A stretch of 64,000 bases of DNA from Phormidium tenue FACHB-1050. Lineage in GTDB: Bacteria; Cyanobacteriota; Cyanobacteriia; Pseudanabaenales; Pseudanabaenaceae. The stretch is from positions 124,001 to 188,000 of the forward strand of contig NZ_JACJQY010000001.1 of NCBI RefSeq assembly GCF_014696925.1. Reading direction: 5' to 3'. Made by a program: the position numbers and the translations under genes. Shown in pieces: positions 1-64,000 of the stretch; position 1 is the first letter of the stretch, and each line of letters starts with the position of its first letter. The notes under the pieces are model-generated. The model was not told the DNA's origin. It ran no database searches and saw nothing but the letters and a program-made list of their open reading frames with translations.

Positions 1-140
1 TCATTAAATGAGTCCCCCTTGCCACCGTAACTACCCTGCCAAAAATCTATTGCTTTGTCAGCAAGAAACTGACAAGATAGTTTTTAGTGAGAAGGGGGTA
101 GAAAAGAAATCGGTAGGCTAATAATCTATTGTTTAGCGAC

Positions 141-165
141 TTACTACTAGCATTGCTAGTGGTAA
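141..165 (-). terminator. stem-loop just downstream of gvpA
   Basis: An 11-bp stem (141-151 with 155-165, one G-T pair) closes a 3-nt loop. It lies 6 nt past the gvpA stop in the direction of gvpA transcription. No strong U-tract follows, so it may stabilise the abundant gvpA message or act as a partial terminator rather than a full one. The remaining left edge (1-140) shows no gene I can support. Confidence 0.5.
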
Positions 166-171
166 ATTTTA

Positions 172-390
172 CTAAGCAGCAGGTACTGCCGCCGATGCCG
201 TCAAACCAACAGCTTCAGCATACTTGAGGTATGTTTCTACTGAGGCAATAACAACACGCGCTTCGATTGATAATAGTTCGATTCCCACCAAAGAGACTCT
301 CACCCATGCATCAATAACGATGCCCTTATCCAAAATACGATCGATGACTTCCGCTAGACTAGAGGAAGAGTTGACTTTTTCGACTGCCAT
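172..390 (-). CDS. gvpA: gas vesicle structural protein GvpA
   Basis: GvpA is the small hydrophobic protein that polymerises into the ribbed wall of gas vesicles and gives buoyancy. At 72 aa it has the usual family length, and it carries the conserved core [20 protein letters not shown] followed by [20 protein letters not shown] and an Ala-rich tail. The start is firm: an AAGGAG ribosome site sits about 7 nt upstream of the ATG (complement of 396-402). It is transcribed leftward out of the window, where further gvp genes would be expected (inference); none is visible here. The 398-nt region to its right must hold its promoter. Confidence 0.97.
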
Positions 391-788
391 AGTAATGTTC
401 TCCTTGAGTTAACTATGTTAGGCATATAAATTCTGCCTTTGCAAACTGTACTATACAACAGCAAAATTACTTATACTTATTTTGTATTAATTATTTTGCA
501 TGTGCTTATCTTTTGACTATAAAGATAACATCTTTAATTCTATAAGGTATTGTGAATATTGATGATAAACTTTCTTTAAGAGGATGCAGTCAAAACAGAA
601 ATATTTTTCTGGCAATTACCAACGCTGAGCGATCGCTAAAAACTAGCGGCTAACTAAAAATAATTAATACATTTAGTTAATGCATTGAACTGATTTGTAA
701 GCAAAAAAGTCTAGCTATTTAAAACTGGTCATATTTTTGAAATTACTTTAAACTTAAGAGTGAAAACCCACTAATTATCGATTAACCC
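391..788. other. divergent intergenic region, gvpA / DUF3285 gene
   Basis: This 398-nt AT-rich region separates the leftward gvpA and the rightward DUF3285 gene, so it should hold both promoters. On the minus strand a TATAGT box (around 447-452) could be a gvpA -10 element, but I see no convincing -35. I found no ORF, RNA gene or strong hairpin here. Confidence 0.4.
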
Positions 789-1016
789 ATGAATAGCGAT
801 TCCAATACCTCATCTAATTCAAGCTCAAGCACTACTAATAGTAGTGAAGTACTCAATCAAGTCTCTACTGCCAACAATCAAAAAGAGCAAGATAGTTTTG
901 TGAAGCTTGCAATGAAGAATATGGTCAAGAAAGGTAGTACATCTCTATTTCATTTTTCACTGACAGTCTTTGGGGTGATTGGAGCTTTACTAGGATTAGC
1001 AATCATTTTTCACTAG
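789..1016 (+). CDS. DUF3285 family small membrane protein
   Basis: A 75-aa protein with a Ser/Asn/Thr-rich, probably disordered N-terminus (about residues 1-33). The conserved block SFVKLAMKNMVKKGSTSLFH follows, and then one hydrophobic segment at the C-terminus (about residues 55-74) that should span the membrane. I recognise the block as DUF3285, a small family of unknown function found mainly in cyanobacteria, where it is often encoded just before ybeY as it is here. The 366-nt gap to ybeY makes co-transcription uncertain. No catalytic residues are apparent; a single-pass membrane role is inference from hydrophobicity only. Confidence 0.8.
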   Translation: MNSDSNTSSNSSSSTTNSSEVLNQVSTANNQKEQDSFVKLAMKNMVKKGSTSLFHFSLTVFGVIGALLGLAIIFH

Positions 1017-1382
1017 AAATTTGATATTATCTGATTAATCAAACTAGTTGATGAGAGTCCTACTTTAGAGAAGCAATTAGCAAGACATTAAGAATATCAA
1101 AACCAGAAAACTGAAAAAGCAGATAAATTCTTTTGCATTCTTATCTTTGATAGTTTTTGTTTAAAGATGTCTATTCATAAGCTAATTTGTTCCTTTGATT
1201 ATGTTTCCTATCAACAACCAAAAAACAATTAAGTTCAATTTACTTTTCAGGAAAAAGATGAAAGTTACTATGTATGACGACTAATTTTTGCTGATAAATT
1301 TAATTAGTTCTTAAATTGAGAATGTCATAAGTTGCTAATTTTTTGTAGTTTTTTGTAGTTTAGCTGATGGGACTGTAGAGCA
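1017..1382. other. intergenic region before ybeY
   Basis: A 366-nt AT-rich stretch without a supportable ORF. The only notable structure is a short tandem repeat of about 10 nt (TTTTTTGTAG twice, near 1339-1358) just upstream of ybeY. No clear promoter or RNA gene was found. Confidence 0.35.
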
Positions 1383-1883
1383 TTGAGTATTGATTTGTAC
1401 TGTGAAATCTATCCTGAAGTTGCCGATCGCCATCCGATCGCAGTAGAGCAATGGCAGGAATGGTTTGCTAAATGGGAAACCTATCTTGTTTCTGAACAGG
1501 CGATCGCGGCTGGAGAGTATGAGCTATCGCTTGCCATTACCGATGATTTGAAAATTCAACAGTTAAATTTGCAATATCGTCAACAGGATCGACCAACTGA
1601 TGTTTTGTCTTTTGCAGCTTTAGAGTCCGATATGCCAGAGATTCCCAGTGATGACTCTGGTTATATTGAACCAACTTATTTGGGAGATATCATTATTTCT
1701 CAAACCACAGCAATTTCTCAGGCGCAGGAGCGTGGTCATTCGCTAACCTATGAACTTGCATGGCTAGCAGCCCACGGTTTATTACATTTACTCGGCTGGG
1801 ATCACCCTGACGATGACAGTTTAGAGGTCATGCTAACGCAGCAAGCCTTAATGTTGCAGCTAATTTCGCTCCATGAAATTTAA
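1383..1883 (+). CDS. ybeY: endoribonuclease YbeY (rRNA maturation factor)
   Basis: YbeY is a zinc-dependent single-strand endoribonuclease used in 16S rRNA 3' maturation and ribosome quality control. The family signature HGLLHLLGWDH is present, with zinc ligands His131, His135 and His141, as is the upstream RPTDVLSF motif (residues 70-77). Length (166 aa) is normal. The start is taken as TTG at 1383, since no ATG lies before conserved sequence. It precedes the diacylglycerol kinase gene, a common cyanobacterial order; the gap of about 170 nt contains a hairpin, so the two may be separate transcripts. Confidence 0.95.
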   Translation: MSIDLYCEIYPEVADRHPIAVEQWQEWFAKWETYLVSEQAIAAGEYELSLAITDDLKIQQLNLQYRQQDRPTDVLSFAALESDMPEIPSDDSGYIEPTYLGDIIISQTTAISQAQERGHSLTYELAWLAAHGLLHLLGWDHPDDDSLEVMLTQQALMLQLISLHEI

Positions 1884-1895
1884 ATAATTGATAGT

Positions 1896-1924
1896 TTAGG
1901 GTCGGCACTTTGCGCCGACTCTAA
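1896..1924. repeat. hairpin after ybeY
   Basis: An 11-bp stem (1896-1906 with 1914-1924, one G-T pair) with a GTCGGC...GCCGAC core and a 7-nt loop, 12 nt past the ybeY stop. No U-tract follows. It resembles the other GC-core intergenic palindromes in this window and may limit read-through. Confidence 0.55.
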
Positions 1925-2052
1925 GACAATGTAAAAATTAGTAAACAATTACTTAAGTATTTTTGTTCTTAATTTGATTAAACTAATTTTCTAGCGTTAA
2001 AATCTTTGAAGTTTTTGGCAATTGCTGGCAAAGTCTATTGGGAATAATCTCC

Positions 2053-2547
2053 ATGAACAATGATTTACCGCTATCAAGACTATTTTTATTTAAATCGCCT
2101 TCTTTAACCGAGCAAATGACAAAGACTGATGAATTGGAAACATCTGAGCAAAGTGCCTCTCAACGTAGTGATTCTTTTCAAATTGCCACGAATTTACTGC
2201 TTAGTTTTCAATATGCTGGACAGGGTGTGGGCTATGCCTTCCGAACTCAGAGAAATTTTCGGATTCATTTGACTATTGGGGCGATTGCTTTATCGCTGAG
2301 TCTTTATTTTCACCTTTCGGCTGTAGCCTGCTCGATTATTAGTTTAACGATCGCCTTAGTTTTGGTACTGGAGTTGTTAAATACAGCTTTGGAGGCGGTG
2401 GTCGATTTGACGGTGGGGCGTGAGTTTCATCAGTTAGCCAAAGTTGCTAAGGATTGTGCGGCTGGTGCAGTGCTAATTGCGGCGATCGCGGCTTTGATGA
2501 TTGCTAGCGTGCTATTATTGCCCAATATTTTGACAGCATTTTCCTAA
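2053..2547 (+). CDS. dgkA: diacylglycerol kinase family protein (DgkA type)
   Basis: A small integral-membrane kinase that phosphorylates diacylglycerol or undecaprenol. Family marks are the amphipathic segment with RTQRNFRIHL, the catalytic stretch LELLNTALEAVVDL and a last transmembrane helix (AAGAVLIAAIAALMIASVLL). The N-terminal 45 or so residues are hydrophilic and longer than in E. coli DgkA, as is common in cyanobacteria. A TTG at 2038 could add five residues; the ATG at 2053 is preferred, though its ribosome site is weak. In Gram-positive relatives this protein is an undecaprenol kinase, so either lipid is possible. Confidence 0.9.
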   Translation: MNNDLPLSRLFLFKSPSLTEQMTKTDELETSEQSASQRSDSFQIATNLLLSFQYAGQGVGYAFRTQRNFRIHLTIGAIALSLSLYFHLSAVACSIISLTIALVLVLELLNTALEAVVDLTVGREFHQLAKVAKDCAAGAVLIAAIAALMIASVLLLPNILTAFS

Positions 2548-2641
2548 AAACTTAAAGTGTCTTAACAGCTCTTTCCCAGATGATTACAGCAGTCAGTGGC
2601 TAGTCTTCCTTCCGAAACTCTTAATTTTCATATTTCTGCCC

Positions 2642-5600
2642 ATGCTGCTATCGATCTCTGATTTCTTCATTAGAAGACCTGTGTTTGCCACAGTTTGCTC
2701 TGTGGTGATCACATTATTGGGAGCAGCTTGTATCTTCTTGCTGCCTGTTGCTCAATATCCTGAAATTACGCCTCCCAAAGTTACTGTTAGCGCTAACTAT
2801 GTTGGTGCTAATGCAGAAGTTGTCGAGTCTACAGTTACGAATATTCTTGAAAGAGAACTGAATGGAATTGAAGGAGTCCGCTACATTACTTCAACTAGTT
2901 CTAATAATGGAACTAGTTCCGTTGATTTGGTCTTCGATCTAGGCAAGAATAAAGATCTTGCGGCTGTTGATGTACAGAATCGTGTTTCTACGGTAGCGTC
3001 GCAGTTACCAGGACCAGTGCAGCAAACTGGCGTAAGAGTTAGTAAAGAATCTTCAGGTTTTCTATTTGCGATCGGTGTATATGCTGAGAAAGGAGAATAC
3101 GACGATCTCTATTTGAGTAACTATGCTGATCTTTATATTGTTGATGCCATCAAAAAAGTTAAAGGTGTTGGCAGCGTCATTATCTTTGGCGAACGTAAAT
3201 ATGCCATGCGTGTTTGGCTAGATCCTAACCGCCTGTCGGCTCGAGGTCTGACCGCTCAAGATGTCGTATCAGCAATTCAGCAACAAAACTTACAAGTGGG
3301 TGTTGGTCAAATTGGACAGCAGCCCAATTTACCTGATCAGCAGTATCAGCTTTCAATTTCGGCAAGTGGAAGATTAAAAAATACGGAAGAGTTTTCGGAA
3401 ATTGTAATTAGAACCGCCAGTGATGGCTCACCAATCAAACTGCGGGATGTCGGACGTGTGGAATTGGGAGCAGAGAATTATGGCTCGTCACTACGATTTA
3501 ATGGAACTAGAGGTATTGGTTTAGGTGTATCCCAGTTACCTGATGCTAATGCCTTAGACGTTGCTCATGCCGTCAAGAAAGCTCTGGAGGAGTTGAAGCC
3601 TAGTTTTCCCCCAGGGTTAAATTATGAGGTGGCTTTTGACACAACTACCTTTATCGAAGCTGGTACAGAAGAAGTACTTATCTCACTCTTGATTGCGATC
3701 GCTTTAGTGATCCTAATTATCTTTTTGTTCCTGCAAAATTGGCGATCGACCTTGATCCCTGCTGTTGCTATTCCTGTCGCTCTAATTGGGACATTCATTT
3801 TTATCAAACTCCTCAATTTTAATATCAATACCCTGACTCTTTTTGGGTTGACCCTTGCTACAGGGCTGGTAGTTGATGATGCGATCGTCGTGGTTGAAGA
3901 TATTACGCGGCGCATTCAAGAAAAAGGAGAGAATCCCATCCAAGCAGCGATCGCATCCATGAATGAGTTACAGGGCGCGGTAATTGCCAGCTCATTAGTG
4001 CTGATTGCTGTATTTGTACCTGTTGCTTTTTTCCCAGGAACGACTGGGCAATTGTATAAACAATTTGCGCTAACGATCGCCTTTTCGATCACAGTTTCCA
4101 CTTTTAATGCGCTGACACTTTCGCCAACCTTAGCAGCTCTATTACTGAAGCAAGAGCAACCCCGTAGCAATTGGTTTTTTGATCGGGTGAATTGGCTAAT
4201 TGATGGAACAAGGCATAACTATCAATGGCTAGTTACGAAATCAACTAACTTTAAAGGGATTGTGATGATCTTCTTTGTGATCTCCCTTTTTATAACCTAT
4301 TGGGTCTATACAATCGTTCCGAGAGGTTTTTTACCACAGGAAGATCAGGGCTATTTCATTACGATCGTGCAAGCTCCTGAGGGCGTATCCCTTAATTACA
4401 CCGAAAAGGTGCTAGAGAATATTGAAGGAATCATGCGTCGTAAAGATGACAAGGGCGAACCTGCTTATCCTGAAATTGCGAATATCTTTGCAATTGGAGG
4501 CTTTAGCTTTAGTGGTAATACCCCCAATAACGGGATTGTATTTGCAACGCTAAAGCCTTGGAAAGAGCGATCGCGATCGGCTGACAGTATCATTGGTGGG
4601 ATGGTTCCTCAACCCTTTGGACTATTGCCTGAATTACTTTCTATTAAAGAAGCTTTTGTAATTCCCTTTCCACCTCCAGCAATCCAAGGTTTAAGCAACT
4701 ATGGTGGTTTCGAGTTTCAGTTGCAAGATAAGGCAAATCAAGGATTCCCAGAAATTGAGCAAACGATGGGTGCTTTATTGGGTAGTGCGAGTATCTATCC
4801 AAATAAGTTTACAGATCCCCCAAATAGCCCAAAACTTCCTCCCATGTTGGCAGGATTGCGCCCAAATTTCAACGGCAATACGCCCCAATTAACCGTAGAT
4901 GTCGATCGCATTAAGGCAAATGCTTTACAAGTCTCTTTACAAGATATTTACAGTACCTTGCAAACTTTGTTAGGTTCGCAATATGTTAATGACTTTAATA
5001 CCTTTGGTAGAACCTATCGCGTCTATGTCCAAGCTGATGCTAAGTTCCGATCTAATCCTGACGATATCAATAAACTCTATGTGCGATCACAAACAGGACA
5101 GATCATTCCCCTTAGTAATTTGGTGAAAGTGACCCAAACCGTTGGCCCCTCGATCATCAATCACTATAATCTTTTCCGTTCTGTCCAAATCACTGGCAAT
5201 ACCGCCCCTGGAGTCAGTTCTGGGCAAGCGATCGACGTTATGGGCAAGATTGCTAAAGAAGTTCTACCTAAGAGTTTTGGCTATGAATGGTCAGGATTAT
5301 CCCTTGAAGAAATTGGGTCAGGTAGTAGCGCCTTCTTTATTTTCGGCTTAGGTGTTGTATTTGTATTCCTAGTTCTCGCGGCTCAATACGAAAATTACAT
5401 TGACCCGACCATCATTATGCTCACAGTCCCACTTGCGGTCTTGGGAGCGCTCTTAGCCGTGATGTTTCGCGGTCTATTCAATCCTAATTTCTCCAATGAT
5501 GTTTATACCCAAATCGGTTTGGTGATGTTGATTGGTATGGCAAGTAAAAACGCAATTTTGATTGTGGAATTTGCTAACCAACTACAAGAGCAGGGTTTGA

Positions 5601-5983
5601 GCATTACCAAGGCAGTGATCGAGGCTTCACAGCAACGGTTGCGCCCAATTCTGATGACTGCTTTCTCCACGATTATCGGTATTTTCCCACTGGTAATTGC
5701 TACAGGAGCGGGGGCGGCGGCGCGTCAGTCAATTGGTACTGCGGTTATGGGTGGTATGTGTGTAGCAACTTTGTTAAGTCTATTCATCGTTCCCATCCTT
5801 TACATTGTCATTAAAAAAATTGAGGAACGGATGAAGATAGGCTTGCATCGCCCTAAGCATGGTGAACTAGCGATCGCCGCAGAATTCTATGAAGGTGGTT
5901 TGCATGGCGACCCTTTGAACGGTAATCATGATGGTAATCATTCGGCTGAAGACTACCAAGAAGATAATAGTCCGAAGCCTTAG
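2642..5983 (+). CDS. RND efflux pump permease (AcrB/HAE1 family)
   Basis: Inner-membrane, proton-driven exporter subunit of a tripartite pump. The AcrB plan is clear: a first transmembrane helix after FFIRRPVFATV, a periplasmic porter domain, helices 2-6, and a second porter domain and helix set. The proton-relay pair is present in GLVVDDAIVVVE (about residues 412-413), as is the relay lysine in GMASKNAILIVEFA (about 969). At 1113 aa it is longer than AcrB (1049), through extra porter-domain sequence and a hydrophilic C-terminal tail of about 40 residues. No membrane-fusion or outer-membrane partner gene adjoins it, so it must use partners encoded elsewhere. Substrate unknown. Confidence 0.95.
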   Translation: MLLSISDFFIRRPVFATVCSVVITLLGAACIFLLPVAQYPEITPPKVTVSANYVGANAEVVESTVTNILERELNGIEGVRYITSTSSNNGTSSVDLVFDLGKNKDLAAVDVQNRVSTVASQLPGPVQQTGVRVSKESSGFLFAIGVYAEKGEYDDLYLSNYADLYIVDAIKKVKGVGSVIIFGERKYAMRVWLDPNRLSARGLTAQDVVSAIQQQNLQVGVGQIGQQPNLPDQQYQLSISASGRLKNTEEFSEIVIRTASDGSPIKLRDVGRVELGAENYGSSLRFNGTRGIGLGVSQLPDANALDVAHAVKKALEELKPSFPPGLNYEVAFDTTTFIEAGTEEVLISLLIAIALVILIIFLFLQNWRSTLIPAVAIPVALIGTFIFIKLLNFNINTLTLFGLTLATGLVVDDAIVVVEDITRRIQEKGENPIQAAIASMNELQGAVIASSLVLIAVFVPVAFFPGTTGQLYKQFALTIAFSITVSTFNALTLSPTLAALLLKQEQPRSNWFFDRVNWLIDGTRHNYQWLVTKSTNFKGIVMIFFVISLFITYWVYTIVPRGFLPQEDQGYFITIVQAPEGVSLNYTEKVLENIEGIMRRKDDKGEPAYPEIANIFAIGGFSFSGNTPNNGIVFATLKPWKERSRSADSIIGGMVPQPFGLLPELLSIKEAFVIPFPPPAIQGLSNYGGFEFQLQDKANQGFPEIEQTMGALLGSASIYPNKFTDPPNSPKLPPMLAGLRPNFNGNTPQLTVDVDRIKANALQVSLQDIYSTLQTLLGSQYVNDFNTFGRTYRVYVQADAKFRSNPDDINKLYVRSQTGQIIPLSNLVKVTQTVGPSIINHYNLFRSVQITGNTAPGVSSGQAIDVMGKIAKEVLPKSFGYEWSGLSLEEIGSGSSAFFIFGLGVVFVFLVLAAQYENYIDPTIIMLTVPLAVLGALLAVMFRGLFNPNFSNDVYTQIGLVMLIGMASKNAILIVEFANQLQEQGLSITKAVIEASQQRLRPILMTAFSTIIGIFPLVIATGAGAAARQSIGTAVMGGMCVATLLSLFIVPILYIVIKKIEERMKIGLHRPKHGELAIAAEFYEGGLHGDPLNGNHDGNHSAEDYQEDNSPKP

Positions 5984-5990
5984 TTGTCAT

Positions 5991-6022
5991 AAAAGAAGGG
6001 GCGTGAAGCGCCCCTTCTTTTA
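5991..6022. terminator. bidirectional terminator, RND permease / pdxJ
   Basis: A 13-bp perfect stem (5991-6003 with 6009-6021) with a GC-rich top, an A-run on one side and a T-run on the other, lying between two convergent genes. It works as an intrinsic terminator in both directions and overlaps the pdxJ stop codon. Confidence 0.9.
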
Positions 6023-6736
6023 TGGATTTATTAATTCTTTCATTTCACGAATTGCTCTTTCTAAGCCAACTAATACAGCCCGACTGATGATGCTATGTCC
6101 AATATTTAATTCCTCCATTCCAGCAATTTGAGCAACCGCACGGGTATTCCAATAGGTTAGACCATGCCCTGAGTTGAGCCTCAGTCCTAGCTCGAGCGCT
6201 AACGCTCCACCTTTAGTTAATACTGCTAACTCCCGTTGAAGTTCTTCTTCATTTTTAGCATTGGCATACGTACCTGTATGCAACTCTACTAATTTTGCGC
6301 CAGTTCTTGCTGAAGCTTGAATTTGTTCTGTTTCCGCATCAACAAATAAACTGACAGGTATTCCTGCGCCTTGTAATTGATGGACAAATTTACCTAGGCG
6401 ATCGCATTGCGCTTTCACATTTAATCCGCCCTCAGTTGTAATTTCTTCACGACGTTCAGGTACGAGCGTAATATAGTCGGGCTTCACATCAAGAGCGATC
6501 GCGACCATTTCGGGAGTAGCCGCCATTTCTAAATTCAGGCGAGTCCGTATAGTTTGCCTTAGCAGACGTACATCACGCTCTTGGATATGGCGACGGTCTT
6601 CTCGCAAATGTACAGTGATGCCATCAGCACCTGCTAGCTCAGCAATTACGGCCGCAGCCACAGGATCAGGTTCAGCCCCTCGACGAGCTTGGCGAATAGT
6701 AGCAATATGGTCAATATTTACTCCGAGCGTAGGCAA
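6020..6736 (-). CDS. pdxJ: pyridoxine 5'-phosphate synthase PdxJ
   Basis: PdxJ joins 1-deoxyxylulose 5-phosphate and 3-amino-2-oxopropyl phosphate to give pyridoxine 5'-phosphate, the last step of DXP-dependent vitamin B6 synthesis; a cytosolic TIM barrel. Recognised by the N-terminus [17 protein letters not shown], by [16 protein letters not shown] and by the C-terminal [10 protein letters not shown] and [14 protein letters not shown]. Length 238 aa is standard. The start is TTG with a GAGG ribosome site about 8 nt upstream. It is transcribed convergently with the RND gene and shares its terminator. Confidence 0.97.
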
Positions 6737-6793
6737 GGTTTTTTCCTCAAAAATTTTAAAAATATGATGTTGCTAAAGATGGCAGGATTTTAG

Positions 6794-6832
6794 GCTTAGG
6801 ATGGGCAACATTTTGCGCCGTCCATCCTAAGC
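6794..6832. repeat. hairpin upstream of pdxJ
   Basis: Arms GCTTAGGATGG (6794-6804) and its complement (6822-6832) flank a 17-nt loop with a smaller GC pairing inside. It lies about 60 nt upstream of pdxJ in the 458-nt divergent region that also holds the 6991-7119 element. No promoter was identified. Confidence 0.55.
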
Positions 6833-6981
6833 TCTGAATCATTACCAAAAATATTAATATCTATAGTGAAGTTAAGAGATTGGTACTTCTTCCTTATTTT
6901 AGGAACACTCATCTCCTACTTCATATGATACTAGAACAAATTCAAGCCTAGAAAGCAAAAGCAGCGTTTTCTGTCTTTATT

Positions 6982-7128
6982 TTAGTTTCTCAGCAATTCT
7001 CATTATGAAAACGATTTGGGTGTTTCCAGCGCCTTCGGCGCTGGAAACACCCAAATCGTTTTTTGAAAGCCCGCCAACGGCAGGCTTTCAAAAAACGATT
7101 TGTATAATGAGAATTGCTGTTAGTTTCT
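6982..7128. mobile_element. MITE-like palindromic element with 9-bp target duplication
   Basis: The element runs from 6991 to 7119 (129 bp). Its ends are perfect 16-bp inverted repeats (CAGCAATTCTCATTAT at 6991-7006, complement at 7104-7119). TTAGTTTCT flanks it directly on both sides (6982-6990 and 7120-7128), which is a 9-bp target duplication. Inside are two hairpins: 7011-7033 with 7037-7059 (23 bp), and 7052-7071 with 7083-7102 (20 bp). They share the arm 7052-7059, so only one can form at a time. It encodes no protein, so any transposase must act in trans. It lies in the divergent promoter region of pdxJ and the methionine gamma-lyase-like gene. Confidence 0.85.
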
Positions 7129-7194
7129 AGGTTTGCTAGACAAAATCATTCATCTTCGCGTAGGATCATAAGCCGCCAAAAAAATCTGAAATCA

Positions 7195-8460
7195 ATGACC
7201 TCTGACAAAATGAAGTTGCTGGTCGCAGAAGCCGTTACAGCTCTTGCACCGACTTTTACCCAAATCGATCTCCATGTAAAAAACAATCTCGAACGGGTTT
7301 TACAAGCTTTTCGCGATCGCCGTGTGGGAGCGCATCACTTTGCAAGTGTGTCAGGCTATGGACATGGAGATATGGGGCGCGATGTTTTAGATGAGGTTTT
7401 CGCGCAAGTAATGGGTGCAGAATCTGCTGCTGTGCGCGTGCAGTTTGTTTCAGGAACCCATGCGATCGCCTGTTGTTTATTTGGGATTTTGCGCCCTTTA
7501 GATGAACTACTATCGGTTGTGGGTGCGCCCTATGACACGCTCGAAGAAGTCATCGGTTATCCTCTCACCTCCGATAGTCAAGGAACAGCCTATGCGGGTT
7601 CACTCAAAGATTTTGGCATCACCTATCGCCAAGTGGAACTTACACCCGAAGGAAATGTAAATTGGGAGGCTCTAGCAAAAGCGGTCAAACCTCAGACTCG
7701 TATGGTTTTGATTCAGCGCTCCTGTGGCTATGCATGGCGGCAAAGTCTTTCCATTGAAGATATTGAAAAAATTATCAAATTAGTTAAACAACAAAACTCA
7801 AATACCGTCTGCTTCGTTGATAACTGCTATGGCGAATTTATTAGCGATCGCGAACCAACGGCAGTTGGAGCCGATATCATCGCAGGTTCTCTAATCAAAA
7901 ATCCTGGTGGCACGATCGCTACCGCAGGCGGATATATTGCAGGTAAAGCTGAATATGTGGAACTAGCAGCCCAAAGACTCACGGCTCCTGGTATTGGGCG
8001 TGAAGGCGGCGCAACTTTTGATCTCAATCGATTACTCTTTCAAGGACTATTCCTTGCTCCGCAAATGGTTGGAGAAGCAATGAAAAGCAGTCATCTCGCC
8101 GCCTATGTGTTTGATCAACTGGGTTACAAAGTCAAGCCACTTCCCTTTGAGCCTCGTCGGGACATCATTCAAGCAATTCAACTCGGAAATCCCCAAACAT
8201 TAATTGAATTTTGCCGCAATCTTCAGCGCTTCTCGCCAATTGATTCCTATGTCGATCCCATCCCTGGGGAAATGCCTGGTTATGTCAGTCAGCTAGTCAT
8301 GGCAGGTGGCACTTTCATTGATGGCAGTACTTTGGAGCTTTCCGCAGACGGTCCTTTACGGGAGCCTTACACAGTATTTCTTCAAGGAGGAACCCATTGG
8401 ACGCATGTAGCGATCGCCCTTGAAAATTTCCAAATTGATGATTTATCAAAAGCACAATAA
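7195..8460 (+). CDS. methionine gamma-lyase family protein (PLP enzyme)
   Basis: A pyridoxal-phosphate enzyme of the family once called aluminium-resistance protein (PF06838), distantly related to cystathionine lyases. The reading frame shows QFVSGTHAIACCLFG, the PLP-aspartate region CFVDNCYGEF and the probable Schiff-base lysine in GSLIKNPGGTIA; then QGGTHWTHVAIALE at the C-terminus. The frame stays open up to a TTG at 7114, but that lies in the mobile element's terminal repeat and the extra 27 residues match nothing; ATG 7195 gives a normal 421 aa. Its physiological substrate is not established in the family. It ends inside a 30-bp palindrome shared with the next gene. Confidence 0.88.
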   Translation: MTSDKMKLLVAEAVTALAPTFTQIDLHVKNNLERVLQAFRDRRVGAHHFASVSGYGHGDMGRDVLDEVFAQVMGAESAAVRVQFVSGTHAIACCLFGILRPLDELLSVVGAPYDTLEEVIGYPLTSDSQGTAYAGSLKDFGITYRQVELTPEGNVNWEALAKAVKPQTRMVLIQRSCGYAWRQSLSIEDIEKIIKLVKQQNSNTVCFVDNCYGEFISDREPTAVGADIIAGSLIKNPGGTIATAGGYIAGKAEYVELAAQRLTAPGIGREGGATFDLNRLLFQGLFLAPQMVGEAMKSSHLAAYVFDQLGYKVKPLPFEPRRDIIQAIQLGNPQTLIEFCRNLQRFSPIDSYVDPIPGEMPGYVSQLVMAGGTFIDGSTLELSADGPLREPYTVFLQGGTHWTHVAIALENFQIDDLSKAQ

Positions 8461-8512
8461 ACAATTAGTGGTGCGTGGCAAAGCCACGCACCACTAATTG
8501 TTTATTGTGCTT
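8450..8512. repeat. perfect 30-bp palindrome covering both convergent stop codons
   Basis: Arms 8450-8479 and 8483-8512 are perfectly complementary around an AAA loop. The left arm contains the last codons and TAA of the PLP enzyme (8458-8460). The right arm contains the TAG of the REC-EAL gene (8494-8496). It should terminate or insulate both transcripts, and its arms supply the last residues of both proteins. Confidence 0.9.
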
Positions 8513-9759
8513 CTAAATGTTGTATTACTTGCTAGCAGATTAGAGGCTGGTTCAGGTTCGAGCGGTTCTGAAAATAAATATCCTTGACCGTAGCATTCGT
8601 CTAGGGAAGAATTAAATAAGGTTTTTAACATTGTTAATTGCACAGGTGTTTCTATCCCTTCAACCACAACACTTTTTCCTAAAGTAAAGGCTAATGTGCC
8701 AATTGCTTTGACAATTATCCATTCTTCATTGTTAATAAAAGAACGATCTATTTTGAGAATATCAATCGGAAAATCAGTTAGTCGCCTCAGTGATGAATAG
8801 CCTGTACCGAAGTCATCAATACAAAACTGAATTCCTAAATCCTTTAACTGGTGGAGAATTTGTAAAGTGCGATCGCGATCGCCCATAACTGTACTCTCAG
8901 TTATTTCTAGCTTCAGACAATAGGGACTAATCTGATATTTTTTTAAAATCTCGCGAATATATTCTACTAAATTAAACTCTGACAATTGCTTTGTCGATAC
9001 ATTTACACTCATCGTCAAATTAGTATAATTAGGTAAAGATTGCTGCCAAATTTGTAATTGTTGACAAGCTGTACTCAATACCCACCGACCCACTGGATAG
9101 ATTAAATCTGTTTTTTCGATAAGATCAATAAAATGAATAGGAGCAAGTAAACCTCGCTCTGGATGTTGCCAGCGAAGTAACGCCTCAAAACCAGTGATTA
9201 AATCAGTCTTAAAATTAACAATTGGCTGATAAAATAATCTCAAAGCATGACAGTCAATAGATTCTTTGACCTCTGAGTATAAATCCCAATTAAATCCTGT
9301 TAACGTAGAAATCTCTTTTTGTAAACTAATGTTTTGAGTTTCTAGGAGTTTAGTTTGTTCTAAAAGTTGTGCTTGTAAGGAACTTACTCGCAAATGAGTT
9401 TCTACCCTTGCTAAAACTTCAATTAAATGAAACGGTTTATTAATAAAATCAATACCACCAATAGCAAATGCTTCTACTTTCTCTTCTACATTTTCTATGG
9501 CACTAATGAAAATAATTGGTATTTGCTGAGTAATGGGATTATTCTTTAAATTACTACAAACTTCATATCCATCCATTTTAGGCATCTTGATATCTAATAA
9601 AATCAAGTTTGGTATCCTTGTGTTGGCAAGCTCGATTGCATCGGTTCCATTGGTAGCCTCCAAAACCGAGTAGCCTTGATTAGCCAGCATAATTGATAGA
9701 ATTTGCAAGTTATATCGAGTATCATCAACAACAAGAATAGTAATATTACTTTTATTCAT
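8494..9759 (-). CDS. response regulator with EAL domain (c-di-GMP phosphodiesterase)
   Basis: A receiver domain (residues about 5-125 from the ATG, phospho-acceptor Asp56 in LILLDIKMPKMDG) is joined by a short coiled linker to an EAL domain (about 170-410) that hydrolyses cyclic di-GMP. Motifs for an active enzyme are intact: FEALLRW, MSVNVSTKQL, KLEITESTVM, IDDFGTGYSSL, LKIDRSF, VVEGIET and YGQGYLF. It is therefore probably a phosphorylation-controlled phosphodiesterase in the cytosol. No histidine kinase adjoins it. The ATG at 9759 is chosen over an in-frame TTG 18 nt upstream. The last residues (STINN) come from the palindrome. Confidence 0.92.
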   Translation of the reverse strand: MNKSNITILVVDDTRYNLQILSIMLANQGYSVLEATNGTDAIELANTRIPNLILLDIKMPKMDGYEVCSNLKNNPITQQIPIIFISAIENVEEKVEAFAIGGIDFINKPFHLIEVLARVETHLRVSSLQAQLLEQTKLLETQNISLQKEISTLTGFNWDLYSEVKESIDCHALRLFYQPIVNFKTDLITGFEALLRWQHPERGLLAPIHFIDLIEKTDLIYPVGRWVLSTACQQLQIWQQSLPNYTNLTMSVNVSTKQLSEFNLVEYIREILKKYQISPYCLKLEITESTVMGDRDRTLQILHQLKDLGIQFCIDDFGTGYSSLRRLTDFPIDILKIDRSFINNEEWIIVKAIGTLAFTLGKSVVVEGIETPVQLTMLKTLFNSSLDECYGQGYLFSEPLEPEPASNLLASNTTFRSTINN

Positions 9760-10101
9760 TAGAAATAGAAGACTCAACCAATCAATTATTAATCATATAG
9801 CATTTACCCTTTCTGTTATAGCGTTTTACAAATTGCATACTCATTTGCAAAACAAAAAATAATCACAATAAGGGTTAAGTTTTTTCACCTTGTCATAAAC
9901 AAGATGTAAACCGCTGTAGGGGTAGATTAACACGGAGAAAATAGAGTCGTTGATGAAAGTCTAAGATCTTACAATTATTTATTAAAGCGGGATGTCAAAA
10001 CTGAGATAGTAAAACTTGGTAATATGTTTTCATTAGCCCATAGCTATTCGCTATATTAAAAACTGGTATAAAATAGGTAAGCACGATGCGATGAGAACTT
10101 T
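9760..10101. other. divergent intergenic region, REC-EAL / DUF3086 gene
   Basis: About 340 nt that must hold promoters for both genes. It contains an imperfect 11-bp inverted repeat (9823-9833 with 9843-9853, one mismatch) that could be a regulatory site. No ORF or RNA gene was found. Confidence 0.35.
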
Positions 10102-11631
10102 ATGGAGTCCGATCAGTTGTCTGTAGAAGAAAATTTACAGGAAAGTTTACAAGAAAATTTAGATCCATCTCACCAAGGAGAGTCCCCTGAAGCGATCGCT
10201 GTGTTAGCCAGTGGCGCAGTCAATGAGGTCGATGAATTTATCGATGAGTCTGTAGATGAAAATATTAAGATAGAACCAGCTACGACTGACAAAAACCTTG
10301 AGCAAGACCAAGTTCTTGAAGGAAAGGATATGCAGACTGAGGTGTTGATCGCGGCAGCTAGTGCAGAACTTGAACCAGAAACTCAGCCACAAGAAAGTTT
10401 AGATACCTCAGAAATATTAACAATCATTAATCAACTAAAGCAAGAAGAGTCTGAACTTAGAGCAGAGCTAGATCGTCTCAAAACTACCAAGTCTAAAGTT
10501 TTACAAGACCAGTTAGACGATTTACAGGCAGGCATTATTCGCTTAGCTCAAGCTGATGTTGCTCGGCTCGAATATCAAAAGCAAGAACTACAAGCGGCGA
10601 TCGCTGTCCTTGAAAAGCGCAAAGAACGTCTTGACAAAGAAATGACTAGTACCTATGCAGGTACATCCCAAGACATTGCAATTCGTGTGCAAGGATTTAA
10701 AGACTATCTTGTTGGTAGCTTGCAAGATTTGGTAGCTAGTGCTGAAAAATTAAACCTTGTCGCTCCCTCCGCCCAGCCTGTAGTTGAAGCAATCTCACCT
10801 AAAGAAAAGCAACCATCTAAAGAACCTGAACCCTTACGACTATCTGAGCAAACCTTTGCAGAGTATAAACAACGGGTTGATCAGCTTTTAGATCGTTACC
10901 GCACCCTGCCTGATTACTATGGACCAGCATGGAAACTCAGACGCACCTTTGAGCAAGTTCATGCCGATCGCGTTTCTAAGTGGTTTTTTGAGCAGTCTGG
11001 ACGTGGAGCAATCCGCACGATGGGAACGCGCTTACAAAATATTCTGGTCACCTCGGCAGCTATCTCTATATTAAAAGCTGTTTACGGTGAAAAATTGCGG
11101 GTACTAGTCCTTGCGACTTCCCCCGAACGCCTCGGCGAATGGCGGCGTGGTTTTCAAGACTGTTTAGGATTGACCAGAGAGCATTTTGGCTCTGACAAGG
11201 GTATTGCTCTATTTGAAGATCCTGAACCTTTAGCGACTAAAGGCGATCGCCTCGTCAAAGAAGGTCTAAGCCCTTTAGTAGTTATTGACGAGTCTGAAGA
11301 ACTGATCTCTGTGGATTTGCTAAGATTCCCACTTTTAATTGCTTTTGGCGGCGCACCTGACTCGAAACCTGCGGCTCCCTCTGCTTACATGAATCGCGAC
11401 ATGAATCGTGATAACAGCCGCGAAAGCCAAAATAATCGTGATTACGTCCGTGATTCCCCACGAGATAATCCCAGAGATATGGGGCGTGATTATGCTCCCA
11501 AAGAACGGGATAATCGCGACTATGGTTCACGCGACTATTCAAGTCGTAACTATGGCGATCGCGACTCTCGTGATACTGGCTATGGAAATAGTCGTGGACG
11601 CAACAATCAAGATTCTGATTGGGACTGGTAA
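10102..11631 (+). CDS. DUF3086 domain protein with RD/NRDY-rich tail
   Basis: A cyanobacterial protein of unknown function. Residues 1-110 are acidic and probably disordered. Residues about 112-185 form a coiled coil (KQEESELRAELDRLKTTKSK onward). About 250-425 is the conserved DUF3086 region, with PDYYGPAWKLRRTFE, GRGAIRTMGTRLQN and SPERLGEWRRGFQDCLG. The last 80 or so residues are a low-complexity tail of Arg-Asp-Asn-Tyr repeats (NRDYGSRDYSSRNYGDRDSR) ending SDWDW. Such tails often bind RNA or drive condensation (inference). It starts at ATG 10102 and ends at a strong terminator. Confidence 0.85.
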   Translation: MESDQLSVEENLQESLQENLDPSHQGESPEAIAVLASGAVNEVDEFIDESVDENIKIEPATTDKNLEQDQVLEGKDMQTEVLIAAASAELEPETQPQESLDTSEILTIINQLKQEESELRAELDRLKTTKSKVLQDQLDDLQAGIIRLAQADVARLEYQKQELQAAIAVLEKRKERLDKEMTSTYAGTSQDIAIRVQGFKDYLVGSLQDLVASAEKLNLVAPSAQPVVEAISPKEKQPSKEPEPLRLSEQTFAEYKQRVDQLLDRYRTLPDYYGPAWKLRRTFEQVHADRVSKWFFEQSGRGAIRTMGTRLQNILVTSAAISILKAVYGEKLRVLVLATSPERLGEWRRGFQDCLGLTREHFGSDKGIALFEDPEPLATKGDRLVKEGLSPLVVIDESEELISVDLLRFPLLIAFGGAPDSKPAAPSAYMNRDMNRDNSRESQNNRDYVRDSPRDNPRDMGRDYAPKERDNRDYGSRDYSSRNYGDRDSRDTGYGNSRGRNNQDSDWDW

Positions 11632-11665
11632 AAAAAGAGGAGCGTCGATGCGCTCCTCTTTTTTT
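11631..11665. terminator. terminator after DUF3086 gene
   Basis: A perfect 14-bp stem (11631-11644 with 11651-11664) with A-run and T-run arms, placed right at the DUF3086 stop codon. Symmetric, so it can also act on the opposite strand. Confidence 0.9.
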
Positions 11666-11675
11666 CGAGATAATC

Positions 11676-11702
11676 AAAAAGGGCGCGACGCGCCCTTTTT
11701 TT
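11676..11702. terminator. terminator after tic22
   Basis: A 12-bp palindrome (11676-11687 with 11689-11700) with a GGGCGCG core and A/T-run flanks. It lies just past the stop of the minus-strand tic22 gene and 10 nt from the DUF3086 terminator, so the convergent genes have one terminator each. Confidence 0.9.
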
Positions 11703-12525
11703 ATTTCTTAGCTGGAGTTGCTTGAGGTGCTAGCTGAGGAGTAGCTGATTGCTTAGTATTTTTGAGAATGTACTCAAAAGAAGTACGCGATGGCACAAAC
11801 TGGAAGCGCTCAACTTCGGGGTTGGGTTTATTATCCTTGGACACCATCGAGTCTAAAACTTGGAACAATGAAGCAACTTGGATCTTAGTTGCCTTAGCTA
11901 CATCGGGTTGATCTTTACTAGCGCGATCAAGCAGGTTTTGGAGGTCAGTTTTATCCAAAAAGAAAGGCACAACTTGCTCTTTCTTGCCATTTTGATCAAT
12001 GCTCATGGTTAGCAAACCTTGGTTATTGGCTTGACCACCGATCGCAAAGAAAACAGGCACATTCGGAATTTTGTCCGCCGCCACCCCTTGAGCCGTCAGA
12101 ATTGTCCTTGCTGAGTCAATACTGGCTCTAGAAGGGATAAACTGGAAAACGACCTTTTTATCTTTATTTTCACGAATCACTTTGTAAGCATCATTCATCG
12201 ATCTCACGATGATCTGAGCCTTTTTGCCAACCTCAGGATTCGATTTTTGGACTTGGCTGAGCATCATTTGAGCTTCGTCGGGTCCAAGGAAGAAAAACAA
12301 AAGCTGGCTGTCATCAGGCTTAGCATTTGGTTGCTGAGGCACTGCACCTAAGAGAGGTGAGCCTTTATCATCGGTAATTGTGAAAACAGGAATACTGCCC
12401 AATCTCTCCAAAACTTGGGCTTCGGTGAGGGCTTCAGCTTTGAGAGTAAATATGGGACTAACAGCGATCGCCCCTGCGACACCTGCGGTGGCTGCTAGAC
12501 TAACCAACGACTTGAATACGGACAT
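11701..12525 (-). CDS. tic22: Tic22-like protein
   Basis: Cyanobacterial homologue of the chloroplast import component Tic22, a periplasm/thylakoid-associated chaperone-like protein linked to outer-membrane biogenesis. It opens with a signal-peptide-like region (MSVFKSLVSLAATAGVAGAI, then a hydrophobic run to about residue 30), followed by two related halves, each with a VFxITDDKG/VPVFFAIGG-type strand set, typical of Tic22. The frame extends 19 codons further upstream, but AGGAG stands about 5 nt before the ATG at 12525, which decides the start and gives 274 aa. The C-terminal tail is Gln/Ala/Pro-rich. Confidence 0.9.
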   Translation of the reverse strand: MSVFKSLVSLAATAGVAGAIAVSPIFTLKAEALTEAQVLERLGSIPVFTITDDKGSPLLGAVPQQPNAKPDDSQLLFFFLGPDEAQMMLSQVQKSNPEVGKKAQIIVRSMNDAYKVIRENKDKKVVFQFIPSRASIDSARTILTAQGVAADKIPNVPVFFAIGGQANNQGLLTMSIDQNGKKEQVVPFFLDKTDLQNLLDRASKDQPDVAKATKIQVASLFQVLDSMVSKDNKPNPEVERFQFVPSRTSFEYILKNTKQSATPQLAPQATPAKK

Positions 12526-12769
12526 ATTTCTCCTAGCTACAATACTATTTAGGTTTATTTGGGATGTGGTCTGTAAAAACAACTGTGTTGAATGAGCCTT
12601 GAAAAGCTAAAAGTCAAAGGTAATGATTGTCTGAAAGTAACTTTCTGGCAACTTTAACAATATCTCACTTAAAAAGACAACCTTTTTATACCAGTTTCAG
12701 ACTAGTTTTGTGAGGAAATTGTTACCCCCTAAGACTCGAATATCATAAGTATAGTTCCTCACAACCAGA

Positions 12770-12804
12770 AGTAAAGTTACGGCACTTCGCGCCGCAACTT
12801 TACT
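12770..12804. repeat. hairpin with GCGCC core
   Basis: A 14-bp stem with one mismatch (12770-12783 with 12791-12804) and the loop ACTTCGC. It is the first of four palindromes in the 502-nt divergent region between tic22 and the GTPase gene. No promoter could be assigned in that region. Confidence 0.65.
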
Positions 12805-12837
12805 AAAATTAAACGTAGGATGGGTTAGCGATCGCCT

Positions 12838-12947
12838 AATACCAATTTAAAAAAGTGTAAGAACACTTTTTTAAATCAAAAACCACCCTCCGTATAGGTT
12901 ATGCCAAAACTAAAAATGGCTGCGCCATTTTTAGTTTTGGCATAACC
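12838..12947. repeat. two-hairpin composite repeat (family D, copy 1)
   Basis: Hairpin one pairs 12844-12857 with 12863-12876 (stem ends in GTGT/ACAC). A spacer of about 20 nt follows, then hairpin two pairs 12897-12920 with 12924-12947 (24 bp, inner core AATGGCtgcGCCATT). The left end reads AATACCAATT. The same two-hairpin plan recurs at 20110, 28863 and 36024. Confidence 0.75.
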
Positions 12948-12950
12948 CAT

Positions 12951-13000
12951 AATTATTTGTAGGATGCCTTAGTGCAGCGTAAAGCATCCTACAAATAATT
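12951..13000. repeat. 17-bp inverted repeat before GTPase gene
   Basis: Perfect arms AATTATTTGTAGGATGC (12951-12967) and complement (12984-13000) with a 16-nt loop, ending 27 nt before the ATG of the GTPase gene. Its position in the probable 5' leader could affect expression. Confidence 0.75.
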
Positions 13001-13027
13001 AAGACTTCTTCTTTACCTAGCGATGTT

Positions 13028-14449
13028 ATGCCACAAGACGAAAACTTTCTTAGCTTTGATGAAATTTTTGAGGAGTTAAATTATCGCCAAGCACAGCGCA
13101 CATTGCGAGATATTGTGGCTAATCTGGACTTGTCAGAACGAGAGCGGCGTGGACTAGAGGAGCCACTCGAAGAGCTTCAGCAAATGTTAGACAAGTTAGA
13201 GCGTCAAGTTCTCCAAATAGCAGTATTTGGCATGGTGGGACGGGGCAAATCGTCGGTACTCAATGCGCTGATGGGTGGGCAAGTTTTCGAGACAGGTCCC
13301 CTGCATGGTGTCACTACCAGTCGGCAAGCCGCCGAGTGGCAAATATCGCGAGAGGCGATGCAAACTAACGGCGATCGCACAATTCTGAAGGCTTCATTTC
13401 AAGGACGAGGTGAGGCAAGAATCGAATTGATTGATACACCTGGGATTGATGAGGTGGATGGAGAAGGTCGTGCCGAATTAGCCAAACGCATCGCCCAACA
13501 AGCGGATTTAATTTTATTTATCGTTGCGGGTGACATTACTAAGGTTGAGTATGATGCCCTTTCCGAACTCAGGGGCGCTAGTAAACCGATCCTGCTGGTA
13601 TTCAACAAAATTGACCAATATCCACCTGAAGATCGGCTAGCTATTTATGCCAAAATCCGTGATGAGCGGGTACGAGAGCTATTAACTGAAGATGAAATTG
13701 TAATGACGGCTGCTTCGCCGCTTGTGGCAAAAGCGATCCGTCAGCCCGATGGCTCCTTTGAGGCTGAGCTAGTCAATGGCAAGCCCCAAATTGAAGATTT
13801 AAAGCTAAAAATTCTGGAAGTACTCGATCGCGAAGGTAAATCTCTGATTGCGCTAAATACGATGATGTTTGCGGATATGGTGCAGGAGCGCGTAGTCCAA
13901 CGCAAAATGTTTGTACGCGATCGTCAAGCTAATCGCATCATCTGGAATTGCGTCATTACTCAAGCCGTGGCGATCGCCGTTAATCCCTTCACTGTAGTGG
14001 ATGTGATTACCAGCGCTATTATTGATGTCTCGATGATCGTGGCGCTATCCAAGCTTTATGGCATAAATATGAGCAACCGTGGCGCAATTTCACTGATGCA
14101 AAAAATAGCGATCGGTATGGGTGGCATCAGCGCCAGTGAATTTCTGGCTACCTTCGGCTTAAGTTCTCTTAAAGGTTTGCTGGGTATTGCCACGCCTGTG
14201 ACAGGTGGTTTAACTCTGGGTGGTTATGTGTCAGTTGCGATCGCTCAAGCAGGTGTAGCAGGTTTCTCGACCTATGCCCTAGGGCTAGTCACCAAGGAAT
14301 ATCTTGCTAATGGTGCATCTTGGGGAGCCGATGGTCCCAAAGCTGTGGTTAAAAGGATCTTAGAAACCATTGATGAAGACTCAATCCTAGCCAGAATCAA
14401 AGATGAACTCCGCGCCAAAATTGACCTGAGAAGGTTGAGAAAGGTCTAG
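13028..14449 (+). CDS. GTP-binding protein with DUF697-like membrane domain
   Basis: An Era/dynamin-like GTPase. Visible motifs are the P-loop GMVGRGKS (residues 68-75), G3 DTPGIDEV (from 136) and G4 NKID (193-196). The C-terminal half (about 285-430) has hydrophobic helices (NCVITQAVAIAVNPFTVVDV, then Gly-rich segments), resembling the DUF697/YcjF membrane region. It is probably a membrane-associated GTPase with unknown substrate. Several cyanobacteria carry such proteins in one or more copies. The start at ATG 13028 is the first in frame and gives 473 aa. It stands alone, followed by the convergent PIN/antitoxin/argonaute genes. Confidence 0.85.
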   Translation: MPQDENFLSFDEIFEELNYRQAQRTLRDIVANLDLSERERRGLEEPLEELQQMLDKLERQVLQIAVFGMVGRGKSSVLNALMGGQVFETGPLHGVTTSRQAAEWQISREAMQTNGDRTILKASFQGRGEARIELIDTPGIDEVDGEGRAELAKRIAQQADLILFIVAGDITKVEYDALSELRGASKPILLVFNKIDQYPPEDRLAIYAKIRDERVRELLTEDEIVMTAASPLVAKAIRQPDGSFEAELVNGKPQIEDLKLKILEVLDREGKSLIALNTMMFADMVQERVVQRKMFVRDRQANRIIWNCVITQAVAIAVNPFTVVDVITSAIIDVSMIVALSKLYGINMSNRGAISLMQKIAIGMGGISASEFLATFGLSSLKGLLGIATPVTGGLTLGGYVSVAIAQAGVAGFSTYALGLVTKEYLANGASWGADGPKAVVKRILETIDEDSILARIKDELRAKIDLRRLRKV

Positions 14450-14487
14450 AGATGTAATTTTGTCTTTGTCGTGGTCTGCGATCGCTC

Positions 14488-14904
14488 TTAAGAAATTTTG
14501 AGAAAGGCTGCTGGAGTAAAAATCGGGATATTTCTGAAGGGATGCAAAACTAATAAGTCTCGATCGCCTGTTATCAAATAGTCGGCTTTGCCATTAATTG
14601 CTAACTCTAGAAATTTATCATCTTTGCGATCACGGCACTCATTAACGGATTCCGTGATGTCGATGAGTTCAGACTGCTGAGCGAGTTGAGCAACAAACTC
14701 TGAACGAATTGATGGGTCTACATATTTATCAAATTTTGGGCGATTTAACACTGCTTGTAATTCTTCAAGGGTGGCGATGGAAATGAGGATAATCCCTGAT
14801 TGCCTGATTGATGTTACGGCGCGATCGGGGATGGATGAGGCAATGAGAACACTACTGACTAGAGTATTTGTATCGATGACAAATCTAAGCTTAGGCATCA
14901 TCAT
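14488..14904 (-). CDS. PIN-domain toxin (COG1569-type)
   Basis: A 138-aa PIN-domain ribonuclease, the toxin of a type II pair. The acidic residues that bind Mg2+ are visible: Asp11 in FVIDTNTLVSS, Glu47/48 in IATLEELQAVL, Asp95/96 in CRDRKDDKFLELA and Asp114/116 in ITGDRDLL. It overlaps the antitoxin gene by 14 nt. Three ATG codons in a row stand at 14904, 14901 and 14898, so the exact start is uncertain by two residues. It lies downstream of the antitoxin and argonaute genes on the same strand; read-through from argonaute is possible (61-nt gap). Confidence 0.88.
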   Translation of the reverse strand: MMMPKLRFVIDTNTLVSSVLIASSIPDRAVTSIRQSGIILISIATLEELQAVLNRPKFDKYVDPSIRSEFVAQLAQQSELIDITESVNECRDRKDDKFLELAINGKADYLITGDRDLLVLHPFRNIPIFTPAAFLKIS

Positions 14905-15112
14905 TCAAGATCTCGTTTAGGATTTCTTGGGTTAACCCATTGGCTTTCGCTTGAGCTTGCATTTCTAGAATAATTTCTTCTAGAGATCTGCTATTCATAA
15001 TTTGTTTAAGCCATCCATTAAGGATGATTTGCATTTTCTGGCGTTCTATCAAGTTTGCGGCTTGATATGCTTTTGCAATTTCTGGTTCAACTTCGATGCT
15101 GATGGTTTCCAT
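14891..15112 (-). CDS. antitoxin partner of PIN toxin
   Basis: A 73-aa protein with an N-terminal ISIEVEPEIAKAYQAANLIE segment like the antitoxins found beside COG1569 PIN toxins, and an acidic C-terminus (LNEILNDDA) that would cover the toxin. The assignment rests mostly on the 14-nt overlap with the toxin and on size. The ribosome site TAGGTAAG stands a few nt before the ATG. Such antitoxins normally bind their own promoter together with the toxin, but no operator is evident in the 61-nt gap to the argonaute stop. Confidence 0.78.
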   Translation of the reverse strand: METISIEVEPEIAKAYQAANLIERQKMQIILNGWLKQIMNSRSLEEIILEMQAQAKANGLTQEILNEILNDDA

Positions 15113-15173
15113 AACTTACCTATATTAATAATTGCTTTGTTGACATCAATACTGAATATTGTCATAACCTTCC

Positions 15174-17363
15174 TTATAGCCAGTAAGGTATGCTTCCTTC
15201 AAGATCTTTAGGTTTGATACCTTTTAGGGCTAAATAACCAATCTTGTCACTAAAATGAATACTTACTGGTGATCGTGTTCCTCTAAGCGAACCATAATGC
15301 AGAAGAGTCAAGGATAAAACTGAGTGAATAGCTTTCTCGATTGTAAATGGAGATTCAGTGCGAATTTGCAAGGGTTGAGGAGTAGAGTTTTTGAAGGGTG
15401 GCAATGATGACACCAAAAAAGCCTTAGTATCACTTAATTTGAATGCATCACCCTTACAAGGTTGCACCACTTCTTTTTTTATCTTTGTTTCCTGAGTTTC
15501 TTTATCAAAATATTCTGATTCTTGCAAAGAATAAATTCTAGGTACAGCCTCTTTAACTACTTCAACGAGATAAAATTCTGCCCCAATTTGTTTAGCCCAT
15601 GATCTTAATATTTCTTTCTCATTGCCACGAAATAAGCCATCTCTATGGATAACTACTCGTTTACCTTGAAATTCGTTGATGGGAAATAAACTTTGCAACA
15701 CATTTGCTGGGATAGTCTCACCTTCTAGTGGAGCATCATGAATGCGATATCGCATTAAATCTCCATTATTAAAGTAAATACGAGCTATAGCAGTAGCGTT
15801 AACACTTCCAACAAGATTTTGCTTTTTTTGTCGGGCAACATCAAGTCCTATTACCAAATCAGCATAGGGTAATGGTTGAGCCAAAGTAAATGGAGTGTTT
15901 CCTGTCTTGCCTAATATGCCTAAGGCAATATTGCCAAGGGCAAAGGTATTTGAAGTTGTTGATCTTTCAATATATTGACTGGGTATGCCACGACCTACAG
16001 CTATAGACTTAAATTCATAATACGCACTCCCTTCATCGTCAGAATCATCATCAAAAAAAGCCAAAATAATATCAGGTTGTTTTTCTTGCAGGATATTGAT
16101 CGCTTCTTCTATCCTTACTCTTGAATCTTCTTGAATAGTTTTTAAACCTATATACTCACACTTGAATTTGAATTTGTTTAATTCTCTTTTTAAAGCAGGA
16201 CAAAATTTATTTGAGTCTTCTGATTTAATGCCCAAATCTTCTGTGTTTTGCCCTTTAATAATAGCTATGCGAATTGGTTTATCTTCCGAAAATTTATCTG
16301 CTCTTTTATACACTCCGTATTTTTGAAGATTACTTAACATATCCTCATGCCTTCCAATCTGAGAATTACCAAAACAAAGATTGGAACTAAAGCTTAGCTT
16401 TTCAGAGTCCAAAAATAAAGCTTGCTGTCTTGAGGAAGCATAGGCAGATTTGATAAGATCTTTTTTCTTGGCAATTTCAGATATTAGCTTTACGAGTTCA
16501 GATCTTAATTTGGGTTCTATCTTTAAAATGTTTAAGGCTTTCTTAGAATCTATCCCAAAACGATTGTAATCTCCTGACCTAACAATAATTCGTAAGCTAC
16601 TAACAAGATAGTCATAACGAGATATTCCAACAGAAACAACTAATTCATCATCAGACGCTTTAGAAATAGAAGATTTAGTTTCAGATTTTTTTGTTAAACT
16701 AATAAGTCTATTTCTATGTTCGCTAAGCTGTCCTGTTATCGACAAAACCTCACCTTTGAAGTCAGAATTTTTATCTGATACCATTAATCCTACAAGCTTA
16801 TTTGGATCAGATATTTGGGCTAAATAAGTTTTCAGATCTTGTTTGTAAGTTTGTTTGGATTCGATAGAAATAGATACTGACGCTTTACCGTTGACGACCC
16901 ATCCTCTTGTTCTATATGTCCTCTCTATTTTTACCTTACCAAGATCGTGATCTCGAATTGACAATATTGACTTTATTTCTCTATCAATATCGGGAAATAG
17001 TCCATTAGCAACAAAATCTGCTTGTATTTGAGGTGCAGTTTCAAAATCTTCGTCAAACGTAATTCTTTGTAAATTTCTGAAAGTATTGACCTGTTCTTGC
17101 CAAAGAGATTCCAAGATAGTCATGATTTCAGACTCAGATAACAACTTATCGGTAATAATCCTTTCTGAACTCCATATCCAATGCCCTCCAAATTCAACTT
17201 TTAATCGATACGTTAATTTCCAGCCAATTTCAGAAGTATCACTATTCCCCATTGTTAATCTGTAAGCAAACAATCTTGGTAGTACCGAAATATTAACTGG
17301 GAAAACTTCTGTAAACGTATGCATTTGATTTATATTTTTTAAATCTAGCTTCAGCACTGACAT
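15174..17363 (-). CDS. ago: long prokaryotic Argonaute, catalytically complete
   Basis: A 729-aa protein with the N/PAZ/MID/PIWI plan of long-A pAgos. The PIWI catalytic tetrad is readable: Asp508 (VIGLDVARQKK), a glutamate finger near Glu549 (PLEGETIP), Asp575 (VIHRDGLFRG) and Asp706 (SIHFSDKIGY). Spacing resembles Thermus Ago. The MID 5'-phosphate pocket fits the YK class: Tyr448, Lys452, Gln463 (GIPSQYIE) and Lys486. Known relatives (LrAgo of Limnothrix, SeAgo of Synechococcus) are DNA-guided DNA nucleases acting on plasmids or replication termini; the same role is inference here. The gene is AT-rich, and I saw no HIP1 site in it, unlike its neighbours, suggesting transfer. Confidence 0.93.
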   Translation of the reverse strand: MSVLKLDLKNINQMHTFTEVFPVNISVLPRLFAYRLTMGNSDTSEIGWKLTYRLKVEFGGHWIWSSERIITDKLLSESEIMTILESLWQEQVNTFRNLQRITFDEDFETAPQIQADFVANGLFPDIDREIKSILSIRDHDLGKVKIERTYRTRGWVVNGKASVSISIESKQTYKQDLKTYLAQISDPNKLVGLMVSDKNSDFKGEVLSITGQLSEHRNRLISLTKKSETKSSISKASDDELVVSVGISRYDYLVSSLRIIVRSGDYNRFGIDSKKALNILKIEPKLRSELVKLISEIAKKKDLIKSAYASSRQQALFLDSEKLSFSSNLCFGNSQIGRHEDMLSNLQKYGVYKRADKFSEDKPIRIAIIKGQNTEDLGIKSEDSNKFCPALKRELNKFKFKCEYIGLKTIQEDSRVRIEEAINILQEKQPDIILAFFDDDSDDEGSAYYEFKSIAVGRGIPSQYIERSTTSNTFALGNIALGILGKTGNTPFTLAQPLPYADLVIGLDVARQKKQNLVGSVNATAIARIYFNNGDLMRYRIHDAPLEGETIPANVLQSLFPINEFQGKRVVIHRDGLFRGNEKEILRSWAKQIGAEFYLVEVVKEAVPRIYSLQESEYFDKETQETKIKKEVVQPCKGDAFKLSDTKAFLVSSLPPFKNSTPQPLQIRTESPFTIEKAIHSVLSLTLLHYGSLRGTRSPVSIHFSDKIGYLALKGIKPKDLEGSIPYWL

Positions 17364-17492
17364 TATTTTAATAGTTTAAAGAGCTTTATACAAATTATTT
17401 AAAATACAAATTTAGTGCGATCGCCCATTTTGTTAATCATTTTAAAGGATCCAAGCAAGTCTCAAATAAAATAAGACCAAAATAAAATAGTT

Positions 17493-17573
17493 ATGCGGAT
17501 ACTATCCCTTAGTACCCTGCGAGACTTATGGGAAAAATATCCCGAAGTAGAAAAAGTCCTAAAAATTTGGTGA
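17493..17573 (+). pseudogene. truncated HigB/RelE-like toxin remnant
   Basis: A short frame of 26 codons reads MRILSLSTLRDLWEKYPEVE and then KVLKIW before a stop. This matches the typical N-terminus of HigB-family mRNA-cleaving toxins (R-x-I-x-x-x-x-TLRxFWExxPxAE), which normally run to about 95-100 aa. The C-terminal catalytic part is missing, and no antitoxin gene follows. I take it as a relic of a second toxin-antitoxin locus beside argonaute. An independent small peptide is possible but less likely. Confidence 0.6.
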
Positions 17574-17616
17574 GACTAAGTATCTCATACTAAATTAAAT
17601 TAATCGTATCTAAATT

Positions 17617-18399
17617 ATGGCAAAGCTCAGTAAAATCCTGATTTTCCCAATCAAATCCCTCGATCCGATCGCTTTAGATGAAGTTGAGATATCTGAAGGT
17701 GGGGCATTAAAAGGCGATCGCGAATTTGCCATGTTTGATAATGGTGGCAAATATATCAATGCCAAGCGCTATCCTCAGATTCATTTAATTAGAGCAAAGT
17801 ACGAATTAAGCGATCGGTTAGTGCATTTGCAGCTCCAAGAGCATAATGATACTGCCACATTCCATTTAGATCGTGATCGCAATTCTCTCACTAGCTGGCT
17901 AAGTGCATTTTTTGAGCAGCCTGTAAAAATTCGGCAAAATACTATTAATGGGTTTCCCGATGATCCTGAAGCATGGGGAGCAACTGTAATCTCTGAATCA
18001 ACTCTTGCCACTGTGCAGAGTTGGTATGTAAGTCCTCCAATTAGCTTTGAGCAAATTCGCGATCGCTTCCGTACCAATTTAGAAATAGCTGATACCGAAC
18101 CATTTTGGGAAGATCATTTGTTTGCGAAATCTGGTGAAACAGTTCCCTTCAAAATTGGAGATGTTCAGTTTCTTGGTACAAATCCCTGTCAGCGTTGCCC
18201 AGTACCTACTCGCGATCCCTTTACTGGTCAAGTTTATCCTGAATTTCAAAAGATCTTCACTCGTCAACGAGAAGCAACTTTATCCACAAACATAGAGCGA
18301 TCGCGTTTCAATCATTTCTATCGTCTGGCGCTAAATACACGCATTCCTCTAACAGAAGCTGGCAAGATTCTAAAAATAGGCGATTCTATTAGTACGTAG
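17617..18399 (+). CDS. MOSC domain-containing protein
   Basis: An N-terminal MOSC beta-barrel region (residues 1-95, starting AKLSKILIFPIKSLDPIALD and including LKGDREFAMFD) and a C-terminal MOSC domain (about 110-258) with FRTNLEI and the conserved cysteine region NPCQRCPVPTRDPFTG. MOSC proteins bind molybdenum cofactor or transfer sulfur; some reduce N-hydroxylated compounds (mARC-like). Substrate cannot be told from sequence. Length 260 aa is normal. It ends just before a family C hairpin and faces the minus-strand AAA ATPase gene. Confidence 0.88.
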   Translation: MAKLSKILIFPIKSLDPIALDEVEISEGGALKGDREFAMFDNGGKYINAKRYPQIHLIRAKYELSDRLVHLQLQEHNDTATFHLDRDRNSLTSWLSAFFEQPVKIRQNTINGFPDDPEAWGATVISESTLATVQSWYVSPPISFEQIRDRFRTNLEIADTEPFWEDHLFAKSGETVPFKIGDVQFLGTNPCQRCPVPTRDPFTGQVYPEFQKIFTRQREATLSTNIERSRFNHFYRLALNTRIPLTEAGKILKIGDSIST

Positions 18400-18415
18400 C
18401 TGGACAGAAGAAGCT

Positions 18416-18497
18416 AAGATTGAGATCTCCGACTTTTTCTTTGCTAGCACATATAAATTTTGATAAGCAAAGAAAAAGTCGGAGATCTGGGCTTTTA
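18416..18497. repeat. convergent-gene hairpin (family C, copy 1)
   Basis: A perfect 23-bp stem (18423-18445 with 18466-18488) starting AGATCTCCGACTTTTTCT, with a 20-nt loop. It is preceded by GATTG and followed by GGGCTTTTAC. A second copy with the same outer stem lies at 34871-34952. Both stand between convergent genes, fitting a bidirectional terminator. Confidence 0.8.
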
Positions 18498-18523
18498 CTT
18501 AAACCATTTGCCGCGCTTAGTTT

Positions 18524-20020
18524 TTACTTGTTGAAAACATTCTGTCTGGAAGCTAGCCTTGCTTTGCCTGAAGCTGCCCATTCTTGCAGAACCTGAATTT
18601 CCTGCTGAGCCGTTTGTGCTAATGGCACAATTTGACTAGCGGCTTCGAGGATGTCATCGGTGGTGAAGTCACGATTTTGACTGAAGCCAATATGCATCGC
18701 TTCGATGATCCCCTGTTCAATTTCCGCTCCTGAAAAATCGGGCGTTTCGTAGGCGAGGCGATCGATGTCGTAGGCGCGAGTATTATGGGGGCGATATTTG
18801 CCTAGATGCACAGCAAAAATCTGCGATCGCTCCTCTTGGTTTGGCAAGCCTACGAAGAATACTTCATCGAATCGACCTTTACGCAAAAGTTCAGGCGGTA
18901 AAGCACGAATATTATTTGCCGTAGCCACCACAAATACAGGCGAAGTCTTTTCCGCCATCCATGTTAAGAAAGTTCCAAATACGCGATTGGTCGTTCCTGA
19001 ATCACCCCGACCTTCAACACCTGAGAAAGCCTTATCTATTTCATCAATCCATAATACGCAGGGAGAGAGTGCTTCCGCTAGCTGAATCATTTGCCTTGTG
19101 CGGGATTCACTCTCGCCCACTAGTCCCGCAAAAAGACGACCAACATCAAGACGTAATAGAGGCAAATGCCAGTGGTGAGAAATAGCCTTCGCCGTGAGGG
19201 ATTTGCCAGTACCTTGGATTCCTGCTAATAGCAAGCCTCTAGGATGGGGTAAGCCATACTTACGGGCGCGATCGCTAAAAGCTCCACCTCGTCTTAGCAA
19301 CCATTCCTTGAGATTATCTAAACCACCGATATCGCTAATTTCTGTAGTCGATGGATAGAACTCTAAGATCTGTGTTTGGCGAATACTTTGACGCTTTTCT
19401 TCAAGGATTAATTCGACATCTTCGGGACGCAAGCAATTATTTTCAGCGATCGCTTTGGCTAATACCCGTCTGATGCGCTCTAGAGATAAGCCTTGGCTAG
19501 CCCGCACTAAATCATCGATCGCCTGTTTATTTAATTGCAGATCATTAGCTGAGTTTGTGGAATTAGCGATTTGTTCAATTTCTATTTTCAGTTCACTAGG
19601 ATTGGGAAGTGGAAATTCGAGAATTGAGAAAAACTCACTGAGGCTATCGGGAATACTAATTTGTGAAGCAAGCACAATAATATTTTGCGCTTCACTTTTG
19701 AGCTTACGGGCAAGGTTTTTCAGCTTACGGGCGATCGCCACATCATCAAGAAAACGATCAAAATCTCGTAACACAAACACTGCACCTTTGGGGATTTTAT
19801 CCACAAATTCTAAAGCTTGGAGGGGATTGCGTTTACCAGCCCCCGCATCAGTAGGATTGGATTGATAGCCATCGACAAAATCCCAAATAAATACGCTACG
19901 ACCAAGGGATTTTGCTACATTGGTAATCACGGCTTCGACCCGTTCCTCTTCGGCTGAAGGTATATAAATCAAAGGATAACGGGCGCGGAGGGTGAGATTT
20001 AAGTCAGCTTCAAAATTCAT
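18524..20020 (-). CDS. Ycf46-like AAA ATPase
   Basis: A 498-aa AAA protein resembling plastid-encoded Ycf46. The N-terminal domain (1-220) begins with the typical FEADLNLTLRARYPLIYIPS; the AAA module follows with Walker A GIQGTGKS (267-274), Walker B CVLWIDEIDKAF (321 onward), sensor VVATANNI and arginine-finger region RKGRFDE. In cyanobacteria the homologue has been connected with carbon uptake and CO2 responses; here the role is only inferred from family. Start ATG at 20020 has no in-frame rival before conserved sequence. Confidence 0.92.
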   Translation of the reverse strand: MNFEADLNLTLRARYPLIYIPSAEEERVEAVITNVAKSLGRSVFIWDFVDGYQSNPTDAGAGKRNPLQALEFVDKIPKGAVFVLRDFDRFLDDVAIARKLKNLARKLKSEAQNIIVLASQISIPDSLSEFFSILEFPLPNPSELKIEIEQIANSTNSANDLQLNKQAIDDLVRASQGLSLERIRRVLAKAIAENNCLRPEDVELILEEKRQSIRQTQILEFYPSTTEISDIGGLDNLKEWLLRRGGAFSDRARKYGLPHPRGLLLAGIQGTGKSLTAKAISHHWHLPLLRLDVGRLFAGLVGESESRTRQMIQLAEALSPCVLWIDEIDKAFSGVEGRGDSGTTNRVFGTFLTWMAEKTSPVFVVATANNIRALPPELLRKGRFDEVFFVGLPNQEERSQIFAVHLGKYRPHNTRAYDIDRLAYETPDFSGAEIEQGIIEAMHIGFSQNRDFTTDDILEAASQIVPLAQTAQQEIQVLQEWAASGKARLASRQNVFNK

Positions 20021-20109
20021 TGATCAGTAAGCCGTGAGTAAAACGCTAGAATATCTACAGCCTATAATCTACAGCAAACTATAGCAATAGTGGCAACAGC
20101 AATATACCC

Positions 20110-20206
20110 AAACACAAAATGGGGTAGCCATTTTGTGTTTTTAAAACCCTTCCTAGGTTTGATTTTTAATTCTCGAAAGTGTAGCCACACTTTCGAGAAT
20201 TGGTAT
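20110..20206. repeat. two-hairpin composite repeat (family D, copy 2)
   Basis: Hairpin A pairs 20110-20122 with 20128-20140 (AAACACAAAATGG and complement). Hairpin B pairs 20168-20182 with 20187-20201 (AATTCTCGAAAGTGT and complement), followed by GGTATTA. It is the reverse-orientation counterpart of the 28863 copy. It lies in the 325-nt divergent region between the AAA ATPase gene and speA; I found no promoter there. Confidence 0.8.
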
Positions 20207-20345
20207 TACCTATTTGTTCAAAAAGATCTAGACGAATTATGGGCTTAGCACCTAGATTTAGTTGATAGTGCTAAAGTTGATACGGTCAGCTTAAAGCGCC
20301 GATGATTCCAGCTATGTAGATCAAGGTTTGTAGGGTTTATTAACA

Positions 20346-22271
20346 ATGTTGCAAGAGATTCAGTTACCTGTCGTTGCCGATACAAAAAAGTGGACAATTC
20401 AAGATAGTGAGACCCTTTATCGCATCAATGGCTGGGGTGAACCTTATTTTAGTATTAACGAGGCTGGTCACGTAACTGTCTCCCCCAAAGGCGATCGCGG
20501 GGGGTGTATTGACCTGTTTGAACTGGTAAATGATCTCAAACAAAGGGGATTGCGATCACCGATTCTAGTCAGATTTTCTGATATTCTCGCCGATCGCATT
20601 GAACGGCTTAATTCCACCTTTGCCAAGGCGATCGCCCGTTATAACTACAATGGCGTTTATCGTGGCGTTTTTCCTGTCAAAGTCAATCAGCAACGGCAAT
20701 TGGTGGAAGAAATTGCCAAGTATGGAAAACCCTTTCAGTTTGGTTTGGAGGCAGGTTCTAAACCCGAATTATTAATTGCCCTTGCTACCTTACGCACCCC
20801 TGGTTCACTGCTGATTTGTAATGGCTACAAAGATGCTGAGTATATTGAAACAGCTCTACTGGCTCGAAAATTGGGACAAAATACGATCATTGTGATCGAG
20901 CAGTTGGAAGAAGTGGAAATGATCATCCGTGCTGCCACAAAGTTAGGAATTGCGCCTGTGGTCGGTGTCCGCGCTAAGCTTAGTGCAAAGGGACTAGGAC
21001 ATTGGGAAGACTCCACAGGCGATCGCGCTAAGTTTGGTTTGAGCATGTGGGAAATTCTCGAAACCGTCGAACAGTTGGAAGCCGCAAATATGCTGGATTC
21101 CCTCAAATTACTGCACTTTCACATTGGTTCTCAAATCAGTAATATCAGCACGATCAAAGACGCACTGCGGGAAGCAGGTCAAATCTATGTGCAGCTTACG
21201 ACCCTAGGTGCACCAATGGGACATCTCGATGTTGGTGGTGGTTTGGGCGTAGATTACGATGGCTCCAAGACGAATTTCTATGCTTCCAAGAACTACAGTA
21301 TGCAAAACTATGCCTACGATATCGTGGCAGCAATTAAGGATGCTTGTACCGAAAAGGGAATTCCAGTGCCTACCTTAACTAGCGAAAGTGGTCGGGCGAT
21401 CGCTTCTCATCAGTCAGTTCTAATTTTCGATGTCGTGGGTATTAGTGGAATTCCGAATCAAGCGATTGAGCCTTTACAAGAAGATGAACATTTAATTATT
21501 CGTAATCTCTTCGAGACTCTAGAAAACATCAATGAAAATAACTATCAAGAGATTTATCATGATGCCGTTCAGTTTAATCAAGAGGCGATTAGTCTGTTTA
21601 CCTTTGGCTACCTCACCCTAAGACAACGCGCTAGAGTGGAACGCCTATTTTGGGAATGTTGCGATCGCATTCTCAAGGTAACTCGCAAACTTAACTATGT
21701 CCCCGACGATCTAGAAGATCTAGAAAAAGCGATGGCGCTGACTTACTATTGCAATTTCTCAGTATTTCAGTCTGCGCCAGATAGTTGGGCGATCGACCAA
21801 CTATTTCCGATTATGCCGATCCATCGCCTCAATGAAGAACCGAACTGTCGCGGCACGATCGCGGATTTAACCTGTGATAGTGATGGCAAAATTGATCGCT
21901 TTATCGATTTGCGTGATGTCAAATCCACTTTAGAATTACATCCTTTCATTGCGGAAGAGCCTTACTTTTTAGCTTTATTCCTTGGTGGAGCCTATCAAGA
22001 AATTCTTGGTGATTTGCATAATTTGTTTGGTGATACTGATGCCGTACATATTCATGCAACGCCTACAGGCTATAAGGTTGAGCATGTAATTAAGGGGGAC
22101 TCGATGACTGAGGTGTTAGCCTATGTCCAGTACAATCGTGACTCGATGCTAGAGAATATTCGCCAAGAGACGGAACGCGCTCTCCAAGAGAAGCAAATCA
22201 CTCTTGATGAAGCAAGGTTGTTCTTACAAAAATATGAGCATTGCCTAAATGGTTACACCTATTTAAGCTAA
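20346..22271 (+). CDS. speA: biosynthetic arginine decarboxylase
   Basis: SpeA converts arginine to agmatine, the first step of polyamine synthesis by the agmatine route; a PLP enzyme of the alanine-racemase-fold class. Evidence: RINGWGEPYFSIN near the N-terminus, the PLP lysine in VFPVKVNQQRQLVEEI (Lys112), KLLHFHIGSQISNI, GHLDVGGGLGVDYDGS, and the distal PTLTSESGRAIASHQ and YCNFSVFQSAPDSWAIDQ. Length 641 aa is typical. It is transcribed alone and ends at a 20-bp hairpin. Confidence 0.97.
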   Translation: MLQEIQLPVVADTKKWTIQDSETLYRINGWGEPYFSINEAGHVTVSPKGDRGGCIDLFELVNDLKQRGLRSPILVRFSDILADRIERLNSTFAKAIARYNYNGVYRGVFPVKVNQQRQLVEEIAKYGKPFQFGLEAGSKPELLIALATLRTPGSLLICNGYKDAEYIETALLARKLGQNTIIVIEQLEEVEMIIRAATKLGIAPVVGVRAKLSAKGLGHWEDSTGDRAKFGLSMWEILETVEQLEAANMLDSLKLLHFHIGSQISNISTIKDALREAGQIYVQLTTLGAPMGHLDVGGGLGVDYDGSKTNFYASKNYSMQNYAYDIVAAIKDACTEKGIPVPTLTSESGRAIASHQSVLIFDVVGISGIPNQAIEPLQEDEHLIIRNLFETLENINENNYQEIYHDAVQFNQEAISLFTFGYLTLRQRARVERLFWECCDRILKVTRKLNYVPDDLEDLEKAMALTYYCNFSVFQSAPDSWAIDQLFPIMPIHRLNEEPNCRGTIADLTCDSDGKIDRFIDLRDVKSTLELHPFIAEEPYFLALFLGGAYQEILGDLHNLFGDTDAVHIHATPTGYKVEHVIKGDSMTEVLAYVQYNRDSMLENIRQETERALQEKQITLDEARLFLQKYEHCLNGYTYLS

Positions 22272-22275
22272 TCAC

Positions 22276-22324
22276 AACCCCAAACTATTGTGGTGGATGA
22301 TGCTCACCACAATAGTTTGGGGTT
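22276..22324. terminator. hairpin terminator after speA
   Basis: A perfect 20-bp stem (22276-22295 with 22305-22324) and 9-nt loop, 5 nt past the speA stop, followed by a few T residues. A likely intrinsic terminator, and one of the long palindromes characteristic of this region. Confidence 0.75.
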
Positions 22325-22397
22325 TTATCTGATTGGCGAACCTCAACACATATTAAGCATAATGTCGCAGTTTCCACTAAAGTTACATTAGCCCTCT

Positions 22398-22432
22398 ACT
22401 GATTTGTTGAGCATCTCGCTCAACAAATCAGT
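22398..22432. repeat. 15-bp hairpin upstream of 22468 gene
   Basis: Arms ACTGATTTGTTGAGC (22398-22412) and complement (22418-22432) with loop ATCTC, ending 35 nt before the GTG start of the next gene, so probably in its leader. Confidence 0.7.
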
Positions 22433-22467
22433 AATTCAGAATTGCACATTAGAGTTTTTGGTAAAAC

Positions 22468-23679
22468 GTGGAAATTTTATGTATCAGTAACGGACATGGT
22501 GAAGATATCATTGCTGCCCGTATCTGCATTGAACTAGAAAAGTTAGGATTTTCAGCGATCGCCTTGCCGCTTGTGGGTGTGGGACATGCCTATGCTAAAG
22601 CCAATATCCCGATCGTCGAAAAGTTTACACAGGTGATGCCATCGGGGGGATTTGTCCGTATGGATAGCCGTCAGTTAGCCCGTGATGTCAAAAGTGGATT
22701 GGTGGGGCTAACTCGTAAACAATTGGGCTTTGTGTGGAAATGGTCTCGCGAAAACCGCAGAAGCAAACGGCTAATTTTAGCGGTAGGTGATATTGTGCCA
22801 TTGCTATTTGCTTGGTTGCCATCCCAGTTTGGCGGTTGTAATTTTGTGTTTGTCGCCACAGCTAAGTCAGAATATTATTGGCGCGATCGCAAAAGTAATT
22901 TGCCTCATGTCAAAAAGCCTTTTGGCGGCTCGATCTTTTTTCCTTGGGAACGCGCTTTGATGAATAGCGATCGCTGTAAGGCAGTATTTGTCCGTGATCT
23001 GCTAACTGCCGAGATCTTAAATCAAGATTTTAAACTACCTGCGGTTTATCTCGGTAACTCGATGATGGATGGGCTAGAACCTAAGGGGCTTAATTTTGGT
23101 ATTGGTGAAGATGAATGGGCGGTAGCGATTTTACCTGGTTCGCGATCGCCTGAAGCCTACGAAAACTGGATGACCTTGATGCTTTGCGCTCAAGTTGTTT
23201 CCCGTGCAATTCCCCATAATGTCCATTTCTTAGTAGCGATCGCCCCAGATTTAGATATAGAAGTCATTGGGCAGAGCATTATTCAAAAGGGTTGGCTACG
23301 CATTGATGAAACTACTTTTAAGGTTCAGAATGCACGGCTAATTCTCTTGCAAGATGGCTTTAGTGATTGTCTGCATCAATGTCATTTAGGTTTGGCAATG
23401 GCGGGAACTGCAACGGAGCAGATGGTGGGTTTAGGTAAGCCTGTAATTACGATCGCTGGAAATGGTCCTCAATTTACGCGCAAATTTGCTGAAGAACAAA
23501 CGGATTTATTAGGATGTTCGATCAACTTGATCGAAAAACCTGCTCAAGTTGCCGATGTTCTCAATGAGATTTTGCAAGATCCTGATTACTTTCAAGCAGT
23601 AAGTCGCAATGGCGAGGAGCGCATGGGGCAAGCAGGAGCATCGGCACGAATTGCTAAATATATTAGCGATTTAAGCTAA
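22468..23679 (+). CDS. lipid-A-disaccharide synthase-like protein (TIGR03492 type)
   Basis: A GT-B-fold protein related to LpxB but in the separate cyanobacterial/plastid group TIGR03492. It begins ILCISNGHGEDIIAARI, then ALPLVGVGHAY, and carries LAVGDIVPLLFAW, VAILPGSRSPEAY and the C-terminal LGLAMAGTATEQMVGLGKPV, which corresponds to the nucleotide-binding region. The acceptor is unknown; whether it makes lipid A in cyanobacteria is doubtful. Start is GTG at 22468. Its last 9 nt overlap the end of the convergent gene on the other strand. Confidence 0.88.
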   Translation: MEILCISNGHGEDIIAARICIELEKLGFSAIALPLVGVGHAYAKANIPIVEKFTQVMPSGGFVRMDSRQLARDVKSGLVGLTRKQLGFVWKWSRENRRSKRLILAVGDIVPLLFAWLPSQFGGCNFVFVATAKSEYYWRDRKSNLPHVKKPFGGSIFFPWERALMNSDRCKAVFVRDLLTAEILNQDFKLPAVYLGNSMMDGLEPKGLNFGIGEDEWAVAILPGSRSPEAYENWMTLMLCAQVVSRAIPHNVHFLVAIAPDLDIEVIGQSIIQKGWLRIDETTFKVQNARLILLQDGFSDCLHQCHLGLAMAGTATEQMVGLGKPVITIAGNGPQFTRKFAEEQTDLLGCSINLIEKPAQVADVLNEILQDPDYFQAVSRNGEERMGQAGASARIAKYISDLS

Positions 23680-24804
23680 GAAACTCACCCCAAAAATAAT
23701 AAAACCTAAAAGTAAGCTGGTGACATTAGTAAGTAAACTGAGCAATCCAGCTTGCTTTAAGGATAATTGCCCCAGACTTAGAGTGGATATTAACCATGCT
23801 TCATAGACTACCGCAAAAATTTCAGAAATTGGCAACGTAAAACGATAGGGAATTCCTTCGGCGATCGGAATACGATTTCCGTAACCAAACCAAAGAGCGA
23901 TAAAACCGCCGAGGATGTTCATGCCGATAAAGATCAGCAAAGAGAAGAAGACAATTTTTTTAGAGGAAGCTTGGCGCTCTACATGCATAGCCAAACTATA
24001 GAACATGGCTACAAATAAAGAGCTAATTCCAAAGTACCGTCCTAAGAGAATTTGAAATGGTTCCAAAGATGGAAAAAATGACCAAACTACTGGATAGCTA
24101 AATAGATTGACCATCGCGATCGCTATCAATACTCTAAAAATCTTTGGCTGGGATGCTTTGCGCCACCATAAAAAAATTGCACCTACCAATAGTTCAGAGG
24201 TAATTGTCAGAAGCCATCCAGTCAAAAACATCTGACTTGTATATTCTTGAACGGGCGTTAAAATAAAATATGCAAGTTTATCCTCTTCTTGAATTACCTG
24301 CAAAGAATCCTGAGTAACTTGTACTTGCCAAACACCGCTATGGGGAAAAGATGCAGCTTTTTCTCTAGGATTTTTTAAAAGCACAGGGCTTAGCCGTAGG
24401 CGATCAGAAAACTGTCCAATTAGCCTAAACCATTTATTGGGATCTTCTTGAGGTTTCGTTCTATCTACGGGAAAAGTATTAACAAGATCGCTAACCAATA
24501 AGCAGCGATCGCTAGCACAGGTAAATCGGTAGCTTTTATCTATGTTCAAGGCAACGGCTGGGGATTTTAAACAGCCCTCATCGCGACATTCACCATATTG
24601 AATAAACAACCTTGGCTGCTCACAAGTAGCTGTATTACATTCAACTATCTGTAAGCCTTGCAGGGTTTGTTGACCTACTGGATAAGAGAATGTGAACCAG
24701 TTCATTGGAGGTGGAGGTGGAGCATTAGCGCTAGCGGTCGAAGCGAATAAGACAATCATTGCGATCGCCAAAACTCCGATCAATTTCGACAACTTCCATT
24801 TCAT
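23671..24804 (-). CDS. uncharacterised membrane protein with signal peptide
   Basis: I do not recognise a named family. The protein has an N-terminal signal peptide (KLIGVLAIAMIVLFASTASA, likely cut before NAPPPPPMNW), and an exported region of about 160 residues with several cysteines in pairs (VECNTATCEQ, YGECRDEGCL, FTCASDRCLL) that may form disulfides. About six C-terminal transmembrane helices follow (from about residue 190). The layout suggests an exported sensor or carrier module attached to a membrane channel-like part; no function is claimed. It follows the 24859-27411 gene on the same strand after 54 nt, so the two may form an operon. Confidence 0.8.
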   Translation of the reverse strand: MKWKLSKLIGVLAIAMIVLFASTASANAPPPPPMNWFTFSYPVGQQTLQGLQIVECNTATCEQPRLFIQYGECRDEGCLKSPAVALNIDKSYRFTCASDRCLLVSDLVNTFPVDRTKPQEDPNKWFRLIGQFSDRLRLSPVLLKNPREKAASFPHSGVWQVQVTQDSLQVIQEEDKLAYFILTPVQEYTSQMFLTGWLLTITSELLVGAIFLWWRKASQPKIFRVLIAIAMVNLFSYPVVWSFFPSLEPFQILLGRYFGISSLFVAMFYSLAMHVERQASSKKIVFFSLLIFIGMNILGGFIALWFGYGNRIPIAEGIPYRFTLPISEIFAVVYEAWLISTLSLGQLSLKQAGLLSLLTNVTSLLLGFIIFGVSFLA

Positions 24805-24858
24805 AGATTAATAGCCCAGTTTTGCTAAAATTAGAACTTTCTTTTGTTTTTAGCGATT

Positions 24859-27411
24859 TCAAGAAAATAAATCTTTAAGAAAAAGTGATATCTCTGCTCG
24901 TTCACTCACATTGAAAAAGTCAAGCGGCACGACTCCATCCACATGACGACTAACTACCCCAAAGCCCAATCTTGCTCGACGATAGCTTATTACTAAAGGA
25001 CTATTGGCTGGTAAAGGTAGTCGGAACCAAGCATCAAAATTCGGAGACTGCGCCATGCGATCGCTCATTGCTTTGACTATGGCTGCTGAGCGCTCATCAG
25101 GCAAACTACTTGTAGCAAATACATAGGCGCGTTCCAATAACTTGTCTCGCAAATTAGGATTTAGCCATGCCGAAATGACCATTTCTAGAGGAGTTTGGGG
25201 ATTTTGCTTAATTGATTGCAAAGCGTTGGTGTCATTGGAGATCGCCTTAGCGAGTAGAACTGCGGTGGGATTACCAGTTTGCTGGAGCTCTTTAACTACA
25301 TTAGGATTACCACCATTCCACCATTGCAAGGCAGCAAGATTGAGCGCTTTTTGGGAATTACCACGATAGGCAGTTTCCAGCTTGGCTAATACTTGCGAAT
25401 AAAGACTCTGAAAGGGTGCATCTTTCCAAATTGGACTAGTAATAAAAATGGGATCGTTAATTACTTCCGTCGTCATGGCTGCGATCGCTTCAGCTTGTTT
25501 TCCTTGGCGCAATAGACTGATCCCTAAGCCAAAGGAAAGCGAGCGCTTATTAGGAACAAGTTCTAAACCTCGGCGGAAATAAGTTTCTGCTGCTTGAGCC
25601 GCGCTGGTTTCATTTTCTCGAAGACTGAGCCATGCCGCAGCGTTATACCCTGCTTCGTTATAAGGATTAGAGGCGATCGCTGTTTTTATCCATGTCAAAC
25701 CTTCTTTTTGCCATGCAGATGATTGCGGTAAATTCGGATAGTTGATCGCGAGATCGGCTAAATTCCAACCTAACTGATAGGAATAGTAAGGTTCCCAAGG
25801 AGCAAGTTGATGTGCAAATTTAAGGCGATCTTGGAACTTGTCAACGGCGGCGATCGCTTCAGGTAAAAATTCTGGTTTGGCGGCTGCTAAATCTACTCTT
25901 GCTGTTGATAGATAAATGAATCCTACACTTGATGCTTGCCAAGCGATATTCACAGGAACTAGCCATGCGATCGCGGCTACCAAATAAACTGTGGCAGTAA
26001 CTGCTAACCAGAGTCGGGGCTGTTTTTGATGACCGAGACTAATTAACTCCCCCGTATGTACTTGACCTAAATAAGCAAGACAAGCAAATACAATCACCAA
26101 GCTGCCACTAATCGCAGGGACATCAAGCTGGTAATCAGTAATCGCTAACATGCCATAACCGATCAGACTGCCAAATAAACCATAGGCGATCGCCTGATCC
26201 TGTGGATTGACTTGCCAACTGCGAGATTTATGCAATTTGATGAACAAAGAAATGATGGCGACCAGTAAAAACACAAATGTAATTACTGCGCCGATTCCCA
26301 ATTCCGCCCAAAGATGCACAGGCGTACTATGTAACTGAAATAAAAGTTCGGCTTCGCGTCCAGCCCATTGCGGACGATATTGCTGATAGAGCATGACTGC
26401 TGAGCCTGCGCCTGCACCAAATAGCCAATGCTCTAAACCAATCCGCCAACCCACATCCGCCGCGATCGCTCTAAATAGTAACTCTCCCGATCCTTGAGTG
26501 GGATTAGCAAAACTAGAGATTAGTCCTGATATAAGCGATCGCAAGCGATTATTTGTAGAAATTAAAAATGCTACCAAAGCGATCGCCCCACCACCGCCAA
26601 AAGCCACTAACCAGCGATTGCCCCTACTACGCAACAAAGCCACAATAATTCCGTACAAAACAATTGCTCCCAGTCCTAAAAATCCGCCCCGCGAACTGGT
26701 GGTATACAAATCAATTAATCCTAGTCCGATCGCCGTTAGCCATAGCGATCGCCACATTCCCGTCTGTGCGATCGCCAAACTCGCAAAAATCGGCAAAACG
26801 AGCATCAAAAATCCTGCCACATAGTTTTGATGTCCCATCGGAGCCCAATTGCGAGACTGCAAATCTGAGAAATCGTAACTAAGATTTAGTCCCCATTGAT
26901 TTAGCTTGGCAAAATTAGCCAACTGTGGCAGCCATGATTGGGTAATCCACAGAAATAAACTTTCAATAATTACTGCAAAGCCTAATAAGCCCTGAAACCG
27001 CAAAATGTTGGACAATTTCTCGACTGCTGAAGGTGCGGGAGAAGTTATTGAAGGTGACGCAACATGCAAAAAATTATTGGTCACATACAGGGCAATAAAA
27101 TAACCAAATGCAGTCAGGCTATACCACATACCCTGATTTGGGAATCGAGAAAACATGGTAGACAAGCACAGTGTTACCAAACCAGAACCGATCGCCCAGT
27201 CAAAGCCGCTACCCAATAAATAAAATGGGTTCTCGCGCCGCCATAGATTTAGTAAGCCTGCGATCGCAAAGCATAGTAAGCCCACTTGCCATAGCAATAC
27301 CCAAGGAAAAGCCACCATTTGGGTACTACTATCAGGCAGCAGAGTGAATAAAATGTAGGCTGCGAGACCTAACTGGACGATTAACCGACCTGTACTCATA
27401 AAATTTGGCAA
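24859..27411 (-). CDS. O-antigen ligase/Wzy-like membrane protein with TPR-like C-terminus
   Basis: An 850-aa protein. Residues 1 to about 480 have about a dozen hydrophobic segments with the Wzy_C/WaaL mark: MGHQNYVAGFLMLVLP, TTSSRGGFLGLGAIVLYG and the periplasmic-loop motif LHSTPVHLWAELGIGAV. The C-terminal 350 residues are soluble and helix-rich, with TPR-like units (EAGYNAAAWLSLRENE, AAETYFRRGLELVPNKRSL). Such proteins join polysaccharide or sugar to lipid or protein acceptors, or polymerise repeat units. It is about 9 kb from the rfb cluster. IctB-like bicarbonate-related naming has been used for relatives but is not supported here. Confidence 0.85.
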   Translation of the reverse strand: MPNFMSTGRLIVQLGLAAYILFTLLPDSSTQMVAFPWVLLWQVGLLCFAIAGLLNLWRRENPFYLLGSGFDWAIGSGLVTLCLSTMFSRFPNQGMWYSLTAFGYFIALYVTNNFLHVASPSITSPAPSAVEKLSNILRFQGLLGFAVIIESLFLWITQSWLPQLANFAKLNQWGLNLSYDFSDLQSRNWAPMGHQNYVAGFLMLVLPIFASLAIAQTGMWRSLWLTAIGLGLIDLYTTSSRGGFLGLGAIVLYGIIVALLRSRGNRWLVAFGGGGAIALVAFLISTNNRLRSLISGLISSFANPTQGSGELLFRAIAADVGWRIGLEHWLFGAGAGSAVMLYQQYRPQWAGREAELLFQLHSTPVHLWAELGIGAVITFVFLLVAIISLFIKLHKSRSWQVNPQDQAIAYGLFGSLIGYGMLAITDYQLDVPAISGSLVIVFACLAYLGQVHTGELISLGHQKQPRLWLAVTATVYLVAAIAWLVPVNIAWQASSVGFIYLSTARVDLAAAKPEFLPEAIAAVDKFQDRLKFAHQLAPWEPYYSYQLGWNLADLAINYPNLPQSSAWQKEGLTWIKTAIASNPYNEAGYNAAAWLSLRENETSAAQAAETYFRRGLELVPNKRSLSFGLGISLLRQGKQAEAIAAMTTEVINDPIFITSPIWKDAPFQSLYSQVLAKLETAYRGNSQKALNLAALQWWNGGNPNVVKELQQTGNPTAVLLAKAISNDTNALQSIKQNPQTPLEMVISAWLNPNLRDKLLERAYVFATSSLPDERSAAIVKAMSDRMAQSPNFDAWFRLPLPANSPLVISYRRARLGFGVVSRHVDGVVPLDFFNVSERAEISLFLKDLFS

Positions 27412-27470
27412 ACTAATTTCACAAAATAATCAGTAGCTGATATTGTGAATGGTACAAGCTTAGATTATGT

Positions 27471-27601
27471 CAGTAATTCCCTTGATGAAACCAATTTTGG
27501 TGTTTACAGCGCCGAAGGTGCTGGAAACACCAAAATTGGTTTTTTGAAAGCAAGCCTATGGCTTGCTTTCAAAAAACCAATTTTTATAATGAGAATTGCC
27601 A
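27471..27601. mobile_element. second MITE-like element (degenerate left end)
   Basis: Same plan as 6991-7119. The right terminal repeat is well kept (27586-27601); the left (27471-27486) has several changes. Hairpin one pairs 27490-27513 with 27517-27540 (one mismatch, one G-T). Hairpin two pairs 27532-27556 with 27560-27584 (25 bp, perfect). They share the arm 27532-27540. The sequence that occurs three times is ACCAATTTT here, against ACGATTTG in the first copy. No clear target duplication remains. It lies between the divergent ligase-like and GAF genes; the rest of the 262-nt gap shows nothing else. Confidence 0.8.
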
Positions 27602-27673
27602 TGGATTCGATTTCATCCGTACGAAAAATCCTAAAATAGAGATATTATGGCGATCGCTGATACTTAGCAACTT

Positions 27674-28858
27674 ATGAACGGGGTTCCTGCTTTTCTTGAT
27701 CCTACTGAAAAATTAAAATGTGAATTAATTGCTACAGCTATGTTCTCTAGCAATAGCCCTGAAGAGTTGTTAAAAATTTTTTTAACTAGTTTAGGCGATC
27801 GCTTAGATGTCAGTCGTGTAGCAATTTATCAATTCACAAATCAATACGAGGGGATTGTATTAGTAGAAGCTATTGCTCCTAATATTCAAAGCATTAAAAA
27901 TCAAATATATCCAATTTCTTATTTTGGAGTAGATTCCCTTAAGAACTATCCATACGCTCATCCAGTAAAACTATCAAATGTCGCTCAAACACCTGAAATA
28001 TATAGCGTCCATCAAAGTTGGCAAGGTACTCAAGTTAAAGCAATGATGTCAGCCCCAATTCTGTTTAATTTATTGGGAGGGTGTGATCAAATCTGGGGGT
28101 TAGCATTTGTCCAACAATGCGATCGCCCAAGACAATGGGAATCTCAAGAAGCTTATTTTTTATTTGAGTTATCTCAAGTTTTAGGGCAATGTTTGCAGTC
28201 TTGGGAATTAAGTTTGCGATCGCCCACATTCTCAAAATCATCTCTTACGATTGATCCGCTTTGTAATGAGTTCTATGAGCCAGAAGAATTTATGGTCACA
28301 AGAGTAGAACTATCGGAAGAATCAAAAGTATCAGAAGTACAACTAGATACAATCATAGATGGGCTTGCGGTATCTAACGACTTCACTTTATCCGATGATG
28401 AAGAAAATGAAATATTGGATAGAAGTCGCATCAGAAATAGTGATAATTCTATCAATCAAGCCATTAATATTGCTATGCAAAGACTAGAACAAAAAAACTT
28501 ATATAACTCTAGTCCCTATCCCCGTGTTTTCGCCACGCTCGATACGCCGCAAAATATCTATGGTGTTGATTTGGAATCTACAACCCTAGAGGATGTCCTA
28601 GAAAGTTGCGCCCAAGATCCAATTCAATCTCAACCTCAAACAAAAGTTGATTACTTGCAACAACGAGTTGGTGAGCTGATCGAAAGTATGCAACAAAAAT
28701 TAGATGAAATTGCCGATCTTCAACAACAAGTGCAAGAATTAACTGCATCTCAACGGGAATTTCGGCAAATATTGTTAGACTTACAATCTGAAAATTTAAC
28801 CCAAAACATCAAAGAGGCAGTTATCGAAATGTATCGCTCTCTAACCACAGACAAATAA
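27674..28858 (+). CDS. GAF domain protein with C-terminal coiled coil
   Basis: Residues about 13-175 form a GAF domain (LIATAMFSSNSPEELLKIFL to EAYFLFELSQVLGQCLQSW), of the type that binds bilins or small ligands in cyanobacteria. The canonical chromophore cysteine is not evident, so it is probably a non-photosensory GAF. The middle is acidic and low in structure. About 325-390 is a Gln-rich coiled coil (LQQRVGELIESMQQKLDEI, then DLQQQVQELTASQRE) that should mediate dimerisation. There is no kinase, cyclase or output domain, so it may act as an adaptor. ATG 27674 is the natural start. Confidence 0.8.
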   Translation: MNGVPAFLDPTEKLKCELIATAMFSSNSPEELLKIFLTSLGDRLDVSRVAIYQFTNQYEGIVLVEAIAPNIQSIKNQIYPISYFGVDSLKNYPYAHPVKLSNVAQTPEIYSVHQSWQGTQVKAMMSAPILFNLLGGCDQIWGLAFVQQCDRPRQWESQEAYFLFELSQVLGQCLQSWELSLRSPTFSKSSLTIDPLCNEFYEPEEFMVTRVELSEESKVSEVQLDTIIDGLAVSNDFTLSDDEENEILDRSRIRNSDNSINQAINIAMQRLEQKNLYNSSPYPRVFATLDTPQNIYGVDLESTTLEDVLESCAQDPIQSQPQTKVDYLQQRVGELIESMQQKLDEIADLQQQVQELTASQREFRQILLDLQSENLTQNIKEAVIEMYRSLTTDK

Positions 28859-28860
28859 TA

Positions 28861-28956
28861 CTAATTCCCGAAAGTGTGGCTACACTTTCGGGAATTAAAA
28901 ACCAAACCCAGTAAGGGTTTTAAAATCACAAAATGGCGTAGCCATTTTGTGATTTG
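28861..28956. repeat. two-hairpin composite repeat (family D, copy 3)
   Basis: Hairpin B pairs 28863-28877 with 28882-28896 (AATTCCCGAAAGTGT and complement). A spacer of 28 nt follows, then hairpin A pairs 28925-28936 with 28942-28953 (ATCACAAAATGG and complement), then TTGGTATAA. It begins at the stop of the GAF gene. Confidence 0.85.
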
Positions 28957-28960
28957 GTAT

Positions 28961-29005
28961 AAAACTTTGAGAAACTATCACTTTGCGATACTTTCTCAAA
29001 GTTTT
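28961..29005. repeat. 14-bp hairpin
   Basis: AAAACTTTGAGAAA (28961-28974) pairs with 28992-29005 around a 17-nt loop, directly after the family D repeat. Confidence 0.65.
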
Positions 29006-29015
29006 ATTTGTCTGT

Positions 29016-29083
29016 GGGAGGATTTGGAGACCAAATCCCTACATTTTTTTAAGGTAGGGGCTTGGTCTCCAAGCCCCTTTTTT
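29016..29083. terminator. double hairpin terminator
   Basis: Two small hairpins, GGATTTGG/CCAAATCC (29020-29038) and GGGGCTTGG/CCAAGCCCC (29057-29077), the second followed by six T. The two can also pair with each other over the GGAGACC/GGTCTCC parts as one longer hairpin. They stand between the convergent GAF gene and the small minus-strand gene. Confidence 0.75.
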
Positions 29084-29085
29084 CT

Positions 29086-29283
29086 TTAATTGCGAGTAAC
29101 GACAGCTTCAATATGGGCAGCTTGAGTTTTTACATTTGTTTGAGTATCAACATTGCTCTCAACCGAGGCGATCGCCCAACGCAACGGCTCACCATGTTTG
29201 GCTAGTTCTTGCTCAACAGTTTTAGCGATCGCTTCTTGATTTTCATTAATCTCAATTTCCGCAGTAATAAAATGGGTAGTCAT
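29086..29283 (-). CDS. conserved hypothetical small protein
   Basis: A 65-aa acidic protein starting MTTHFITAEIEINENQEAI and containing GEPLRWAIASVE and a final HIEAVVTRN. It looks like a small conserved cyanobacterial family without known function, with an alternating strand-helix-strand pattern. The frame extends 19 codons further up, but the ATG at 29283 with AAAGG about 5 nt upstream and the conserved look from that point favour the shorter form. No membrane segment or motif for catalysis. It is divergent from pdhA with a palindrome between them. Confidence 0.65.
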   Translation of the reverse strand: MTTHFITAEIEINENQEAIAKTVEQELAKHGEPLRWAIASVESNVDTQTNVKTQAAHIEAVVTRN

Positions 29284-29400
29284 TGCCTTTGCTCTTTTAA
29301 TTTGATAGTAAGTATGTGTGGCAGCAAAGCCATCACACAACTTTAATTAATGGATAGAATTGTATAGCGCATCGAACCACGCAAAATCTGCAAAAAACTA

Positions 29401-29463
29401 GAAGATGAGTGGCGGCGCAAAGCGCCGCCACTCATCTTCAACAAAACTGGCGACAGCTATACA
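29401..29463. repeat. GGCGGCGC-core palindrome (family E, copy 1)
   Basis: A perfect 18-bp stem (29401-29418 with 29422-29439) with an AAA loop; the inner part GGCGGCGCaaaGCGCCGCC is shared with copy 3. The right flank reads ACTGGCGACAGCTATA, as in copy 4. It lies upstream of pdhA, about 80 nt before the ATG. Confidence 0.85.
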
Positions 29464-29519
29464 TTCACTGCTAGACTAAACAAAAGAAAAATTTAACGAT
29501 TAGCACACTTACTGAATCG

Positions 29520-30548
29520 ATGCCTCAAGACACTGTTGCGACTGTTTCGACTTCTGCACCCAAGATCACCACAGACGAAGCTCTCACCATTTATGAAGAC
29601 ATGGTGCTAGGGCGTACTTTCGAGGATAAGTGCGCGGAAATGTATTATCGCGGAAGAATGTTTGGGTTTGTGCATTTGTATAACGGTCAAGAAGCCGTTG
29701 CTACTGGTGTCATCAAAGCAATGCGTCCCGATGATTATGTATGTAGTACCTACCGCGACCACGTTCATGCACTCAGCGCAGGTGTCACCGCCAATGAAGT
29801 CATGGCAGAACTGTTTGGTAAAGAGACAGGATGCAGTAAAGGTCGTGGCGGCTCGATGCATATTTTTTCGGCAAAAAATAATTTCTTAGGGGGCTATGCC
29901 TTTGTTGCAGAGGGAATTCCCGTTGCATCGGGAGCAGCATTTCAGTCCAAATATCGCCGCGAAGTGATGGGTGACCCCAATGCTGACCAAGTAACGGCTT
30001 GCTTCTTTGGTGATGGGGCGAGTAATAACGGTCAATTTTACGAAACCCTGAATATGGCGGCTTTGTGGAAGTTACCAATCATTTTTGTGATCGAAAATAA
30101 TGATTGGGCGATCGGTATGAAGCACCATCGCGCTACTTCTGATGTACGGATTCATAAGAAAGCAGAAGCTTTTGGAATGCCAGGGTTTGAAGTTGACGGG
30201 ATGGATGTGTTATCAGTACGTGAACATGCTCAAGAAGCTATCCGTCGCGGTCGTGCTGGTGAAGGTCCTACAGTTTTGGAATGTATGACCTATCGCTTTA
30301 GAGGACACTCTCTAGCTGACCCTGACGAGTTACGCAGCAAGGAAGATAAGGACAAATGGTTTGGTCGCGATCCAATTAAAATTTTTGCGAGTCGAGTGCT
30401 TGAGCATGGCTTGGTAGAAGAAAGTCAATTGAAAGCGATCGACAAAAAAATCCGTGATGTGGTCGAGGAATGTGTCCGCTTTGCCGAAACATCACCAGAG
30501 CCAGATCCCAAGGATCTATTCCGCTATCAATTTGCAGAAGACGAATAA
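29520..30548 (+). CDS. pdhA: pyruvate dehydrogenase E1 component, alpha subunit
   Basis: The alpha subunit of the thiamine-dependent E1 of the pyruvate dehydrogenase complex, which decarboxylates pyruvate. The thiamine diphosphate motif is clear: [18 protein letters not shown] to [11 protein letters not shown]. Other marks are [52 protein letters not shown] and the phosphorylation-loop region [16 protein letters not shown]. Length 342 aa is typical for cyanobacteria, where E1 beta is encoded elsewhere, as here. Start ATG 29520; it ends in a strong terminator. Confidence 0.97.
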
Positions 30549-30576
30549 AAAAAGGAGCACTTAGTGCTCCTTTTTT
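30548..30576. terminator. intrinsic terminator of pdhA
   Basis: A 13-bp stem (30548-30560 with 30564-30576) with GGAGCAC core, TTA loop and T-run, beginning at the last base of the pdhA stop codon. Confidence 0.93.
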
Positions 30577-30579
30577 ATA

Positions 30580-30676
30580 TAGCTGTGACAAATCAAAACC
30601 CAAATAGTGTGAGGCGGCGCTTCGCGCCTCACACTATTTGGGTTTTATGTCCTAACAAGAATGGCGAAAGCTATAA
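30580..30676. repeat. GGCGGCGC-core palindrome (family E, copy 2)
   Basis: A perfect 21-bp stem (30595-30615 with 30626-30646) around a GCGCTTCGC-like centre. The flanks are ATAGCTGTGAC on the left, and ATGTCCTAACAAGAATGGCG then AGCTATAAC on the right. The right flank is the complement of the left flank of copy 4 (TTAGGACATAAAAC). It lies between convergent pdhA and the pentapeptide gene. Confidence 0.85.
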
Positions 30677-31429
30677 CTTACAACGGGATATTTGAGCCTG
30701 TTCCCAATCTACGTCAAGCATAATTGCATTGGAAAAATCACAATTAACTAAAGAGGCTTTGTGAAAAGAAGCTTTGGTTAGATCTGCATACTGAAATTTT
30801 GTGCCTGTAGTTAGGCGCGATGTATTGAGTGTAAGACGAAATAAATACAAGCTGCCAAAAATTTGTAAAGGCTCGATCGCTAAAAATATTAATAGGGCGG
30901 TAAAAACATTAAACCTCAATGAACTTGCGATCGCATTAAATGCACCAGCAACCAATATTTTAGTGAAAGTTGAACCAAAGAAACCAGTCATAAAGGAAAT
31001 AATCAGGGAAATAGCGATGGCGGTCAAAGTTCCTTTTCTACCTGAGATTACAAAACTTGCCGTGAAAGCGATCGCAAAACTAACAGCAAACATCACGATC
31101 GCCACAATGGCAACCCAATAAACTGCTTCACGATTGACAAAGGCTAAACCAAAAATGAAAGCAATCACAAAGCAGATCAGCAATATGGTGGCAATCATGG
31201 CAGTACCCGCAAACATTAGCGCCATCACAAACGAGACAATTCCAGCGATTGTTGTCTGACGTTGGCTTGTACCAGCCCGTACATTAGTAAAATTGGCAGC
31301 TTTAAGTTGAGAGCGGTAAAAATTGCATCCACGAATATCCGCGCCGCTAAAGTCAGCACCGACTAGATTTTTACTTTTAAAGGAGCGATCGCGCAAATCT
31401 TGATTTGCAAAGTTAAGACTTTGACCCAT
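30671..31429 (-). CDS. membrane protein with split pentapeptide repeats
   Basis: A 252-aa protein in which pentapeptide-repeat strands flank a membrane part. Residues 3-50 hold A(D/N)Lxx-like repeats (NFANQDLRDRSFKSKNLVGA, DFSGADIRGCNF). About 60-195 has four or five hydrophobic helices, including ISLIISFMTGFFGSTFTKIL. About 213-252 returns to repeats (FQYADLTKASFHKASLVNCD, FSNAIMLDVDW). The two halves could stack into one quadrilateral helix next to the membrane (inference). Similar proteins are frequent in cyanobacteria; function unknown. ATG 31429. Confidence 0.82.
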   Translation of the reverse strand: MGQSLNFANQDLRDRSFKSKNLVGADFSGADIRGCNFYRSQLKAANFTNVRAGTSQRQTTIAGIVSFVMALMFAGTAMIATILLICFVIAFIFGLAFVNREAVYWVAIVAIVMFAVSFAIAFTASFVISGRKGTLTAIAISLIISFMTGFFGSTFTKILVAGAFNAIASSLRFNVFTALLIFLAIEPLQIFGSLYLFRLTLNTSRLTTGTKFQYADLTKASFHKASLVNCDFSNAIMLDVDWEQAQISRCKL

Positions 31430-31491
31430 AGCGCCTGTTATAAGCTAATAAAGTTAGATAGGAGCTTTGCACCTCTCTAATCCTATGAATT

Positions 31492-32415
31492 TTAAGTCAA
31501 TTCGCCTAAAGTTGGCTTAGAAATATGTGGTAATCCCCAGCCTAACTTTTCGCGCAAGACCTTAAAGAACTCACCTTTCTGCAAGCGGATAAACCTTGCA
31601 GGGTATTGCGATCGCTCTATCTCAACCCGATAGTCTGGATAGACATAACACCCCGCATTACCATCGACAACTAACACTAAACGATGACGATTAGCGGGTG
31701 TAACGATCGCTTTTTCGGTATTGGCAAAGACTAAAGCCCGTGAAGCCATCGAATGAGCGCAAATGGGAATAAGCTGAAATACAGGAATCCCTGGCTCGAT
31801 CACGGGACCACCTGCGGAGAGTGCATAGGCAGTTGAGCCTGTAGGGGTGGAAATAATCACCCCATCGGCTGCTATATCAACGGGGAGGTGACGACCAATC
31901 TGCACCTCAAAATGACACATACTAGTTAGCGGTTCGCGATGCAATACCATTTCATTTAACGATAGGGCTTCCCAGAGCAAGCCTTGGCTATCGTAGACAC
32001 GCACCGTCATCATTGATCGCTGCTCAACTACATATTGCCCCTCAACGACTTGGGCGATCGCGTCTTCCCAGTCAGTTAAGTAGGTTTCGGTTAAAAACCC
32101 CATATGCCCTGTGTTGACATTTAATACTGGCAAGCCAAGTGGGGCAATTTGACGACAGGCGGAGAGTACTGTCCCATCTCCGCCCAAAGCTACTGCAAAC
32201 ATGAGCTCGCGATCAAATCCTAATGGCACTAAACTCTCGATCAAGGTGTGACAAACAGGAGCATCTGGCTTGCCATAGCCCAAAATGCCGCCATTTCCCG
32301 TCGCCATAACAGTCTGGATACCGCGCTTTTCTAACCACAACTTCATATCTAATGCTACGCGCTTAGCGACAGGTTTTGAGTCGTTGTAAATAATTCCGAC
32401 TTTTGGCACGCTCAA
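31492..32415 (-). CDS. nadK: NAD(+) kinase
   Basis: Phosphorylates NAD to NADP in the cytosol. The family motif [13 protein letters not shown] (GGDG at 78-81, catalytic Asp80) is present, followed by [10 protein letters not shown], the NAD-binding [20 protein letters not shown] and the C-terminal LVVDGN. Length 307 aa matches the cyanobacterial group I enzymes. It is transcribed leftward, 62 nt before the pentapeptide gene, so the two may share a transcript. Start ATG 32415. Confidence 0.96.
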
Positions 32416-32561
32416 TGACTACCTAGATTATTTCAAAAATTTTTGTCAGTTTCGTAATTATAGCCTTTAGCTCTGGGCTTTTAGCTTGTGATAAGTTGCG
32501 GAAATATTAAAGTTTATTCAGGGTTTATTCAGTAACTTCCATTGACTGCTACAAGTTAGAG

Positions 32562-32638
32562 CAAAACCTAGATAAATGAAGGCGGCGCAAAGCGCCGCCT
32601 TCATTTATACAAAGTTAAGAAATGGCTTAGCTATAACT
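32562..32638. repeat. GGCGGCGC-core palindrome (family E, copy 3)
   Basis: A perfect 17-bp stem (32572-32588 with 32592-32608), AAA loop, core GGCGGCGCaaaGCGCCGCC; right flank ends AGCTATAAC as in copy 2. First of four palindromic repeats in the 557-nt divergent region between nadK and uvrC. Confidence 0.85.
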
Positions 32639-32640
32639 TG

Positions 32641-32706
32641 AAAAACCTTACTGAATTTAGTTTTTAATTCAGGAAAGTGTTGACACATTTTTCTGAATTG
32701 GTTTTC
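32641..32706. repeat. partial, decayed family D repeat
   Basis: One hairpin of the family D plan remains: AATTCAG...GTGT at 32666-32680 pairs with ACAC...CTGAATT at 32683-32699, with internal mismatches. The left spacer resembles that of the 20110 copy. The AATGG hairpin is gone. Confidence 0.55.
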
Positions 32707-32815
32707 TAGCTGTCGTCGATTGTGTTAGGACATAAAACGCAAGAAGAGAATGGCGGTGCTTCGCTCCGCCATTCTCTTCTTGCGTTTACACTTGGCAACA
32801 GCTATATTAAGCTTT
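32706..32815. repeat. GGCGGCGC-core palindrome (family E, copy 4)
   Basis: A perfect 22-bp stem (32735-32756 with 32766-32787) around TGCTTCGCT. The left flank CTAGCTGTCGTCG then TTAGGACATAAAAC and the right flank TTGGCAACAGCTATA make inverted ends. It is the most complete copy of the family. Confidence 0.88.
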
Positions 32816-32873
32816 AGATTTTCATGATTCATTTAGGATTGTTATAGAGCCAATTTCCCATCAAAATAACTAC

Positions 32874-32922
32874 AAGAAAACTTTTGAAAGTGTTATAAAG
32901 TAACACTTTCAAAAGTTTTCTT
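32874..32922. repeat. 22-bp palindrome upstream of uvrC
   Basis: Perfect arms 32874-32895 and 32901-32922, loop TAAAG, about 50 nt before the uvrC ATG. The arms contain TTTTGAAAG, a motif also found in the MITE-like elements and the 35956 palindrome. Confidence 0.8.
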
Positions 32923-32972
32923 CGCTCAAGCTTAAGCCTCTTTATATCATAGGAATTTGATATGATTGGATA

Positions 32973-34862
32973 ATGACTGAGCCGCTACTGCAAAATCTTG
33001 AAAAACTACAGGCGAGATTAAAGGAAATCCCTCTAGAAGCAGGGGTCTACTTTATGCGCGATCGCCATGATGGCGTAATTTATATCGGCAAATCGAAGGC
33101 ACTACGCAATCGGGTGCGATCGTACTTTCGCAGCAGTCAAGACCTATCACCACGCATTGCAATGATGGTGCAGTTAGTGCATGAGATAGAATTCATCGTT
33201 ACCGACTCCGAAGCCGAAGCCCTCGCCCTCGAAGCGAATCTGATCAAGCAATATCAACCCTATTACAACGTTCTCCTCAAGGACGACAAGAAATACCCCT
33301 ACGTCTGTATTACTTGGTCAGAGGACTATCCACGCATTTTTATTACCCGTAAACGCAGGATGGGCGGCACAAAGGATAAATACTATGGACCCTATGTCGA
33401 TGTTTTTAACCTCAAGCGGACTTTGGGAATTATTAAACGCGCTTTTCCTCTACGCCAAAGACCAATCCCGATGTTTAAAGATCGCCCGTGCTTGAACTAT
33501 GACATGGGTTTATGTCCTGCGGTATGCCAGCAGCTAATTTCTCCTGAAGATTACCGCAAGACGATGTTAAAAGTAGCGATGATTTTTCAGGGACGATCTA
33601 GCGAATTAGTGGAAACCTTTACCGAGAAAATGGAAGCAGCCGCAGAAGCTTTAGAGTTTGAGAAAGCTGCCGATCTACGCGATCGCATCCAAGTTTTGCA
33701 AAACCTCAACTCTAATCAAAAGGTGTCTCTGCCAGATGATACAGTTTCTCGCGATGCGATCGCCATGGCACAAGACGATCAGCATACCTGTATTCAGCTA
33801 TTTCAAATTAGGGCAGGGCGTTTAGTGGGTCGATTAGCCTTTGTAGCAGATAGTCAGAGTGATACACCAGAGGCAATTTTACAGCGTACTTTAGAGGCTC
33901 ACTATCAAAACTGCGATCCAGTGGAAATTCCCAACGAAGTCCACACACAATTGGAGCTTCCTGAAGTAGAGATTTTGCAAGCATGGCTAAGCGATCGCAA
34001 AGGACGAAAAGTAGCGATCGCCACACCGCAGCGTCAACTCAAGGCTGAACTGATCGAAATGGTGGAACGTAATGCCCAGTACGAGTTAGCCAGAATTCAA
34101 AAACAAAGCGATCGTAATTTGCAAGGATTGGAAGACTTAGCCGAGATTCTTAATCTCGATAGCTTGCCACATCGGATTGAAGGCTATGATATTTCGCATA
34201 TTCAAGGCTCCGATGCTGTGGCTAGCCAAGTTGTATTTATTGATGGCATTCCCGCTAAGCAACATTATCGCCATTACAAAATCCGCAATCCTGATATTCA
34301 GACTGGACATTCCGATGACTTTGCCAGCCTTGCAGAAGTAATTGCCAGAAGATTCAAAAATCACACCAATTTTAACAATTCCCAATCCCCAATCCCCAAT
34401 CCCCAAAATGACTTCCCCGATGTCGTAATGATCGATGGGGGTAAGGGTCAACTTTCATCGGTGATGAAGATTATTGATAAGTTGGGTTTGCGCGATCGCC
34501 TAACAGTCATTAGCCTTGCCAAAAAACGTGAGGAAATCTTTTTGCCTGAGCAGTCAGAACCTTTGGTGAGTGGTGATCCAGAACGAGCAGGCGTACAGGT
34601 ATTACGACGGCTGCGTGATGAGGCTCACCGTTTCGCGATTACATTCCATCGTAAAAAACGCAGTCAAAGAATGCAGCGATCGCACCTCGATCAAATTACA
34701 GGTTTAGGACATCATCGCCAAAAGATTCTGTTAGAGAAATTCCATTCCGTCGATTACATTCGCCAAGCAACAGTCGAACAGATTGCTGAAACCGATGGTA
34801 TCGGTAAGAAGTTAGCTCAGCATATTTATAATCATTTCCATCCAGTCAGCAACGCTCAATAG
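32973..34862 (+). CDS. uvrC: excinuclease ABC subunit C
   Basis: UvrC makes both incisions around a lesion in nucleotide excision repair. Order of domains: GIY-YIG nuclease (residues 15-95, [20 protein letters not shown]), cysteine-containing segment ([13 protein letters not shown], about 171-183), UVR motif that contacts UvrB (about 210-245, [15 protein letters not shown]), RNase H-like nuclease ([17 protein letters not shown] and [12 protein letters not shown]) and C-terminal helix-hairpin-helix ([26 protein letters not shown]). Length 629 aa is usual. ATG 32973. Confidence 0.97.
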
Positions 34863-34870
34863 AAAAAGCA

Positions 34871-34952
34871 GAGATTGAGATCTCCGACTTTTTCTGTGCA
34901 ATCACAGATCAGTTTTGAGAGGCACAGAAAAAGTCGGAGATCTGGGCATTTA
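34871..34952. repeat. convergent-gene hairpin (family C, copy 2)
   Basis: A perfect 22-bp stem (34878-34899 with 34922-34943), again beginning AGATCTCCGACTTTTTCT and preceded by GATTG, followed by GGGCATTTAC. Compared with 18423, the inner TTTGC/GCAAA has become TGTGC/GCACA, a paired change. It lies between convergent uvrC and the glycosyltransferase gene. Confidence 0.82.
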
Positions 34953-34963
34953 CACCTAAATTA

Positions 34964-35890
34964 TTAACGGAACATCAGCTTGCTTTCTTTATCCCAGTTA
35001 CGATACATCCAAATTACCGTGTACCAATTCATATAAATCCGAAAGATTTCCATCGCAATTTCTGATTTGCCCTGATCGCATAGCCATGTTAATAGAGGCT
35101 TAAGCGTGCGATCATTAAGCGTACCACCAAGGGTGAGAATTCCCCATAGGGCAAGATGTAGCCAAGTTTTTTGGATCATTAACCTGACTTCCCATGTTGG
35201 ATGTTTTTGATAAAAAATGATGCTCATGCGACCGCGTTGCTCCTCTAAATCAAGCAATCGGGGCATTTTATCAATGGAGAATTTAGCGTGATAATGGAAA
35301 GCGATCGCCCCTGCACAGGTCAAACGTTTTAAACCTAATTTTTTAACGCGCATTCCTAACTCAAAATCTTCCCACCCATATTGGAAAAAGCCTGTATCAA
35401 ATTTTCCTGCTTCTAACAGCCATTTACGAGCGATCGCTAAGTTGCAAGTGTCAAATAACGCGGCGGTAAAATATGGCACTGCTGATACAGGCTCAGAATC
35501 AGGTGCTTCCAAATTGCTAGTGTCAATGATCCTGCCATAGCTATAGACTTTTTCTCCTTGAGCTAGAGTCTCGGTATGGGCTTGGAGATATTCAGGATTA
35601 ACGGTAATATCGCTATCAACAAAGGCAATGTATTTGCCTTTGGCTGAGTCAATGCCATAATTGCGTGCTGTGGCGGCGGCAGCATGGTCTTGGGTTAATA
35701 GGCGCAAGTGTGGATACTGAGCACTATTAGCTTTCAAAAACTCTACCGTGCCATCGGATGAGCCATCATCTATCACCAGAATTTCGTAAGGCCGGGTTAT
35801 GGTCTGTTTTTCCAACGCTGCTAGACATTTTTGCAAAATTGGTAGTCGGTTATAAGTGGGTACAACCACTGACCACAACATTTCTGACAC
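34964..35890 (-). CDS. family 2 glycosyltransferase
   Basis: A GT-A enzyme adding a sugar from a nucleotide donor. The first 220 residues show SVVVPTYNRLPILQKCLAAL, ILVIDDGSSDGTVEFL, the acidic AFVDSDITVNPEYL (DxD-like) and the C-terminal catalytic GWEDFELGMRVKKLGL. The rest (about 225-308) is basic and aromatic, without a clear transmembrane pair. It lies next to, but on the opposite strand from, the rfb cluster and may serve the same polysaccharide (inference). Length 308 aa; ATG 35890. Confidence 0.9.
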   Translation of the reverse strand: MSEMLWSVVVPTYNRLPILQKCLAALEKQTITRPYEILVIDDGSSDGTVEFLKANSAQYPHLRLLTQDHAAAATARNYGIDSAKGKYIAFVDSDITVNPEYLQAHTETLAQGEKVYSYGRIIDTSNLEAPDSEPVSAVPYFTAALFDTCNLAIARKWLLEAGKFDTGFFQYGWEDFELGMRVKKLGLKRLTCAGAIAFHYHAKFSIDKMPRLLDLEEQRGRMSIIFYQKHPTWEVRLMIQKTWLHLALWGILTLGGTLNDRTLKPLLTWLCDQGKSEIAMEIFRIYMNWYTVIWMYRNWDKESKLMFR

Positions 35891-35955
35891 AGTGTTTCTC
35901 CTAAGCGATCGCCAAAAGGATTATAACTCTACAGCAATTTCCGATGAAACAAACC

Positions 35956-36008
35956 CCAAGAGCATTTTTGAAAGCGTTGCAAAGCAACGCTTTCAAAAAT
36001 GCTCTTGG
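35956..36008. repeat. 25-bp palindrome with AAA loop
   Basis: Perfect arms 35956-35980 and 35984-36008, core GAAAGCGTTGCaaaGCAACGC. The left flank CAGCAATTTCC resembles the end of the MITE-like elements, so it may be a reduced relative. Together with the next repeat it fills most of the 336-nt gap before rfbC. Confidence 0.8.
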
Positions 36009-36023
36009 TTTGAGCTTGAGTGC

Positions 36024-36136
36024 AAAGCGCTGTAGTACCAATTCATAAAAGTGTGACAACACTTTTATGAATTGGTACTACAGCGCTTTAATGGTTTCAA
36101 AACAAAAAATGGCTACGCCATTTTTTGTTTTGGTAT
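36024..36136. repeat. two-hairpin composite repeat (family D, copy 4) with 31-bp stem
   Basis: Hairpin B is a perfect 31-bp stem (36024-36054 with 36059-36089, loop GACA). Hairpin A pairs 36098-36112 with 36118-36132 (CAAAACAAAAAATGG and complement), followed by GTATAA. It lies just upstream of rfbC, so it may insulate the glycan cluster. Confidence 0.88.
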
Positions 36137-36226
36137 AAGTGACTTGGGACTTAGTGCAGTCAATTGATAATTTAAAATTAGTGATTTTAAGACATAATTT
36201 TGGGGTTAATGTTAAGCAGTATTTGC

Positions 36227-36772
36227 ATGAAAGTTGAAAGTACAGCAATTTCTGATGTTTTACTGATTACGCCTAGGGTATTTGGCGATGAGCGAGGTTT
36301 TTTCTATGAATCTTACAACCATCAAGTCTTTGTTGAAAAAACAGGCTTAGATATCACCTTTGTCCAAGATAATCATTCACGATCCCAAAAAAACGTGTTA
36401 AGGGGATTGCATTATCAAATTGGCAAACCACAGGGCAAATTAATTAGAGCTTTGACAGGCACAATTCAAGATGTGGCTGTAGATTTACGACATAGTTCAC
36501 CAACATTTGGTAAATCGGTAAGTTATATTCTTAGTGCAGAAAACTATCAGCAACTATGGATTCCTGTAGGGTTTGCTCATGGCTTCACTGTATTGTCTGA
36601 TGTTGCCGAAGTAGCCTACAAAGCGACAGATTACTATGCTCCCAGTGAAGAGCGCTGTTTATTGTGGAATGATCCTGAGTTAGCGATCGCATGGCAACTC
36701 AAAGGACAACCAATTGTGTCTGCTAAAGATGCTGTTGGTAAATTATTAAAAGAAGCGGAGTTATTTGCATGA
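36227..36772 (+). CDS. rfbC: dTDP-4-dehydrorhamnose 3,5-epimerase
   Basis: Third enzyme of dTDP-L-rhamnose synthesis. A small cupin (181 aa) with VFGDERGFFYESYN, the substrate motif VLRGLHYQIG containing the catalytic histidine, VAVDLRHSSPTFGKS and WIPVGFAHGFTVLSD. The frame could start at TTG 36200 or ATG 36209, but relatives start at a sequence like MKVESTAISDVL, so ATG 36227 is preferred. It overlaps rfbB by 4 nt (ATGA), showing translational coupling. A second paralogue lies at 43069. Confidence 0.95.
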   Translation: MKVESTAISDVLLITPRVFGDERGFFYESYNHQVFVEKTGLDITFVQDNHSRSQKNVLRGLHYQIGKPQGKLIRALTGTIQDVAVDLRHSSPTFGKSVSYILSAENYQQLWIPVGFAHGFTVLSDVAEVAYKATDYYAPSEERCLLWNDPELAIAWQLKGQPIVSAKDAVGKLLKEAELFA

Positions 36773-37788
36773 GTCCAGTCGAAAAATTTCAAAAAATACT
36801 GATTACGGGTGGAGCAGGATTTATTGGCTCTAATTATGTACATTACGCGATCTCTAATCATCCCACATGGGAGATTGTGGTTTTAGATAAGCTCACCTAT
36901 GCAGGGAATTTAGATAATTTGAAAGATGTCAGAGATCGCATTACTTTCATTCAAGGCGATATTGCCAATCCTGAAGATGTGGAAAAAGCTGTGTCTGGTG
37001 TGGACGCGATCCTCAACTTTGCCGCCGAAAGCCATGTTGATCGTAGTCTGCGAGATCCACTTCCCTTCATCCGCACCAATATCGAAGGCACATTACTATT
37101 ATTGGAAGCAGCAAGAAAACATCAAATCAAGCGCTTTCTCCATGTTTCCACCGATGAAGTCTACGGGGATCTCGTCGGTAGCGATCGCCATTCCCTAGAG
37201 TCAGATACCCTATCACCGCGTAGTCCCTATGCTGCCTCCAAAGCAGGAGCCGAGCATTTAGTCTTCTCCTATGGCATTAGCTATGGTTTAGATGTGGTGA
37301 TTACCCGTGGCTCAAATACTTACGGGCTGTATCAATATCCTGAAAAAATTATTCCGCTCTTCATCACCAATGCCCTAGAGTCAAAATCCTTACCTATTTA
37401 TGGTGATGGTTCAGCCGTCCGTGATTATCTCTATGTTGAAGATCATTGCTCAGGCATTGACACAGTGCTGCACTCAGGTACAAGTGGTAGAGCCTATAAC
37501 CTTGGTGCGCGGATGGAAGTCAATGGGATCGAGGTTGCCAAAACTATTTTAGGGCTGCTCGATCGCCCCGAATCCTTAATGCAATCTGTCAGCGATCGTC
37601 CTGGACATGACTACCGCTATTCTGTCGATCCTAGTGCAGCCGAATCTCTCGGCTGGCAGCGTCAATGGGACTTTCAGCGTGGCATGGCTCAAACCGTGGC
37701 TTGGTACAAACAAAATTCGGACTGGTGGCAAGCGGTCAAGGATAAGAAAGTATTCCAAGAGCATTACAACCAATGGTATGCCCGATGA
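36769..37788 (+). CDS. rfbB: dTDP-glucose 4,6-dehydratase
   Basis: Second step of dTDP-L-rhamnose synthesis: dTDP-glucose to dTDP-4-keto-6-deoxyglucose. An extended SDR with the NAD motif ITGGAGFIGSNYV, LDKLTYAGNLDNL, FAAESHVDRSL, the catalytic VSTDEVYGDL and YAASKAGAEHL (Tyr and Lys), and RGSNTYGLYQYPEKIIPLFI. Length 339 aa. Both its start and stop overlap neighbouring genes by 4 nt, so rfbC, rfbB and rfbD form one coupled operon. Confidence 0.97.
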   Translation: MSPVEKFQKILITGGAGFIGSNYVHYAISNHPTWEIVVLDKLTYAGNLDNLKDVRDRITFIQGDIANPEDVEKAVSGVDAILNFAAESHVDRSLRDPLPFIRTNIEGTLLLLEAARKHQIKRFLHVSTDEVYGDLVGSDRHSLESDTLSPRSPYAASKAGAEHLVFSYGISYGLDVVITRGSNTYGLYQYPEKIIPLFITNALESKSLPIYGDGSAVRDYLYVEDHCSGIDTVLHSGTSGRAYNLGARMEVNGIEVAKTILGLLDRPESLMQSVSDRPGHDYRYSVDPSAAESLGWQRQWDFQRGMAQTVAWYKQNSDWWQAVKDKKVFQEHYNQWYAR

Positions 37789-38654
37789 GTCAACCTCTCA
37801 AAGTGGCTCTGATTGGAGCAAATGGGCAGTTAGGCTCAGATATCACTAGTCATTTTTCGCAGTGCGATCACTATCAACTTACGGCTCTAACTCGATCTGA
37901 CATTGACATCAGACAGGCTGACATGGTTGATCAAGTTTTAACCCGTCAGAAATTTGATGTGGTGATCAATAGTGCTGCCTATGTGCGTGTCGATGACTGT
38001 GAGCAAAAAGTGGACATAGCCTTTAATGTCAATGCGTTCGGTGCGTTAAATGTGGCTCGAACCTGTCGTGATATTGGCGCTCTCTGTGTTTACATCAGTA
38101 CCGATTATGTGTTTCATGGCGATCGCCAATCTCCTTACACTGAGTCCGACATTCCTAACCCAATTAATATTTACGGCACATCAAAGATCACAGGAGAATA
38201 TTTAGTCCAACAAACCACTGCGCGATCGCTAATTGTGCGAATTTCCGGTGTTTTTGGCAAAGCTGGGGCAAGCGGTAAGGGTGGTAATTTCGTCGAAACA
38301 ATGATTAAAAAAGCCAAAGCTGGCGATCCAATCAGAGTAGTTAATGACATATTGATGTCGCCTACCTATACCTATGATGCAGCTAGGTTGCTAGATGCAC
38401 TTTTACAAGAAGGTGCAACAGGTCTGATTCATGGTGCTAATTCAGGGAGTTGTTCGTGGTATGAATTTGCTAGTACAGCACTTCGACTTGCTAATATTCA
38501 GTATCCCATTGAAGCTATTCCTGCTTCCGATTTTCCAACCTTAGCTACCAGACCGATGAACTCAGCATTAATTAGTGATCAGTTGCCCAAAATTACTAAT
38601 TTCCAGATGCGTCCTTGGCAAGAAGCTCTTGCAGCCTATATTCAAGCCAGATAA
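37785..38654 (+). CDS. rfbD: dTDP-4-dehydrorhamnose reductase
   Basis: Last step of dTDP-L-rhamnose synthesis, NAD(P)H-dependent. SDR features: VALIGANGQLGSDI, INSAAYVRVDDCE (a variant of the usual AAYTAVDKAE), YISTDYVFHGDRQSPYTE, and NIYGTSKITGEYLV carrying the catalytic Tyr/Lys. The ATG at 37785 overlapping the rfbB stop is chosen over ATG 37773. Length 289 aa. It stops just before a 27-bp palindrome that separates it from rfbA. Confidence 0.95.
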   Translation: MSQPLKVALIGANGQLGSDITSHFSQCDHYQLTALTRSDIDIRQADMVDQVLTRQKFDVVINSAAYVRVDDCEQKVDIAFNVNAFGALNVARTCRDIGALCVYISTDYVFHGDRQSPYTESDIPNPINIYGTSKITGEYLVQQTTARSLIVRISGVFGKAGASGKGGNFVETMIKKAKAGDPIRVVNDILMSPTYTYDAARLLDALLQEGATGLIHGANSGSCSWYEFASTALRLANIQYPIEAIPASDFPTLATRPMNSALISDQLPKITNFQMRPWQEALAAYIQAR

Positions 38655-38713
38655 AAACCATAAATCCTTTTAAAAGAGGCGTAAAGCGCCTCTTTTAAAA
38701 GGATTTATGGTTT
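38655..38713. terminator. 27-bp palindrome between rfbD and rfbA
   Basis: Perfect arms 38655-38681 and 38687-38713, loop TAAAG, starting directly after the rfbD stop and ending 35 nt before the rfbA ATG. It may terminate the rfbCBD transcript or set the ratio with rfbA. It is the last long intergenic palindrome; none of this size was seen further right. Confidence 0.8.
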
Positions 38714-38748
38714 ACTCAAAGCCGCACTAGGCTCTATTATTCAAAACT

Positions 38749-39822
38749 ATGAAAGCTCTAATTCTCTCTGGTGGCAAAGGTACAAGGTTACGCCCTCTTA
38801 CCTATACAGGGGCAAAACAACTCGTTCCCGTCGCCAATAAACCGATCCTTTGGTACTGCATCGAAAGTATTGTCGCCGCAGGTATTACTGATGTTGGTAT
38901 TGTCATCAGTCCCGAAACTGGCGATGAAGTAAAAAGCAAAACAGGTAATGGCGATCGCTTTGGTGCAAATATTACATATATTTTGCAAGATAAACCCTCA
39001 GGCTTAGCCCATGCTGTCAAGATCTCCCAATCATTCCTTGATGAAGAATCTTTCATAATGTTTCTTGGTGACAATCTAATCGAATCGCAATTAGATACTT
39101 TTTTGACTATTTTTAACCAAAAACAGCTAGATGCATTGATCTTATTGCGCCAAGTCGCTGATCCTAGTGCTTTTGGCGTGGCAACTGTTGATGCTGATGG
39201 CAAAGTGATCAAACTAGTCGAAAAACCTAAACAGCCTGAATCAAATCTAGCTTTGGTCGGGGTCTATTTCTTTAAAAATACAATTCATGAGGCGATCGCT
39301 CAAATTGCTCCATCAGCTAGAGGCGAACTCGAAATCACTGATGCGATCCAAAAATTAATCGATACTGATAAAAAAGTTGAAGCCTCAGAACTAGAAGGCT
39401 GGTGGCTTGATACAGGCAAAAAAGACGATATTCTTGCCGCCAACCAAATTGTGCTAGATGCCAGACTCAAATCCAAAAATTTAGGTGAAGTCGATGCTGC
39501 TAGCAATATCAGTGGGCGCGTCGAAATTGGCAAGGGTTCTCAAGTGATTAGCTGTAAAATTCGCGGTCCTGTTGTGATTGGCGAAAATTGCTATCTCGAA
39601 CATGCTTACATTGGTCCTTATACCAGTATTAGCGATCGCGTCAGGATTATCGATACCGATATTGAACATAGCGTCATCCTTAGCGACACCCAAATCACAG
39701 GTATCCATCAACGCATTGTTGATAGTGTGATTGGTCAAAGGGTATCAATGAAGGTTTCACCGAAGCGCCCACAGGCTCTAAGGTTTCTTGTTGGCGATGA
39801 CTCTCAGCTTGAGATTATGTAA
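38749..39822 (+). CDS. rfbA: glucose-1-phosphate thymidylyltransferase (long form)
   Basis: Makes dTDP-glucose from dTTP and glucose 1-phosphate, the first step to dTDP-rhamnose. Nucleotidyltransferase motifs: LSGGKGTRLRPLTYTGAKQL, FLGDNLIE, KLVEKPKQPESNLALVGVYF, WWLDTGKKDD. At 357 aa it belongs to the long RmlA type with a C-terminal left-handed beta-helix (about 250-345, GRVEIGKGSQVISCKIRGPV), as in actinobacterial and cyanobacterial enzymes. ATG 38749. No ribosome site stands out. Confidence 0.94.
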   Translation: MKALILSGGKGTRLRPLTYTGAKQLVPVANKPILWYCIESIVAAGITDVGIVISPETGDEVKSKTGNGDRFGANITYILQDKPSGLAHAVKISQSFLDEESFIMFLGDNLIESQLDTFLTIFNQKQLDALILLRQVADPSAFGVATVDADGKVIKLVEKPKQPESNLALVGVYFFKNTIHEAIAQIAPSARGELEITDAIQKLIDTDKKVEASELEGWWLDTGKKDDILAANQIVLDARLKSKNLGEVDAASNISGRVEIGKGSQVISCKIRGPVVIGENCYLEHAYIGPYTSISDRVRIIDTDIEHSVILSDTQITGIHQRIVDSVIGQRVSMKVSPKRPQALRFLVGDDSQLEIM

Positions 39823-39962
39823 AAAGGAGGACTCTGCCAATGGTATTCTCATCCATAGTTTTTAGTCAGCTTCTTGCTGTTAGCAATGAAATGCCATATG
39901 TTAGACCAACAAATGGAAGCAGTATAGAGTTTGTAATTAGCAAAAAATTGGTAAAAATCTAA

Positions 39963-40730
39963 ATGAAAGCCGTAATTTTAGCTGGTGGGTTAGGGACTCG
40001 GTTAAGCGAAGAAACCCACCTCAAACCAAAGCCAATGGTGGAGATTGGTGGCAAACCGATTTTATGGCACATCATGAAAACTTATTCTGCCTACGGAATC
40101 CATGATTTCATTATTTGTTGTGGCTATAAAGGGTATGTAATTAAGGAATATTTCGCAAATTATTTTTTACACATGTCTGATATTACTTTTGACATGCAAT
40201 CCAATCAAATGGAAGTGCATCAAAAAAAAGCAGAACCTTGGCGTGTGACCTTAGTGGATACAGGTGAAACTACTCAAACGGGTGGAAGGTTGCAAAGAGT
40301 GAAAAACTATGTAGGTAGTGAAACCTTCTGTTTTACCTATGGTGATGGGGTAAGTAATGTCAACATCAAAGAATTAATTTCTTTTCATCATCAGCAGAAA
40401 CATCTAGCTACGGTTACAGCAGTCCAACCTCCTGGACGCTATGGAAATATTAATATAGAGCAAGGCTTGGTCTTAAATTTTCAAGAGAAACCTCAAGGGG
40501 ATGGTGGATGGATTAATGGAGGTTATTTTGTTTTGGAACCAGAAGTATTTGATTTATTAGAAGGCGACCAGACCAGTTGGGAGTCAGAGACTTTACCAAT
40601 GATTGCCCATAAACAGGAATTATCTGCTTTTAATCACCATGGTTTTTGGCAAGCAATGGATACCCTTAGAGATAAAAATTATTTGGAAAGCTTATGGGAA
40701 AATGCTAGCGCTCCTTGGAAAGTATGGTGA
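39963..40730 (+). CDS. rfbF: glucose-1-phosphate cytidylyltransferase
   Basis: Makes CDP-glucose, which commits carbon to CDP-deoxysugars. Motifs: AVILAGGLGTRLSEETHLKP, MVEIGGKPILWHIMKTYS, FCFTYGDGVSNVNI (metal-binding Asp) and FQEKPQGDGGWINGGYFVLE. Length 255 aa is standard. It is followed directly by rfbG with a TGATG overlap, the typical pair. The 140-nt gap before it holds no gene. From here on the DNA is noticeably richer in A/T. Confidence 0.97.
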   Translation: MKAVILAGGLGTRLSEETHLKPKPMVEIGGKPILWHIMKTYSAYGIHDFIICCGYKGYVIKEYFANYFLHMSDITFDMQSNQMEVHQKKAEPWRVTLVDTGETTQTGGRLQRVKNYVGSETFCFTYGDGVSNVNIKELISFHHQQKHLATVTAVQPPGRYGNINIEQGLVLNFQEKPQGDGGWINGGYFVLEPEVFDLLEGDQTSWESETLPMIAHKQELSAFNHHGFWQAMDTLRDKNYLESLWENASAPWKVW

Positions 40731-41797
40731 TGAATTTAGAGTTTTGGCAAGATAAAAAAGTTTTAGTGACGGGGCACACTGGCTTTAAAGGCAGTTGGCT
40801 ATCAGTTTGGCTACAAATTTTAGGAGCTAAGGTTGTTGGCTATAGTTTGCCACCCCATACACAGCCTTGTTTATTTGATTTAGCTCAGGTCAGCGATCGC
40901 ATGACTTCGATAGTTGGTGATGTTCGAGATTTAGATCATCTTGTTAAAACAATCAAAAAATATCAGCCTGAAATTGTAATTCATATGGCAGCCCAAGCCT
41001 TAGTACGTGAATCTTACAAAAATCCTGCTGAAACCTATGCTGTTAATGTTATGGGTACAGTAAATGTGCTAGAAGCAGTGCGCCAAGTGGGAGGTGTAAA
41101 AGCTCTAGTTAATGTAACTTCAGACAAATGTTATGAAAATCGGGAATGGGTTTGGGGATATCGTGAGCACGAGGCACTAGGAGGTTACGACCCTTATAGC
41201 AACAGTAAAGGCTGCTCTGAGTTGGTAACATCGGCTTTTCGTAATTCATTCTTTCATCCTAGAGATTATGCACAACATGGAGTTGGTATTGCAACCGCTC
41301 GTGCAGGTAATGTTATTGGTGGTGGTGACTGGGCAAGCGATCGCTTGATTCCTGATATTCTCAAAGCTTGGCAGACTGGACAGAAGGTAATTATTCGCTA
41401 TCCCCATGCAATTCGTCCTTGGCAACATGTGCTTGAACCTTTATCTGGCTACCTCACCTTAGCAGAGCATTTATATAATGATGGCGTAGGTTATGGAGGT
41501 GCTTGGAATTTTGGTCCTCATGAATCTGATGCTCAGCCCGTTGGCTGGATTATCGCGCAGATGGCAAATCTGTGGGGTAAAGAAGCAGATTGGGTTCAGG
41601 AAACTTCATTACAGCCCCATGAGGCTAACTATTTGAAATTAGATTGCTCTAAAGCGCGTAGTCAATTAAAATGGCAACCAAAGTTAGATGTAAAAACTGC
41701 TTTGGCTTGGGTTATTGACTGGACAAAATCTTTGCAATCTGGAGCAAATATGAGAGATATTACTGCTCATCAAATTAATCAATTTAGCCTTAAATAA
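40730..41797 (+). CDS. rfbG: CDP-glucose 4,6-dehydratase
   Basis: Converts CDP-glucose to CDP-4-keto-6-deoxyglucose, the common precursor of 3,6-dideoxy and branched deoxysugars. An extended SDR: VLVTGHTGFKGSWLSVWLQ, HMAAQALVRESYKNPAETY, VNVTSDKCYEN, and YDPYSNSKGCSELV with Tyr/Lys. ATG 40730 shares one base with the rfbF stop and gives 355 aa. An upstream ATG at 40715 is less likely. No rfbH-type (E1) 3-dehydratase is present, so the product goes to the methyltransferase/epimerase genes that follow rather than to dideoxysugars (inference). Confidence 0.96.
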   Translation: MNLEFWQDKKVLVTGHTGFKGSWLSVWLQILGAKVVGYSLPPHTQPCLFDLAQVSDRMTSIVGDVRDLDHLVKTIKKYQPEIVIHMAAQALVRESYKNPAETYAVNVMGTVNVLEAVRQVGGVKALVNVTSDKCYENREWVWGYREHEALGGYDPYSNSKGCSELVTSAFRNSFFHPRDYAQHGVGIATARAGNVIGGGDWASDRLIPDILKAWQTGQKVIIRYPHAIRPWQHVLEPLSGYLTLAEHLYNDGVGYGGAWNFGPHESDAQPVGWIIAQMANLWGKEADWVQETSLQPHEANYLKLDCSKARSQLKWQPKLDVKTALAWVIDWTKSLQSGANMRDITAHQINQFSLK

Positions 41798-41836
41798 TTT
41801 TAGGGAAATCCAAATTTCAAAAAATATTAAATTGTT

Positions 41837-43072
41837 ATGCCCCAAGGAAAATGTCGATTTTGCAAAGCTAGTTTACAACATACATTTGTCGATTTAGGTA
41901 TGTCGCCTTTATCTAACTCCTATTTAAAATTAGACCAGTTAAACAAAGCAGAGAAATTTTATCCTCTGCATACCTATGTCTGCGAACAATGTCTATTAGT
42001 ACAGTTAGAGGAATTTGAATCCCCTGATCATATTTTTAGTGATTATGCTTACTTTTCGTCCTATTCAGATAGCTGGTTGAACCATTCTAAAAAGTATGTC
42101 GATCTGGTGATAGATAGATTTAGTCTCAATAAATCTAATCTAGTCATTGAAATAGCCAGTAATGATGGTTATCTTTTACAGTTTTTTAAAGAACACAATA
42201 TTCCTATTTTGGGGATTGAACCAGCTGCCAATGTCGCTCAGGTTGCGGAGTCTAAGGGTATTCCTACGCTGGTTAAATTTTTTGGGGTGCAAACTGCACA
42301 AGAATTATTTGATATTGGCAAATCCTCTGATTTATTACTAGGAAATAATGTCTTAGCTCATGTTCCTGACATTAATGATTTTGTGGCAGGAATAAAAATC
42401 ATTTTGAAGCCTGAGGGAGTCTTAACTATGGAGTTCCCTCATTTATGGCAATTAATTAGCCAAAATCAATTTGACACTATTTATCATGAGCATTTTTCCT
42501 ATTTGTCTTTTACCACTGTAGAAAAAATATTTGCTTGTCATGGTTTAACTTTATTTGATGTTGAAGAACTATCTACTCACGGCGGTTCACTGCGTATATA
42601 TGGTATGCATGAACACAATCAAAAATTTATCGTTAGCGATCGCGTTAGATTATTAAAACAAAAAGAGCATCAAGCTGGGCTAGACAAAGTTGATACTTAT
42701 CTTCAGTTTAGTAATCAAGTAATGTCCACTAAACACAAGTTACTCAGTTTCCTAATTGAACTCAAAAACAATGGTAAAACTATTGTTGGTTATGGCGCTC
42801 CAGCTAAGGGTAATACGCTGCTAAATTATTGTGGTATTCGCACAGATTTACTTGAATACACATGCGATCGCAGTCCCCATAAACAAGGATTATTCTTGCC
42901 AGGAACGCATATTCCGATCTACTCTCCTGACAAGATCGCAGAGACCAAGCCCGATTATGTACTCATCTTGCCTTGGAACCTCAAAGATGAGATTTACTCT
43001 CAACTATCCTATATTCGTGAGTGGGGCGGCAAATTTATCGTGCCAATCCCAGAGGTAGAGGTGTTGGAATGA
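41837..43072 (+). CDS. sugar C-methyltransferase (TylC3/NovU-like)
   Basis: A three-part C-methyltransferase of nucleotide sugars. A zinc-binding N-terminus (CRFCKASL at 6-13 and the pair CEQC near 53) is followed by DLGMSPLSNSY, an SAM-binding domain (VIEIASNDGYLLQFF, GIEPAANVAQVA) with VLAHVPDINDF and EFPHLWQLI, and a C-terminal domain with VGYGAPAKGNTLLNY and the terminal ILPWNLKDEI. Family members methylate C3 of a 4-keto-6-deoxysugar. Coupled by a 4-nt overlap to the epimerase gene. The likely substrate is the product of RfbG (inference). Confidence 0.92.
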   Translation: MPQGKCRFCKASLQHTFVDLGMSPLSNSYLKLDQLNKAEKFYPLHTYVCEQCLLVQLEEFESPDHIFSDYAYFSSYSDSWLNHSKKYVDLVIDRFSLNKSNLVIEIASNDGYLLQFFKEHNIPILGIEPAANVAQVAESKGIPTLVKFFGVQTAQELFDIGKSSDLLLGNNVLAHVPDINDFVAGIKIILKPEGVLTMEFPHLWQLISQNQFDTIYHEHFSYLSFTTVEKIFACHGLTLFDVEELSTHGGSLRIYGMHEHNQKFIVSDRVRLLKQKEHQAGLDKVDTYLQFSNQVMSTKHKLLSFLIELKNNGKTIVGYGAPAKGNTLLNYCGIRTDLLEYTCDRSPHKQGLFLPGTHIPIYSPDKIAETKPDYVLILPWNLKDEIYSQLSYIREWGGKFIVPIPEVEVLE

Positions 43073-43608
43073 AATTTATAGAAACTAAGCTCAAGGGAGC
43101 TTATGTGATCGAAATCGAACCAATCTCTGATAATCGCGGTTTTTTTGCACGATCTTGGTGTCAGCAAGAATTTAGTGATCGTGGTTTAAACCCTAACTTA
43201 GTGCAGTGCAATATTTCTTTTAATACTAAGAAAGGCACTTTACGCGGAATGCACTATCAATGCAAGCCCCACGAAGAGGCAAAATTAGTTAGATGTACTA
43301 GAGGCTCAATCTATGATGTAATCATTGATATTCGTGACGATTCATCTACTTTTAAGCAATGGTTTGCGGTTGAGCTAGGTGCAGATAATCATAAAATGTT
43401 ATATATTCCTGAAGGATTTGCCCATGGATTTTTAACTTTAGAAGATAACACTGAGATCTTTTATCAAATGTCTGATTTTTATCATTCAGATTCATCTAAA
43501 GGTATTAGATGGGATGATCCAGCCTTTGCCATTCAGTGGCATGGTACGAATCAAACGATAATTTCTGCAAAAGATCTCAGCTATCCCTTGTACAAATTTC
43601 ATAGCTAA
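43069..43608 (+). CDS. nucleotide-sugar 3,5-epimerase-like protein (RfbC family)
   Basis: A cupin epimerase of the RmlC family, with ISDNRGFFARSW, GTLRGMHYQCKPHEEAKLV (catalytic His), YDVIIDIRDDSSTFKQWF and YIPEGFAHGFLTLED. Its position after the C-methyltransferase suggests it acts on the methylated 4-keto sugar, as the 5-epimerase does in branched-deoxysugar pathways. ATG 43069 overlaps the previous stop; the longer frame from 43021 would lie inside the methyltransferase gene. Length 179 aa. Sequence differs clearly from rfbC at 36227, so it is not a recent duplicate. Confidence 0.9.
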   Translation: MKFIETKLKGAYVIEIEPISDNRGFFARSWCQQEFSDRGLNPNLVQCNISFNTKKGTLRGMHYQCKPHEEAKLVRCTRGSIYDVIIDIRDDSSTFKQWFAVELGADNHKMLYIPEGFAHGFLTLEDNTEIFYQMSDFYHSDSSKGIRWDDPAFAIQWHGTNQTIISAKDLSYPLYKFHS

Positions 43609-43635
43609 GATGTATTTTCAACCAAATAAACACAA

Positions 43636-44760
43636 GTGAAACCGCGCATTTATTACACTAAACCATCCATCACTGAGCTAGAAGTCGAGTATGCCACTGA
43701 TGCTGCTCGAAATGGTTGGGGCGATCGCTGTTACGAATACATCAATCTTTTTGAAGAAGCTTTTAAATCACACTTAGGTGTGGAATATGCGATCGCTACT
43801 TCAAGTTGTACAGGTGCATTGCATATGGGTATGTCGGCACTAGGGATTGGTGTAGGTGATGAGGTGATCATGGCTGACACCAACTGGATCGCAACGGCTG
43901 CCCCGATAGTGCATTTGGGAGCCAAACCGATATTTGTAGATATATTGCCAGACAGTTGGTGCATCGATCCAGACTTAGCAGAAGCGGCAATTACACCAAG
44001 AACCAAGGCAATTGTAGCGGTTCACTTATATGGCAATTTATGTGACATGAATCGGTTGTTGGCAATCGGTGAAAAGTATGGCATTCCCATCATTGAGGAT
44101 GCGGCTGAGGCGATCGGCTCTGTCTATCATGGTAAGCGGGCTGGCAGCATGGGTAAGTTTGGTAGTTTTTCGTTTCATGGTACGAAAACGCTGACTACTG
44201 GTGAAGGGGGGTTGTTTGTTACCAATGATACTGACCTCTATGAAACTGTGCTTACACTTTCCAATCATGGGCGTGCTAGAGGACAAACCAAACAATTTTG
44301 GGCAGATATGGTTGGCTTTAAGTATAAAATGTCTAATATTCAAGCGGCGATCGGCTACGGTCAAATGCAACGCATTGATCAACTAATTAATCGAAAACGC
44401 GAGATTTTAAAATTCTATAAGGATCATCTTGAGTATCTTGATGGTATATCCATGAATCCAGAACCAGAAGGAACGATCAATGGTGCATGGATGCCCACAA
44501 TTGTTTTTGATAAAGAAACTGGAGTTACTCGCGAGAACTTACAGTCTATTTTTCAATCAGAAAATATAGATGCAAGAGTATTCTTTTATCCTCTATCGAG
44601 TTTATTGATGTTTGAGGATACAGAAGCTAATATTAATTCATGGAATATTCCATCGCGATCAATTAATCTACCTAGTTATCACGATATTAATCAACAAGAA
44701 TTATCTTCTGTTATAGACTGCATTTCCAATAAATTGAAAATCTATCTAAATGCTAAATAG
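43636..44760 (+). CDS. DegT/DnrJ/EryC1 family sugar aminotransferase
   Basis: A PLP-dependent enzyme converting a keto sugar to an amino sugar. It shows ATSSCTGALHMGMSALGIGV, GDEVIMADTNWIATAAPIV, PIIEDAAEAIGSVYHGKRAG and the PLP-lysine motif SFHGTKTLTTGEGG. The lysine is present; a ColD-type 3-dehydratase would have histidine there. Closest in look to perosamine-synthase-like enzymes acting at C4. Start is GTG 43636; no ATG fits before the conserved YTKPSITELEVEYA. It overlaps the next gene by 11 nt. Confidence 0.93.
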   Translation: MKPRIYYTKPSITELEVEYATDAARNGWGDRCYEYINLFEEAFKSHLGVEYAIATSSCTGALHMGMSALGIGVGDEVIMADTNWIATAAPIVHLGAKPIFVDILPDSWCIDPDLAEAAITPRTKAIVAVHLYGNLCDMNRLLAIGEKYGIPIIEDAAEAIGSVYHGKRAGSMGKFGSFSFHGTKTLTTGEGGLFVTNDTDLYETVLTLSNHGRARGQTKQFWADMVGFKYKMSNIQAAIGYGQMQRIDQLINRKREILKFYKDHLEYLDGISMNPEPEGTINGAWMPTIVFDKETGVTRENLQSIFQSENIDARVFFYPLSSLLMFEDTEANINSWNIPSRSINLPSYHDINQQELSSVIDCISNKLKIYLNAK

Positions 44761-45595
44761 TTTACTTACAAAAAACCAAGTAGCAGATTTTAAAGAACAT
44801 GGCTACGCTGTAATCAAAGGATTCTACGACTGTAGGTTAGAAATAGAGCCTATACAATACGGTATATGGAAAATCTTAAAAATTCTTTTTGCGAAATATC
44901 ATATTGAAATTGAATCTAAAGAATTTTCTCCTGACACCTTTGATTATGGCTATCAAAAACTAATTACTGTTAATCGTAAATATGGTGGTGAAGTGTATGA
45001 TGCCATTAAACAAATACCTGCTTTTATGCGTTTGATTAGTTTAGAAAAAAACGATCAAATATTTATGCAGCTACGAAATACAAATACTCCAGCAATTGCC
45101 GCAGCAGGCTATGGCATTCGTATTGATAACCCTCATGAAGAAAAATATCGTTCTTTATGGCATTATGAATATCGAGATCAGTTGAGAAGTATAGATGGAA
45201 TAGTTTTCTGGAGTCCACTAGTTAGTCTAACTTCTGAGATGGGACCAGTGCAAATCTGTCCAAGATCTCATTTTGGTGGGTTGCGTCGATCATATTTAAA
45301 TGATCCAGACAATCCTGAAAAAACAGGAGCATATGCAATGCGCCTAGAAAATGAAGAAGCTTTAATTGCTCAGTATGGTATTGTCGCTCCACTTTCTGAA
45401 CCTGGAGATATGGTATTAATAGATTTTCTTACTTTACATTCATCAGGTGTTAATATATCCGAAAGGTCTCGTTGGAGTATGCAATTTAGGTACTTTAGTT
45501 TTGAAGATCCTAGTGGAATTAACATTAATTGGACTGGCTGTGTCGCTAATGGTATACAACTTAAAGATATTCATCCTGAATTAGTTATAGATTAA
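44750..45595 (+). CDS. phytanoyl-CoA dioxygenase (PhyH) family protein
   Basis: An Fe(II)/2-oxoglutarate oxygenase-like protein of 281 aa. The likely iron ligands are His and Glu in SLWHYEYRDQ and a distal His in FLTLHSSGVN; the 2-oxoglutarate-binding arginine would be in SERSRWSMQFRYFS. GPVQICPRSHFGG is a typical PhyH strand. Relatives in sugar clusters hydroxylate or oxidise sugars or their substituents; the substrate is unknown. Its start lies within the end of the aminotransferase gene, so they are translationally coupled. Confidence 0.85.
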   Translation: MLNSLLTKNQVADFKEHGYAVIKGFYDCRLEIEPIQYGIWKILKILFAKYHIEIESKEFSPDTFDYGYQKLITVNRKYGGEVYDAIKQIPAFMRLISLEKNDQIFMQLRNTNTPAIAAAGYGIRIDNPHEEKYRSLWHYEYRDQLRSIDGIVFWSPLVSLTSEMGPVQICPRSHFGGLRRSYLNDPDNPEKTGAYAMRLENEEALIAQYGIVAPLSEPGDMVLIDFLTLHSSGVNISERSRWSMQFRYFSFEDPSGININWTGCVANGIQLKDIHPELVID

Positions 45596-45640
45596 AGTTA
45601 TATCTTCATCCAATTATTTCTAAATCCTAAATCAACTACT

Positions 45641-46795
45641 ATGATCAACTGTGCATTAACTGGAAAGCCTTTACTCAACCCCATTTATCAATCGCAGGGT
45701 AATCTATCTGTTACATCGTTAAGTCAAACCTATGAAGGTAAAACAGTTGTCTATTTTAATGAAGAGATAGGACATCTACAAACTAAAGAGATCGAAAACA
45801 TTGATGTTTACTATGACAAACAATATCAATTTTTTAATCAGAGCGATGAAGATGACATTTTATATAAAGTAGTTGATGGCAAAAAAATCTTTAGACAAGA
45901 GCATCAAGTAAATACTTTACTATCAAAGATTAACTTTGAAGATGGGATGCAAGTCTTGGATTATGGTTGTGCTAAGGGTACGGTAATGAAGCGTCTATGT
46001 CTTCTAAATCCGTCTGTTGAGACATATCTATTTGATGTAAGTCAAATGTATGTAAACTTATGGGAAAAGTTTTTACCATCAGATAACTATGCTTCCTACA
46101 AAACAAAGAAAGAGTGGAATAAGAAATTTGATGTGGTTACATCTTTCTTTGCTTTTGAACATACCCCAGATCCAATTAAAGAATTACGTAATATTAATAA
46201 TTTACTGAAAGATGGTGGATATTTTTATTGTATTGTGCCTAACATTTTTGAGAATACAGGTGACTTTATAGTTGCCGATCATGTCCATCATTATAGTGAT
46301 GTATCTTTGAAATATCTATTTGCAAAAGTAGGTTTTGAAACTATCGAAATTGACATTTCGTCACATTTTGGTGCTTACATTGCTATAGGTAAAAAGGTTT
46401 CACAGGAATCACTAGACTTAAAGATTAATTCGATAGATTTGGCAAATGTGGTAAATGCTGCGAAAAAAACAGCTAATTATTGGAATACTTTACAAGATAA
46501 AATTTGTCAATTTGAGGAGTCTGTAAGTGGACAAAAAGCTGCTATATACGGAGCTGGAGTTTATGGTAGTTTTATTGCCACATGCCTTAAGAATTTAGAT
46601 AATGTCCAATACTTTATCGACCAGAACCCTCTTTTGCATGGAACAACAACTTTTGATAGACCAATTATTTCTAATAATGATTTGCCTGAATATATTCAGG
46701 TTGTCTATGTGGGGCTAAATCCTAAAATTGCGAAACAGGTTGTAGAAGGTTTTTCAGAGTGGCAAGAAAAGATGTCTTCTATACTCTTTTTATAG
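45641..46795 (+). CDS. SAM-dependent methyltransferase, C-methyltransferase-like
   Basis: A 384-aa protein. The central SAM-binding domain (about 90-215) has MQVLDYGCAKGTVMKRLC, VTSFFAFEHTPDPIKELRNI and LKDGGYFYCIVPNIFEN; the C-terminal part (about 290-384) has AAIYGAGVYGSFIATCLKN and FIDQNPLLHG, like the C-terminal domain of sugar C-methyltransferases. An N-terminal zinc-like domain is not obvious (only Cys4). It therefore resembles the 41837 gene in its back half, and probably methylates a second position or a different sugar. ATG 45641. Confidence 0.85.
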   Translation: MINCALTGKPLLNPIYQSQGNLSVTSLSQTYEGKTVVYFNEEIGHLQTKEIENIDVYYDKQYQFFNQSDEDDILYKVVDGKKIFRQEHQVNTLLSKINFEDGMQVLDYGCAKGTVMKRLCLLNPSVETYLFDVSQMYVNLWEKFLPSDNYASYKTKKEWNKKFDVVTSFFAFEHTPDPIKELRNINNLLKDGGYFYCIVPNIFENTGDFIVADHVHHYSDVSLKYLFAKVGFETIEIDISSHFGAYIAIGKKVSQESLDLKINSIDLANVVNAAKKTANYWNTLQDKICQFEESVSGQKAAIYGAGVYGSFIATCLKNLDNVQYFIDQNPLLHGTTTFDRPIISNNDLPEYIQVVYVGLNPKIAKQVVEGFSEWQEKMSSILFL

Positions 46796-46857
46796 TTATA
46801 GCTTTAGGCTTTCATTTTAGACTTATTTAAAACGACTTAGTTTTGATATTGAGCAGT

Positions 46858-47802
46858 ATGACTAATTATTCACATTTCAACAAATTGTTAGGCATGATCT
46901 ACCAGAAAGCACCTCTTCAAAAGAAAAAGTTAGAGAGGTATCTAGGTGAACAAACTAGTTCCTTTTTTAGAGAGGCAGAAGATTTCACTGTTCAATACGC
47001 TAGGTATCTAGATAGTCAAAATATTCCCTTTGAGTATGCAGTAAATGCATATTTAAAGATGTGTAGTGATATGCTAAGGTGTCAAGTATCCTTTATGAGA
47101 TTGGGTAAATATCCAGTAAAGGTTTCCAGAGAAACATTTGACAATGTATACAACAATCCTCAAGAGATGAAGTCATACATGATTGGTTTGGCAATATCAC
47201 AATTCTTATGGACAAGCCATTATAAAATTTTTTCTTTCTTAAAACTAGCTCTACAAAATTACGCTGAACATACAACAAGCTATCTTGAGATTGGACCTGG
47301 TCATGGTTTGTTCTTAAGTGAAGCTGTAAACATACTTAAAAAATGTAAAAAGTATATCGCTGTAGACATTAGCCCTACATCTATAGAGATTACCAAATCA
47401 ATTATGCAAGAATTACATGCTAATGATAAGTTAGATATAAGCTATTACAATGAAGATATGCTGTCATTGAGTCTCGAACATAAGTATGACTTTATAACGA
47501 TGGGTGAAGTAATTGAGCATGTAAGTTTCCCTGTAAGACTTTTAACACAATTTTACAACTTACTAACAGAGAACGGTAGAGGATTTATCTCGACTTGTGT
47601 GAATTGTCCAGCGATTGACCACATATACCATTTTCATTCAGTAGATGAAATAAGAGAAATGTTTAGCTTGTGTGGTTTAGAAATTTTAGACGAGAGAGTT
47701 TGCCCAGTAGAATCTCTACCAATGGAAGAAATAATCAAACGCAAAATCACTATTAACTACTGTGCGATCGTATGTAGGAGGAGAGATAATGAGCAAGTTT
47801 GA
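46858..47802 (+). CDS. class I SAM-dependent methyltransferase
   Basis: A 314-aa protein. The N-terminal 130 residues are helical and of unknown type. The methyltransferase core follows with TTSYLEIGPGHGLFLSEAVN (motif I), KYIAVDISPTSIEIT, YDFITMGEVIEHVSFPV and GRGFISTCVNCPAIDHIYHF. ATG 46858 is favoured over the TTG at 46843, although neither has a clear ribosome site. It overlaps the MaoC-SDR gene by 14 nt, so it may belong to that acyl cassette. The substrate is unknown. Confidence 0.82.
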   Translation: MTNYSHFNKLLGMIYQKAPLQKKKLERYLGEQTSSFFREAEDFTVQYARYLDSQNIPFEYAVNAYLKMCSDMLRCQVSFMRLGKYPVKVSRETFDNVYNNPQEMKSYMIGLAISQFLWTSHYKIFSFLKLALQNYAEHTTSYLEIGPGHGLFLSEAVNILKKCKKYIAVDISPTSIEITKSIMQELHANDKLDISYYNEDMLSLSLEHKYDFITMGEVIEHVSFPVRLLTQFYNLLTENGRGFISTCVNCPAIDHIYHFHSVDEIREMFSLCGLEILDERVCPVESLPMEEIIKRKITINYCAIVCRRRDNEQV

Positions 47803-48982
47803 GCAAATTCAGGTAGGAGACAAAGCCAAAATAAAACATAAAGTTCTACAAAGTGATATTGATAAATTTGTAGAACTTACAGGTGATGATAATAAACTGC
47901 ATACAGACAAAAATTATGCAGCTAAAACCACATTTAAAAAGCCTGTTGCACACGGAATGTTAGGCGCATCATTTATCTCTACAATTATTGGCACAAGGCT
48001 GCCTGGAGATGGGGCATTGTGGTTTTCGCAGAGCTTAGATTTTCTCATGCCTGTACGAGTTGGAGATGAATTAACCGTTACAGCCGAGGTTATAAAGAAA
48101 TTTGATAAACTACAAGCAATTGAGATTCAGACTGATATATATAACCAAGACAAGCAAAAAGTAACGACTGGTATAGCTAAAGTAAAGATAATAGAAGAAG
48201 TTATCCCAACAGAAGAACAAGAGGTTGCTACATCTAAAAAAACTAGGGTTGCTTTGGTAGTTGGTGCTACAGGTGGCATAGGAACATCTACTTCACTAAT
48301 TTTAGCAAAAGAGGGATTTGATATTTTAATCCACTACTTTAGTGATCATTCAGGTGCATTAAAGTTGAAGGAAAAAATACAGCAATTAAATGTAAAAGCT
48401 GAGATTTATAAAGCAGATGTAACTAAAGAAGATGAGGTAAAAGAATTAATTGAATTTTTCAAGCGCAAGTTTGAAGCTTTAACAGTTTTTGTCAATTGTG
48501 CCACAATTAATTTGCCCAATATTAAAATCGAGAACTTAGATTGGGAAGATATACAAAAACAAATTGATATTAATATTAAAAGTAATTTTTTCCTATTAAA
48601 GCTTTGTCTTCCAATTATGGAGAACTTCAAGTATGGAAAGATAATATTCCTAGAAACACAGGCTGTTGAAGGTACTCCGCCTTTAGATTGGCTACCTTAT
48701 ATTACAGCAAAAGCTGCTTTATACGGTTTTGGGAAGTCGCTAGCGGTAGAATTAGCTGCAAAAGGTATTCGCGTTAACTTTGTTTCACCAAGCATGACAG
48801 AGACTGAATTAATTGCAAATATCCCAGAGAAAGTTAGGTTGGTTACAGCAGCGAAAACACCGCTACGGAGATTGGCAAATCCTGAAGATGTAGCCAATGC
48901 GATCGCTTTCCTAGCATCCGACAAGTCTGATTTTATGACTGGAGAGACTTTGCGTGTGAATGGAGGACAAGTAATGATTTGA
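47789..48982 (+). CDS. MaoC dehydratase - short-chain dehydrogenase fusion
   Basis: Two enzymes in one chain. Residues 1-135 are a MaoC/hot-dog (R)-hydratase, with the catalytic pair Asp33/His38 in TGDDNKLHTD and HGMLGASF. Residues 152-397 are an SDR, with the NAD(P) motif VVGATGGIGTSTS, Tyr304-x3-Lys308 (YITAK) and NGG near the C-terminus. The usual catalytic serine 13 residues before the tyrosine is Gln291 here, with Thr290 beside it. AGGAGGAG upstream of ATG 47789 sets the start. With the ACP nearby it could form or reduce 3-hydroxyacyl groups for glycan acylation (inference). Confidence 0.88.
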   Translation: MSKFEQIQVGDKAKIKHKVLQSDIDKFVELTGDDNKLHTDKNYAAKTTFKKPVAHGMLGASFISTIIGTRLPGDGALWFSQSLDFLMPVRVGDELTVTAEVIKKFDKLQAIEIQTDIYNQDKQKVTTGIAKVKIIEEVIPTEEQEVATSKKTRVALVVGATGGIGTSTSLILAKEGFDILIHYFSDHSGALKLKEKIQQLNVKAEIYKADVTKEDEVKELIEFFKRKFEALTVFVNCATINLPNIKIENLDWEDIQKQIDINIKSNFFLLKLCLPIMENFKYGKIIFLETQAVEGTPPLDWLPYITAKAALYGFGKSLAVELAAKGIRVNFVSPSMTETELIANIPEKVRLVTAAKTPLRRLANPEDVANAIAFLASDKSDFMTGETLRVNGGQVMI

Positions 48983-49088
48983 TATATTACCTAAAATAAA
49001 GACATAGTTATTGATTGTCGATATTTTATTCAATATTTTTTGATATTTAAAATTAATGATTGGACTTATATTGATTTGCTTTAAATTT

Positions 49089-50798
49089 ATGAGAACACTG
49101 GTACTTAAGGATTTAAAATATACGGAAATATTATCCAACAATAAAGTGTTAGGTGAAAGTCTAGCAAATTTACCTATGTATACAATATCTGTGTTGTCTA
49201 ACATAATTACATCACAGCTTAATGATATTTTAGAATTTGCCATCAGAAGTCAAGGAATTAATGCAAAAGTCAATTCTGGAGACTACGATAATATTGTTCA
49301 GAATAGTGCAACCTATGCCAAATCTAATGTGGTAATTGTTTTTTGGGAATTAGCGAACATAATAGATGGTCTGCAATATAAATCCTTAACAATGACTTCA
49401 GATGAAATTGCAGCACTTATAGTAAAAGTAAAGCAAGAAATTGATTTTGTATTTTATTCTTTGTCTACAACACCTTTAGTGATTTTCAATCAATTTAGCA
49501 CATTAATATTTAATCAACATTTTTTGCGTGTAAACCAATTTGATGAAATTTGTAATGAACTAAACCAATATATTAGTAGCAATATTCCAAGCAACTTCTT
49601 TTTAATACCTATAGATAAGTTATTTGCCCAAGTCTCTATAGCAAGAAGTGTAGATCTTCGTTACTACTATTCCTCTAAGGCTCTCTATAGTATAGATTTC
49701 CTTAAATGTTATGCACAATTTATATCTCCTCTTATTCTTTCCGTTAATGGCAAAAGTAAGAAGGTACTAGTTTTAGATTGTGATAATACATTGTGGAAAG
49801 GTATTATTGGGGAAGATGGATTAGAAGGGATTTCCTTATCTACTAATGATAAAAATGGTGTTTTTTTTGAAGAGGTACATCATTTAATTAAAAATCTGTC
49901 AAACGATGGAGTCATGGTTTGTTTATGCAGTAAAAATAATCAATCGGATCTAGATGAGATATGGAAATCTAGATCCGATTTTGCTTTGGATGAAAGGGAT
50001 GTTTTTGCAAAAAAGATAAATTGGCAGAGCAAAGATAAAAACTTACAGGAATTAATTGAAGATTTAAATGTTGGTGCTGATAGTTTAGTTTTTGTAGATG
50101 ATTCATCATTTGAGATAAGCTGTGTTGAAAGTAGTTTACCAGAAGTTACAACTCTACAAGTTCCTAAGCCACTTCATACTTATCCTTCTTTATTTCGAGA
50201 AACCACTTCGCTATTTTTTAAGCTATCTCAAACTGCTGAAGATAACAAAAGGATAGAAATGTATCATTATGAGGCTCGGCGAAAGAATGAAAGAAAAAAG
50301 TTTGCATCAATAGATGAATACTTAAGTTCATTAGAGCTTAAACTATCGATTCATATTAATCATTCAGAACATCTAACAAGAGCATCTCAACTTACTCAAA
50401 AGACCAATCAATTTAATCTCACAACTAAACGATATACAGAAACAGAAATTAAAGGTTTATTAGAAGGCGGCGATCATCGTATCTATGTTATGGAAGTAAG
50501 CGACAAATTTGGAGATTATGGTCTTACAGGGTTGGCAATCATCGCTATCAATCATACCGAAGCAGAAATAGATACATTCTTATTGAGTTGTAGAGTATTG
50601 GGACGTAATATAGAAATTAACTTTGTTAACTTTATTATTAATGACCTAAAAGAATTAGGTGTAAATCATATCTTTGCAAATTATGTGAAAACCCCTAAGA
50701 ATATGCAAGTAGCTAACTTCTATGAAAAAAATGGCTTTGATATTTTATCTGCTAGTGATTCTAGGACTGAATATCGTTTATTATTAAATTCACTATAA
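49089..50798 (+). CDS. FkbH-like HAD-IIIC family protein
   Basis: FkbH-type enzymes load a phosphorylated three-carbon unit onto an acyl carrier protein and remove the phosphate; relatives also occur in surface-glycan clusters. The domains are an N-terminal SGNH-like part (1-210), the HAD catalytic region with VLVLDCDNTLWKGIIGEDG (about 229) and LVFVDDSSFEISCV, and a C-terminal GNAT-like domain (about 420-569, with MEVSDKFGDYGLTGLAIIA and NFYEKNGF). ATG 49089 precedes a natural protein start, 11 codons inside the open frame. The ACP gene follows after 62 nt. It carries an internal 14-bp inverted repeat. Confidence 0.9.
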   Translation: MRTLVLKDLKYTEILSNNKVLGESLANLPMYTISVLSNIITSQLNDILEFAIRSQGINAKVNSGDYDNIVQNSATYAKSNVVIVFWELANIIDGLQYKSLTMTSDEIAALIVKVKQEIDFVFYSLSTTPLVIFNQFSTLIFNQHFLRVNQFDEICNELNQYISSNIPSNFFLIPIDKLFAQVSIARSVDLRYYYSSKALYSIDFLKCYAQFISPLILSVNGKSKKVLVLDCDNTLWKGIIGEDGLEGISLSTNDKNGVFFEEVHHLIKNLSNDGVMVCLCSKNNQSDLDEIWKSRSDFALDERDVFAKKINWQSKDKNLQELIEDLNVGADSLVFVDDSSFEISCVESSLPEVTTLQVPKPLHTYPSLFRETTSLFFKLSQTAEDNKRIEMYHYEARRKNERKKFASIDEYLSSLELKLSIHINHSEHLTRASQLTQKTNQFNLTTKRYTETEIKGLLEGGDHRIYVMEVSDKFGDYGLTGLAIIAINHTEAEIDTFLLSCRVLGRNIEINFVNFIINDLKELGVNHIFANYVKTPKNMQVANFYEKNGFDILSASDSRTEYRLLLNSL

Positions 50799-50860
50799 GA
50801 ATGATTTTTTTGTTTTTAAGTTTATTTTTAAATAGTTTGTATAACAACGTTGAGTTAAAT

Positions 50861-51094
50861 ATGATTGACAAAAGAATTAAACAAGTAATGGCGGCAGTGT
50901 TTGAGATTGAAGCTGATTCTATTTCTGAAGATGCTTCTCCAGATACCATTGAAATTTGGGACTCCTTACACCATATGAATTTGGTGGTTGCATTGGAGGA
51001 GGAGTTTACAGTTGTTTTTGATGATGAGCAAATTGGTGATTTATTAAACTACAAGCTAATCAAACTTGCCATTTCAGAATTTATAAACTCTTAA
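50861..51094 (+). CDS. acyl carrier protein
   Basis: A 77-aa four-helix carrier. The phosphopantetheine serine is Ser35 in EIWDSLHHMNLVVALEEEF, and the acidic helix II follows. ATG 50861 is chosen; the longer frame from 50801 adds a hydrophobic run not seen in ACPs. It lies between the FkbH-like and acyltransferase genes, so it should hold the acyl unit transferred to a sugar, rather than serve general fatty acid synthesis (inference). The DSL motif is intact, so it can be activated. Confidence 0.92.
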   Translation: MIDKRIKQVMAAVFEIEADSISEDASPDTIEIWDSLHHMNLVVALEEEFTVVFDDEQIGDLLNYKLIKLAISEFINS

Positions 51095-51096
51095 TT

Positions 51097-51612
51097 ATGT
51101 TGTTGAAGAACATTAAACATCAATTTAGGCTTTGGCTCAATACTTTTAAAATTGCCTATCGTTATGATGTGCTTATAGAGAAATCAGTCACTCTGAAGTA
51201 TATAGACACTATTTCATTTGGACATAAGTGTACTCTCCAATCTGGTGTCTACATTTATGGTTCTAGACGCGGGATGAAGGTGGTTTTGGGTGATGATGTT
51301 GCTATAGGGATGGGAAGTACTATATTAGGAGAAGGCGGAGTCGAGATTGGAGATGCTACACATTTTGGACCTAATGTAGTTTTGACGACTCAATATGGAA
51401 ATAGAAGTACAAGTTCTCTTGCGGAAACCTCCTTAAAGTATCAACCTGTTAAAATCGGGAAAGGAGTATGGATAGGTGCTGGTAGTATCATTATGCCAGG
51501 CACAGAATTGGGAGATTACTGTAGTGTAGCGCCCAATTCTGTAGTATATGGAAGGTGGACAGACAGCAACATACAACTTATGGGTAATCCTGCTAGAAAG
51601 CGGAAGTTCTAA
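51097..51612 (+). CDS. hexapeptide-repeat acyltransferase
   Basis: A left-handed beta-helix transferase of 171 aa. Repeats run from about residue 45 to 150 (TLQSGVYIYGSR, VVLGDDVAIGMGSTILGEGG, VEIGDATHFGPNVVLTTQYG, KIGKGVWIGAGSIIMPGTEL), and end in NPARKRKF. It starts 2 nt after the ACP stop, so its donor may be the acyl-ACP rather than acetyl-CoA (inference). The probable catalytic histidine is in DATHFGP. Confidence 0.88.
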   Translation: MLLKNIKHQFRLWLNTFKIAYRYDVLIEKSVTLKYIDTISFGHKCTLQSGVYIYGSRRGMKVVLGDDVAIGMGSTILGEGGVEIGDATHFGPNVVLTTQYGNRSTSSLAETSLKYQPVKIGKGVWIGAGSIIMPGTELGDYCSVAPNSVVYGRWTDSNIQLMGNPARKRKF

Positions 51613-51628
51613 ATAAGTTTATCTAAAT

Positions 51629-52348
51629 ATGAAGATTGTTATATCTCAACCAATGTATTTCCCTTGGGTCGGAATGTTCGAGCAGGTGAATTTATGTGAT
51701 GCTTACGTAAATTATGATGATGTGCAGTTTTCTAAAGGTAGTTTTACTAATCGTGTACAGATCAAAACTAATTCATCAAGAGGATTTAACTGGCTTACAG
51801 TGCCTCTAAAAAATTTAAAACTAGGTGTTTTGATTAATGAATTAGAGATAGATAATCAAAGGGATTGGCAAAACCAACATCTAGAATTGCTTAAACAATC
51901 TTATAAAAATGCACCTTATCTTAAGGAAATGCTAGATTTAGTAACTAATCTTTTTGATTGCCATCTTAATACTATTTCAGAAGTCTCTATGAAAAGTATA
52001 GAACTTAGTATGAATTACTTTGATATTGCAAAAGATAAAAGTTTTTACACTGCTTCTAAACTGGAGATAGAAGGTAGTAGTTCTGAGAGGGTATATCAGA
52101 TAGTTAAATATTTAAATGGGACTCATTACATTACTGGACATGGAGCTAAAAATTATTTAGATCATTCTCTTTTCGAGAATAACGGTATTAGGGTAGAGTA
52201 TATGAATTATCTCAAATTGCCTTACCCACAGCAATTTTCTACATTTAACCCTCATGTATCAATACTAGATCTTATTGCTAATATCGGTAAACAAGGGAAA
52301 GAATATATTAAGTCATCAACAATTTACTGGAAAGAATTTTTAGCATGA
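51629..52348 (+). CDS. WbqC family protein
   Basis: Begins VISQPMYFPWVGMFEQVNLC and continues CDAYVNYDDVQFSKGSFTNR, the signature of WbqC-like proteins found in O-antigen clusters. The biochemical role of the family is unsettled; a link to amino-sugar acylation or glycine/amine transfer has been proposed. It contains YITGHGAKNYLD near residue 170. Length 239 aa. It ends with a 4-nt overlap (ATGA) with the CmcI-like gene and starts 16 nt after the acyltransferase gene, so it is part of the same operon. Confidence 0.88.
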   Translation: MKIVISQPMYFPWVGMFEQVNLCDAYVNYDDVQFSKGSFTNRVQIKTNSSRGFNWLTVPLKNLKLGVLINELEIDNQRDWQNQHLELLKQSYKNAPYLKEMLDLVTNLFDCHLNTISEVSMKSIELSMNYFDIAKDKSFYTASKLEIEGSSSERVYQIVKYLNGTHYITGHGAKNYLDHSLFENNGIRVEYMNYLKLPYPQQFSTFNPHVSILDLIANIGKQGKEYIKSSTIYWKEFLA

Positions 52349-53094
52349 ATCCTATTGAACAATTTGAGCAATCTAAGTCTATCAATATTGATGGTTTAGG
52401 CAAGGATGATAGAGCAAAGAGTTCGGCTATTCAGTTTATGCTGGATTCTGCACCGTATCAGTACACTTATAATTTTTCTTGGTTAGGTCGCCCAATAATA
52501 CAATATCCGCAGGATATGTTGGCGATGCAAGAGCTGATCTGGAAAGTGCAGCCTGACTTAATTATTGAGACTGGTATTGCCCATGGTGGATCGCTGATTT
52601 TTTCGGCTTCGATGCTAGAACTTAATGCGGTTTGTGGTGGTTGCCAAGATGCGGAAGTATTGGGGTTAGATATTGATATTCGCACCCATAACCGAGAGGC
52701 AATTGAATCACATCCGATGTTTAAGCGAATTTCGATGATTCAAGGATCAAGTATCGCTCCTGAAATTATTGAACAGGTCAAAGCAAAAGCGGCTGGTAAG
52801 CAGAAAATTTTAGTATGCCTAGACAGTAACCACACTCACGATCATGTCCTTGCTGAGCTAGAGGCATATGCGCCACTAACTTCTGTGGGTAGTTACTGTA
52901 TTATATTTGATACTGCGATCGAGGATTTGCCTAATGAAATGTTTGGAGATCGCCCTTGGGGAGTAGGCAACAATCCGAAAACAGCAGTGTGGGAATACCT
53001 CAAGTCGCATCCAGAGTTTGAAATTGATAAGATTATTCAACATAAATTGTTAATTACCGTTGCCCCTGATGGTTATTTGAAGAGAGTTAAATAA
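52345..53094 (+). CDS. cephalosporin hydroxylase-like (CmcI) methyltransferase
   Basis: CmcI-fold protein of 249 aa, a Rossmann SAM-dependent enzyme family that includes rhamnosyl O-methyltransferases despite the name. Motifs: LIIETGIAHGGSLIFSASML (SAM loop), VLGLDIDIRTHNREAI, ILVCLDSNHTHDHVLAELE and IFDTAIEDLP. With rhamnose synthesis in the cluster, O-methylation of rhamnose is a plausible job (inference). It overlaps wbqC-like upstream and the next glycosyltransferase downstream (TAATG). Confidence 0.88.
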   Translation: MNPIEQFEQSKSINIDGLGKDDRAKSSAIQFMLDSAPYQYTYNFSWLGRPIIQYPQDMLAMQELIWKVQPDLIIETGIAHGGSLIFSASMLELNAVCGGCQDAEVLGLDIDIRTHNREAIESHPMFKRISMIQGSSIAPEIIEQVKAKAAGKQKILVCLDSNHTHDHVLAELEAYAPLTSVGSYCIIFDTAIEDLPNEMFGDRPWGVGNNPKTAVWEYLKSHPEFEIDKIIQHKLLITVAPDGYLKRVK

Positions 53095-54782
53095 TGACGC
53101 ACAACATAGATGAGCTAGAAAAACAACCTTTAGTTAGTGTTGGTATTCCGACATATAATCGTCCAAACGGTCTTAAAAGAACTTTGGAATGTATTACTCA
53201 ACAAACTTATCGAAATATTGAGATTATTGTGTCCGATAACTGTTCTATAGATCCAAACGTAGAAATAGTAGTTAAAGAATTTCAATCAAAAGACAATCGT
53301 ATTTGTTATTTTCGGCAATTAGAGAATAAAGGAGCAGGATCTAATTTTTTATTCGTGCTTAAGCAAGCTATGGGTAAATATTTTATGTGGGCTGCTGACG
53401 ATGATGAGTGGGAACCTGAATTCATTCAAGTATGTTTAGCCAATTTTGATGAGCACACGACACTTGTTTTCCCGAAAATGAAGCTTTTGTACAGAAATAA
53501 TAATCTGATTGAAGAAATAGTTTTACCGAACATCTCTAGTAACAACTCAAGAGCAGAAAATGTGAATGCATTTTTAGATTCACCTGCACCCAGTATGTTT
53601 TATGGGGTACATCTCAAAGAATCATTAATACGGAATTATGAACAGAATTATGATGATTTTTACTTTGATTTTGCTGACTGCGCTATATTAACTAAAATTT
53701 TACTCAATGGACAAGTTGAAGTTTTAAACAGTCTGGATAAAGCGCTCTACATAGCTGGAGTAGATAATACAGAGTATGTTATTAAGGCTGTTGATTCAAG
53801 AGTAGATAGAATGCTTGTATACAGTCCATATATCATGAAACAAATCAGCTTAATTTTTGGAAGTTCTATTAGCTTAAAAGATAAATTTAAGCTTGTACGC
53901 AAAGTTCTAATTACGACTTCTCGATTATTTCTTTGGCATGAAAAGAACTATAAAGATATCAATATTTTCAACAAGCTTAAATTCTTTGTTGTTGAACTTC
54001 TAATAACATTCGATTCTAATTTAGTTTGGGTGGCAAAAAAGATTCGTTCAATAAAGTCTAAAAAAGTTAAATCGCCTAAGAATAACCTTCCTAATGGAGA
54101 CAATAATGACTCTATCAAAGAACAAAAGAACTACTCTAAAACATCTTACTCTCAATCAGGTGAAGATTTAATTGTCAAGTTTATCTTTGATGCTATTGGA
54201 ATCTCAACACCTTCTTACATTGATGTTGGGGCTTATCATCCAGAGCATCTTAGCAATACAGCTTTGTTTTATAAAAACGGTAGTAGAGGTGTAAACATAG
54301 AGCCTGATCCTACTTTGTTTGAAAGTTTTAAATTAGCGCGTTCAGAAGATATTAACCTAAACGTTGGGGTTGATGATGTGCAAGGAGAAAGAGATTTTTA
54401 TATCATCTCAACTCCCACATTAAATACATTTTCTAAAGAAGAAGCAGAAAATTGCATACGAGAAAATAATCATCAAATAGTTGCGATCTCAAGAACTAAA
54501 GTAGACGTGATTTCAAATATCATACAGAACTATTGCAAAGGAATCTTTCCAGATTTCTTGTCTTTAGATGTAGAGGGACTTGACCTAAAAATTCTACAAT
54601 CTATAAATTATGAACAGAGTTCTCCATTGATAATTTGTGTTGAAACTATTTCCTTTTCCGAAACTGGTAACGGAGTGAAAGATATACATATTATTCAGTT
54701 TTTAGAGAGTAAAGGGTACATGGTTTATGCCGACACATATATCAATACCATCTTTGTCAAGAAAGATAAGTGGGTACTTTGA
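53094..54782 (+). CDS. GT2 glycosyltransferase - FkbM methyltransferase fusion
   Basis: A bifunctional protein of 562 aa. Residues 1-230 are a family 2 glycosyltransferase (VSVGIPTYNRPNGLKRTLEC, IEIIVSDNCSID, MWAADDDEWEPEF as the acidic metal site). Residues 230-345 form a basic linker. About 355-550 is an FkbM-type methyltransferase (YSQSGEDLIVKFIFDAIG, SYIDVGAYHPEHLSNT, VNIEPDPTLFESF, DFLSLDVEGLDLKIL). It would add a sugar and then O-methylate it, or cap the chain (inference); ABC-exported glycans are often end-capped by methylation. It is the last gene before a 369-nt gap. Confidence 0.9.
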   Translation: MTHNIDELEKQPLVSVGIPTYNRPNGLKRTLECITQQTYRNIEIIVSDNCSIDPNVEIVVKEFQSKDNRICYFRQLENKGAGSNFLFVLKQAMGKYFMWAADDDEWEPEFIQVCLANFDEHTTLVFPKMKLLYRNNNLIEEIVLPNISSNNSRAENVNAFLDSPAPSMFYGVHLKESLIRNYEQNYDDFYFDFADCAILTKILLNGQVEVLNSLDKALYIAGVDNTEYVIKAVDSRVDRMLVYSPYIMKQISLIFGSSISLKDKFKLVRKVLITTSRLFLWHEKNYKDINIFNKLKFFVVELLITFDSNLVWVAKKIRSIKSKKVKSPKNNLPNGDNNDSIKEQKNYSKTSYSQSGEDLIVKFIFDAIGISTPSYIDVGAYHPEHLSNTALFYKNGSRGVNIEPDPTLFESFKLARSEDINLNVGVDDVQGERDFYIISTPTLNTFSKEEAENCIRENNHQIVAISRTKVDVISNIIQNYCKGIFPDFLSLDVEGLDLKILQSINYEQSSPLIICVETISFSETGNGVKDIHIIQFLESKGYMVYADTYINTIFVKKDKWVL

Positions 54783-55151
54783 TAAAAATGTTTGGATTGA
54801 TAATGATAAACATTTCAAATATTTTGGATAGACTGATGAGGGGCTCTGGATAGCTAATTAGTGATAGACCGATGAAGCCGTTGATTGGCGAGACTTTACA
54901 AGCAAATCGTAGCTAAAGCCTAGGATTGCTATCAGATATGGATTACAGCTTGATATCACTAATTAGTGAGCCAGTGCCGATGAGGAATTAAGTTTTAATT
55001 GAAATCAATGCCTGAAAGTGATCTCAATATTTAATTGAAGAGCATTGTAAGCTAGTATCCTGAGTCAATAAACACACATTAATGGTAAAACACTATTAGC
55101 ATAGTGCATACGTTAGACTATCTTTTCAATATTATGAGGTCTTGACCGTCA
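54783..55151. promoter_or_regulatory. intergenic region before wzm with a 14-bp palindrome
   Basis: A 369-nt stretch without a supportable ORF. It contains the perfect palindrome TCACTAATTAGTGA (54956-54969). The 12-nt sequence CTAATTAGTGAT at 54854-54865 is the inverted copy of 54955-54966, about 90 bp apart. Such paired sites could be a regulator's operator upstream of the export genes, but no promoter boxes were convincing. Confidence 0.4.
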
Positions 55152-55955
55152 ATGAATCTGTCATTAGTTAATAAATATATTAGCCCTGAATTAAGGCATT
55201 TTTGGGAAATACTTCATGTTTTAGTCAGTCGAAACGTCAATGTGCGTTATCGAGGCTCAGTCTTGGGAATATATTGGTCATTATTCAACCCTTTAATAAT
55301 GACTGCATTATATTCAGCCATCTTCGGTAGTACATTTTCTAAGTATTACGGGTCAATTTGGAACTATATCCTAGCTGCTTTCACGGGTTTAGTAGTAATC
55401 AACTTCTTCTCTTCTTCTACATCACAGGCTCTAGTGAGTGTTGTTGGCAATGGTAGCTTACTAAATAAAATCCGCTTGCCTGTGAGCGTTTTTCCCGTCT
55501 CCATGATCGCCGCCAATATTTTTCAGTTTGTGCTGGGACCTTTTCTTCTACTGGCGATCGTTGCATTAATCAAATCAAAAAGCTTGATTAATGTTTTTGC
55601 TATATTTTTACCATTCATTGCATTGGTATTATTTTGTATTGGCGTAGGATTTTTTGTAAGTGCCTTGTATGTCTTTTACAGAGACTTGCCCTATTTTTAT
55701 GAACTATTAGTCTTTATGCTCTGGATTAGTAGTCCTGTATTTTATCCCGCCGAAATTGTGCCAAAATCTGTACAGCCATTTGTGAATTTAAATCCCTTAT
55801 CTCCAATTATTGAGAGCTTTCGTCAAATAACGCTCTCTGGCAATCTGCCAGATTTCACCCTGATCTTGACCGCACTCTTAAGTGGTATGATTTTTGCAGG
55901 ACTGGGCTTCTTGTACTTTCAGCGATCTCGATCTCAGTTTATGGATTTACTTTAG
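55152..55955 (+). CDS. wzm: polysaccharide ABC transporter permease (Wzm-like)
   Basis: An ABC-2 permease of 267 aa with six hydrophobic segments. It begins with the cytoplasmic helix region FWEILHVLVSRNVNVRYRGS followed by VLGIYWSLFNPLIMTALYSA, which is the family mark of Wzm/TagG permeases, and later has ISSPVFYPAEIVP and NLNPLSPIIESFRQI. It forms the channel with the ATPase encoded at 56499 and exports the finished, lipid-linked glycan across the inner membrane. ATG 55152. A small transporter gene lies between it and its ATPase. Confidence 0.92.
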   Translation: MNLSLVNKYISPELRHFWEILHVLVSRNVNVRYRGSVLGIYWSLFNPLIMTALYSAIFGSTFSKYYGSIWNYILAAFTGLVVINFFSSSTSQALVSVVGNGSLLNKIRLPVSVFPVSMIAANIFQFVLGPFLLLAIVALIKSKSLINVFAIFLPFIALVLFCIGVGFFVSALYVFYRDLPYFYELLVFMLWISSPVFYPAEIVPKSVQPFVNLNPLSPIIESFRQITLSGNLPDFTLILTALLSGMIFAGLGFLYFQRSRSQFMDLL

Positions 55956-56026
55956 ATAGGGAATATTTGAATCTTAAGTTGATGCCCTAAAATTCGTCCA
56001 TTTATTCATTTAGAGTATATAAAGCG

Positions 56027-56395
56027 TTGACACCACAAGAGTTTAGTTTGCTGCTTATGTCAGTTTTGGCGAGTGTGGGGGGGCAGTTTTTCTTGAAATT
56101 AGGCGCAATAAAATTGGGGAAAGTTAGTGCTAGCAATGCTCTTGGTCATATCCTCAGTATTATTACAATACCTGAATTAATTGGAGGGTTAGCATTCTAT
56201 GGGCTGGGGGCTTTGACCTATATTCTCCTTCTTACTAGAGTTAATCTTAGTATAGCTGCACCCTCTGGCTCACTTATCTATGTTTTTTCTGTAATGCTTG
56301 GGTACTTCTTCTTCAAAGAATCAATACCTCCTAGTCGTCTATTTGGTTTGAGCTTTATTATGCTTGGAGTAATACTAGTAGTCTGGAAAAAATAG
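56027..56395 (+). CDS. small EamA/SMR-like transporter
   Basis: A 122-aa protein with four transmembrane helices, beginning MTPQEFSLLLMSVLASVGGQ and ending GLSFIMLGVILVVWKK. The middle reads YILLLTRVNLSIAAPSGSLI, YVFSVMLGYFFFKESIPPSR, like the ArnE/ArnF flippase subunits and EmrE-type half transporters. It would work as a dimer; flipping of a lipid-linked sugar is a possibility, not shown. Start is TTG at 56027. Its position between wzm and wzt suggests a role in the same pathway. Confidence 0.8.
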   Translation: MTPQEFSLLLMSVLASVGGQFFLKLGAIKLGKVSASNALGHILSIITIPELIGGLAFYGLGALTYILLLTRVNLSIAAPSGSLIYVFSVMLGYFFFKESIPPSRLFGLSFIMLGVILVVWKK

Positions 56396-56498
56396 CTTTG
56401 TAATTGCAAAAAATTTCTCAAACTGTATATTCTTTGATATTATGATCTTCACGTTACATTTTCAAGGTTCACAATCGAAAATCATGGATTTACGATAG

Positions 56499-57251
56499 AT
56501 GGAAGTTATTCGGCTAGATCAAGTTAGTTTGTGGCGCAGAACTCAAGAAGAGTTTTCCTACGATCTCAAGAAAACTATACTATCTATAGTAGAAGGCAAA
56601 TATCGTCATCCCGAGAGAAAGCTAGTACTTGATAAAATTGACTTTGTGGTAGAAAAGGGTGAAAAAATCGGAATTATTGGTGGTAACGGTGCAGGTAAAT
56701 CCACGTTACTAAAAGTGATTTCTGGCATTTTAGAACCCAAAATTGGCACTGTTAGGGTGCGTGGAAACATCGCACCCTTAATTGAATTGGGTGCTGGCTT
56801 TGATGCAGAAATTTCGGTCAAACAAAATATTCTCTTGTACGGTGTGCTTCTGGGCTTTTCTAGAGCAGAAATGGCAGAAAGAACAAAATCAATACTTGAG
56901 TTTGCAGAGTTAGAAGAATACGAGTATGTCCCAGTTAAAGGTTTATCATCAGGTATGGTGGCTAGGTTAGCATTTGCGATCGCTACAGATGTTCAGCCAG
57001 ACATACTCATACTGGATGAAGTTCTGTCTGTAGGAGATGAGAGTTTTAAAAACAAATGTAAAAAACGTTTAGATAAGTTTTGGGATTCTCATGTGACTAT
57101 CTTAGTTGTTTCTCATTCTATGGAGTTTATTCGTGAATCTTGTACTAAAGCAATTTGGATGAATAAAGGCACAATAGAATTAACTGGAGATGCAGATAAA
57201 GTGGTTGAGTCATATCTTAGTACTGTTAACCACACTGAATTGATTGTTTAA
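56499..57251 (+). CDS. wzt: polysaccharide ABC transporter ATP-binding protein (Wzt-like)
   Basis: ATPase of the glycan exporter. Walker A is GGNGAGKSTLLK (about residue 63), then the Q-loop region LIELGAGFDAEISVKQNI, signature KGLSSGMVARLAFAIA, Walker B DILILDEVLSVGDESF and the switch histidine in VVSHSMEFI. At 250 aa it ends just after the nucleotide-binding fold and lacks the C-terminal carbohydrate-binding domain that gives chain-end specificity in E. coli O9a Wzt. It thus looks like the TagH/KpsT-like short type. ATG 56499. Confidence 0.92.
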   Translation: MEVIRLDQVSLWRRTQEEFSYDLKKTILSIVEGKYRHPERKLVLDKIDFVVEKGEKIGIIGGNGAGKSTLLKVISGILEPKIGTVRVRGNIAPLIELGAGFDAEISVKQNILLYGVLLGFSRAEMAERTKSILEFAELEEYEYVPVKGLSSGMVARLAFAIATDVQPDILILDEVLSVGDESFKNKCKKRLDKFWDSHVTILVVSHSMEFIRESCTKAIWMNKGTIELTGDADKVVESYLSTVNHTELIV

Positions 57252-57435
57252 TGATTGCCACTCTTCAAATATTTTATTGCGATAAATACAAACCATAAAT
57301 TTCTTATCTAAATTAATTTAGTGGATTTGATCGGTTAATATTAAAACAAACTAGGTTAACTAATATATATTTATAATTCAACCTAATGTTTTGCATCAAA
57401 CATTTAATGAATAACCTTTGAACCGCTAAGTATTT

Positions 57436-58356
57436 ATGACGCAATCAAAACAAATAGAACTGGTACAACAACTCGAAGCAGCTCAACAAAGAATTGCAGC
57501 TATGGAAAGCAGTAAGTTTTGGAAGTTGAGAAATGTTTGGGTTAAATTTAAAAGGTTCTTAAAATCAGAGTCTAATCAACTTGATGAAGCTACAAAAGTC
57601 TTTGATTACCCAGTAATCTCCAATTTAGAAGCTCGTGATAATCCTAAGCCTGTTCAAATAGGCACTATAAACGAGCAACCACGTAATCAGTGGATTGAGC
57701 AACAACTTAGAGCATTACCCGCAGGATTAAGGATACTAGATGCTGGATGTGGGGAACAACAACATCGAAAATTCTGCCAACATTTAAACTATGTTGGGCA
57801 GGACTTTGATAGCTATCACGGACAGGGAGATCTCAAAGGATTACAGATGGGGAATTGGGATCAAAGTAATATTGATATCATTAGTGACATAGTCGCTATC
57901 CCTGAACCAGATCAATCTTTTGATGTTATTTTGTGTTCAGAGGTTTTTGAGCATCTCCCTGATCCATTAGGCGCTTTAAAAGAGTTTGAGCGTCTGCTTG
58001 TTTCAGGTGGCAAACTAATTTTAACAGCTCCATTTTGCAGCTTAACTCATTTTTCTCCGTATCATTTTTATTCAGGATTTAACAGATATTTTTATGAGGC
58101 AAACTTGAGAAAATATGGTTTGGAGATACTTGAGATTGAAGCTAACGGAAACTTCTTTGACTATGTAGCACAGGAGTTAAGACGTATAAATTATGTAGCT
58201 CAGCGATATGCCAACTATAATTTTTCTGAACTAGACCATAACACAATTTATCAATCATTATGTCTTTTAGAGATTATTAATCAGGAGCAAAATAATTCTG
58301 AAGAGTTATTATGTTTTGGTTATCACGTATTAGCAGAAAAAAGTATTAATCATTAG
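57436..58356 (+). CDS. SAM-dependent methyltransferase with N-terminal coiled coil
   Basis: Residues 1-25 form a Gln-rich helix (KQIELVQQLEAAQQRIAAME), followed by SSKFWKLRNVWVKFKRFLKS (about 26-45), a short motif also present in the next protein. About 95-215 is a methyltransferase core with LRILDAGCGEQQHRKFC, VILCSEVFEHLPDPLGALKE and LVSGGKLILTAPFC. It probably modifies a sugar or chain end. ATG 57436. The gap of 184 nt to wzt has no visible gene. The protein ends 17 nt before the large glycosyltransferase gene, so the two are likely co-expressed. Confidence 0.85.
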   Translation: MTQSKQIELVQQLEAAQQRIAAMESSKFWKLRNVWVKFKRFLKSESNQLDEATKVFDYPVISNLEARDNPKPVQIGTINEQPRNQWIEQQLRALPAGLRILDAGCGEQQHRKFCQHLNYVGQDFDSYHGQGDLKGLQMGNWDQSNIDIISDIVAIPEPDQSFDVILCSEVFEHLPDPLGALKEFERLLVSGGKLILTAPFCSLTHFSPYHFYSGFNRYFYEANLRKYGLEILEIEANGNFFDYVAQELRRINYVAQRYANYNFSELDHNTIYQSLCLLEIINQEQNNSEELLCFGYHVLAEKSINH

Positions 58357-58373
58357 TATCACTTGATAAAGCC

Positions 58374-61300
58374 ATGTTAAACATAATCATTTTTAGTAAA
58401 AATAGAGCTTGTCAGTTAGAGCTATTACTAAGAAGTTTAAAGATCTATCTTCAAGATTGGCAACTTTATTCTGTAAATATTATCTTCAGTTATACAAACA
58501 GAGAATATGAACAGGGATATGAAATAGTAAAAAAACAATTTCCATCATTCAACTATTTCCCAGAGTCTCAAGACCAATTTGTTGCTGATTCATTTAAACA
58601 ATTAGTTTTAGAATGCTTTAAGAATGATCATCCTTACACAATGTTCCTCGTTGATGACTTAGTATTCAAGTCACCTGTTAATCTTGCAGACAATACATTT
58701 CAAACTTTTATTAATGACTCAAATATTCTTTGCTTATCACTAAGGCTTTCTCCTGATATTGAGTATTGTTACACATCAAATATTTTCTCTCCTCCCCCTC
58801 CATTCGACACAAATCTTGTATGGGATTGGCAAAAGCAGCCTAAAAACTCAGACTGGGGCTATCCTATGTCTCTTGATGGGCATATATTTAGAACTCTTGA
58901 AATATACGATCTTATTGAATCCAAGCGATCATTTAATAACCCCAACACTTTAGAAACTCAGCTAGCTCTGCGACCGATATCAGCGCACCAGATGATCTGT
59001 TACGCCGAGAGTAAGATTGTTAATATACCAGCTAATAAGGTTCAAAATATTTATAGTAATCGTCATGCTCAGATGAGTGATTTGAATAATTTGAATCAAC
59101 ATTTTTTAAATGGCTATCGTCTAAGCTTAAAACCTGTTCTAGAAACTAAAAATATTTCTGTTCATCAAGAAATTCCATTGCAATTCTTTAATCCATTTCA
59201 AAATATTTCTAGTCTTGTAGTTGGCATTTTATGTCGAAACGATATTCTCCGATTGGTCTATCAAATTGAGTCTTTACTCTGCCAATCAATTTTACCTGCA
59301 ACCATAATTTGTATACTTAATGAAGAGTCTTCATGTCTAGAAAGCTCAAAAGTTATTGAATTAACAAAAAACTTCTATTTCAATATAGAAGTAACAGTTA
59401 ATTACAATACTGAAGAAGCAGCAGATACAAGCCAAAGCGTTAAAAGAGAAAATAATTTTGTTTTCCTAGATGTTGACAAAAATATATCATCCACTTTTAT
59501 TGAGGATTATCTCAATGAAACTAGTAATCTTGAAGATATAGACTTCTACAATCTGCAACAAACCAAACATGAAAAGGAATATCTAGCCTCTAATCTAGAA
59601 CAACTTAAGTCTCAGTTTCGATATCAACTTGAAATTACAAATCCTCAGTTACAACAAACCAAATTACAGCTACAACAAACTGAATCTCAACTACAACAAT
59701 CCAGATCTCAACTCCTCCTAACTGAATCGCGACTACAACAAACTAAATCTCAACTACAACAAGAAAAAATTAACTTAAAGGCTATTCAAAGTAGTAAATT
59801 CTGGAAAATTAGAGAGAAATGGTTCGAGATCAGGAAAAAAATAGGTGTGAGGAATGAAGATCAGGGTTTTTCATTGCTGACTCTTTACAAAGTTTTTGAC
59901 AATAAATTCAATATTAGTACTAACGCTAAGAAAGATAATTTAGTGGTCATTGAGCAAGAACAGTGGTCTCGTGACTTACCTCTAGTTAGTGTGATTATTC
60001 CTTGTTATAACTATGGCAAATATCTAGAAGAAGCGATTGATTCAGTCTTAGCTCAAACTTACACAAATTTTGAAATAATTGTTGTTGATGATGGTTCGAC
60101 TGAGCCAGATACAATAATGTTGTTAAGAAATTTAAACAAGCCTAAAACAAAGATAGTTAGGACTAATAATTTCAAGCTTCCAGCCACTCGTAATAATGGG
60201 ATTAAAGAAGCGAAAGGAAAATATATTTGCTGTTTAGATGCTGATGATTTGCTTAAGCCTACCTACTTAGAGAAATGCTTGTTTAGGCTCGAATCTGAAA
60301 ATGTAGATGTTTGTTATACATGGGTTCAAGAATTTGGTGATAGTCAAGCTGTCATACCAACTAAAGAATTTGATATTGATACTTTAATGGTTCAAAATTG
60401 CCTACATGTTTCAGCAGTTTTCAAGCGTAGTATTTGGGAGGCTGTAGGAGGCTACAACGAGTCGATGGTTGAGGGCTATGAAGATTGGGATTTTTGGTTG
60501 GCGATCGCTAAAATTGGAGGATCGGGCTCTAAAATTGATGAGCCCCTATTTTTGTACCGAAAGCATGGACGTTCAATGATATCTTCTGCACTTGAAAAAC
60601 ATGATGCTTTATACAAACAAGTGAAGGATAATCATAAAAACTTGTACCTTAACAACAGATTTGTTAGAGAGATTAAGCGTAATCGAAAGAAATATATTGT
60701 TAATAATAGCTTCGCTAATTTACGTCTTTCTTTTCAAGAAAGTTCTATTAAAGAGTGTAAGAAAAATAATATTTTATTTGCTTTACCTTGGATGACAACT
60801 GGAGGCGTTGACACAGTAATTTTGCAACTAATTAAAACATTAAAAACTCAAAGCTTTGATGTAACAATTTGCACAACATCCCCAGTAACTCTGGACATGG
60901 GTGATAACACTTCAAAGTACGAAGAGTTAACTACAAAAATATACAATCTATGCAAATTACTTAAGCCTGAAATCTGGAAAGAACTAGTTTTTTATCTAAT
61001 TGAATCCAAAAGTATAGGAATTATTTTTCTTTCTGGATCAACCTATCTTTACGACATATTGCCAGATATTAAAGATAAGTTTCCAGACATTAAGATTGTT
61101 GATCAACTATATAATGAATTTGGACATATCAATAACAATCGTAGATACTCAAAATTTATTGATATGAATATTGCTGAGAATGAAGCAGTTGAAAATTGTC
61201 TTTTATTAGACCATCAAGAGCAATCCGATAGGGTTCGTCTAATTAATAACGGAGTCGATACCGATTATTTCAATCCTAATGTAATCAATAGTATTGAATT

Positions 61301-61868
61301 AGTTGATAATTTGGTTCCTAAAGATAAGTTTGTCATTTCTTTTTTAGGCAGATTTTCACAAGAAAAGTGTCCCAAACTATTTGTGGAAATTGCAAATCAC
61401 TTTAAAAATGATGATTCACTTTATTTTGTTATGGCTGGCAACGGCAATTTGTATCATGAAACATTAGAGCAAATAAAAAGATATGGATTAGAGAGTAAAG
61501 TATATCTACCTGGATTTGTAGACACTAGAGACTATCTAAAAATTTCTAATTTACTTATTTTGCCATCTGAAATTGATGGGAGACCAAATGCTGTTCTAGA
61601 GAGCTTATCGATGGCTGTACCTGTTATCGCCTCATCAGTTGGAGGATTGCCGAAAATCATTAAGGATGAATACAATGGATTTCTATGTGCATCTGGTGAT
61701 ATAGAAAGCTTTGTAAACTGCATTCAAAAGGTGCTTGCAAATGAGGAGCTTTATCTAAGTATGAGAAAAAATGCCAGGAATTACGCTGTGCAATATCTTG
61801 ATATTAATATTGCCCAAAACAAATATATAAGCTTGTTTGAAAAATTATTGCTTCAGAATAATTGCTAA
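58374..61868 (+). CDS. multidomain glycosyltransferase (GT-A-like, coiled coil, GT2, GT4)
   Basis: A 1164-aa modular protein. Residues 1-260 form a GT-A-like domain of uncertain type (NIIIFSKNRACQLELLLRSL, FLVDDLVFKS). About 280-390 is a second partial GT-A-like stretch. About 392-472 is a coiled coil of LQQTESQ-type heptads with visible tandem DNA repeats (59640-59765). QSSKFWKIREKWFEI follows. About 536-765 is a GT2 domain (VSVIIPCYNYGKYLEEAIDS, CLDADDLLKPTYL, YEDWDFWLAI). About 800-1160 is a GT4 domain (ILFALPWMTTGGVDTVILQL, the E-x7-E motif in PSEIDGRPNAVLE). It could add more than one sugar in sequence, with a coiled-coil ruler or scaffold (inference). Confidence 0.9.
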   Translation: MLNIIIFSKNRACQLELLLRSLKIYLQDWQLYSVNIIFSYTNREYEQGYEIVKKQFPSFNYFPESQDQFVADSFKQLVLECFKNDHPYTMFLVDDLVFKSPVNLADNTFQTFINDSNILCLSLRLSPDIEYCYTSNIFSPPPPFDTNLVWDWQKQPKNSDWGYPMSLDGHIFRTLEIYDLIESKRSFNNPNTLETQLALRPISAHQMICYAESKIVNIPANKVQNIYSNRHAQMSDLNNLNQHFLNGYRLSLKPVLETKNISVHQEIPLQFFNPFQNISSLVVGILCRNDILRLVYQIESLLCQSILPATIICILNEESSCLESSKVIELTKNFYFNIEVTVNYNTEEAADTSQSVKRENNFVFLDVDKNISSTFIEDYLNETSNLEDIDFYNLQQTKHEKEYLASNLEQLKSQFRYQLEITNPQLQQTKLQLQQTESQLQQSRSQLLLTESRLQQTKSQLQQEKINLKAIQSSKFWKIREKWFEIRKKIGVRNEDQGFSLLTLYKVFDNKFNISTNAKKDNLVVIEQEQWSRDLPLVSVIIPCYNYGKYLEEAIDSVLAQTYTNFEIIVVDDGSTEPDTIMLLRNLNKPKTKIVRTNNFKLPATRNNGIKEAKGKYICCLDADDLLKPTYLEKCLFRLESENVDVCYTWVQEFGDSQAVIPTKEFDIDTLMVQNCLHVSAVFKRSIWEAVGGYNESMVEGYEDWDFWLAIAKIGGSGSKIDEPLFLYRKHGRSMISSALEKHDALYKQVKDNHKNLYLNNRFVREIKRNRKKYIVNNSFANLRLSFQESSIKECKKNNILFALPWMTTGGVDTVILQLIKTLKTQSFDVTICTTSPVTLDMGDNTSKYEELTTKIYNLCKLLKPEIWKELVFYLIESKSIGIIFLSGSTYLYDILPDIKDKFPDIKIVDQLYNEFGHINNNRRYSKFIDMNIAENEAVENCLLLDHQEQSDRVRLINNGVDTDYFNPNVINSIELVDNLVPKDKFVISFLGRFSQEKCPKLFVEIANHFKNDDSLYFVMAGNGNLYHETLEQIKRYGLESKVYLPGFVDTRDYLKISNLLILPSEIDGRPNAVLESLSMAVPVIASSVGGLPKIIKDEYNGFLCASGDIESFVNCIQKVLANEELYLSMRKNARNYAVQYLDINIAQNKYISLFEKLLLQNNC

Positions 61869-61882
61869 CTTTGTTAGCAATT
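61860..61882. terminator. short hairpin after large glycosyltransferase
   Basis: AATTGCTAAC (61860-61869) pairs with 61873-61882 around TTT, overlapping the end of the gene. It is AT-rich and without a T-run; a weak terminator at best. Confidence 0.45.
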
Positions 61883-61933
61883 AATATTAATCATGAATAA
61901 AGAAAAAATCATCCTTTATCAAAGGTCTACATA

Positions 61934-62875
61934 GTGAAAATTGGAATAACTGGAGCAACAGGATTTTTGGGATCATATTTGCTGAAGTATTTAATGAATC
62001 TAGAAAAGTATGAATTATATGCTTTAAGCAGAACTATATCATCAGAAAAAATTAAAAGCTTTAACAGTGTAGTTTGGATTGAAGGGGATTTAAGCTCAAA
62101 TCAAATTTGTGCAGATTTTGTCAAAAATCTTGATCTAATTATTCATCTTGCACATACCAACACGCCACTTACTTCAAATCGAGATATTTCTAGTGACACC
62201 TTACTTAACTTAGTCCCTACACTTAATTTATTGCAGGCAGTTCGAGACTATGGAGCATCTCCTAACATAATTTATGCTAGTAGCGGAGGGGCTATTTATA
62301 AGCCTTCTCTAAATTGCCTATCTTTTAAAGAATCTGATCCCTGCGAACCTTCATCTTCTTATGGAATTCAAAAACTTACAGTTGAAAATTATTTGCGTTT
62401 GAGTGCAGAACAAAACTGGTTAACAGCTACTTGCCTCAGAATCGGTAATCCCTACGGAGTTTTACTAGCATCAGAGCGTATGCAAGGTTTAATTGGAGTA
62501 GCTTTAAATAAAACTCTTAATCGGCAACCAGTTAAAATTTACGGAGATCCTAATAATGTAAGAGACTACATTCATTTAGAGGATATGTGTCGTATGTTTG
62601 AGTTGGTTATACATCAAAGATCCTCCTTTGAAGTTTACAATGTGGGAAGTGGAACAGGCTATTCCGTCAATCAAGTCCTAGACTTAATCGAGAAATTTAC
62701 TGGTATTGTTATGACAAAAGAAATATGGCAAGCAAACCAGACTACTAATCAATTGCCGTCATGGACAGTGCTAGACATAAAAAAATCCTATGAGAATTTA
62801 GCATGGGAGCCTTTAATTAAACTTGAACAAGGTTTAAAAGCCTTATGTGAGCAAACACTATGGAATCATCAGTAA
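61934..62875 (+). CDS. NAD-dependent sugar epimerase/dehydratase
   Basis: An extended SDR of 313 aa. It has the NAD motif ITGATGFLGSYLLKYL, the HLAHTNTPLTSN segment after strand 4, YASSGGAIYKPSLN, the catalytic SSYGIQKLTVENYL (Tyr and Lys), RIGNPYGV and the C-terminal VRDYIHLEDMCRMFELV. This is UDP-glucose 4-epimerase-like, but substrate cannot be fixed. Start is GTG 61934 with AAAGG about 9 nt upstream. It overlaps the following glycosyltransferase gene by 16 nt. Confidence 0.9.
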   Translation: MKIGITGATGFLGSYLLKYLMNLEKYELYALSRTISSEKIKSFNSVVWIEGDLSSNQICADFVKNLDLIIHLAHTNTPLTSNRDISSDTLLNLVPTLNLLQAVRDYGASPNIIYASSGGAIYKPSLNCLSFKESDPCEPSSSYGIQKLTVENYLRLSAEQNWLTATCLRIGNPYGVLLASERMQGLIGVALNKTLNRQPVKIYGDPNNVRDYIHLEDMCRMFELVIHQRSSFEVYNVGSGTGYSVNQVLDLIEKFTGIVMTKEIWQANQTTNQLPSWTVLDIKKSYENLAWEPLIKLEQGLKALCEQTLWNHQ

Positions 62876-63783
62876 AGGTTTCGGTTTTACTCCCTGTTTA
62901 TAATGGGGGGGCAACCTTATCTCAAGCGATCGCATCTATCCTTTCTCAGGATATGTCAGAGTTTGAATTAATAATCATTGATGACTGTTCCACTGACAAC
63001 TCTACTTCTGTTATTCGTCAATACGCGGATAAGGATTCAAGGATCATCCTGATTTTTCATGAAGTCAATATTGGACTAGCTAAAACCTTGAATGAAGGAC
63101 TTAAATTAGCGAAATCAGATTTTGTTGCAAGAATGGATCAGGATGATGAGTCTTTACCCCAGCGTCTTAGAATTCAACTTGATTATATGCTTAGTCATCC
63201 AGAATTTGCCGTTGTTGGTAGCTACGTTTATCATATGGGTGCTAAGCAAGAGTTTGATCGTTTAGTAGAACTTCCATCTAATTCTGAACAAATCAAACAA
63301 ACCCTTTTGCAATACAACTGTATGTATCATCCTTCAGTGATGATGAGACGTAATAAAATTTTAGAGCTTGGTGGTTATAAAGCTGAATTTAAGAATGCGG
63401 AGGATTACGATTTATGGTTGCGAGTTAGTAAATTATATCCATTATCTAATATTTCCGAACCATTATTACGATACAGATTTTCTGTCTCAGGAATGACATT
63501 AAGCCGAAAATGGGAACAATTATTTTATGTTTATCTTGCACAGTCAGCTCATACAAATGAGAATGCTTCAATTGATCTGATAAATTCAAAAGCACAAGAA
63601 ATGTTAAAACAAATAGACAAAGTCTACTTTCTCGAACAGGTTGCTAATGGTACGATCTTGGAATTATTAAATCTTAAATTATGGAAAGATGCTATTTATT
63701 TAGTATGGAATTTCTCTACTGATATTGGATTTAAGAAATCAGTACGTTTGTTAATACGCGTTATTAAATTTGGCTTATACTAG
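62860..63783 (+). CDS. family 2 glycosyltransferase
   Basis: A 307-aa GT-A enzyme: VSVLLPVYNGGATLSQAIAS, FELIIIDDCSTDNSTSVI, the metal-binding region FVARMDQDDESLPQRL, and the catalytic AEDYDLWLRVSKLYPL. Residues 220-307 are helical without a transmembrane segment. ATG 62860 lies inside the epimerase gene end, so translation is coupled. It probably adds one sugar of the cluster's glycan. Confidence 0.92.
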   Translation: MESSVKVSVLLPVYNGGATLSQAIASILSQDMSEFELIIIDDCSTDNSTSVIRQYADKDSRIILIFHEVNIGLAKTLNEGLKLAKSDFVARMDQDDESLPQRLRIQLDYMLSHPEFAVVGSYVYHMGAKQEFDRLVELPSNSEQIKQTLLQYNCMYHPSVMMRRNKILELGGYKAEFKNAEDYDLWLRVSKLYPLSNISEPLLRYRFSVSGMTLSRKWEQLFYVYLAQSAHTNENASIDLINSKAQEMLKQIDKVYFLEQVANGTILELLNLKLWKDAIYLVWNFSTDIGFKKSVRLLIRVIKFGLY

Positions 63784-63926
63784 ATTTTTCTGAGTATTGT
63801 TAGAAAATCTCAGAAGCAGACAATAACGAGCATTAATTTTAACGAATTTATATATTGTTTTTGGGACGCAAATAAGATACCATCTATTATCAAAGTCTAA
63901 AATATTCACGCCGAGCTCAATTTTTT

Positions 63927-64000
63927 ATGGAAAAATTAATTAAATCTATTCAATCTTTATTTTTACCTAAGTCAAACGCTATTAGTGCGCCAATATCTGA
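63927..64000 (+). CDS. partial CDS at window edge
   Basis: A frame opens at ATG 63927 and runs open to the window end (24 codons, MEKLIKSIQSLFLPKSNAIS and on). Too short to identify. It follows the glycosyltransferase on the same strand after 143 nt, so it is probably another cluster gene, but it could be a chance frame. Confidence 0.45.
   Translation, partial: MEKLIKSIQSLFLPKSNAISAPIS

Follow-up and report, generated by a model that had tools for sequence, protein, structure and literature searches.

The window, meaning the whole 64-kb stretch of DNA that was analysed, carries on its minus strand a gene for a long-A prokaryotic Argonaute (pAgo), with two small genes behind it on the same strand. 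The Argonaute open reading frame (ORF) has 729 codons and no internal stop. Its product matches the Piwi domain (PF02171, Pfam, E 5.5e-13) and the PADLOC pAgo model PDLC02396 (816 bits, profile positions 3-683 of 683), and its sequence matches in the PDB include 9iad, AaAgo, CpAgo, CbAgo and KmAgo. An earlier note on this DNA had described a complete long Argonaute gene, and the open frame, the full-length profile match and the Piwi domain bear this out. The real start is probably Met14, at 17324, because the four full-length orthologues from the genus begin or align near this residue and residues 1-10 have a pLDDT below 50 in the predicted structure. A scan for promoters and terminators gave matches no more numerous than in shuffles. 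The features of the locus are as follows:

15174..17363, minus strand: long-A pAgo, 729 aa as ORF, 716 aa from the probable start Met14 at 17324
15906..16022, minus strand: MID 5′-phosphate pocket, codons 448 to 486 (Y448, K452, Q463, K486), from the TtAgo alignment
15840..15842, minus strand: codon of catalytic Asp508 (TtAgo D478), from the TtAgo alignment
15717..15719, minus strand: codon of catalytic Glu549 (TtAgo E512), from the TtAgo alignment
15639..15641, minus strand: codon of catalytic Asp575 (TtAgo D546), from the TtAgo alignment
15246..15248, minus strand: codon of catalytic Asp706 (TtAgo D660), from the TtAgo alignment
14891..15112, minus strand: antitoxin-like ORF, 73 aa, 61 bp behind the Argonaute gene and overlapping the PIN gene
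14488..14904, minus strand: PIN-domain toxin-like nuclease (TIGR00305, PF13470)
14450..17616, no strand: stretch between the GTPase and MOSC genes, which are separated by only some 70 bp in G010 and G005 (empty site)
14478..14485, no strand: HIP1 octamer on the PIN side of the insert (motif count)
17417..17424, no strand: HIP1 octamer on the Argonaute side of the insert (motif count)
17493..17573, plus strand: 26-codon fragment that by eye resembles the start of what is presumably a HigB-like toxin

Active site, guide pocket and fold

The earlier note had named a catalytic tetrad (D508, E549, D575 and D706) and a pocket in the MID domain (Y448, K452, Q463 and K486), and all eight letters stand exactly as claimed. 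Specifically, the tetrad residues align with D478, E512, D546 and D660 of TtAgo, whose sequence was taken from a TtAgo plasmid record, and the pocket residues align with R418, K422, Q433 and K457, TtAgo having an arginine (R418) where the window protein has Y448. The outcome that the note had named as fatal, residues lying outside the active site, did not occur: all eight fall in tetrad or pocket columns of TtAgo. The window protein thus has the DEDX tetrad of a long-A pAgo and the YK-type 5′-phosphate motif (Y, K, Q, K), as defined in the available excerpt of PMC6299218. The spacing of the tetrad, 508-549-575-706 (intervals 41/26/131), had been likened to that of DNA-guided pAgos, and it is nearly that of ChAgo from Chroococcidiopsis sp., a DEDD protein that likewise has a cyanobacterial host, for which 533-575-600-721 (42/25/121) is given in the excerpt of PMC11817465.

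The structure of the window protein was predicted with AlphaFold2 from a 40-sequence alignment (the window protein and 39 of the 66 full-length loci), with a mean pLDDT of 89.4 and a pTM of 0.87. Foldseek returned as the best match the Argonaute of Chroococcidiopsis thermalis (CtAgo, 9iad), another protein with a cyanobacterial host, which has the same full-length fold in VIA-align (Z 38.8, 3.6 Å over 653 residues) at only 27-30% identity. CbAgo and CpAgo from Clostridium (Z 32.5 and 32.4) and TtAgo from Thermus (Z 31.7) share the architecture and the columns of the active site and the 5′-phosphate pocket, at 16-20% identity in structural alignments. The alignments to CtAgo, CbAgo and TtAgo span model residues 11-729 or 13-729 and so cover the N, PAZ, MID and PIWI domains as a whole, domain borders not being individually assigned. 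The structural comparison that the earlier note had proposed, run against CtAgo, CbAgo, CpAgo, AaAgo and TtAgo in place of LrAgo and SeAgo, matches the predicted structure to full-length pAgos. Alanine occupies the D508 and D575 columns in the CbAgo entry 6qzk and the D575 column in the CpAgo entry 9jh8; we take these alanines to be deliberate inactivating changes.

The motif is not a chance reading: all eight residues fit, and so does the predicted fold as a whole. It is also extremely improbable that the gene is catalytically dead or decaying: no sequence support for decay was found, the frame is open, the model is confident over its full length, and the window protein shares the DEDD and YKQK residues with all four further full-length orthologues of the genus, which are 71-72% identical to it. 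The alignment to TtAgo residues and the confident full-length model point to a long-A pAgo that is complete and whose sequence looks like that of an active slicer. The window protein thus appears to be an ordinary long-A pAgo, predicted to cleave.

Possible foreign character and movement between sites

The earlier note had suspected a transferred gene from the lack of the HIP1 octamer that is common in neighbouring genes. HIP1 occurs 96 times in the window and not once in the Argonaute ORF, and no copy lies between the octamers at 14478 and 17417; the HIP1 core CGATCG is likewise absent from the ORF. At the local density of 2.08 per kb (first 43.8 kb), zero copies in 2190 bp has a P of about 0.011. 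The rest of those 43.8 kb, cut into 697 overlapping tiles of the same length (tiles touching 12900-17500 excluded), yields no tile free of HIP1. The gene does differ from its neighbours in this respect, and the Argonaute genes of all five genus copies are without HIP1. The GC content of the gene is 34%, versus 40-48% in most neighbouring genes; one neighbouring gene also has 34%, and the linked 73-aa ORF has 37%. Across the five copies the Argonaute genes have 34-36% GC, versus about 42-43% around them. Octamer frequencies are a published means of finding recently transferred cyanobacterial genes, according to the excerpt of PMC3497702. Positions 44000-64000 of the window are also HIP1-poor (4 copies) and AT-rich; the genes there, named by eye, are of glycosyltransferase, methyltransferase, sugar and ABC exporter types, and this part is perhaps a surface-polysaccharide island, also acquired.

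The Argonaute lineage is present in 5 of 26 Pseudanabaena genomes, that of the window included, with the other copies 71-72% identical to the window protein. The records with orthologues include Pseudanabaena sp. ULC187bin1 (G013) and Pseudanabaena sp. UWO311 (G016), the latter without a metagenome-assembly mark, and a different genus of the family (G032) has an orthologue broken by contig ends. Nine of the 26 genomes contain some Argonaute match to the window protein, of four types by PADLOC best match. The Argonautes L007, L008, L009 and L010, from four other genomes of the genus, belong by best match to three other types (PDLC02380, PDLC02428 twice and PDLC02387), and all four have the tetrad letters.

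The five copies occupy four sites: between the GTPase and MOSC genes (window), behind mutS (G013), behind uvrB (G025 and G015) and inside a CHAT-type gene, so named by eye (G016, L015:8201-11300). The GTPase and MOSC genes lie on one contig within 3.2 kb in 7 of 26 genomes; the site is empty in G010 and G005, and other small genes stand between them in G012, G016, G019 and G020. The 26-codon fragment at 17493..17573, to be compared with a 65-aa ORF beside uvrB in G012, is perhaps left over from a previous insert here. At 24 other mutS loci, no Argonaute, antitoxin or PIN gene stands alongside (within 1.5 kb, less at contig ends). Six other genomes have the CHAT-type gene with an open frame of 1052-1255 aa, and in G016 the identity to these breaks near L015:8677; no Pfam family was found in the G016 fragment. 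Among plasmid records, 10 have a match, none of them covering 80% of the query.

Presence in 5 of 26 genomes, four chromosomal sites and a window site that is empty in two relatives make it well supported that the gene is mobile within the genus; it is an accessory gene that comes and goes at several chromosomal sites. The suspicion of a transferred gene fits the empty site in two relatives, the four sites of the five orthologues and the absence of HIP1 from all five. Its further part, transfer between species, is likely; relocation and loss are not separated from it.

Some of these sites bear what may be traces of the route of movement. In G013, at mutS, a copy of the final codons and trailer of uvrB (GCGATCGC...GGTAAAGCATAAA) immediately precedes the Argonaute gene, and the uvrB tail, lacking its first bases, also stands directly upstream of the gene in G015. 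Shuffled sequences gave a match as good in 0 of 500 cases for G013, 0 of 500 for G015 and 3 of 500 for G025, and nothing above shuffles was found upstream of the gene in the window or in G016. Other displaced uvrB tails occur in the genus; some start at the first HIP1 bases, and some are followed by toxin-antitoxin, methyltransferase-like or other genes (names by eye). Examples are L244:1591-1702, L242:2074-2130, L240:3349-3397, L238:2494-2549, L241:3390-3468 and L014:11053-11087. The left end lies within two bases of the first HIP1 base in 7 of 11 tails examined, or 5 of 9 when L239 and L246, two weak tails picked from the table over similar ones, are set aside; fourteen weaker matches (E 5e-4 to 0.01) fall outside this count of 11 copies.

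In a test made after seeing the data, the tails suggest a cassette-like exchange at the uvrB end. Taken further, the Argonaute gene could be cargo of an undescribed exchange in which defence and toxin-antitoxin genes enter or leave by way of a uvrB 3′-end copy that starts at HIP1, which we consider doubtful. Excerpts of PMC4390886 link HIP1 to site-specific and illegitimate recombination and state that there is no evidence linking it to homologous recombination. HIP1 as a general insertion junction was set aside and serves only as a lead: the 5′ break in G016 is not at HIP1, and no uvrB tail was found upstream of the Argonaute gene in the window.

The linked antitoxin-like and PIN genes

In the window and in G013, an ORF of 73-74 aa and then a PIN toxin gene follow the Argonaute gene at 61-70 bp on the same strand. 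The PIN protein scores 85.5 bits against TIGR00305 (cut-off 29.15) and so belongs to the PIN toxin family of a VapBC-like type II pair. The 73-aa ORF has no Pfam or NCBIfam match; it lies upstream of the PIN gene, overlaps it, and also stands beside PIN relatives in other genomes. Taking intact and broken copies together, both genes are found behind the Argonaute gene on the same strand in 4 of 5 genus copies, at three sites. In G025 and G015 the antitoxin-like ORF is kept and a VapBC-like pair occupies the former place of pin; by eye, this pair is preceded in both genomes by the first pin codons, and in G025 it is also followed by a fragment from farther along pin. A PIN nuclease therefore still lies behind the Argonaute gene in these two genomes. 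The inserted pairs are at L013:11167-11968 (G025) and L016:7555-8232 (G015), toxin-antitoxin genes nested in a toxin gene. Also in G015, a 68-aa gene is duplicated at 96% identity (L016:5554-5757 and 7296-7499), flanking a second antitoxin/PIN pair near uvrB.

The pair also has a life of its own. Neither G016 nor G032 has it behind the Argonaute gene, and in G016 the Argonaute gene stands alone with an antitoxin/PIN pair elsewhere, at uvrB. Ten relatives of the 73-aa protein with at least 68% identity occur in the genus, four beside the Argonaute gene and six away from it; 25 of the 26 genomes contain relatives of the PIN gene. The Argonaute-antitoxin junctions of G013, G015 and G025 are homologous (for each pair, none of 1000 shuffles reached as good a match), so the pair travelled with the Argonaute gene at least between the uvrB and mutS sites. 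The window junction has no demonstrable homology to these three, and the Argonaute-linked antitoxins do not form one clade in antitoxin trees; movement as one block is thus evident only in the uvrB and mutS copies, and the window pair may have joined its Argonaute separately. A strictly co-inherited unit of Argonaute, antitoxin and PIN gene, considered as a candidate, is in general unsupported, the window junction and the antitoxin trees being against it.

Farther afield, the ORF lists of 14 non-cyanobacterial Argonaute loci, some with little flank, revealed by eye no common neighbours. In a tblastn search of loci L029-L128 (flanks of 1.5 kb for L029-L047 and up to 5 kb for L049-L128), the sole locus with the antitoxin and PIN genes was L049, identical with the G013 copy. 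Among the matches listed in a literature search, as far as their excerpts go, we recognised no paper on an Argonaute with a linked PIN toxin pair.

A comparable arrangement is APAP of haloarchaea: according to the excerpt of PMC11442185, the gene of an active long-A pAgo is there closely linked to that of a nuclease, at gaps of 31-64 bp, and the pAgo suppresses the toxicity of the nuclease. By analogy, the Argonaute, the 73-aa protein and the PIN protein might form one defence system, in which the Argonaute would sense invading DNA and free or activate the PIN RNase, shutting the cell down; the common strand, the short gaps, the linkage at three sites and the PIN nuclease retained behind the Argonaute gene in G025 and G015 speak for it. 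However, the nuclease of APAP is a PLD, whereas the nuclease linked to the window's Argonaute belongs to the PIN families (TIGR00305/PF13470) and does not classify as a PLD. Unlike that of APAP, moreover, the PIN gene already owns an antitoxin-like partner, the linkage extends to only 4 of 5 copies, and the pair also occurs alone. With six of ten partner relatives away from any Argonaute gene, Argonautes without the pair in G016 and G032, linked antitoxins that are not monophyletic and PIN relatives in nearly every genome of the genus, we regard such a joint system as unlikely. Most likely the pair accompanies or stabilises the block, in which it would have an addiction role; a PIN effector under Argonaute control is less likely.

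Relatives and proposed function

A scan of genome contigs with the single protein as query found no relatives; with the alignment as query it found 109, of which 80 were kept and 8 of these 80 dropped (short or no ORF). The resulting set of 82 rows includes the window protein and nine other Argonautes from the genome search. The closest proteins outside the family are from Chloroflexota, Acidobacteriota, Chromatiaceae, Poribacteria and an archaeon. In an alignment of 12 rows from outside the family, ten are 39-51% identical to the window protein and two, both from Chloroflexota, 33-35%; the archaeal row L054, outside this alignment, is 47% identical in its best segment. The cyanobacterial Argonautes L029-L031 are 35-42% identical, and the main cyanobacterial Argonautes 28-33%.

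Two quick trees, the first of 44 of the 82 rows and with long-branch warnings, the second of 30 rows after removal of long branches (L008, L060, L063, L064) and duplicates (L049, L050, L090) and thinning of the rest, place the window protein in a mixed clade among Chloroflexota and other Argonautes, to which the first also assigns L029-L031. CtAgo, which scores like the main cyanobacterial Argonautes, is not part of the trees that give this placement. A topology that keeps all cyanobacterial Argonautes together, among them L029-L031, is rejected (p-AU 5e-79). One that puts the Pseudanabaena clade and the main cyanobacterial Argonautes on the same side of a branch is not (p-AU 0.514), and the tree tests single out no donor phylum.

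We consider it probable that the gene encodes a slicing-competent long-A pAgo that would act as a DNA-guided DNA cutter against invading DNA, an accessory function usually accompanied by an antitoxin/PIN pair. The MID pocket would bind a short 5′-phosphorylated DNA guide, PAZ would hold the 3′ end of the guide, and the DEDD site of PIWI would cut complementary DNA, thereby degrading incoming plasmid or phage DNA; the small antitoxin/PIN toxin pair behind the Argonaute gene would stabilise or accompany the block. Defence by DNA-guided DNA cleavage is the most likely role: in excerpts of the respective papers, SeAgo lowers transformation and plasmid maintenance, which indicates such a role in its host (PMC10653904), and ChAgo is a DNA-guided nuclease with cleavage of DNA shown in vitro (PMC11817465). 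SeAgo and LrAgo, both cyanobacterial pAgos, are presented as DNA-guided DNA nucleases in the excerpt of PMC10269773. LrAgo may be the nearest characterised relative of the window protein.

Guide chemistry is not readable from the residues, and the DNA guides proposed here are suggested by related proteins. Use of RNA guides, or activity mainly on RNA, is improbable for the window protein. ChAgo with DNA guides does also cut RNA, less well, in the excerpt of PMC11817465; set against this, ChAgo itself uses DNA guides, and the structurally closest proteins, CtAgo, CbAgo, CpAgo and TtAgo, were solved with guide DNA. Service mainly in replicating or segregating the chromosome (by decatenation, like TtAgo) would accord with SeAgo and LrAgo loading guides from the replication terminus and helping gyrase-inhibited E. 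coli to divide, as the excerpt of PMC10269773 describes. Such a core role predicts steadier retention than the 5 of 26 genomes observed, and we think it quite unlikely to take the place of defence.

The gene stands at four chromosomal sites in five species, the window's site is empty in two further species, and the linked antitoxin/PIN pair is found both beside the Argonaute gene and apart from it. These copies allow a test of whether the pair only stabilises a mobile Argonaute or acts together with it. They document movement between sites unusually clearly. If the cassette-like exchange is true, HIP1, a motif of unsettled function, would gain a role in the recombination of defence cassettes. 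The window protein also adds an apparently active long-A Argonaute outside the main cyanobacterial Argonaute clade in these trees, joint grouping having a p-AU of 0.514. In the excerpt of the survey PMC10653904, all predicted active cyanobacterial pAgos found there fall in one cluster with TtAgo; should the window protein prove active and really lie outside it, this picture would need widening.
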